Shown piece after piece: positions 1 through 28,856 of a stretch of 28,856 nucleotides of DNA. Source of the stretch: a virus; IMG/VR virus record IMGVR_UViG_3300020182_000140, positions 1-28,856 of that record; one strand, given 5' to 3'. The notes under the pieces were generated by a model that was given only the letters and a program-made list of their open reading frames with translations, ran no database searches and was not told the DNA's origin. Within the stretch, counting starts at the first letter, position 1. Each line of letters begins with the position of its first letter. The translations under genes were made by a program, and so were the position numbers.

Positions 1-851
1 GGTGGCAGCTATCATATAATCCCGGCCAGTTGATCGGTGGTATGGTACTGACAATTGACGATCCTTCATATACAGGCAACGATGGCTCAGCCTCTACGTC
101 AGGTATGTGTATGGATGCTACAGGTAAGAATATCTACTTGGCCAGAAACTCTACTGGTGATGATAACGCAATGATTCAGAAGAGTCTCACTATTGCAGGA
201 GACTTAAAGGCCACAACTGACGTAGCCACAGTAACAGAATTCACGGACCTAACAAGGTTCCCGACTAAAACTGTCAATGCTGGTAACTGCTGCATTACCG
301 AAGATGGAAGAGAGTTCTTTATCTCTGATCTTACAGATAATAAAGTAAAGCAATGGAAGCTTAGAACAAACTTCCAAATCTCTGATATAGGTTCTGTTGA
401 TCCTTACAACTCATGGGATTACGCTGACTACTATAAAGAGTTTCAGATCATTGGTAACATCTTAGATATCTATGTTAATAGAGCTAAGGCAAGCCTACTG
501 GTTCTAACAGATGATAATAAGATCACTAAATACACGTTCACAGATAGTGACATCAGCACTGCAGTATATGACTCAGAGCTTGATATTAGTACCTACGCTG
601 CTGGAGCCAAGTGCTTCACACTGACGTTCAAGGAGTCATCTATTGTCTTACTACTTCCATCAGGTATCATATACGCAGCACTAGAAGCTGGTATCGACCT
701 TACCACAGTTAAGTGGAAGCCTGACGTTGTACCTCTCCTAAGTAATGACCCTAGAGGAGTAGCAATATCAGGAGATGGTAAGAAGCTATTCGTAGCTGAC
801 AATCAAACAGAAAATCCTACCTTGAGAGTATCTCAGTGGGAAATTGTATAA
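1..851 (+). CDS. Tail protein with propeller-like repeats, 5' end cut by window
   Basis: The frame is open from base 3 with no stop, so the true start lies outside the window; a TTG at 30 is only the first start-like codon. The visible part is about 283 residues. It shows repeats of the kind found in beta-propeller (NHL/YVTN-like) proteins: a small-residue stretch, then DG or DATG, then a hydrophobic strand such as KNIYLA, REFFISD or KKLFVAD, ending with a pattern like VSQWEI. Such repeats are common in tail or fibre-like proteins of marine phages. It lies directly before the holin, whose Shine-Dalgarno overlaps its stop codon. A role in the tail or adsorption apparatus is inference. An enzyme of lactonase-like fold is less likely in this place. 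Confidence 0.6.
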   Translation, partial: WQLSYNPGQLIGGMVLTIDDPSYTGNDGSASTSGMCMDATGKNIYLARNSTGDDNAMIQKSLTIAGDLKATTDVATVTEFTDLTRFPTKTVNAGNCCITEDGREFFISDLTDNKVKQWKLRTNFQISDIGSVDPYNSWDYADYYKEFQIIGNILDIYVNRAKASLLVLTDDNKITKYTFTDSDISTAVYDSELDISTYAAGAKCFTLTFKESSIVLLLPSGIIYAALEAGIDLTTVKWKPDVVPLLSNDPRGVAISGDGKKLFVADNQTENPTLRVSQWEIV

Positions 852-861
852 GGAGAACATC

Positions 862-1263
862 ATGGGATGGTTCGCATTTCTATCTCCTATCTTCGAACAC
901 GTAGCTAAAATTGGTTCATCTTATATGAAGCGAAAAGAGGTTATCGCAGAGGGTAGGATCGCATTGGAGCAAGCTAAAGCTACGGCAGAAGCTAAACTCC
1001 AGATTACTAAACTAACCGCTGACATCGAATGGGAAAAGCTGATGGCTGACGGATCGACCAGATCGTGGAAAGACGAGTTCTGGACTATCCTATTGGCTAT
1101 CCCACTATTCCTAGCATTCATTCCGGGCGCTGTAGGGTGGATCGAAGATGGGTTCAACGTTCTGGCTATGATGCCACAGTGGTATGGTATTGCTATCGGT
1201 GCAGCTATCTCAGCAGCATTTGGTAAGAACATTATCCAATACTTTACAAACATGAAAAAATAA
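862..1263 (+). CDS. Putative holin (133 aa)
   Basis: Small membrane protein. The N-terminal half is a charged amphipathic helix (residues about 20-65, rich in Ala, Lys and Glu). Hydrophobic segments follow at about 75-92 and 98-128, the last ending in a lysine-containing tail. This matches the plan of phage holins of the three-transmembrane superfamily, which form the inner-membrane lesion that starts lysis. The start was set at ATG 862 and not at the upstream in-frame TTG 844, because AAGGAG lies seven bases before this ATG and overlaps the stop of the preceding gene. No endolysin or spanin lies directly next to it. The assignment rests on topology and position in the late operon, so a small virion membrane protein remains possible. 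Confidence 0.6.
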   Translation: MGWFAFLSPIFEHVAKIGSSYMKRKEVIAEGRIALEQAKATAEAKLQITKLTADIEWEKLMADGSTRSWKDEFWTILLAIPLFLAFIPGAVGWIEDGFNVLAMMPQWYGIAIGAAISAAFGKNIIQYFTNMKK

Positions 1264-1271
1264 GGAGATTA

Positions 1272-3047
1272 ATGATGCCAATTGCACCATTGCCAAAATT
1301 CGGGCTTGGAGGTCTGATCACAGATCAACCCAAAGAATCCCTCGACCTGACTTACTTTGATGATGGTCTTAACATGCGCTCAGACGATGGTGCGCTTACT
1401 GGCGTCTACAGCTTTGATGATGATGATCTACGCCTAAGGCTATTCCAACTAGCTATTGATGGCGTAGATTACCCATCTGACATTTCTACTATTAACCCTA
1501 TCTACTTAACACAGTGGACTCAGGCAGGTATCGAATACCTTGATGTCCTTACAGTAGGACTAGATAATGGTGATGCTGGTAAGGTATATATCACTGGTGG
1601 AGATAACGATACTGCTATCGTAAATAGCTGTACAACCTTCTACCCATTTACTTATGACCCAATCTATGGGTTTAACTCATTCATCTTCAACGAAGTCGCT
1701 ATCCTTAACACAGTCACAGCCCCACCAATGTACTCATTCGATAGAGAGAACTTCTGGCAGCTACCTAACTTCTTTGGAGAACCCACAGGCCTAGACTTGA
1801 CAGAGGTAAACATACACAACGTCTACTCAGTCTCAGTAGTTACTGACCCAGACTGGACCTCTATTGGTGGACCTCTGAATGCAGTAGTCGGCTCCGTATT
1901 CACTTCAACAGTTGCAAGCGCTGATATTTCTGCACTTGGCTCAGTTAAGTTCATGGAGTTGTACACAGCTAAGAGGATGTGTGTTTACAACGGTCGTCTG
2001 ATCGCTATGAACCTCTTCAATGATCTGGACACTGTTGATGAATCAGATGACATCAAATCACCTATTGAGGTAGCATGGTCTACGTCCGTAACTGACATTG
2101 GCTCTATTATCAACCTACAGTGGTATGCGTCCTTTACTAACACAGCTGGTAACAACTTCCTGACCCAAACTCCGGGAAAGGTAGTAGATGGTAAACAGCT
2201 AGGTGAATTCCTGATGATCTACAAGACTGACTCAGTCTACAGATTGCAAGATGCAGGTGATCCCCTCTTTCTTGTTGGCGAGACTGCCTTCCTTGATGAT
2301 GGCATTCTATCTGCGGACTGCGCAATTGACATAGGTTCTAACCGACATTTCGTGGTAGGACAATACGGTCTATATATTCACTCTGGTGGTCCTGAGAAAC
2401 AGGACATTGCAGAGGATAAGAACGTAACTGGACTATACAATGATTTGCCAATCTCTATCGCTGACCGCGCTCTGACCTTCTGCTTTCATGACTCTCTTCA
2501 ATCAGAAGTATGGACATGTTACAGGCACAGGGAAGCATCAGCTGCTGATCCTAATAAGGGCTGTACACGTGCATTAGTCTATAACTATGTAGATGGCACT
2601 TTCTATAGACGAACTCTGCCAAATGTCACTAAGATTATTGAGACAGAGATTAACGGTGTAGTTGAGATTGTTGCAGCCTCAAGAGATGTTGTCGCTAACT
2701 CTATCACATTAGGTAGTCTATATATTCTATCTAAGGACACTCTAGTAACTGATGGTTGGATTCAATTCACCTCAAGAGACTTGGGCATGATTGAAGTAGT
2801 AAAAGAGATTGACGGAATGTGGCCTACTGCCCAAGGAGATTTCGAATGCAAGATTAAAGGTTCCCTTTCTTCCACAGCACCAGATATGTCTGTAATCACC
2901 CCAGCAAACTTTACTGCTGCCACAGATTACAAGATGGACTTCCGACAGCTTGGTCGTTTCCATACTTTCCGAGTAGAGATGAGTGGTACTATTAATCCTG
3001 TTATCTCAGGTATGAAAGTAGACATGAAGCCACTAGGAGAAAGATAA
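1272..3047 (+). CDS. Tail nozzle / tubular protein B-like virion protein (591 aa)
   Basis: Virion structural protein. The N-terminus has the pattern LGGLITDQP followed by a short spacer and LNMRSDDGAL. This resembles the opening of podovirus tail tube B (T7 gp12-like) and stabilisation proteins, where a Gly-Asp-Pro motif precedes an N-x-R...DG element. The rest is beta-rich with frequent aromatic residues, consistent with a propeller-type nozzle, and contains seven cysteines. It is preceded by AGGAG and followed by a TAATG overlap with the next gene. The tail-tip assignment is inference from N-terminal motif, size and operon place between holin and core genes. A different tail hub protein is the main alternative. 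Confidence 0.55.
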   Translation: MMPIAPLPKFGLGGLITDQPKESLDLTYFDDGLNMRSDDGALTGVYSFDDDDLRLRLFQLAIDGVDYPSDISTINPIYLTQWTQAGIEYLDVLTVGLDNGDAGKVYITGGDNDTAIVNSCTTFYPFTYDPIYGFNSFIFNEVAILNTVTAPPMYSFDRENFWQLPNFFGEPTGLDLTEVNIHNVYSVSVVTDPDWTSIGGPLNAVVGSVFTSTVASADISALGSVKFMELYTAKRMCVYNGRLIAMNLFNDLDTVDESDDIKSPIEVAWSTSVTDIGSIINLQWYASFTNTAGNNFLTQTPGKVVDGKQLGEFLMIYKTDSVYRLQDAGDPLFLVGETAFLDDGILSADCAIDIGSNRHFVVGQYGLYIHSGGPEKQDIAEDKNVTGLYNDLPISIADRALTFCFHDSLQSEVWTCYRHREASAADPNKGCTRALVYNYVDGTFYRRTLPNVTKIIETEINGVVEIVAASRDVVANSITLGSLYILSKDTLVTDGWIQFTSRDLGMIEVVKEIDGMWPTAQGDFECKIKGSLSSTAPDMSVITPANFTAATDYKMDFRQLGRFHTFRVEMSGTINPVISGMKVDMKPLGER

Positions 3048-3487
3048 TGGGAACCACAGTACCAATTCCTATGGGGATCAAGGATAGGGCGGCTTACGCT
3101 GCTCTACTAAAGATCGCCCGTACACTGGCAAGAACAACAATACTCTCAATCTCTGAGAATGGTTCAGTTGCTCTAGCTGACGATCTTACAATTACTAATA
3201 CAGCAGTCTATGCTCTACAGGAGTCAGTAGAAGTCGTTACATCCCTCTCTTTTGAGGAATTTAATAAAGACTCAGTAATGTATCAATTTGGTGCAGAATT
3301 GAAAGGAGATATAGGATACACTGAAGGTGATCCAAATCTTCCTTCTGCTTATGTTAATACAACTGTAAAGGCTCCATCGTTTGGAGATAATGACACAAAT
3401 GTAATTCTACAAATGGACCTCTATGTGAGAGCCATCGACTCAATCTCTGGTTCAACTATTGAATGGAAGATTAAGAAACTTGAATGA
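3047..3487 (+). CDS. Unknown small virion-operon protein (146 aa)
   Basis: Not recognised. The start ATG overlaps the stop of the upstream nozzle-like gene as TAATG, indicating translational coupling. The protein has a short N-terminal helix (about 10-35) and then alternating polar and hydrophobic stretches suggestive of beta structure. There are no cysteines, no signal peptide and no membrane segment. Its position between the nozzle-like protein and the gp13-like protein suggests a small tail accessory or completion protein; this is inference from context only. Confidence 0.6.
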   Translation: MGTTVPIPMGIKDRAAYAALLKIARTLARTTILSISENGSVALADDLTITNTAVYALQESVEVVTSLSFEEFNKDSVMYQFGAELKGDIGYTEGDPNLPSAYVNTTVKAPSFGDNDTNVILQMDLYVRAIDSISGSTIEWKIKKLE

Positions 3488-3494
3488 GGACAAA

Positions 3495-3941
3495 ATGAAA
3501 ACACTACCTATGATCCCACCAGCTGATATGGTGCATCTAATGCCATTGTTTGAGAAGTATGTAAATCAAGCGTTCCACTCAGGAAATGGTGAAACTTCAT
3601 ACGCATCTCTTATAGGTAAGGGATTAAAGGGAGAAGCTCATTTCTGGGCTTTGATGGAAGACGAAGTATGTCATGGAGTCTGTACTACTGAATTTGCAGT
3701 ATATGATGGCTATACATGCCTACATCTAATCACATTAGGCACAGACAACAAATCAAATTGGCAAGATTGGCACCACTTACTAGAAGACTTCTCACGGCAT
3801 CATGGATGTAGAGAGATTCAGTTCTGGGGTAGGAAAGGCTTTTCTAGGGCTATTGATGTTGTAACTGGTTCTAAACAAGAGAAATATAAAGAGATATACC
3901 GTGTATTCTCAATGGAGTTAAATTATGATTCTACTAAATAA
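3495..3941 (+). CDS. GNAT-like protein, analog of T7 internal protein A (gp13) (148 aa)
   Basis: Size, hydrophobic pattern and position resemble T7 gp13, a small acetyltransferase-fold protein needed for assembly of the internal core. The sequence has an N-terminal amphipathic helix, a central segment HFWALMEDEVCHGVCTTE and an end like IYRVFSMEL, as in GNAT folds. No clear acetyl-CoA loop is visible, so catalytic activity is doubtful. It contains several cysteines, unlike the six genes that follow. The start was placed at ATG 3495 with GAGG upstream; the longer in-frame start at 3459 lies inside the preceding gene and lacks a clear ribosome site. The next gene overlaps its end by 17 bases. 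Confidence 0.5.
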   Translation: MKTLPMIPPADMVHLMPLFEKYVNQAFHSGNGETSYASLIGKGLKGEAHFWALMEDEVCHGVCTTEFAVYDGYTCLHLITLGTDNKSNWQDWHHLLEDFSRHHGCREIQFWGRKGFSRAIDVVTGSKQEKYKEIYRVFSMELNYDSTK

Positions 3942-4695
3942 AATGTTGTACGGTCATAGCCTGATTGAGTCTATGGGTATCGTATATAAAGGAGGCGGTT
4001 CTAGTGGTACATCTACTGGTACATCTTCCAGTAAACTAGAAGTTGACGCTGCATACCAACCAGACGTAGCTCAAGCTATGGGTTCCCTCCGTTCTCAATA
4101 TGAGGATGGTTCACTTGGACAAGTTGCAGGAGCCTCTGATCTACAGACAGAAGCTTTCGGAGCAGCCACAGGTTCAACTAACACTGGTTTAGACGCCATA
4201 AGATCAGCGCAGACAGGTTATACAGACGCTATGAATGGTGTAGGTCAATTTGATGCTACTGCTATCGGTGATCTTGAACAAGCTGCTATCGCTCAAGGTC
4301 AGAAGGCCCAAGGAGTGCAAGCTGATGCCTTTGCCAATTCCGGTTCTATTGGTGGCTCCAGATCAGCTATTGCTGCTGGTGATCAGGAAGCACAGCTAAC
4401 TGCTAACCTTGCTAAGATCAAGTATGACCAACTAAATAAACAAAGAGAGTCAGCCATGTGGGGAGCGTCAGGACTAGAGCAATCTGGTATGAACGAAGCC
4501 AGCACTCTGACTAACAACATCCAAAGTCTCTTCTCTCTTGGTGAAGCCCAAAGAGGCATTACTCAGGAAGAACTTGATGCAGAAGCGAAAGGTCTGGAAT
4601 CTTATATCACTGGCATCACGTCAATGCAAGATTTGATCTCAACCAACACTACTACATCATCCTCAACATCCTCCCAAAAGAAGAGTGGTAAATAA
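3925..4695 (+). CDS. Internal core / ejection protein, gp14-like (256 aa)
   Basis: After about 20 residues comes a Gly/Ser/Thr-rich linker, then a long Ala/Gln/Ser-rich helical body. A central GSIGGSRSAIA motif followed by a helix of the type QEAQLTANLAKIKYDQLNK resembles internal or ejection proteins of podoviruses. The C-terminus is a Ser/Thr-rich low-complexity tail ending in lysines. There are no cysteines. GGAG lies about eight bases before ATG 3925, and the gene overlaps the preceding one by 17 bases. The likely role is part of the inner core that is released into the host envelope during DNA entry. The function is inferred from composition, size and order (after the gp13-like gene, before the lysozyme). 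Confidence 0.6.
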   Translation: MILLNKMLYGHSLIESMGIVYKGGGSSGTSTGTSSSKLEVDAAYQPDVAQAMGSLRSQYEDGSLGQVAGASDLQTEAFGAATGSTNTGLDAIRSAQTGYTDAMNGVGQFDATAIGDLEQAAIAQGQKAQGVQADAFANSGSIGGSRSAIAAGDQEAQLTANLAKIKYDQLNKQRESAMWGASGLEQSGMNEASTLTNNIQSLFSLGEAQRGITQEELDAEAKGLESYITGITSMQDLISTNTTTSSSTSSQKKSGK

Positions 4696-4697
4696 TC

Positions 4698-5123
4698 ATG
4701 GCTTTCGAACAACTAAAACAAGCTCAAGCCCAACGTGGTCGAACACCTCTACAGGCACCATCTGCTTCTGCCCCTATGGCTCAAGCTCCAAATATTGGTC
4801 CATCAGCTGGAGAACAGATTGGTGGTATGGTCGCTAATAAAGTAGCTAATGAAGGTATTAAGTATGGGACTAAACTTCTAACTGGTACTGGTGGTCCTCT
4901 GGCTGGCTTAGCTGGTGCTGCTGCTCCCGCTGCTGCTGCTGCTCCACTAGCTGCTGCTGCTCCACTAGCTGCTGCCGCTCCTCTAGCCGCTGCTGCCGCT
5001 CCTGCTGCCGCTGGTGCCGCTGGTGCTGGTGCTGCTGGCTTAGCTGGCGCTGCTGCTCTTGGTCCTTTAGCTCCTATCGCACTTGGTGCTATGGCTGTAA
5101 GAAAACTTGTTGGAGGAAAGTAA
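4698..5123 (+). CDS. Ala-rich hydrophobic core protein, putative pore former (141 aa)
   Basis: Residues about 1-50 are polar and Gln/Pro-rich. Residues about 65-135 are almost only Ala, Gly, Pro and Leu, including three PLAAAA-type units. The C-terminus ends with a short basic segment (VRKLVGGK). The hydrophobic part is long enough to span a membrane more than once and has Gly/Ala spacing that would allow tight helix packing. It contains no cysteine. It lies between the gp14-like protein and the lysozyme, so a role in making a channel in the host envelope is a reasonable inference. No family was recognised. The ribosome site is weak, and coupling to the gene two bases upstream is likely. Confidence 0.6.
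   Translation: MAFEQLKQAQAQRGRTPLQAPSASAPMAQAPNIGPSAGEQIGGMVANKVANEGIKYGTKLLTGTGGPLAGLAGAAAPAAAAAPLAAAAPLAAAAPLAAAAAPAAAGAAGAGAAGLAGAAALGPLAPIALGAMAVRKLVGGK
4932..4985 (+). repeat. Three tandem 18-nt GCT-rich units inside the Ala-rich gene
   Basis: Two identical 18-base units (four GCT codons, CCA, CTA) occupy 4932-4967. A third with three base changes follows at 4968-4985. The unit encodes AAAAPL and is in frame. The flanking region is also GCT/GCC rich. The lack of stop codons in the opposite strand here is a result of this composition. Confidence 0.9.
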
Positions 5124-5900
5124 ATGGGTAGACCATCAGCAGAGATGATTGATGCGGTCAATGAACTAGCTGCTGCTAATAATTGGTCGCCTCAAGATAT
5201 TATGACTGTCTTCTCGTATGAGACAGGTGGAACTATGGACCCATGGCAGAAAGGACCAACCACTAAGTGGGGTCAACACCGTGGACTTATCCAATGGGGA
5301 GAAGAACAAAGGAACAAATATGGCGTATCTCAAGACACACCTGTCAGAGATCAAGTTATGGCCGCTGGTCGTTACTTTAAAGATAGAGGTGTAAAGGAAG
5401 GGGATGGACTCCTACCAATGTATGCATCTGTTAACGCAGGTCACGCTTCTAAAATCCATGCATCTGATGAAGCTGCTGGAGGTGCGCCGGGAACTGTTCT
5501 TGATAAAGTAAGAGATCAAATGGGTGGTCACCAGAAGAATGCTGCTGGTTGGCTAGGTAAGGACTACGTTCCTTCTAAATCTGATAATCGATCCCAAGAT
5601 GAATCTTCGGTTCCTACTATTGAAGCAAGTCCAGATTCAATGGGAGTTCCTGAAATGGCAGACAGTCTAACACCACCTCCTATTGATATGCTTGACGATC
5701 CCGTTGGTTGGGCTAAGCAGGAAGGTAAGGGCTTTGCTCAGACTATGGCTAAAAAAGGTATTCAATCTCTTCTTGGTGGAGGAGGTAACGATACGCCACT
5801 CCCACCACCTCCACCATTAATTGAAGCTGCTCCTATCCCACGTAGAGGCGCACCAAGAGGACCAGTTGTTCTGGTTCAACGTAAGGAGAAGAAGAAATGA
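5124..5900 (+). CDS. Virion-associated tail lysozyme (258 aa)
   Basis: The N-terminal 145 residues form a phage tail-lysozyme / lytic-transglycosylase-like domain. A helix (about 5-25) leads into FSYETGGTMDP with the likely catalytic Glu at 33, followed by HRGLIQWG and a Tyr/Gly-rich helical part. The domain would cleave peptidoglycan locally during genome entry. In T7 this activity is the N-terminal part of gp16; here it is a separate protein. The C-terminal 110 residues are disordered and Pro-rich with a polyproline stretch and a basic end. There is no signal peptide, consistent with delivery inside the virion and not export for lysis. No cysteine is present. GGAGG precedes the start, and the stop overlaps the next start as ATGA. 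Confidence 0.75.
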   Translation: MGRPSAEMIDAVNELAAANNWSPQDIMTVFSYETGGTMDPWQKGPTTKWGQHRGLIQWGEEQRNKYGVSQDTPVRDQVMAAGRYFKDRGVKEGDGLLPMYASVNAGHASKIHASDEAAGGAPGTVLDKVRDQMGGHQKNAAGWLGKDYVPSKSDNRSQDESSVPTIEASPDSMGVPEMADSLTPPPIDMLDDPVGWAKQEGKGFAQTMAKKGIQSLLGGGGNDTPLPPPPPLIEAAPIPRRGAPRGPVVLVQRKEKKK

Positions 5901-7678
5901 GTATTTTTGATTGGGTGACTGACACCTTTGGAAGTGGAAAGATGGAGAGTTCTCCTTCTGTTATGGAAGAAGGGACTAAAGTGATTGATCCTAGAGAAGA
6001 AGAAGCAAGACGTATTATGCATCAAGAGAATCAGAAAGAGACATTCTCTAATGTAGTCGGATCGTTGGGTGACCTTTTCGGAGGTGGTCGGGATTATGAG
6101 CGTCCTAAGATGAGTCAATCTGCACAAGCTGGTTGGATGGATGATAAACTAGGCAGTGGTCCAGCTGAACTTTTGGCAAAGGAAGCGCAAGAATCTGATA
6201 TTGTATCTGGTAATCCTAATATTATTGTTGATGGATACGCTGAACAAGGTCAACCGGGATACGCTGGTGGCATCAAAGACTTTGGTACACCACCTCCGGT
6301 AGTAGAAGATGAAATTCCTAACATAGATGATGGCACAGATGTACCTCATCCTGACGCTGGTTGGATGGAAGAAATGCTGACAGGACCGGGAAAAGGAGAC
6401 GACTTTGTACCAACTCACCCAGATGCAGGACATATCGTAAAGACTCTAACTGAACCGGGAAAAGGTGATCCAGAGGAAACAGCTAATCCTCATCCTGAAA
6501 AGACTATGAGTGAACCTGTTATTGATACTGATCCTGACATCACACCGGAAGAAGCAGAAGAAATTGTTAAGACAGTTGATTCTGTACCTGATACTGATGT
6601 ACCCGATGGCACATCTAAGGATGCTGCTAAGCAGGTTGCTGCCGAAGATCCAAAAGGATTCAAGAAAGCTATCTCTTGGTTTACTAAGACATTCGGTATT
6701 GAAGGTCAGGACTTGGCTCGTGCTGCTCTATTTTATGCAGGTTCTCGTATTGCTGGATATGACCACTCTGGTTCTATGTCCTTCGCATTTGAACAAAGCA
6801 TGGGAGATATCAGACAGAGACAAGCCTACACAGAATCTATGATTCAAAGTGGTAAGTACACACCTGAGTCAATCGCTGAGTTTAAGAAGACTCGTGATAT
6901 CTCTAAGCTCAAACAGCATGTTGATCCCGCTAAGATTAAACCTACTAAACGCGATCTTACTAAACCTTATGTATCAAAAGATGGTACAAAGTATTATGAG
7001 ACAACTGATGGTGATGGTAATAAAGCCTTCACTAATGCTGGTGGTAAGCTTTATACAGGTGGGGAACAACTTAAAGAGCTTAAATCACCTGAAACACTTG
7101 GAGAGATCATCGATGAACAAGGACCAGTAATTACATCTGGTATGAATGATGTAATCAAAAGAACTGGTATCGATGCTACTAAAAAGGGTGTACCTATTAA
7201 TACCAACTTCCAAATTTCTACTGACGAAGCTTCTAGGGCAACTATTCAGATCATTAACGATCAGATGGGTGGTATTGGTAGTTCCGAACAACTTAACTCA
7301 GGACTTTATACAAGAGTAGCAAATAATGCTATCAGGGCTGCTATCAATGATGCCCAAGTATCTGGTAAAGTAATCAAGGATATCACTCCTTATGTTCTAG
7401 CTGAGATTCAGTATTATGAAGATAAAGAGGAATGGCAGCGTGGTCTTCTTAATAAAGATGGTGAAAAACTTAAGATAGAAGAATGGCAGCATATCACTAA
7501 TGATATTATCAAGCGTGACTCACCAGAGTTTAAAGCTTTGATGGCCAAGGGATATACTCAAGATTATATCATCGACCACGTAATGAAAGAGCAGTATAAG
7601 GAATACCTTAAAGCTACTCCAGAAGATAAGAGGAAGCCAAACGGCTTCTGGTTGTATATGCAAAACACAAATAAATAA
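5897..7678 (+). CDS. Unknown ejection-operon protein with acidic repeat region (593 aa)
   Basis: Not recognised. Residues 1-250 are acidic, rich in Asp, Glu, Pro and Gly, and probably disordered. They contain a 23-residue repeat (HPDAGWMEEMLTGPGKGD at 151-168 and HPDAGHIVKTLTEPGKGD at 174-191) and a weaker copy at about 76-91. Residues 258-593 look folded: a helical part (ISWFTKTFGIEGQDLARAALFY), a Lys-rich linker, a short beta-rich part around 360-390 and a helical C-terminus. No cysteine is present. The start overlaps the lysozyme stop (ATGA) with AAGGAG five bases upstream. Context suggests an inner-core or cargo protein; it could be a scaffold or adaptor for the two large proteins encoded next. 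This is inference. Confidence 0.65.
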   Translation: MSIFDWVTDTFGSGKMESSPSVMEEGTKVIDPREEEARRIMHQENQKETFSNVVGSLGDLFGGGRDYERPKMSQSAQAGWMDDKLGSGPAELLAKEAQESDIVSGNPNIIVDGYAEQGQPGYAGGIKDFGTPPPVVEDEIPNIDDGTDVPHPDAGWMEEMLTGPGKGDDFVPTHPDAGHIVKTLTEPGKGDPEETANPHPEKTMSEPVIDTDPDITPEEAEEIVKTVDSVPDTDVPDGTSKDAAKQVAAEDPKGFKKAISWFTKTFGIEGQDLARAALFYAGSRIAGYDHSGSMSFAFEQSMGDIRQRQAYTESMIQSGKYTPESIAEFKKTRDISKLKQHVDPAKIKPTKRDLTKPYVSKDGTKYYETTDGDGNKAFTNAGGKLYTGGEQLKELKSPETLGEIIDEQGPVITSGMNDVIKRTGIDATKKGVPINTNFQISTDEASRATIQIINDQMGGIGSSEQLNSGLYTRVANNAIRAAINDAQVSGKVIKDITPYVLAEIQYYEDKEEWQRGLLNKDGEKLKIEEWQHITNDIIKRDSPEFKALMAKGYTQDYIIDHVMKEQYKEYLKATPEDKRKPNGFWLYMQNTNK

Positions 7679-7688
7679 GGATAATGAC

Positions 7689-10600
7689 ATGAAAAGTAAT
7701 GCGGAAATTATGGCTAATATGCCTGATGCGCCAGTAAACAAAATAGGCGACACAGATTTCAGCTTTATTGACGGTGACACTGTTAGAGATAGCAGTGGTA
7801 ACTCGATCCGTATTGCTGGAATTGATACTCCTGAAGTAGCCCACACAAGGGATGTTTATACAGAAGAAAGATTTAGAGGAACTGCTGCTGGTGCTGTGAC
7901 TACTGAGGTAGTTGCAGACCTTGCTCGTAAGAAAGGCTTTACAGAAGTTGTGATATCTGATGAAAAGGGTGTTTATGGGCGTAACATTGGTGACCTACGT
8001 AACCCTGAAACAGGAGAACTCTACTCTCAGTGGGCTATTAAGAATGGCCTTGCACCACTCCGTAAAGGTGCTTCCGTTGGTCAAGAGACTTCTTTCTGGG
8101 AAGGTATTGCAGAAAGACAAAGTGGTACTCAGGACGGGGATGCTGCTCTGGGAAGAGCTAAGATTCAAGATGCTAACCTTGAGCAGATGGCACTCAGTGG
8201 GGATCAAGATCCGTTCAAACAGAATGCTATTAACGAGATGCAATACGCTCAAGATCCGGATAAGTATTCTGGTGTAGCCATCAGAAACCCAGACCGCACT
8301 ATGATGAATGAAGCTAAAGACCAGTGGACTACATCTTTTGATACTGCTCTTATTGGCATGACAGATGCTTTCGGAGGCTTCCAACAGATTCTTGGACAAA
8401 TGACTGATAGTCCTGATCTTGTACGTACAGGAGAAGAGCGTTCTGCTGCAGCCAGATACAGAATGAGACTTAACCCAACTACTACTCTTGACTTAGGAGA
8501 AGTAGAAGGTGTAGGTGACTTCGTTGACTACTTGGCTAACAACATGGCTATGTCTGTTCCGTATATGGCGACAACCATCGCCTCAGGCGCTACAGGGACC
8601 ATGACAGGGGCAGCTATCGGTATGACTACTGGTGGTCCAATAGCAGCTGGTGCTGGCGCTCTAACAGGGCTTGCAGTAGGTCTGAGCGCCCCTATGGCAC
8701 TCTACTCTGGGCAGGTCTACAATGAACAGGAAGTAAAGAGTGAAAAAGCTGCTCTTATTTCTGGTTTCACACAAGCTGTATTAGATAGGCTTGGTATTAA
8801 AGGTATCAAGACAGGCTTTAGTGTAGGCTCCACGCTTAAAGAGGCAGAAAAGGAACTTATTAAGCAAGGTATGTCGAAAGAGGCTGCTAAGAAGATTGTA
8901 GCTACCGAGTCCAGACAGGTCATTTCTAAGTATATGGATGATGCTGCTGTATTCGCTAAACGACAAGTCTCAGCACGAAACCTTTCTAGAGAAGTAATCG
9001 CTAGATTTAGTAAGGGCTTTGGACAAGAAGCTGTAACGGAAGCAATGCAAGAAGCTGTTGCTTACGCTGGTGCAAACCATGAGAAAGAGAATTGGGGTAT
9101 TCTTGAAGAAGGTAAGTTCGCAGATGCAATGCTTGAAAGAATGGGCAAAGCTGCTATAGCGGGCGGTCTTCTCGGTGGTTCTATGGGTGCAGTAGGTGCT
9201 GGTGCTAACCGTCTAGGTTGGGCTGATCAAGCTTATAACCTCTCTGATGGCACTAAGAACATGACTAAAGCTGATGTATGGTCTGCAGAAGCAGAGAAGA
9301 ATGGTGACTTGTCTCATGATGAGTTCCTTCAAACCATGCAACATGATGGTAAAACTGATCCTCGTACTGACGTTCCATACCGTGTAGCTAACTTTATGAA
9401 AGATCAGAAGGATAAGAGTGCTAAAGACAAGACAATTGAAGCTCTGTTTACTATGCCTCGTCTATGGCGTGGACAGATGAGAGCTAACTTCGATCAGGAA
9501 GTATTGGCTAAATCTCCTAATGCTCGTAGAATCTGGGGTATGCTAGGTGGTGCTTTGAATAGAGTACACGCTGGCCACACTTTCGAGGATGCTAAGCACT
9601 TCAATAACCAACGCTATATCCAAATGAGTGGTAACCTTGGCCGTAAGTCTCAAGGGTATAAAGGTATCATGAGAGATTCCAAAGCTGCTAAAGAGTATTC
9701 TAAAGACTTCTATCGTGTTGCTGCATTGAAGAATGCACATGATGAAGCTGAATACAATAAAGCTCAGAAGGATAAATCATATACTCGTAAAGAATGGGAT
9801 TGGTCTGGTACTTCTCCTAACGATAAGAGTACATTCCAACAGACGTTTAGGGATGCAGAAGCTACTGCTGATGCTATGATCCAGAGACAGAACCGTTCAT
9901 GGATGTCTGGACTTGTTGGTGTTAAGCCTAAGTTTAAGAAGATCAATAACTATCTTTTGCGTTATAAAGCTATTGATAAGAAAGTATTGCAGGGTAAGAG
10001 AGAAGAGTTCCAAACACTTCTTAATGCTGAATATGGTATGCCTACAAAGGATGCCAACGATCTTATTAATCGTATTCTTGAACCACAAAGTGAAACAGGG
10101 GTAGATGACACAGTCTTCTCAATGCTAACTAATGGCTTTCACCCTTCTAACTCTAAGAAGCGTACAATCGGTATGTCTGAGAATGCTAAACTATCTGAGT
10201 TCTTTAGCCAAGACGTGGCTCATAACTTTGGTGAGGCATTCCGTTCTGCTGCTCGTTTCGAGGCTTACCACGACTATGTTGGTAAGGATAAGTGGAAGAT
10301 TAACCAATTGATGCAGGGAATGATTGAGGATGGTATTGATAGTAAAGAGGTAGACAAGCTTGCTTGGAACCTTGAACGATACTTCCAATCTGAATCAGGT
10401 AACTACAAGCGTCCTCCAAAAGGAACTCTTGGTGACCGTCTGTTGACAGTACAGAAGAACCTATTGTCTTACTCTGTTCTGACCGCACTCCCACTATCAG
10501 CTTTCTCTTCTATTGTTGAATTGGCTCTCACTATGAAAGCTATGAACAATGAACAGATGTATGGTAAGAATGGACTCATGAATATGGGTTCTGAACTTGG

Positions 10601-11678
10601 GCGTATGATGGCCAGAGGCTTTAGACGTGTAGGTGTTGAGACATGGTCCGGTAATATGCTACTTGATAAGAGTGCAGTCGGAGAGTTGATCAACGTACTA
10701 GGCTACAATGAACAGGAGACAGGTGCTGCTACCACAACTGGTGCAACCGAAGTATCAGAGTTCAGGAGAGTCTGGATGGATAACTTCTTCAAGTATAACG
10801 GTCTGCAGGGACTTACTAATGCTACAAGAGCAATCCGTGCAAGCATGGCTAATGACTTCATGTTGAACCACATGGAGACTATCATGAAAGCTGAAGGTGT
10901 TGATACTAATGCTGTAAGACAAGCAAAGCAACAACTTCGTGATCTGGGATTAGATGTCCCACGTCTGGCTAGATTGATTGAGAAAGATGAAAGAGCTATG
11001 CAACAGTTTGGTTTGGATAATAAGGTTAATGGACCGCTCAGACTAGACGCAGAAGAGCAAGCCTTTATGAAAGATCAGATGATGCTTGCAACCTACAACT
11101 TTGTAAATGATGCAGTTGCACTTCCCGGTGCAGCTAACAGACCACTTCTCTATCAAGATCCAAGACTAGCCCTGTTGACACAGTTCAACGGTTACATTGC
11201 AACATTCCAAGCTACGATTCTCCCAAAGATGTGGGGAGATTATATCAAGCGTGGATCGCCTATGATGAAGTTTAATACCTTTGCTCTGATGGCGACAATG
11301 GTTATCCTTGGTGGTGCTTCACAGTACCTCAAAGATTGGCTAAAGTATGGTGAAGGTGAGAATCCTTATCTGGATAAATCACAACTTGTTAGACGAGCAG
11401 TAAACTCTTCTGGTATTCTTGGTACGAGTGAGAGAGGACTAAATCTTCTCTTTCCTTTGTATGGAAGATCAGAAAATCAAGGCCTCCCATCAATGCTATT
11501 CGACACTGTAACAGGTGAAGCTCCTGCCCTAAGTCCAGTACTTCGGATGAAGCAAGCAGCATCGGATGTGTATAATGAGGAGTATGACAAAGCAAAGTAC
11601 AATGCTTTCCGAGCAGCGCCCTTTGTAGGACCAGCCACAAACCTAGCTAAATGGATTAGCGGTACTGGCGATAATTGA
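7689..11678 (+). CDS. Large ejection protein with N-terminal staphylococcal-nuclease domain (1329 aa)
   Basis: Residues about 20-125 are a staphylococcal (thermo)nuclease domain: IDGDTVRD (D28, D30), IRIAGIDTPEV (R41, D46, E49) and VYGRNIGDL (R98). These match D19/D21, R35, D40, E43 and R87 of the S. aureus enzyme, so metal-binding and catalytic residues are kept. Gly/Ala-rich hydrophobic stretches at about 285-340 and 486-506, long helical regions and a C-terminal hydrophobic segment (FNTFALMATMVILGGA) resemble large internal proteins of podoviruses (T7 gp16-like role). There is no cysteine. AAGGA precedes ATG 7689. It follows the lysozyme and the 593-residue protein and precedes the virion RNA polymerase candidate. 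The likely role is DNA ejection, with a nuclease carried into the host. The nuclease call is firm; the time and target of its action are inference. Confidence 0.75.
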   Translation: MKSNAEIMANMPDAPVNKIGDTDFSFIDGDTVRDSSGNSIRIAGIDTPEVAHTRDVYTEERFRGTAAGAVTTEVVADLARKKGFTEVVISDEKGVYGRNIGDLRNPETGELYSQWAIKNGLAPLRKGASVGQETSFWEGIAERQSGTQDGDAALGRAKIQDANLEQMALSGDQDPFKQNAINEMQYAQDPDKYSGVAIRNPDRTMMNEAKDQWTTSFDTALIGMTDAFGGFQQILGQMTDSPDLVRTGEERSAAARYRMRLNPTTTLDLGEVEGVGDFVDYLANNMAMSVPYMATTIASGATGTMTGAAIGMTTGGPIAAGAGALTGLAVGLSAPMALYSGQVYNEQEVKSEKAALISGFTQAVLDRLGIKGIKTGFSVGSTLKEAEKELIKQGMSKEAAKKIVATESRQVISKYMDDAAVFAKRQVSARNLSREVIARFSKGFGQEAVTEAMQEAVAYAGANHEKENWGILEEGKFADAMLERMGKAAIAGGLLGGSMGAVGAGANRLGWADQAYNLSDGTKNMTKADVWSAEAEKNGDLSHDEFLQTMQHDGKTDPRTDVPYRVANFMKDQKDKSAKDKTIEALFTMPRLWRGQMRANFDQEVLAKSPNARRIWGMLGGALNRVHAGHTFEDAKHFNNQRYIQMSGNLGRKSQGYKGIMRDSKAAKEYSKDFYRVAALKNAHDEAEYNKAQKDKSYTRKEWDWSGTSPNDKSTFQQTFRDAEATADAMIQRQNRSWMSGLVGVKPKFKKINNYLLRYKAIDKKVLQGKREEFQTLLNAEYGMPTKDANDLINRILEPQSETGVDDTVFSMLTNGFHPSNSKKRTIGMSENAKLSEFFSQDVAHNFGEAFRSAARFEAYHDYVGKDKWKINQLMQGMIEDGIDSKEVDKLAWNLERYFQSESGNYKRPPKGTLGDRLLTVQKNLLSYSVLTALPLSAFSSIVELALTMKAMNNEQMYGKNGLMNMGSELGRMMARGFRRVGVETWSGNMLLDKSAVGELINVLGYNEQETGAATTTGATEVSEFRRVWMDNFFKYNGLQGLTNATRAIRASMANDFMLNHMETIMKAEGVDTNAVRQAKQQLRDLGLDVPRLARLIEKDERAMQQFGLDNKVNGPLRLDAEEQAFMKDQMMLATYNFVNDAVALPGAANRPLLYQDPRLALLTQFNGYIATFQATILPKMWGDYIKRGSPMMKFNTFALMATMVILGGASQYLKDWLKYGEGENPYLDKSQLVRRAVNSSGILGTSERGLNLLFPLYGRSENQGLPSMLFDTVTGEAPALSPVLRMKQAASDVYNEEYDKAKYNAFRAAPFVGPATNLAKWISGTGDN

Positions 11679-11708
11679 AACACGAATGAACTCTGAGGAG
11701 ACACGTAG

Positions 11709-14700
11709 ATGAGTAAGTTTAACAGCGGTGCGGTTAAGACAGCACAAGCAGGAACACAAACAGTTTCTGATTCGATCAAAAGATCATTGGAATCTATTCC
11801 TGATATTGTGGAGAAAGAACTAGAAGTAACAGCACCTGCTGATGAACAGGTACAAGCTCCTATGTCTTATGAAGATGAGGGAGCGTATGACCAGAACCTT
11901 GGTTATAGTCCAGAGGGTAACGTACTCCCTCTTGGACAACGTGCCAATATGGCTGCGAAAGGTGAACTGAATCCACGGATCAGCACCGCCGCACCTGAGG
12001 GCTATGACCCAAGAGCAGTAGAAAGATCTGCTGCACCTGATCTTGATCCTAATGATCTACAGGACTTTCCAAAACAATTCCCTACTCACAGATCTGCACC
12101 TAATAAACAACCATTGGTTAATATGAGTGACAGAGCCAAGAATATGGCAGAGGGAATGGTTAACCACACCATCGGTGGTAACTGGCACTTCAATAAAGCA
12201 GAACGTGCTATGATTGATCCTGCCAACCTATCGGATACTCCTACACCAGAGCAGATAGCTGATAGAGAAAGTGGCTTCTCCCAGAAGAGAGAACGTTCTA
12301 ACTCTCTTGGTGAAGTTATGACTAACAAAGTTCCCAACGCTGTGTCGTTTGACTCAGTGGGTAACTATGCTATCAACCCTGAGTTTGCTAGACTCATGTC
12401 TGTCACAACAGAAGACCACATTCCTAATATGTTCCTTGGAACTCCTGCTGAGATGTTTGAGGAAGACTTCGAGACTTCTAAAGCTGGTGATCTGAAGCCT
12501 AAGACTATTAACCCTGTTGAGAGCGCTGGGCAGTTGGGTAGACAGATTATGTACTGGCATGATAAGACACAGGAGGCCAACGGAGGTCAAAAGCCACCAG
12601 CCTTGTCTGATCAAGAGTATAAGGAACTTGGTGCATTTGCTATTCAAGCTTACCAACGTGGTAATCCTAATCTTGTTGCTATTGCGAAAGATAACCAGAA
12701 AGAAGATGGAGATGGAATCGGTACTCGATATATTCTTACTTCTGATGGGGAAGCTGAGTTCGCTCGTTCTGATCCTTATCGTAAAGATATCTTTGGAGCC
12801 AAGATTCCTCCCCTACACTCTCGTCCTGTTGATGGATTGCTGCCAGAGAATCTCTCTGGACTCAGACCACAATTTAAGAACAAGAGAGCGCTGGGCAAGT
12901 TGAAGATGGTTGAAGAGTCTTTAAAGAATCAGTCTCAGGTCAACTACGTTGTCGACGTCCGTAGATCACGTATTGCTATGGCTATGATCATTCCTACTAT
13001 GTTCCGTAATCCCGGTGCAGAAGGTGATATCTTTGGTAACGTCTTTGGTGTTGGTGAAGTTGCATTGAAGCAAGCATTCATCAAAGAGACTAAGCTAAAC
13101 AACAGGAGTCCTGAGGATGCAAAAGGAACAGCATACAACATCGTAAAGGGAAACAAGCTTAACCTGTTAAAAGAGATGTCTACAATCATCCAGAACTTGT
13201 ATAAGCCTAACTACCTTACATACGCTATCCAACAGAAGACATCACGCGCACACGCAATGCAGTCTGACTTTAACCCTACTCGAAATAAGGTGGTCAGATT
13301 CGCTACTCGTGGGCAGACACCAACAAAAGTAATTGCAGGATCACAACAGCAAGCTAACATGAAAGCTATCTTTGCTCTTAATCTTATGTCTGAAAAGCTG
13401 CAAGGAAAGGGTATGAATGACCTCTTGATGCCAAAGCAGAGGGCAGCAGAAGTAGATCGTATGATGGATGTGTGGTATAAGATGGGGACGGAAGTTAAGC
13501 AGCTTATCGACAACTCAATACCAGAAGAAACGTTCAACAGGATGTCAGAAGCTTTGAACCAAGGCATGCAACTCTCTGATCCTAATTTTCCTAAAGCTCC
13601 ATTGAAGAACTTTGGGGAAGGTCTTTCTAAGAATCTCCAAATTCTGTTGAAGGATAAAGGAGAAGATGCTCCAATGATGTTTGAGACATTGATGGAAGTA
13701 GTTGACTACATGGACAACATGAAAGCGGGAAGACCACATTACTCCTCTCTTAATGCTTATGTTGATGGTAAGACAAACGGTATCGCTTTGGCTGCTATGA
13801 TTCTCGGTAATGAGAAGCTGGCATTCCGAACTGGTGTTCTGCGTCCAGATGATGCCGTCTACTCTATGCAGGATGAAGAAGGGAACTCTCTCGACGTCCG
13901 TGGGGCTATGGCTCGGTTCATCTCAAACGAGATCAACGACAGAGCTGCATCTCAGTTAGAGGGTATGCCAGATATGGCAGATGATCAGCTTCATCTTATC
14001 AGTAGAGAGATGGAACTGGCTATGGGTAACTATAAGGAACTCAATAAATCTATCTCAATGATCTTTCCTTATGGTAAAGAACTGCAAGGTATGATTAATG
14101 AAGTTAGTGAACACTTCACAAACTTGATGGGTTCAGATCCTGAGTTCAACTCAATGGTTGAATGGCTGGAAGCCTCTGGTTATTCTATGGAAGATCAGAT
14201 GAAGCAAGTACACAAGAATGTTATCTCTTCTCTTTTCGACGTATTCGGAGAGGAAACATTTGAAGGTCGTGCTGTTCAAAGAGCGTCATCGTATCTTATG
14301 GCCGCAATGGACGGTGAGCTAGTGTATGTTGGCCCATCTGAAACTAATGTATCCTTGGCTGGTAAGAAACTTGATACTTCTAAGGTGCAGAAAGGTGTTG
14401 TATCTGCTCACGTACGTACTGAGGACGGTAAGAGAGATGAGTCTAAGCTTAACGTGCAGTCCTCTCCTTCTTATGCCAGTTCTGCTGGTGCTAAGAATGA
14501 TCAGATCGGTGCTGACGGACGTGCTTTGTCTGTTGTTGTACCTATCCACGCGGCTGATGCTGCTGTTGTCCACAGGTCTTTCTCTGGTAAATCTATGGAA
14601 AGAATTAAGGGAACGTATGCTAATCCAGATGATGCTTTCTTTACACAGATTTATGACGCTTTCAAAGTTGATGTTTCTAATTATCAAGTAGTCCTTGAGG

Positions 14701-15278
14701 AAATTAACCAAAACTTTGTTGACGTTTCTATGGAAAATAAGGATTACTTTGAGCTTGGTTATGAAGCAGTAACTAAAGCGCGGGCAGAGTTCCATAAGAA
14801 GTTGGAGACAATTCCTAAAGGAACTCAACTGAGTGTCTTGCCGGGATCACGTCTTGACTTTATGGGTCATCTACTTTCATCGGAAGTAGTTATGATTGCT
14901 GGTGCAGCTTCTAATAAAAACAGAGGCCTCCAAGCTTTTGTCAAGGGCATTACTCCCATGAGAGCTGGTCAGAGTATGGAAGCGTTCGACCAACTTGTTG
15001 GCAACCGTACAAGAGAACTCGCACAGATTCTTAATAAACTTCCCAATGTTGATGTGGGTGTACCCAACTCTTCAACGCGATTTGGTAAAGTTCATGAGGC
15101 GATCTCTAGGGAGACTGCGCAAGAGTTTTTGGAAATCCTTTTCCGATTCTCAGATTATTCTAAAAAGACAACAGCGTTCACCCAAAAAATTAAGGGAAAA
15201 CGTAGAAATCTTTTGAGTAAGATAAGTGAACAACAGAAGAGAACAGGGCATGGTGTGTATCAATTCTATGCACACTAA
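11709..15278 (+). CDS. Virion-type single-subunit RNA polymerase candidate (1189 aa)
   Basis: The C-terminal two thirds carry the motif order of single-subunit RNA polymerases. Motif A is VDGKTNGIALAAM (D686, as D537 of T7). Motif B is KELNKSISMIFPYG (K780 and Y788, eight apart as K631 and Y639; K776 stands where T7 has R627). Motif C is PIHAADAAVVHRSF (H947, D950, as HSQD812). FTQIYDAF (D983) matches the later IHDSF of T7. A candidate for the T/DxxGR element is VVDVRRSR (D416). A-to-B spacing is 94 residues in both proteins. Residues 1-250 are acidic and likely disordered. There is no cysteine. GAGGAG precedes ATG 11709. Its place as last gene of the virion operon resembles N4 vRNAP, whose catalytic core is about 1100 residues. 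Packaging and injection are inference; the polymerase call rests on motifs. Confidence 0.82.
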   Translation: MSKFNSGAVKTAQAGTQTVSDSIKRSLESIPDIVEKELEVTAPADEQVQAPMSYEDEGAYDQNLGYSPEGNVLPLGQRANMAAKGELNPRISTAAPEGYDPRAVERSAAPDLDPNDLQDFPKQFPTHRSAPNKQPLVNMSDRAKNMAEGMVNHTIGGNWHFNKAERAMIDPANLSDTPTPEQIADRESGFSQKRERSNSLGEVMTNKVPNAVSFDSVGNYAINPEFARLMSVTTEDHIPNMFLGTPAEMFEEDFETSKAGDLKPKTINPVESAGQLGRQIMYWHDKTQEANGGQKPPALSDQEYKELGAFAIQAYQRGNPNLVAIAKDNQKEDGDGIGTRYILTSDGEAEFARSDPYRKDIFGAKIPPLHSRPVDGLLPENLSGLRPQFKNKRALGKLKMVEESLKNQSQVNYVVDVRRSRIAMAMIIPTMFRNPGAEGDIFGNVFGVGEVALKQAFIKETKLNNRSPEDAKGTAYNIVKGNKLNLLKEMSTIIQNLYKPNYLTYAIQQKTSRAHAMQSDFNPTRNKVVRFATRGQTPTKVIAGSQQQANMKAIFALNLMSEKLQGKGMNDLLMPKQRAAEVDRMMDVWYKMGTEVKQLIDNSIPEETFNRMSEALNQGMQLSDPNFPKAPLKNFGEGLSKNLQILLKDKGEDAPMMFETLMEVVDYMDNMKAGRPHYSSLNAYVDGKTNGIALAAMILGNEKLAFRTGVLRPDDAVYSMQDEEGNSLDVRGAMARFISNEINDRAASQLEGMPDMADDQLHLISREMELAMGNYKELNKSISMIFPYGKELQGMINEVSEHFTNLMGSDPEFNSMVEWLEASGYSMEDQMKQVHKNVISSLFDVFGEETFEGRAVQRASSYLMAAMDGELVYVGPSETNVSLAGKKLDTSKVQKGVVSAHVRTEDGKRDESKLNVQSSPSYASSAGAKNDQIGADGRALSVVVPIHAADAAVVHRSFSGKSMERIKGTYANPDDAFFTQIYDAFKVDVSNYQVVLEEINQNFVDVSMENKDYFELGYEAVTKARAEFHKKLETIPKGTQLSVLPGSRLDFMGHLLSSEVVMIAGAASNKNRGLQAFVKGITPMRAGQSMEAFDQLVGNRTRELAQILNKLPNVDVGVPNSSTRFGKVHEAISRETAQEFLEILFRFSDYSKKTTAFTQKIKGKRRNLLSKISEQQKRTGHGVYQFYAH

Positions 15279-15321
15279 TTTTCGTAGCCGCCATGTCGGT
15301 TATTATAAGAGTGTTCAACAT

Positions 15322-15370
15322 AAAAAAAAGGTAGTTACCTACAATCCAACTAAGGATCATGGGTAACTAC
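15322..15370 (-). terminator. Minus-strand intrinsic terminator
   Basis: A perfect 9-bp stem (15331-15339 with 15362-15370) encloses 22 bases. On the minus strand it is followed by C and eight T residues (15322-15329). Inside the loop ATCC (15344-15347) can pair with GGAT (15354-15357), giving a two-tier hairpin. It lies beyond the last minus-strand gene and would stop transcripts that pass the first terminator before they enter the late genes antisense. Confidence 0.75.
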
Positions 15371-15373
15371 GCG

Positions 15374-15446
15374 TATGTGCTGCAGGTCATAAACAAGTAA
15401 TATGCGCTGTAGATCATAAACACAATATATACGTTAGATCGTATAT
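15374..15446. repeat. Three degenerate 27-nt tandem repeats with a 7-bp hairpin
   Basis: Units begin at 15374, 15401 and 15428 with TATGTG, TATGCG and TATACG, an exact 27-nt period. The first two share GCTG[C/T]AG[G/A]TCATAAACA. The third keeps only TAGATC after its first six bases and is two bases shorter at that point. The third unit forms ATATACG-TTAGAT-CGTATAT, a perfect 7-bp inverted repeat (15427-15446). No coding potential is seen. The function is unknown: a polymerase or protein binding site, a transcription barrier or a replication element are options. Confidence 0.65.
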
Positions 15447-15458
15447 GGAGTGTCATTA

Positions 15459-15520
15459 AGAAAAAAAAAGAGTGTAGACAGATTCCCATTAGGGTTTCCA
15501 TCTACACTCTTATTTTTTTT
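15459..15520. terminator. Bidirectional intrinsic terminator between convergent operons
   Basis: A perfect 11-bp stem AAGAGTGTAGA / TCTACACTCTT (15468-15478 with 15501-15511) encloses a 22-base loop that can fold again through CCC-ATTA-GGG. On the plus strand the stem is followed by A and eight T residues. On the minus strand it is followed by a T-run made from the A-run at 15461-15469. It would end the late operon (stop at 15278) and the minus-strand operon (last stop at 15519). Confidence 0.85.
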
Positions 15521-15830
15521 AACGTCGCCAATCATTAGAAGTGTCATCTCTGACTTCTCTAATCTCTTGCTCAAGTTTATCTACTTGTCTTTCTAATTCT
15601 ATTAAACGAGTAGTTAGCTCTTGTAGGTATGCATCGTCTTTATTATCTAAAGTCCATTTAGCCATTTGCTTTTTATCTCTCCATAGTTTCAATTCTTCCT
15701 CACGTTCACGTTGTCTACGTGCATTCTGAATTTGACCAGCTTCAATTTCTTGTTGGTCCTGATACGCATTGATACTCTCTTCAGATTGCCCACCGTATCC
15801 ATCACCCCAACCACGTCCGTAATTAGCCAT
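15519..15830 (-). CDS. Unknown coiled-coil protein (103 aa)
   Basis: Last gene of the minus-strand unit. The N-terminus (about 1-20) is Gly/Tyr-rich. The rest is a highly charged helix with Gln/Glu/Arg-rich stretches and, at about 67-95, a heptad-like pattern (LTTRLIELERQVDKLEQEI) expected to form a coiled coil. No catalytic motif, signal or membrane segment is present. The start overlaps the last eight bases of the RtcB gene, so the two are probably translated together. The stop lies at the edge of the bidirectional terminator. A structural or adaptor role is possible; no family was recognised. Confidence 0.65.
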   Translation of the reverse strand: MANYGRGWGDGYGGQSEESINAYQDQQEIEAGQIQNARRQREREEELKLWRDKKQMAKWTLDNKDDAYLQELTTRLIELERQVDKLEQEIREVRDDTSNDWRR

Positions 15831-17187
15831 TTGCTGCTTCCTTTTCTCTTTTCTTAACTCTCCAATGAGCCATATACTCTACATCACCAGCCATGATAGA
15901 ACCATAAGGATCAACATAGTCAACGATATTTGCCAGACCATAGAATTGAATAGCTTCCGTCACTCTGGCTGCACTCTTATAAGCATTGGGGAACTCTGAC
16001 TCATCAGGGTATCCACTCCAGAAGCGGTAGTCTATCTTTGGTGGAGTCTTATCAGCATCGGACTTGCTGTAAGCTGTACGAGACATATCCCGTCCTGCTC
16101 CATGTGGTGCGAACCCTAACGCTTCTTTGTTGTTAGAGTGTGATGTGATTAGGATAGGCTCTTCCATATTCATAGGGATCAGAGTGTGACCTGAGTCGTC
16201 ATCTGAGTGTCCTTTATAAGAAGGTGTTGCACCCTTGGCATGATGAAACTCATCTCCTTCTTTGAAGATAAAGTTATGAGGGTTCCAGAATTGGTCAGTG
16301 ATAGTTACACCACAGTGTGTGGCAATAGCATTATGCAGATCAAAGTGGTTACGCTTAGTCCATTCTCTGACTACACATAGTGCTTCCCAATATTCTTTAC
16401 CTTCTGCGCTATCGAAATCCAACCAAGCATGCTCTTTGTCAATTCCTCTGGCTCGTCGTGCAAGTAGCTTCTCCGCAACTCGCTTCCCATTATTGTAAAC
16501 CGATGCTCCGAACCCTCTTGATCCATGATGTGATACAATACAGACTCGCCCATTGGACCGTCTACGTCCCACGTAATAGAAATGATTTCCATCCCCTTGG
16601 CTTCCAAAGTCTCTTTGAGCCTTGCTTCCAAGATGTTGTAGGAATTGGTTTGAGTCGAAGTCTTCAATGAAACTGTCCTCAAGACTAATTCGTCTGCTTT
16701 CAACTTCCATAGGTCGGCTACCGAAGTGTGTGAACTCTTGGATAACATCTAGTAAGTCCTTCTGTGGGATATCTTGACTAAGCTCTGTAAGCGCCATAGA
16801 GCAGCATACATCAGCGCTGTGGTAGGATGGGTGCAGGGCGTTCTTAGTTGTGACCACAGCCCCCACTGGAATCGTTCCTGCAGGGCATGCATCTGGCATG
16901 ATGGCTGTTCTGATTACAGTAGGTACAACTCTGATGGCATCCATAGCTGCAAGTACACCTTCTTTATTCGTTAACTCAATATCATTACTGACATTCAGAA
17001 AGTCATTCATTGGTGCTTTATTACTCATAGGTAGGATAAGAGGCTCTTCACGCTTTAAGAGTGCAGTCTGAATCTCTTGTCGACTCATTCCTTTGACTGC
17101 CATTGAGTTTGCTACCTCAATACACTCCTTTACGAATGGACCTTGTCTAATACCCATCTGGATAATATCTTTTCCATCATATTCCAA
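15823..17187 (-). CDS. rtcB: RtcB-family RNA ligase (454 aa as annotated)
   Basis: RtcB joins RNA ends with 2',3'-cyclic phosphate or 3'-phosphate to 5'-OH using GTP and Mn. Residues of the active site are present: D126 and C129 in SADVCCSM, H202 in GDGNHF, H220 in HHGSRGFG, H304 in NPHNF, and the guanylylated His at 362 in PHGAGRDMSR. They correspond to D75, C78, H168, H185, H281 and H337 of E. coli RtcB. The usual DVH element is MPDAC here, so its His is replaced. A phage copy may repair tRNA cut by host anticodon nucleases (inference). The start is unclear: the frame opens with TTG 17187 without a good ribosome site, while a well-placed ATG at 17209 in another frame stops after ten codons. 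M11 (17157) is another choice. Confidence 0.85.
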   Translation of the reverse strand: MEYDGKDIIQMGIRQGPFVKECIEVANSMAVKGMSRQEIQTALLKREEPLILPMSNKAPMNDFLNVSNDIELTNKEGVLAAMDAIRVVPTVIRTAIMPDACPAGTIPVGAVVTTKNALHPSYHSADVCCSMALTELSQDIPQKDLLDVIQEFTHFGSRPMEVESRRISLEDSFIEDFDSNQFLQHLGSKAQRDFGSQGDGNHFYYVGRRRSNGRVCIVSHHGSRGFGASVYNNGKRVAEKLLARRARGIDKEHAWLDFDSAEGKEYWEALCVVREWTKRNHFDLHNAIATHCGVTITDQFWNPHNFIFKEGDEFHHAKGATPSYKGHSDDDSGHTLIPMNMEEPILITSHSNNKEALGFAPHGAGRDMSRTAYSKSDADKTPPKIDYRFWSGYPDESEFPNAYKSAARVTEAIQFYGLANIVDYVDPYGSIMAGDVEYMAHWRVKKREKEAANG

Positions 17188-17208
17188 CTGTGATCATTTT
17201 CTTAGTCA

Positions 17209-17224
17209 TTACAGCATCCCTTTC
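17209..17224 (-). promoter_or_regulatory. Ribosome binding site and TAATG coupling before the RtcB frame
   Basis: Read on the minus strand, AAAGGG lies about seven bases before an ATG (17209) that shares one base with the TAA of the preceding gene. This is the best initiation signal in the junction. Its frame gives MTKKMITVGI and then TGA. Removing one base near 17185-17188 would join it to the RtcB frame as MTKKMITVEYDGKD. Confidence 0.6.
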
Positions 17225-17475
17225 GAGGCCAACCGTTCTTTGATATAACGCTTAGACTGCGCTCTGTTTGTATCTGCTTTGGAACGAGCTTCACTCTCTG
17301 ATGCTCCTGCGTCCATATAAGTATTCAAGTTATCTGCATGAACTTTATCCAAGATCAGATCATTGATATAAGGAGTGTAAGCTACTGTAGGATCAAGTCC
17401 TAGTTCTTCTACGTATTCCATGTCATCTACTTTACCGCCCATTAGAGCAGCCATATTATAACTTTTATTTTCCAT
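17209..17475 (-). CDS. Unknown acidic small protein (88 aa)
   Basis: Not recognised. It starts at ATG 17475 with AGGAG about five bases upstream; that ribosome site overlaps the stop of the Cys-rich mini-gene. The first half is acidic with several Met, Gly and Asp residues. The second half (about 45-88) is helical and charged, ending with a basic Arg/Lys segment (KRYIKERLASKGML). No cysteine or membrane segment is present. It lies between the Cys-rich protein and RtcB in one tight transcription unit. Nothing in the sequence shows a function. Confidence 0.65.
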   Translation of the reverse strand: MENKSYNMAALMGGKVDDMEYVEELGLDPTVAYTPYINDLILDKVHADNLNTYMDAGASESEARSKADTNRAQSKRYIKERLASKGML

Positions 17476-17484
17476 ATTATTCTC

Positions 17485-17643
17485 CTAACAACTTTGGTCG
17501 CATGGTCTACTATTGCATGTCTCACAATCTTGTGGTGAGTAACTGCAGCATTCATATGCATCACCATCTATAGTATATCCATCGCAATCAGGACATACTC
17601 CATCAATTTCTTCGTATTTATAACCACTTGGTTCACAACACAT
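17485..17643 (-). CDS. Cys-rich mini-protein, probable zinc binder (52 aa)
   Basis: A short frame between the RNA polymerase and the 88-residue gene. It has ten cysteines in 52 residues, at 2, 3, 17, 20, 32, 33, 40, 43, 48 and 52, including CPDC (17-20) and CETC (40-43). The two CxxC pairs are the arrangement of a zinc ribbon. The rest is acidic and Tyr-rich. AAGGA, overlapping the TAA of the polymerase gene, lies nine bases before ATG 17643. Its stop TAG begins the AGGAG of the next gene. The tight spacing on both sides supports a real gene. A regulator of the adjacent T7-like polymerase is one idea, based on position only. Confidence 0.7.
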   Translation of the reverse strand: MCCEPSGYKYEEIDGVCPDCDGYTIDGDAYECCSYSPQDCETCNSRPCDQSC

Positions 17644-17654
17644 ATTCTATTCCT

Positions 17655-20039
17655 TTATGCAAAGAAGTAATCAGATTCTCTGACTTCCTCAATTTTCAAT
17701 TTACCGATCATCGGCTGTTCTACATTCAAACCTTCCTTAGAAGATAAGAGAGTGTCTTCGATGTAATCATAGAAGTTCTCCTTATCATACATCTGGATAA
17801 AGGCTTCTTTAGTAATATGCTTCAACAGTTTAATGTATGGAGCATGAGTGGCAAAGGCATCATGTACAGCAGCAAAGTCATATTCCCAATTGTCGATGAC
17901 AATAGACATGTGTGAGCTATCCATAGAGTGAGTGAAGTTTGGGGATATACCAGAAGCGTATCCTCTTGCATCAGGGAAGTCAGTCTCTTCGACACCCCTG
18001 TGTTCAATTCGGCCAACGCCTCTAATAGTACCTTTGCACCGTAGTTGACGTGTAGTAAAACACTTATATACTACAATGAAACCTGATGGAGTAGTCCACG
18101 ATATGATCCTATTTCCATTACCTTCAACTAGCTTAGAAGTATAAGTACTGAGTTCAACAGATAAAGTATTCAATCTCTGAATCTCATCATCTGTCTTTTC
18201 TTTCTTATAATTAAGAGTCTTATGTTCTTTCTTCAAAGCCTGATGCTTCTGATGTGCTAGCTTACCTTCTCCGTCAAACCATTGGTACTTACCAAGTTCG
18301 AACTGTGCAAGCTTCTGCAGATAGCTCATAGTTGATAATGGGCCGGGACATACATCATTAATAGCTTGGATCAGATTATGAGAGAGATTATTACAATCCT
18401 CTACTGTTATCCCATACTTAGTTGTAAAGTCCTCTTGGTGGCAGTCAGCATACATATTGATTCCCATCGTCTTCTCACCTGCTGAGTACGCTCTTGTCAT
18501 ACTCCCACGCTTAGAGATACCTTTCCGGATATGCTTCATTGGCATACACTTCTCAGCGAACCAATCAGGCATGAGTTCAATCAGGGACTTAGCAGTCTGC
18601 ACATAGAAGTCTCTCTGAATGATACTTGGGATGAGTCCTACCAGAGAACCTGTCTTATCATCCTTTGACATCGCTCCTAGGTGTTGCCATCCGTTATTTG
18701 ACCCATCTATCTGGATAGGTAAATGGGTGATGTACTCTCCTTCTGCGGCCAAAAGGTGTTTCCATTCTATACAGCATGAGAGGAATGCAACAGGCTTTTC
18801 AGCTTCTGATCTGATCTCTTTTGCATTCGCCCATTCTACGATTTTGTCAATGTTGTTATATGTCCATCTTGCTCTGTCTTCAAGAGAAAGCTTGTCCACT
18901 GCGATTGAGTCAAGTCCTTCCTCTCGTAAGTAGCTGACATAATCGGCTCCAACGAAATAGGTTGGGATGTTATCAATATCAAAGGACTCATTGTATGACG
19001 AGGCTGTATGGATTGCAAGTGCCTCTTCTCCATCTGCGTCCATTGGGACACCGTCAGCGAAGAGCATGATACCTCTTGCCACATCTGTTCCTTGGAAGTT
19101 AAAGAAGGATTCGTTGTAGTAGAATCGTCCTCTGTAGTCGAGTTCAACTGTTTGATAAAACCTTTCTTCGTCAGATAACAGTGTAGCTTTTTGTATAACA
19201 TATTCATGTGCTGTCTTCTTTGATTGTGATTTGAGTGCAATCAGCTTTAGGTTCCAGTTTATTGCTTCTTTCTCATAATTATCTTTCAGCTTCTCAAGAT
19301 GTTTAGAAGTCTTCCCTTTTAGTTTGTTCGTTTCCATTCGCATCGCTGCGTATGCATTGTCCATCTTACCTTTGTTACCAAGCTTCGGAATTTGAATTTC
19401 AGAGTTTGGAACGAATAGTTCTCTATTTGCTTTGACAGCAGATAGTACTTCCAGATTAACTTTGAACGCAGTCTTCTGTAGTTTGTTGACTGCAGCCACG
19501 TGTTGAGATTGTTCGACAAGTTCCCATTCCTCTTTTGTTAGTGATGAACGCTTAATAGCTTCTCTCTTCATCGGTGGTGGAATAGAGAATAGAGTACCTC
19601 TAAGGTCTTTCTTCTCTTTTACCAAAGGCATATCAGCAATCTCTGACCACCTTGATTCTAACTGAACAATGTAAGGAGCCTTAATATCATGTTCAGAGAA
19701 TGCTGGCTCTCTGTAGATAGAGATGTATCTAAGTGCTGACAGGGCTTCGAGCATAACATCACCAAGTCTTACTCGGTTAGTGAATGACTCATCTACTCTG
19801 CCCATCATACCAAAGATACGACCACCGATTGAGGTAGATACTTTGGTTAGTTTAGCTATACCAGCTACCTCGCTCCTTATAGTTGCTACGAGGATCTGCT
19901 GAATAGCTACGTTGATATAGTCTTCAAGAGAGTTATCTGACTTATCAAACTTTAGGAAGGTTGCTCCTGCGTTACCTCCTCCGTATAGGAGAGAGATAGA
20001 GTCAATCTTCTTCTGTAGATATTCTTCAATGTCTTTCAT
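17655..20039 (-). CDS. T7-type single-subunit RNA polymerase (794 aa)
   Basis: DNA-directed RNA polymerase of the T7 family. Motifs in order are ELDYRGRFYY (about 299-308; DxxGR), motif A PIQIDGSNNGWQH (D445), motif B ISKRGSMTRAYSAG (K510 and Y518, eight apart as in T7), motif C SPNFTHSMDSSH (D707), and VHDAF near 725. The C-terminus ESDYFFA closely matches the ESDFAFA foot of T7 RNAP, needed for catalysis. The N-terminal domain is about 120 residues shorter than in T7 (DxxGR at 301 against 421). GAGG precedes ATG 20039. The gene sits downstream of the replication genes and not in an early leading position as in T7, so something else must transcribe the first genes. It likely drives middle or late transcription. 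Confidence 0.95.
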   Translation of the reverse strand: MKDIEEYLQKKIDSISLLYGGGNAGATFLKFDKSDNSLEDYINVAIQQILVATIRSEVAGIAKLTKVSTSIGGRIFGMMGRVDESFTNRVRLGDVMLEALSALRYISIYREPAFSEHDIKAPYIVQLESRWSEIADMPLVKEKKDLRGTLFSIPPPMKREAIKRSSLTKEEWELVEQSQHVAAVNKLQKTAFKVNLEVLSAVKANRELFVPNSEIQIPKLGNKGKMDNAYAAMRMETNKLKGKTSKHLEKLKDNYEKEAINWNLKLIALKSQSKKTAHEYVIQKATLLSDEERFYQTVELDYRGRFYYNESFFNFQGTDVARGIMLFADGVPMDADGEEALAIHTASSYNESFDIDNIPTYFVGADYVSYLREEGLDSIAVDKLSLEDRARWTYNNIDKIVEWANAKEIRSEAEKPVAFLSCCIEWKHLLAAEGEYITHLPIQIDGSNNGWQHLGAMSKDDKTGSLVGLIPSIIQRDFYVQTAKSLIELMPDWFAEKCMPMKHIRKGISKRGSMTRAYSAGEKTMGINMYADCHQEDFTTKYGITVEDCNNLSHNLIQAINDVCPGPLSTMSYLQKLAQFELGKYQWFDGEGKLAHQKHQALKKEHKTLNYKKEKTDDEIQRLNTLSVELSTYTSKLVEGNGNRIISWTTPSGFIVVYKCFTTRQLRCKGTIRGVGRIEHRGVEETDFPDARGYASGISPNFTHSMDSSHMSIVIDNWEYDFAAVHDAFATHAPYIKLLKHITKEAFIQMYDKENFYDYIEDTLLSSKEGLNVEQPMIGKLKIEEVRESDYFFA

Positions 20040-20050
20040 CTTTACCTCAA

Positions 20051-20293
20051 TTACTTAGTACTTTTTGCAGCGATCTTTTCTACAATGTTCCACACAGATT
20101 GGTTTCTTATATGGTCTTCAATACTTCCATGAACTTCACTTCTGGGGATTCCCATATTATGATTACCGAATTCAATACTGTCAAATTTATAATCACTTAG
20201 GTCACTCAGGTTCGATATATTGTAAGCTTTAGATTCAGCTACTTTGATTCTATTATCTTTAGAACCAACATATACTTCAATAAATAGACTCAT
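20051..20293 (-). CDS. Unknown small protein (80 aa)
   Basis: Not recognised. It lies 11 bases upstream of the RNA polymerase start and 9 bases after the 48-residue gene, in a chain of short genes. The sequence is mixed: a beta-like N-terminus (SLFIEVYVGSKDNRIKV), a Ser/Asp/Leu middle (NLSDLSDYKF) and a helical C-terminus. No cysteine, membrane segment or known motif is present. It is likely an accessory early or middle protein, but no function is shown by the sequence. Confidence 0.6.
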   Translation of the reverse strand: MSLFIEVYVGSKDNRIKVAESKAYNISNLSDLSDYKFDSIEFGNHNMGIPRSEVHGSIEDHIRNQSVWNIVEKIAAKSTK

Positions 20294-20302
20294 CTTATTC
20301 CC

Positions 20303-20449
20303 CTATACAGTTTTCCAAGGATCTCTTTCTTCACGCATTCTACGGCTGATTTCATCTAGTCGTTTTGTTTCTTCTAATGAGAAGAGTTCTTGATTAGAGT
20401 TATATGCTCGGTCAATCATTTCTTCTAGAAATTCTTCATCATTATTCAT
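20303..20449 (-). CDS. Unknown acidic mini-protein (48 aa)
   Basis: A short frame filling the gap between two neighbouring genes. ATG 20449 overlaps the stop of the upstream gene as ATGA, and the stop TAG is at 20303-20305. The protein begins MNNDEEFLEEMIDRAYNSNQ and continues as one charged helix rich in Glu and Arg, ending DPWKTV. Coupling by ATGA, the same junction used by the two genes before it, is the main support. No function was recognised. Confidence 0.65.
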   Translation of the reverse strand: MNNDEEFLEEMIDRAYNSNQELFSLEETKRLDEISRRMREERDPWKTV

Positions 20450-20709
20450 AGAACACTCTTCTCACCTTCTGTTAGCTCTGCACCCCAACCACTGAAACAG
20501 AAGTCAGCTTCTAGTCCTGTGATATCTTCGAATGCTTTTTCAATAGCGACTCTCATAGGAAAATCACAACCACCTGGGAGTGCTACAATAGTACCTTTCT
20601 TTAGCCCAATCTTACATTCCCAGATAGGACCATCTCTTTTAGTGGGTTTGTCTAATCTAACTACATCAAACCCTTCGTCTTCTAATAGTTTTTGAATATC
20701 ATCAATCAT
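20446..20709 (-). CDS. Unknown small protein (87 aa)
   Basis: Not recognised. It starts at ATG 20709 overlapping the upstream stop as ATGA, and its own stop overlaps the next start the same way. An N-terminal helix (DDIQKLLEDEGFDVVRL) is followed by a strand-rich part with a Gly-containing turn (LPGGCDFPM), a second helix (RVAIEKAFEDITGLE) and the segment FCFSGWGAEL. This reads as a compact alpha/beta domain. The family is unknown. Confidence 0.6.
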   Translation of the reverse strand: MIDDIQKLLEDEGFDVVRLDKPTKRDGPIWECKIGLKKGTIVALPGGCDFPMRVAIEKAFEDITGLEADFCFSGWGAELTEGEKSVL

Positions 20710-20897
20710 GATCGTACCCTATATTCTTCAAATGTTTCAGATAGCATATAAGGGATACTATCATCATCATTAAATTTCTTCGCATACTCATCATAGTATT
20801 TTTGAGCAGCTTCTTCTGAGGAGAATACATTATGTACTCCATCCCAGTATGTTTCATAGGATTCTTTATCCCAATGACTCATAATCCATACTTTCAT
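20706..20897 (-). CDS. Unknown small protein (63 aa)
   Basis: Not recognised. ATG 20897 has AGAGG about 11 bases upstream, and the stop overlaps the next gene as ATGA. The sequence opens with KVWIMSHWDKESYETYWDG, rich in Trp, Tyr and His, and continues as a charged helix (SSEEAAQKYYDEYAKKF). This aromatic strand followed by a helix with EEAA is seen in many small phage proteins of unknown role. No cysteine is present. Confidence 0.6.
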   Translation of the reverse strand: MKVWIMSHWDKESYETYWDGVHNVFSSEEAAQKYYDEYAKKFNDDDSIPYMLSETFEEYRVRS

Positions 20898-20912
20898 ATC
20901 GGTATATTCCTC

Positions 20913-21101
20913 TTACAGTTGGTTAAACTTCTCAATCAAACTTCTGACTTCGATAGCTACAGAAGCATTACTTGTCTTTGTAGCATCCAGAATGTTATTC
21001 ATAAGATTAGAATAATCATGAATCCTATTCTGCTGTCTTACTTTTTCTCTAACAACAGAATCTCGTAGTTTATTTAGTTCACATTGAATATCATCAAACA
21101 T
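20913..21101 (-). CDS. Unknown small helical protein (62 aa)
   Basis: Not recognised. It is almost wholly helical and charged: FDDIQCELNKLRDSVVREKV, then a Gln/Arg-rich part and a second helix (ASVAIEVRSLIEKFNQL). The pattern could form a helical hairpin or coiled coil. The start lies 28 bases inside the end of the preceding gene, so translation is probably coupled. A competing start was not found in frame. Confidence 0.55.
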   Translation of the reverse strand: MFDDIQCELNKLRDSVVREKVRQQNRIHDYSNLMNNILDATKTSNASVAIEVRSLIEKFNQL

Positions 21102-21232
21102 TGATCTACTTTCTTTTTTAAATCTGTGAGTTCTCTATTTGCAGTCGCCCATTTCATTCCCATACGTTTAGTTTGGCCTTTCCAATGGTCCCTCGATTTT
21201 GTCATAGCTTCCAGTTCTGTATCTTCACTCAT
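21074..21232 (-). CDS. Unknown small helical protein (52 aa)
   Basis: Not recognised. The start was set at ATG 21232, one base after the stop of the primase-helicase (TAAGATG), and not at the longer in-frame start at 21274 that lies inside that gene. The protein is charged and helical (SEDTELEAMTKSRDHWKGQT, then a heptad-like NRELTDLKKKVDQCL). It overlaps the next gene by 28 bases. A coiled-coil accessory protein is possible; there is no direct evidence for function. Confidence 0.55.
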   Translation of the reverse strand: MSEDTELEAMTKSRDHWKGQTKRMGMKWATANRELTDLKKKVDQCLMIFNVN

Positions 21233-21233
21233 C

Positions 21234-23036
21234 TTACAATCCAATCTTTTCAGCTTCTGTTTTATTTGATACATCCTTAAACATATCTTCTGCAGCCAGA
21301 GTAGAGTTACTGGCCACCTTCTTCAACCTCTTAGTCTTCCAATCATAGAATGCTTTACCAGCCATACCAGTGTTACCCGTCTTACGAGCTTTTTGCACCA
21401 TGATTTCAATTGTGTTCTTCACAGTCTCATCTTCATGGACCATGTTACGGCTGAATGCAATGATGTCAAAGCAGATTTGTTTAATAGAACCTGAACCTTT
21501 AATATCATCAAGAGAGGGCATATGACCTTCTTCGAAGCTCTTACTACCGCTACCTGTTTTCCGTAGGTGAGAGATTACACCTAGCCATACAGGCCAGCCT
21601 TTGACAAGCTTCAATAGATCACTCATCATCTTGTCGATTGCTTCATTACCTGAGAGTCCTTCATTGCCTTCGGAGACAGCGATAGTGATGTGGTCTAGTA
21701 CGATGTTGTTAACACCCATAGCACACAAAGCTCTCATCTTATCAATCAAGGATTCATCAGAGACAGATCCTTGGTGATCTAGAATAATTACTCGTTCATC
21801 GGCAAAGAGATACTCGAATGCGGCTCTCTCTTCTTCTGGTGTGACAGGATTTTCATCATCGTCAACACTCTTACCAATGTACATCTCAATCATTTTCTGT
21901 ACTGATTCACCTACGTCTTCTTCAAGAGAAATAATACCAAGACGTTCTTCAGGAGTTGCAATCAGCTTCAGCATAATCTCTTTTGTAACTGTGGTCTTGC
22001 CTGATCCTGTACCAGATACGAAGAGGACGATCTCCCCTTTACGCATACCTTTGAGCTTTGTATTAAGCCCTGAGAGACAGTCAGGGTATTCAATGACCGC
22101 AACTTCCTTACGGTCTTTATATCGCTCCCATAGCGACTCTCCCATGACAAATCCTGCAGGAGCATATGGCACAGCATTCCAGATTTGGTTAATGACATAC
22201 TGACCTTTCTCGCTTATCAAAGCGTCATTTGCATCTTTATATTTAGGGTCTTCAATGATAAAAGCTTTTCCCGGTCCGATAGCTTTTGCAATCTTCTGCA
22301 TCAGTTCTTGGCCAGCACCTTTCTCATCCGTGTCACCCCATAGCATCACTTTCTCAAATGAGTTAACCCATTCAATATTCTTAACCACAGTCGCAACATC
22401 ATTACTATTAAATACTGACACAACTGGGAACTGTCTGCCATTGTATTTATCCATGTACGCCCGTTGGATCGCGATGGCGTCATCCTCTCCCTCTGTAATG
22501 ATAAGAGTCTTTCCTCCGGATGAAAAGAGGGATTGCCCAAATAACTCACACTTTGGATCACTGAGGATTCTTGTGTTCCCTTTGAGATAGAATTTCTTTC
22601 CCTCAACAGTATTTCCATCTGAGTCTTTACGCTTGTCATGTTTCTGTTTAAACGTTGCAAGCTTTCCATTTGCTGTCCAAGGATAATATCTTGATCCGTT
22701 TGTACCATCTTCTTTAATCTCAGTACGAACACCATAGAACTCCATGGCTGCTCTTGTCAATTCTCTTTCTTTTACTCCACGAATAGGGAGCTTCTTGATT
22801 GCTTCGAGAGTATTATAAATCTCATCGAAGTCTAGTACTTCATCTTCTGCCACTTTATTAGTGCCACCTTTGTAGAACCACGTTTGATTGCACATACCAA
22901 AGCATGTTGCATGATCTTCATACCATCCGAATGAATCCGAAGATCCACAGAATTCGCATTCGTGTCTTCCTCTGAGTAGACGTGTGTCATTCAGAGTCTT
23001 ATTCTCAATTATATTACTCAATCTTCCTTTAACCAC
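21234..23036 (-). CDS. Bifunctional DNA primase-helicase, T7 gp4-like (600 aa)
   Basis: Makes RNA primers and unwinds DNA at the fork. The N-terminal zinc-binding domain has C27, C30, C45 and C49 (CEFCGSSDSFGWYEDHATCFGMC). The TOPRIM primase domain follows, with LIITEGEDDAI (E182), WGDTDEKG (D235, D237) and KDANDAL. The C-terminal RecA-like helicase has Walker A GTGSGKTT (342-349), Walker B NNIVLDH and GSGSIKQICFDIIAFSRN, equivalent to the DNA-binding H4 region of DnaB-type helicases. Length compares with 566 in T7 gp4. The start is GTG 23036, overlapping the upstream gene by 19 bases; a TTG at 23021, overlapping the upstream stop as TTGA, is possible but its spacing to AAAGGA is short. It acts with the family A polymerase and exonuclease encoded just upstream. 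Confidence 0.93.
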   Translation of the reverse strand: MVKGRLSNIIENKTLNDTRLLRGRHECEFCGSSDSFGWYEDHATCFGMCNQTWFYKGGTNKVAEDEVLDFDEIYNTLEAIKKLPIRGVKERELTRAAMEFYGVRTEIKEDGTNGSRYYPWTANGKLATFKQKHDKRKDSDGNTVEGKKFYLKGNTRILSDPKCELFGQSLFSSGGKTLIITEGEDDAIAIQRAYMDKYNGRQFPVVSVFNSNDVATVVKNIEWVNSFEKVMLWGDTDEKGAGQELMQKIAKAIGPGKAFIIEDPKYKDANDALISEKGQYVINQIWNAVPYAPAGFVMGESLWERYKDRKEVAVIEYPDCLSGLNTKLKGMRKGEIVLFVSGTGSGKTTVTKEIMLKLIATPEERLGIISLEEDVGESVQKMIEMYIGKSVDDDENPVTPEEERAAFEYLFADERVIILDHQGSVSDESLIDKMRALCAMGVNNIVLDHITIAVSEGNEGLSGNEAIDKMMSDLLKLVKGWPVWLGVISHLRKTGSGSKSFEEGHMPSLDDIKGSGSIKQICFDIIAFSRNMVHEDETVKNTIEIMVQKARKTGNTGMAGKAFYDWKTKRLKKVASNSTLAAEDMFKDVSNKTEAEKIGL

Positions 23037-23275
23037 ACTGATTCATCTTGAAATTTAATAACAACGATAGGCAGTTTACCTTCGCTGAGTTCTAATGTTG
23101 CATCGTAATACAACGTTTCACCTTCTGGAGTATGAAGCTCATCCATAATAGATGTGGCCCCAAGAGTTAGAAGAGGGTATCTACACTTTATAAATACCTC
23201 TTCCAGAAACTCATTAGGGACTCGCTCCACTCCCCGAACTAGGAGTTTTGTTTGCATCTTTGCAGTTGTCTCCAT
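23018..23275 (-). CDS. Unknown small protein (85 aa)
   Basis: Not recognised. It overlaps the endonuclease gene by 62 bases at its start and the primase-helicase by 19 bases at its end. The second in-frame ATG (23257) would shorten it by six residues; GGAG lies 12 bases before it, so the start is uncertain. The protein has alternating short helices and strands (LLTLGATSIMDELHTPEGE, then ATLELSEGKLPIVVIKFQDE), giving an alpha/beta character. The gene order places it among replication genes, but no function can be read. Confidence 0.55.
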   Translation of the reverse strand: METTAKMQTKLLVRGVERVPNEFLEEVFIKCRYPLLTLGATSIMDELHTPEGETLYYDATLELSEGKLPIVVIKFQDESVWLKED

Positions 23276-23819
23276 GCCAATGTGCTAAGTTAGCTACATC
23301 GCATTCATAATTACAATGAGGACATGTTCCTCTTGGCAAGTTGTATGCAGCTTTTCTAAGCTTCTCTCTTGTCTTCTCCGATACAATTGTAGGAGGGAGA
23401 AACTTGATAGCTCCAATAGCTTTGTTATAGTATTTCCGTGTACCGTCTGTCAGTACATCAGTCAACACGTTTTGGGAGTGTTGAAGATTAGTCTCAGTAT
23501 ATGTAAGCTCTGCTTGAGTCTTACACTCTGCTAAGATAATAAATTTAAACTTATCTTTACCAATCTTATCAATCTCTTCATTAAGCTCAGTAGACGATCC
23601 TGTATATTCACGCCATTTCATTTCGGTAAACTTCTTTCTATTTCTCTTATATCCTTTTAGAGGAGGAAGAGTAGTAACAGAGAAGTATTTCTTTTTACCG
23701 ATGTAAGCTCTTGTAGTCAGAGTGTTGACTACTAGGTACACAAAGCCTTGCATAGTCGATGGGTCAAGATCTCTCTCAAACTCCCAATGACCATTGTTCT
23801 TACTTATTTTTCCATTCAT
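23214..23819 (-). CDS. GIY-YIG endonuclease with C-terminal zinc finger (201 aa)
   Basis: The N-terminal nuclease domain begins GFVYLVVN (25-32; the GIY element reads FVY), followed by AYIGKKKYF (YIG at 39-41), EYTGSS and ILAECKTQAELTYTETNL with the likely metal-binding Glu near 109. This resembles the Seg-type GIY-YIG family of phages. SEKTREKLRKAA at 147-158 looks like a NUMOD3-type DNA-binding element. CPHCNYECDVANLAHWHGDNC (two Cys at 166 and 169, then His and Cys186) is a zinc finger of the type common in phage Seg and HNH enzymes. It overlaps the exonuclease by 20 bases, with AAGGAG before ATG 23819. It could be a homing enzyme or a resolvase or nicking enzyme of replication; its fixed place in the replication operon favours the second. 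Confidence 0.8.
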   Translation of the reverse strand: MNGKISKNNGHWEFERDLDPSTMQGFVYLVVNTLTTRAYIGKKKYFSVTTLPPLKGYKRNRKKFTEMKWREYTGSSTELNEEIDKIGKDKFKFIILAECKTQAELTYTETNLQHSQNVLTDVLTDGTRKYYNKAIGAIKFLPPTIVSEKTREKLRKAAYNLPRGTCPHCNYECDVANLAHWHGDNCKDANKTPSSGSGASP

Positions 23820-24546
23820 TGGTTAGATGCTCCTTAAAAAGGAATTCATCTTCTAACCAACGGCGCATGTATATAAGGTTGCAGTTAGTGTGCAGCTTAT
23901 GCTCCCAACCGTCCTTATACTCATCCTTATATAGGTCTACAAGCTTCTGCATCATTCCAGAGTGGTCTAAGCCCTCAAAGGCTTTCTTAGCCTTTACAGG
24001 CCCCATCCCTTTGATGCCAAAGATGTTATCTACAGTATCACCAGTAATAAGCTGGCAACAGAATCGTTCCCAACCTGCTTCCGGTGATGTGAATACCCAT
24101 CTATCTTCTTCTTTAATAGGTTTCTTAGCTGACCCACCGTAGTTGTAGTGGTTGCCGGGGTATTGTAGAATGTCTTTGTCGATTGCAGCTATGACATATG
24201 CGTCACCACGCTTATCAGCTTCATAAGCCCATGATACTACCTGATCATCAGCTTCCCAACCATCACACTGCACAGCACCATTCTCAATGGCGTATGTCGC
24301 AAGATAGTTAAGTCTTTTTCTAAGAGCTTCCTCAAGTTTAGGTCGTTGCGCTTTATACGCGGGATCAAGCTTCTCACGGAAGTTATCTCGTCCTTTGACT
24401 GCCACATGAATCTCGTCGGCCCAAGTATGAACTTTGATATGTTCTAACTTAGTCGCCCAACGATCTCTCATCATCTTTTCTGTAGTCACGTCACCATATG
24501 CACACTTGTAAATAAGTGAGTCGGCGTCTACGAATGTTAAATTCAT
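23800..24546 (-). CDS. 5'-3' exonuclease, FEN / T7 gp6-like (248 aa)
   Basis: Removes RNA primers and processes DNA ends in phage replication and recombination. Acidic metal-binding motifs are in order: VDADSLIYK (D7, D9), WEADDQVVSW near 98-107, AAIDKDIL near 119-126, and GDTVDN near 169-174. This last leads into IKGMGPVKAKKAF, the helix-three-turn-helix that contacts DNA in this superfamily. Length is a little less than T7 gp6 (300). It lies 15 bases after the polymerase gene, with AAGGA just before ATG 24546, and overlaps the endonuclease gene downstream. Confidence 0.9.
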   Translation of the reverse strand: MNLTFVDADSLIYKCAYGDVTTEKMMRDRWATKLEHIKVHTWADEIHVAVKGRDNFREKLDPAYKAQRPKLEEALRKRLNYLATYAIENGAVQCDGWEADDQVVSWAYEADKRGDAYVIAAIDKDILQYPGNHYNYGGSAKKPIKEEDRWVFTSPEAGWERFCCQLITGDTVDNIFGIKGMGPVKAKKAFEGLDHSGMMQKLVDLYKDEYKDGWEHKLHTNCNLIYMRRWLEDEFLFKEHLTNEWKNK

Positions 24547-24561
24547 TTATCCTTTCTCTTG

Positions 24562-26421
24562 TTAGTGTACGTCTGCGTACGATGTTCCGATCATTGCATC
24601 ACCGCCATCCATAATCTCAACTCCGAACCACTTTGGTCCTTCTTTGAAACCTTCTTTAATGATAGGTGCTGCTCGTTCCACATCTTCATCCGCAACTGAG
24701 TAAGCTGCTTCATCATGGTAGAAGATACGTGGCTTTGCATCAATACCTTCTTCTCTCATCTTATCCCATGACCACTTCATAGAAGCAGTACATGTAGCCT
24801 TTTCCAAGTCTTGAAGATAAGAATTAAGACAGTTCTTTGGATCATCTACAAATAGAATGTTACCAGTTTCACCAAAGATAAATCCGTTATTACGATGCCA
24901 CTCTTTCTCCAGCCGTTCTCTGGCCATAGCAAACTCAGGGATTTCAAGTTCGTAGTTATCAATCATTTCTTGAGCTTCTTCTGTTGGGATACCAAACTCA
25001 AAGCCGAGGCCCATAGCAGTAGATCCGAATAGAATACGATAGATGAATACTTTGGCTTGTTGTCTCGTAGATCCAATTTTGTCTGCGTGATATTGGTGCG
25101 CATCGGGACCGAAGACCACTTTCTCTGTATACGCTTTGTTGTCACATACATGACAGAAACCTCTTAGTTGGTTACCTGCTGAGTCAGCTCCTACAATCTT
25201 ACGGCCATCTTCTGCCATAAACAAAGATCTGATCTCTTTCCCATATGGTACTTTAACAGAAGGAAGATTTACAATCCCTTCATGTCGTACTCGGAATGTG
25301 GGAGTACCGATAGTCCACATGTTACCAGAGATGCGACCATCTCCACGTTTCTCAGACATCTTATTGAAGCCTTCGAAAGAAGATCGTCGGTGTTGTAGCA
25401 TAGCATATTCTTTAACGCCTTTACCAACTTCACCAAGAGCCTCTAGTGCTGGTCCATCCAAGATAGGAGAGGTATTAACCCATCGACCAGTAGTATTCTT
25501 CTTCCTATTCCACTCATCAGGCTCCCAACCGAGACTTTCTTGGAGATACTCCTTCACATCTTTGGGGTTACCCAAGGTGATCGGCAGTTCTTCAAATCGT
25601 TGGAACTCTTCATTTGGTTGAATAGGAGGATTATCTAGCAAAGCATCTTCTGGCTTTACTTCGATACCCAGATGTTCAGATAGCATACGTGCAGTGTTAG
25701 AGTTGTACCATCCTGCTTTTGTATACTTGGGTGTCTTAGGTAGCTTATCCTTGTAGACCTTACGCTTACCGAGCTTTGGCTCAATCATACGTTCAATCTT
25801 ACCCATTCTTTTATTAAGTTCTTCCAGATTGCGGTCTGCTCGTGGTCGATCATATGTCCAACCATCACGGTTGAAGATCATATTGAGGCGACCTACAAAC
25901 ATCTCACACTCAATACGTTTAGAGTATAGAGGATTACGTTTAATTAGGAATGATGCTTCATTGTAGAGTGTCTTATACACTTCATGATTTAGATTAACGT
26001 CTTGTACACAGTACTTCAACATTTCTCTATTATAATGTGACCAATCATGGTAGTCACCTTTAGGGTAATTCAGTTTCTCTCCCCAACCACCTAGGCCATG
26101 AGGGTGAGTACGTTTGTACCGATTAAGCATAGATAGAATCCATGTGTCGGTTACTTTAATGTCATCTGCTAGTTTCCATCCGTAGATCTTTTCCATTGCA
26201 GGAATGTCATATCCGAATAGGTTGTGACCAATATGATTAGTTACTTTATCCAGATATTCAATTCCGTAATCAAGATTAGGTAGTGATCTATCATGGTCAG
26301 AGAATTTAAGAATAGAGTTAGTATCAATATCTTTGGTTACAAGACACCAGATATTCTCAAGTCCTTGGAGTAGGTCATTACCTTCAATGTCCCATACGAC
26401 TTCTAGTTTAGCTTTGCTCAT
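24562..26421 (-). CDS. Family A DNA polymerase with 3'-5' exonuclease (619 aa)
   Basis: Replicative polymerase of the T7 gp5 type. The proofreading domain has Exo I WDIEGN (D11, E13), Exo II GHNLFGYD and Exo III YCVQDVNL. The polymerase domain has motif A VGADSAGNQLRG (Asp near 413), motif B RQQAKVFIYRILFG (Arg, Lys and the Tyr equivalent to T7 Y526) and motif C FYHDEAAYS (HD near 569-570). Length is 619 against 704 in T7, with a short thumb region. Exo and polymerase residues are all kept, so both activities are expected. The start is ATG 26421 with AGAGG ten bases upstream; GTG 26424 is also possible. The start lies inside a small membrane-protein frame. Confidence 0.95.
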   Translation of the reverse strand: MSKAKLEVVWDIEGNDLLQGLENIWCLVTKDIDTNSILKFSDHDRSLPNLDYGIEYLDKVTNHIGHNLFGYDIPAMEKIYGWKLADDIKVTDTWILSMLNRYKRTHPHGLGGWGEKLNYPKGDYHDWSHYNREMLKYCVQDVNLNHEVYKTLYNEASFLIKRNPLYSKRIECEMFVGRLNMIFNRDGWTYDRPRADRNLEELNKRMGKIERMIEPKLGKRKVYKDKLPKTPKYTKAGWYNSNTARMLSEHLGIEVKPEDALLDNPPIQPNEEFQRFEELPITLGNPKDVKEYLQESLGWEPDEWNRKKNTTGRWVNTSPILDGPALEALGEVGKGVKEYAMLQHRRSSFEGFNKMSEKRGDGRISGNMWTIGTPTFRVRHEGIVNLPSVKVPYGKEIRSLFMAEDGRKIVGADSAGNQLRGFCHVCDNKAYTEKVVFGPDAHQYHADKIGSTRQQAKVFIYRILFGSTAMGLGFEFGIPTEEAQEMIDNYELEIPEFAMARERLEKEWHRNNGFIFGETGNILFVDDPKNCLNSYLQDLEKATCTASMKWSWDKMREEGIDAKPRIFYHDEAAYSVADEDVERAAPIIKEGFKEGPKWFGVEIMDGGDAMIGTSYADVH

Positions 26422-26527
26422 CACTCATGAACCTCTTAATAAATTGGATTGGTTCTAGTGTCATGACTGTTAGATACACGACGAACACCGCTGGCACTAC
26501 CAACGATATAAAGTTTGAAAAGCTCAA
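26408..26527 (-). CDS. Possible small membrane protein, TTG start (39 aa)
   Basis: TTG 26527 has AAGGA about seven bases upstream. The frame gives a 39-residue peptide with one hydrophobic segment (FISLVVPAVFVVYLTVM, about 6-22) and a charged C-terminus (KRFMSDEQS), as in single-pass phage membrane peptides. It fills the gap between the zinc-ribbon gene and the DNA polymerase and overlaps the polymerase start by 14 bases. Support is the ribosome site, the tight fit and the membrane segment. The non-ATG start and short length keep it uncertain. Confidence 0.45.
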   Translation of the reverse strand: MSFSNFISLVVPAVFVVYLTVMTLEPIQFIKRFMSDEQS

Positions 26528-26530
26528 GGC

Positions 26531-26665
26531 TTATCCTTTCTTATTGTTTGCACATTTGGGACACTGATCACCTTCGTCATTGAAGATGGACAGTATCAAC
26601 CTAGACATCATTGTCTTACATGTTGTGCATATATATGTTTCAAATTTCTCGATGGAATTTTCCAT
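26531..26665 (-). CDS. Zinc-ribbon mini-protein (44 aa)
   Basis: A short frame starting at ATG 26665, with GGAG four bases upstream, inside the end of the 198-residue gene. It has CTTC at 13-16 and CPKC at 35-38, two CxxC pairs 19 residues apart, which is the plan of a zinc ribbon. The N-terminus (ENSIEKFETYI) and the middle (MMSRLILSIFNDEGDQ) could form the ribbon strands. The stop is followed at once by the ribosome site of the next small frame. Small phage zinc ribbons often bind nucleic acid or host enzymes; the target here is unknown. Confidence 0.65.
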   Translation of the reverse strand: MENSIEKFETYICTTCKTMMSRLILSIFNDEGDQCPKCANNKKG

Positions 26666-27236
26666 AGTTCTCCATATCATCAGATGTCTTTAGGAACTCT
26701 CTATACTTAGGTCTAGGATATTTCCTATTGATCTCATCATTAATGAATATGTATTTAGTGTTAAAGTATGACTCTACAATCTCTTCATACTGTGATCTAT
26801 CAGCTTCTGATATCTGATCACACATCTTTAGAATGTTATGTCGCCTTTCTTCTTCCTCTTCTTCTGGTGTCTTACCCTGCTCTAGATAGATAGGTGCAAC
26901 AGATTCATGGAGTGTCTTCAATTGTACTTCTTCTTCATCCCTCAGTTTATGAATGAAGGTGTTAGCATCTAGCAGTCTCTCAAATCGAGTTCTGCATACG
27001 ATGTAGTCACCGTCTTCTGTCATAGCCTGAGTGTCAACGAAGTACCAACGGTATCTCTTACCGTTAGTAAACTTGATGACGTCTTTGTCGGTCCTAGTAA
27101 TAAAGAATGGTCCACCTAATATCAATAGATGAACCACTTCTTTATGCGTTATGTCAGTTGGTTCCCCGCCCTTGGGGTTACTCACACTCACGTCGACCTG
27201 TGGCAGGATCATAGAAGCATGCACTCCCTCCGCCAT
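26640..27236 (-). CDS. Unknown protein (198 aa)
   Basis: Not recognised. The first part (about 30-90) is beta-rich (VHLLILGGPFFITRT, YRWYFVDTQ, YIVCRTRFERLL). A helical part with a run of Glu (PEEEEEERRHNILKM) follows, then a basic and Tyr-rich C-terminus. The start is uncertain: ATG 27236 lies 59 bases inside the preceding 55-residue gene and lacks a good ribosome site, while GTG codons at 27191 or 27185 would shorten the overlap. It lies between the reductase and the DNA polymerase, so a link to nucleotide metabolism or replication is possible. Confidence 0.6.
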   Translation of the reverse strand: MAEGVHASMILPQVDVSVSNPKGGEPTDITHKEVVHLLILGGPFFITRTDKDVIKFTNGKRYRWYFVDTQAMTEDGDYIVCRTRFERLLDANTFIHKLRDEEEVQLKTLHESVAPIYLEQGKTPEEEEEERRHNILKMCDQISEADRSQYEEIVESYFNTKYIFINDEINRKYPRPKYREFLKTSDDMENYGKFHREI

Positions 27237-27345
27237 ATTCTAATTGCTCTTTGATATCTTCAGCAATCGTGTTTTCCAAGAAGCGATCAGAGAAAGCTTC
27301 ATACCATCCTCGGACAGTTTCGTAAATAATATGTAGTACGTTCAT
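27178..27345 (-). CDS. Unknown small protein (55 aa)
   Basis: A short frame directly after the reductase stop (TAAATG) with GGAG seven bases upstream, a strong initiation signal. The protein is a helix with aromatic residues (NVLHIIYETVRGWYEAFSDR), then an acidic helix and a Gly/Cys-containing tail (GGGSACFYDPATGRRECE). Its end overlaps the 198-residue gene. No family was recognised. Its place suggests a product made together with the reductase, but a redox-tail role for its two cysteines (43 and 54) is only an idea. Confidence 0.6.
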   Translation of the reverse strand: MNVLHIIYETVRGWYEAFSDRFLENTIAEDIKEQLEYGGGSACFYDPATGRRECE

Positions 27346-28856
27346 TTATTTTCTCCGTAGTAAACGTGCGAACCATGATCCTCGGATTGAGGACTGCTCT
27401 TCTTTAACAGCATTAAGAATGCCATATCGCTTTCCTGCTGCTCTGAATGTAGTACAGCCAGATGCACCATTTCTCCAAGCTCTCATATAGATTTCTTTGA
27501 ACTCTTCCCAAGTAGTCTCTTCTCCAACGTTGATAGTCTTAGAGCAAGCTGAGTCAACGTACTTAGAACACACTGTCAGCATGTCCACGTGTTGAATAGG
27601 AGTCAGGTCATTAGCGCATACACCTTTGACATTATAGAACTCATAAGCGAAGTCTTTGACGACCTCCTTGATTTCTCCATCGAACTCTTGAATTGTTCTT
27701 TCGTATTCGAGCAAGAATGGTGGTTCAAGGCCTGACGATACATTGTTCGCACATAGGCTGATGGTGCCTGTGGGTGCGATGGAAAGGAGATGCGAATTTC
27801 TGATACCATACTTTAGCATCCTTTGGATCATATCTTTTGGTAGTACGTCTTGAATGAACTCACTCTCTACCATACGAGGATCGAATAGTGGGAATGGTCC
27901 TTTCTCAATTGCAAGATCAATAGAAGCATTGTAGCATGCTAGTGCAATACGCTTCATCAACTTTGCTGTCAGCTTCTCTCCCTTCCGTGAACCATATTTG
28001 ATTCCACAGATTTCAAGAGCATTAGCAAGTCCAGTAACACCAAGACCCATCCTACGTTTGTTCTTAGCTTCTGCTTCTTGTTCAGGATGAGGATAAGTAG
28101 TTCTGTCGATGACGTTATCCATTGCTCTGACAATCGCTGGGATTGCCTTACAGATAGCATCAATGTCAATGGCGTACCCTTGGCCTACATACTTGTTCGC
28201 AATGAACTGAGCCATGTTAATTGAGCCTAAGAGACATGCACCATGTGGTGGTAGTGGTTGTTCTCCACAAGGATTAGTCGCTGCGATAGTCTCACAGTAC
28301 CATAGGTTATTCTTACGGTTGATCTTATCAAGAAAGAGTACTCCCGGTTCAGCCCAATCCCATGTAGCTCTCATAATCTGTTCATACAGAGAACGAGCGT
28401 CTACTGTCTTATATACACGACCTTCGAATACGAGATCGAATTGAGTTCCGTCTACAACAGCTTGCATGAACTTGTCGGTTACACCCACACTGATGTTGAA
28501 CTTAGTCAGGTTGTGTTTATTACACTTCGCCTGAATGAATTCCTCAATGTCTGGATGGTCGACACGAAGTACTCCCATCTGCGCACCACGGCGGTGACCA
28601 GCTGAGCTAATAGTACCACAGAGGGCGTCGAAGATCTGCATGAACTCAAGTGGTCCTGTTGACTTCGAGTCCAAGCTCTTAATGGTAGTACCTCTTGGGC
28701 GTAGAGTAGAGAAGTCATAACCGATTCCTCCTCCTAGTTGCATTGTTAGTGCAGCCTCTTTCACTTTGTCCATAATACCAGCCAATGAGTCTGGAATAGT
28801 GTCGGATACAAAGCAGTTAAATGCTGTTACTACTCTTGGCGCTCCTGCTGCACTCT
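27346..28856 (-). CDS. Class II ribonucleotide reductase, 5' part outside window
   Basis: Adenosylcobalamin-dependent reductase (NrdJ type) that makes deoxynucleotides from ribonucleotides. The frame is open to base 28856, so the N-terminus is missing. Visible elements are TAFNCFVSDTIPDS, LGGGIGYDFS, the radical-site segment TNPCGEQPLPPHGACLLGSI, IAPTGTISL followed by SSGLEPPF, and near the end KTINVGEETTWEEFKEIY then GASGCTTFRAAGKR. The order and wording match class II enzymes, not class Ia. The protein ends about 35 residues later in a basic tail (FARLLRRK) without a CxxC pair. It heads the minus-strand genes seen here. Reductases are common in aquatic phages. Confidence 0.9.
   Translation of the reverse strand, partial: SAAGAPRVVTAFNCFVSDTIPDSLAGIMDKVKEAALTMQLGGGIGYDFSTLRPRGTTIKSLDSKSTGPLEFMQIFDALCGTISSAGHRRGAQMGVLRVDHPDIEEFIQAKCNKHNLTKFNISVGVTDKFMQAVVDGTQFDLVFEGRVYKTVDARSLYEQIMRATWDWAEPGVLFLDKINRKNNLWYCETIAATNPCGEQPLPPHGACLLGSINMAQFIANKYVGQGYAIDIDAICKAIPAIVRAMDNVIDRTTYPHPEQEAEAKNKRRMGLGVTGLANALEICGIKYGSRKGEKLTAKLMKRIALACYNASIDLAIEKGPFPLFDPRMVESEFIQDVLPKDMIQRMLKYGIRNSHLLSIAPTGTISLCANNVSSGLEPPFLLEYERTIQEFDGEIKEVVKDFAYEFYNVKGVCANDLTPIQHVDMLTVCSKYVDSACSKTINVGEETTWEEFKEIYMRAWRNGASGCTTFRAAGKRYGILNAVKEEQSSIRGSWFARLLRRK

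Follow-up and report, generated by a model that had tools for sequence, protein, structure and literature searches.

A second, compact single-subunit RNA polymerase of probable N4 virion lineage at the end of a podovirus virion operon

What does the last gene of a podovirus virion operon encode when the same genome already holds a T7-like RNA polymerase (RNAP)? The window analysed here, an IMG/VR virus record of 28,856 bases, carries a plus-strand virion operon (30-15278) that faces a minus-strand block with RtcB ligase, T7-like RNAP, primase/helicase, exonuclease, DNA polymerase and ribonucleotide reductase. A first-pass annotation, made from the sequence, had proposed that the final virion gene encodes a second single-subunit RNAP, related to the virion RNAP (vRNAP) of phage N4 and carried in the particle.

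The gene, its neighbours and its relatives

The open reading frame is a genuine gene: one open frame runs on the plus strand from ATG (11709) to stop (15278), GAGGAG lies 8 nt 5' of the ATG, and the product of 1189 residues (P0001) contains no cysteine, as had been claimed. The gene order likewise agrees with its proposed place as last in the virion operon. Of its neighbours (Table 1), the 1329-aa protein matches the virion structural protein phrog_6958 with its C-terminal part and is nuclease-like at its N-terminus. The resident T7-like RNAP matches PF00940 at 2e-53, and the spacing of 65 residues between its motifs A and B (D444, K509) had been given correctly.

Table 1. Features in and around the P0001 gene (window coordinates).
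Feature	Position	Strand	Basis or remark
Putative compact N4-type single-subunit RNA polymerase (P0001, 1189 aa)	11709..15278	+	family conservation, profiles, predicted fold
P0001 N-terminal extension, residues 1-133	11709..12107	+	predicted disordered, pLDDT < 50 (AlphaFold)
DxxGR/TxxGR-equivalent element, residues 503-533	13215..13307	+	R513 = N4 R424
Motif A, residues 682-700	13752..13808	+	catalytic D686 = T7 D537 / N4 D559
Motif B / O-helix, residues 776-792	14034..14084	+	K776, K780, Y788, G789 = T7 R627, K631, Y639, G640
HAADA element, residues 943-953	14535..14567	+	D950 = T7 D787, near H784; not motif C
Motif C (IYDAF), residues 979-988	14643..14672	+	catalytic D983 = T7 D812 / N4 D951
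1329-aa Cys-free virion protein, candidate ejection partner	7689..11678	+	directly upstream of P0001
593-aa Cys-free protein, candidate ejection protein	5897..7678	+	upstream within virion operon
Resident T7-like RNA polymerase, 794 aa, 8 Cys	17655..20039	-	convergent with P0001 gene

Used alone, P0001 finds no relative in Pfam, PHROGs, PDB sequences or IMG/VR peptide patterns, nor by tblastn in 50,697 phage genomes. Relatives were reached through the resident T7-like RNAP, which among isolates is closest to that of Roseobacter phage CRP-7 (36.6%). An alignment built from four RNAPs of this kind led to 80 IMG/VR loci, in which the gene facing the T7-like RNAP is a P0001 homologue (phmmer to 1e-135). 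A separate scan with the P0001 family as query yielded 69 viral loci and 2 genome contigs, together 63 distinct sequences. The family occurs in dozens of other phages, with full-length relatives of 1117-1369 aa, and as far as could be found neither it nor short vRNAPs are described in the literature searched.

Predicted fold and catalytic residues

That P0001 is a polymerase is nearly certain. For its AlphaFold model (A3 family alignment; pLDDT 74.5, pTM 0.72) all matches listed by Foldseek against the PDB are single-subunit RNAPs (best E 6.9e-15), including the yeast and human mitochondrial enzymes, T7 RNAP and N4 mini-vRNAP. The palm/fingers core that had been set beforehand as the test of the proposal is found in the prediction: VIA-align superposes the model on T7 RNAP with Z 27.5 (541 residues, 4.5 Å) and on N4 mini-vRNAP with Z 25.0 (773 residues, 6.2 Å). 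Predicted viral structures concur with this fold. The A3 family profile gave no RNAP match among PDB sequences; the structural match therefore comes from the model, which places P0001 as a palm/fingers/thumb member of the T7-type single-subunit RNAP superfamily. Overall, the proposal of a second single-subunit RNAP in this genome is upheld by invariant catalytic residues, profile matches of family members, the profile alignment with N4 and the predicted fold.

The residues singled out in the first-pass annotation are all present: D686 (in VDGKTNG), K780 and Y788 (eight apart), D950 (in HAAD) and the IYDAF element. The four positions proposed for a conservation check (D686, K780, Y788 and D950) are kept in 63/63 relatives, as are G687, T689, G691, M784, G789, D983 and A984, with the restriction that conservation of D686 and Y788 is partly a matter of ascertainment, because the family-scan patterns included portions of these two motifs, A and B; K780, D950, D983 and R513 lay outside these patterns. 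R513 is invariant wherever it is aligned (59/59), and the polymerase-type columns that are invariant in 23 relatives are likewise so in 26 more diverse ones. Profile alignment pairs T7 D537, R627, K631 and Y639 with D686, K776, K780 and Y788, and T7 H784, D787, H811 and D812 with H947, D950, Y982 and D983. We take N4 residues 559, 670, 678 and 951 to be the corresponding motif positions, which is consistent with the N4 sequence. In the numbering of Kazmierczak et al. (reviewed in PMC4496689), N4 R424, D559, R666, K670 and Y678 fall on R513, D686, K776, K780 and Y788 of P0001.

These alignments revise two of the original motif assignments. HAAD950, taken at first as motif C, aligns with the T7 H784-D787 element; because T7 H811/D812 pair with Y982/D983, motif C is IYDAF (D983), which had been listed as a later element: it is there, but as the true motif C. 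The tie of D983 to T7 D812 comes from the alignment and the pairing with N4 D951 from motif blocks. The DxxGR candidate at 416-421 was misplaced as well: R419 is conserved but lies some 90 residues too early, and the equivalent is R513, onto which N4 R424 maps and whose context (QxxxxR...FNP..NK..R) resembles that in N4 (TRVGR...YNPQSAK..R). Of this DxxGR-type element before motif A, which is TxxGR in N4 and degenerate in other vRNAPs, the Arg is kept and the Asp and Gly are not, as in several vRNAPs. The spacing of 94 residues between motifs A and B had been counted correctly, but it carries no weight as a sign of T7 likeness since the spacing in N4 is 111. Every catalytic residue is present and P0001 appears catalytically intact, RNA synthesis itself being a prediction.

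Affiliation with the N4 virion RNA polymerases

Judged by sequence profiles, the P0001 family very probably belongs to the N4 vRNAP lineage. Among 26 family members, 12 match phrog_414 (RNA polymerase; best 5e-7), 2 match phrog_2206 (virion RNA polymerase; best 7e-8) and 4 match PF00940 (7e-4). The relative L069 matches the vRNAP profile (3406 positions) at residues 1315-1494, which is inside the N4 catalytic core, and the only matches of L059 and L069 in a tblastn search of phage genomes are Schitoviridae vRNAPs. When 839 ORFs of the loci were searched with an HMM built from 11 Schitoviridae vRNAP cores, only the P0001 family was hit (best 4.8e-13), and the T7-like RNAPs among these ORFs stayed unmatched. 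With hhalign, family A aligns to the same vRNAP cores at 8.7e-13 (against 0.03 for T7-like RNAPs) and subfamily C at 3.7e-19 (against 0.009), and a neighbouring virion protein family used as control gives 0.2-0.55; since the two reference profiles are not equally diverse, this contrast is strong but not final. Together with the superposition on N4 mini-vRNAP, these values bear out the resemblance to the N4 core suggested at the outset. Motif A (DGxTNG) and the NPxxxK..R element also match vRNAP. The Schitoviridae signature ExDGxxxG (PMC10654107) reads YxDGxxxG (YVDGKTNG) in P0001, with Y684 in 61/63 relatives; part of subfamily C has ExDG, for example AEIDGNSNG in L059.

The closest known system is the catalytic domain of N4 gp50 (mini-vRNAP, residues 998-2103; PDB 2po4, 3c46, 9pnq), which has in common with P0001 the fold over those ~773 residues and the elements TxxGR/NPxxxK, DGxTNG, RxxxKxxxxxxxYG and motif C. 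Identity is only 11-12%, N4 E557 corresponds to Y684, and motif C is IYDA in P0001 against IFDG in N4. The main difference is size: N4 gp50 has ~3500 residues, comprising a lipid-binding N-terminal domain (NTD), the RNAP domain and an autoinhibitory C-terminal domain (CTD) (PMC12633501), and Schitoviridae vRNAPs span 2842-3820 aa with NTD and CTD flanking the core (PMC10654107), whereas P0001 and its relatives are not giant chains and P0001 has neither of these two domains. T7 RNAP and the resident T7-like RNAP share the superfamily fold and catalytic residues, but these enzymes contain Cys, are non-virion proteins of ~800-880 aa and carry DxxGR and HDS/HDA motifs.

It might be argued that a T7-like RNAP was independently recruited into the virion, its N4 likeness being convergent or due to shared single-subunit RNAP ancestry. 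Over 117 core columns P0001 is 20.7% identical to T7-like RNAPs and 17.2% to N4 vRNAPs (a difference that does not discriminate), and the phrog_414 matches could be read the same way. The tree built on these columns joins families A and C (100/98) and sets them apart from T7-like RNAPs (100/100), but their placement among vRNAPs has moderate support with long branches and few columns, so that it is not decisive alone. Given the hhalign contrast in both families, the vRNAP-type motif A and NPxxxK..R element, and a vRNAP HMM that ignores the T7-like RNAPs of the same loci, we regard such a recruitment as quite unlikely.

The N4-lineage reading extends to an isolated phage. In roseophage CRP-7, for which only one RNA polymerase (ORF30) has been described (PMC6918029), gp33 (QBQ72826, 'hypothetical protein', 1235 aa) is the last virion gene, is convergent with the T7-like RNAP gp30 and encodes no Cys. 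BLAST detects no similarity between gp33 and P0001, but a match of the gp33 family to subfamily C at 9.3e-17 (hhalign profiles) identifies gp33 as a homologue of P0001. A gp33 homologue of 83% identity is predicted as a single-subunit RNAP (pLDDT 61.7, Foldseek 8.8e-9, T7 Z 17.8), from an alignment that included subfamily C. The likeness in gene place, convergent RNAP, Cys content and profile family is offset by strong divergence: in the CRP-7 subfamily an Arg is aligned at the position of the motif-B Lys (T7 K631) and EADARQSNAG stands for motif A, and in gp33 motif C is IHDA. Activity of gp33 is less certain because of the Arg and the altered motif A.

Virion context and proposed role

Across 45 full-length relatives, the P0001 family has 2 Cys in a total of 54,679 aa; the T7-like RNAPs of the same loci have 877 in 51,717 aa (17 per 1000). 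The N4 ejection proteins gp50 (3342 residues covered), gp51 and gp52 have none; most other N4 proteins tested contain Cys, the major capsid protein gp56 and gp57 also being free of it. In the window the proteins of 593, 1329 and 1189 aa all lack Cys, as do the products of the three terminal virion genes of CRP-7. The P0001 gene closes the virion operon and converges on the early/replication block, like gp50 in N4 and EcP1. With N4, the window has in common this gene position, the absence of Cys and a second phage RNAP. A convergent T7-like RNAP was present in 66/66 loci, a count biased because these loci had been retrieved through that RNAP; it was therefore repeated with the P0001 family as query, and gave 71/71. 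In 47 of the 71 loci a protein of the 1329-aa type is encoded directly upstream of the polymerase gene. KPP25 and Aeromonas phiA008 have the 1329-aa protein family, and no polymerase of the P0001 family was detected in them. The other virion genes checked in P0001 loci are not recognisably N4-like: single-sequence phmmer searches for an N4-like portal, major capsid protein and terminase (queries N4 gp56, gp59 and gp68) gave no match in the window, CRP-7 or related loci, and one weak TerL match in Aeromonas phiA008.

Cys content and position should be read with care. A putative N4-like vRNAP has been proposed among the internal virion proteins of podophage StenR_269 and the Zobellviridae (PMC10747016); this too is a large Cys-free protein among virion genes, but the proposal is based on the absence of Cys together with size and helix content. 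ICP2 gp6, which that work also mentions, is an internal virion protein of 1416 aa with 0 Cys that matches none of the polymerase profiles used. Because it shows both features to be non-specific, they back packaging only alongside polymerase identity. For P0001, analogy with N4 suggests that the protein may be packaged in the virion and injected.

We consider it probable that P0001 is a compact, injected vRNAP for early transcription, of the N4 lineage and reduced to the catalytic domain, in podoviruses outside the Schitoviridae. The palm/fingers fold, catalytic residues, last virion gene, near-zero Cys and co-resident T7-like RNAP are the computed basis; from these we infer packaging and the use of early promoters. 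P0001 would be synthesised late, alongside the virion proteins, enter the particle and leave it with the DNA via a channel of the upstream Cys-free proteins (1329 aa and 593 aa). It would then transcribe the entering early genes ahead of any phage protein synthesis, after which newly made T7-like RNAP would take over, as N4 RNAPII does. Since P0001 lacks the NTD and CTD of N4 gp50, their functions would be dispensable or come from another protein, and the 1329-aa neighbour is a candidate supplier of membrane or channel functions. Early promoters of the N4 type consist of a short hairpin whose loop is 3 nt long. A search that recovered the N4 P2 and P3 promoters as control found no repeated perfect 5+/3 hairpin in the relatives, one record (G005) with four copies excepted. 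The related GAGTACTGTTA repeat occurs at three intergenic sites and folds into the hairpin at just one of them. The search gave no convincing hairpin promoter and, in the relatives, no repeated set comparable to N4; the early region lies outside the window.

Two other readings accept the polymerase ancestry and differ on its use. P0001 might be a real single-subunit RNAP that stays unpackaged and acts late in the cell, on late or replication-linked transcription, with the T7-like RNAP serving the middle phase: the catalytic residues are intact, and as a T7-like RNAP is always present, two enzymes could split the temporal classes. This is unlikely in view of a Cys depletion that the T7-like RNAPs do not share and the N4 ejection trio does, of a gene placed last in the virion operon (in 47 loci directly after a large Cys-free virion protein), and of a profile kinship to vRNAPs that are packaged. 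Less credible still is a loss of catalysis, which would leave a structural or ejection protein of polymerase origin that acts only as internal virion protein or DNA-translocation element. The virion operon context, the example of ICP2 gp6 and the substituted motifs A and B of the CRP-7 subfamily would fit it, but the window subfamily keeps both catalytic Asp residues, the motif-B Lys, Tyr-Gly and R513 invariant, which a scaffold would not need.

To our knowledge, the N4 virion RNAP is regarded as unique in its giant size. Two circumstances explain why short vRNAPs were missed: a large survey of N4-like viruses dropped all vRNAP homologues below 2,500 aa (PMC10654107), and the annotation of the CRP-7 copy reads 'hypothetical'. 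With a homologue in an isolated host-phage pair, CRP-7 on the RCA roseobacter FZCC0042, packaging and early transcription are open to experiment. The outer two thirds of N4 vRNAP are of unknown role or thought to serve membrane binding and autoinhibition (PMC12633501), and a natural family with only the catalytic third, if present in virions, would make the need for the N4 NTD and CTD directly testable. It is conceivable, albeit doubtful, that a large group of non-Schitoviridae podoviruses carries out all its transcription with two phage single-subunit RNAPs (the compact vRNAP first and the T7-like enzyme for the rest) and little or no host RNAP. If true, the stand-alone catalytic domain would be an ancestral or reduced form of the N4 giant, and the N4 NTD and CTD would be accessory.

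Intergenic repeat and hairpins

The repeat CTATAAGGAACTTAGAGAA occurs in about five intergenic copies per genome in three related genomes, namely G001 (DNA pieces L109-L111), G002 (L118-L120) and G003 (L112-L114), and some copies lie approximately 25 nt upstream of an ATG. The repeat is a candidate promoter for a phage RNA polymerase. Outside coding DNA, no copy was found in the window, in the related genomes G005, G007 and G008 or in Roseobacter phage CRP-7.

In the same three genomes, one intergenic region also contains roughly four short hairpins in a row, an arrangement that is conserved among them (see the table).

Positions and matches of the features discussed
Feature	Location	Description	Match
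1329-aa virion protein	window 7689-11678	N-terminus staphylococcal-nuclease-like	phrog_452, 1.1e-5; PF00565, 0.003
RtcB-type RNA ligase	window 15823-17187	between both RNA polymerases	phrog_1075, 9.6e-84
Gene of doubtful name	window 23214-23819		PHROGs NAD synthetase, 1.3e-35; homing endonuclease, 2.6e-18
Hairpin row	G001 39120-39210; G002 9810-9900; G003 3348-3440	intergenic	
ICP2 gp6	L125 3411-7661	large, cysteine-free	
CRP-7 gp07	L106 2355-3401	MoxR ATPase	N4 gp24, 3.4e-23

Other genes of the window

Relatives of the 1329-aa virion protein are present in KPP25 and Aeromonas phage phiA008; its nuclease-like N-terminus is uncommon in an internal virion protein. The RtcB-type ligase may serve in the repair of cleaved tRNA. 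The gene at 23214-23819 matches two different functions in PHROGs; its family name is doubtful.

ICP2 gp6 and CRP-7 gp07

Gp6 of Vibrio phage ICP2 has been proposed to be comparable to a putative virion RNA polymerase on the grounds of its size and lack of cysteine (PMC10747016); it matched none of the polymerase profiles built in this analysis. Gp07 of CRP-7, a MoxR ATPase, is a homologue of N4 gp24 and represents a further N4-type gene within this phage group.
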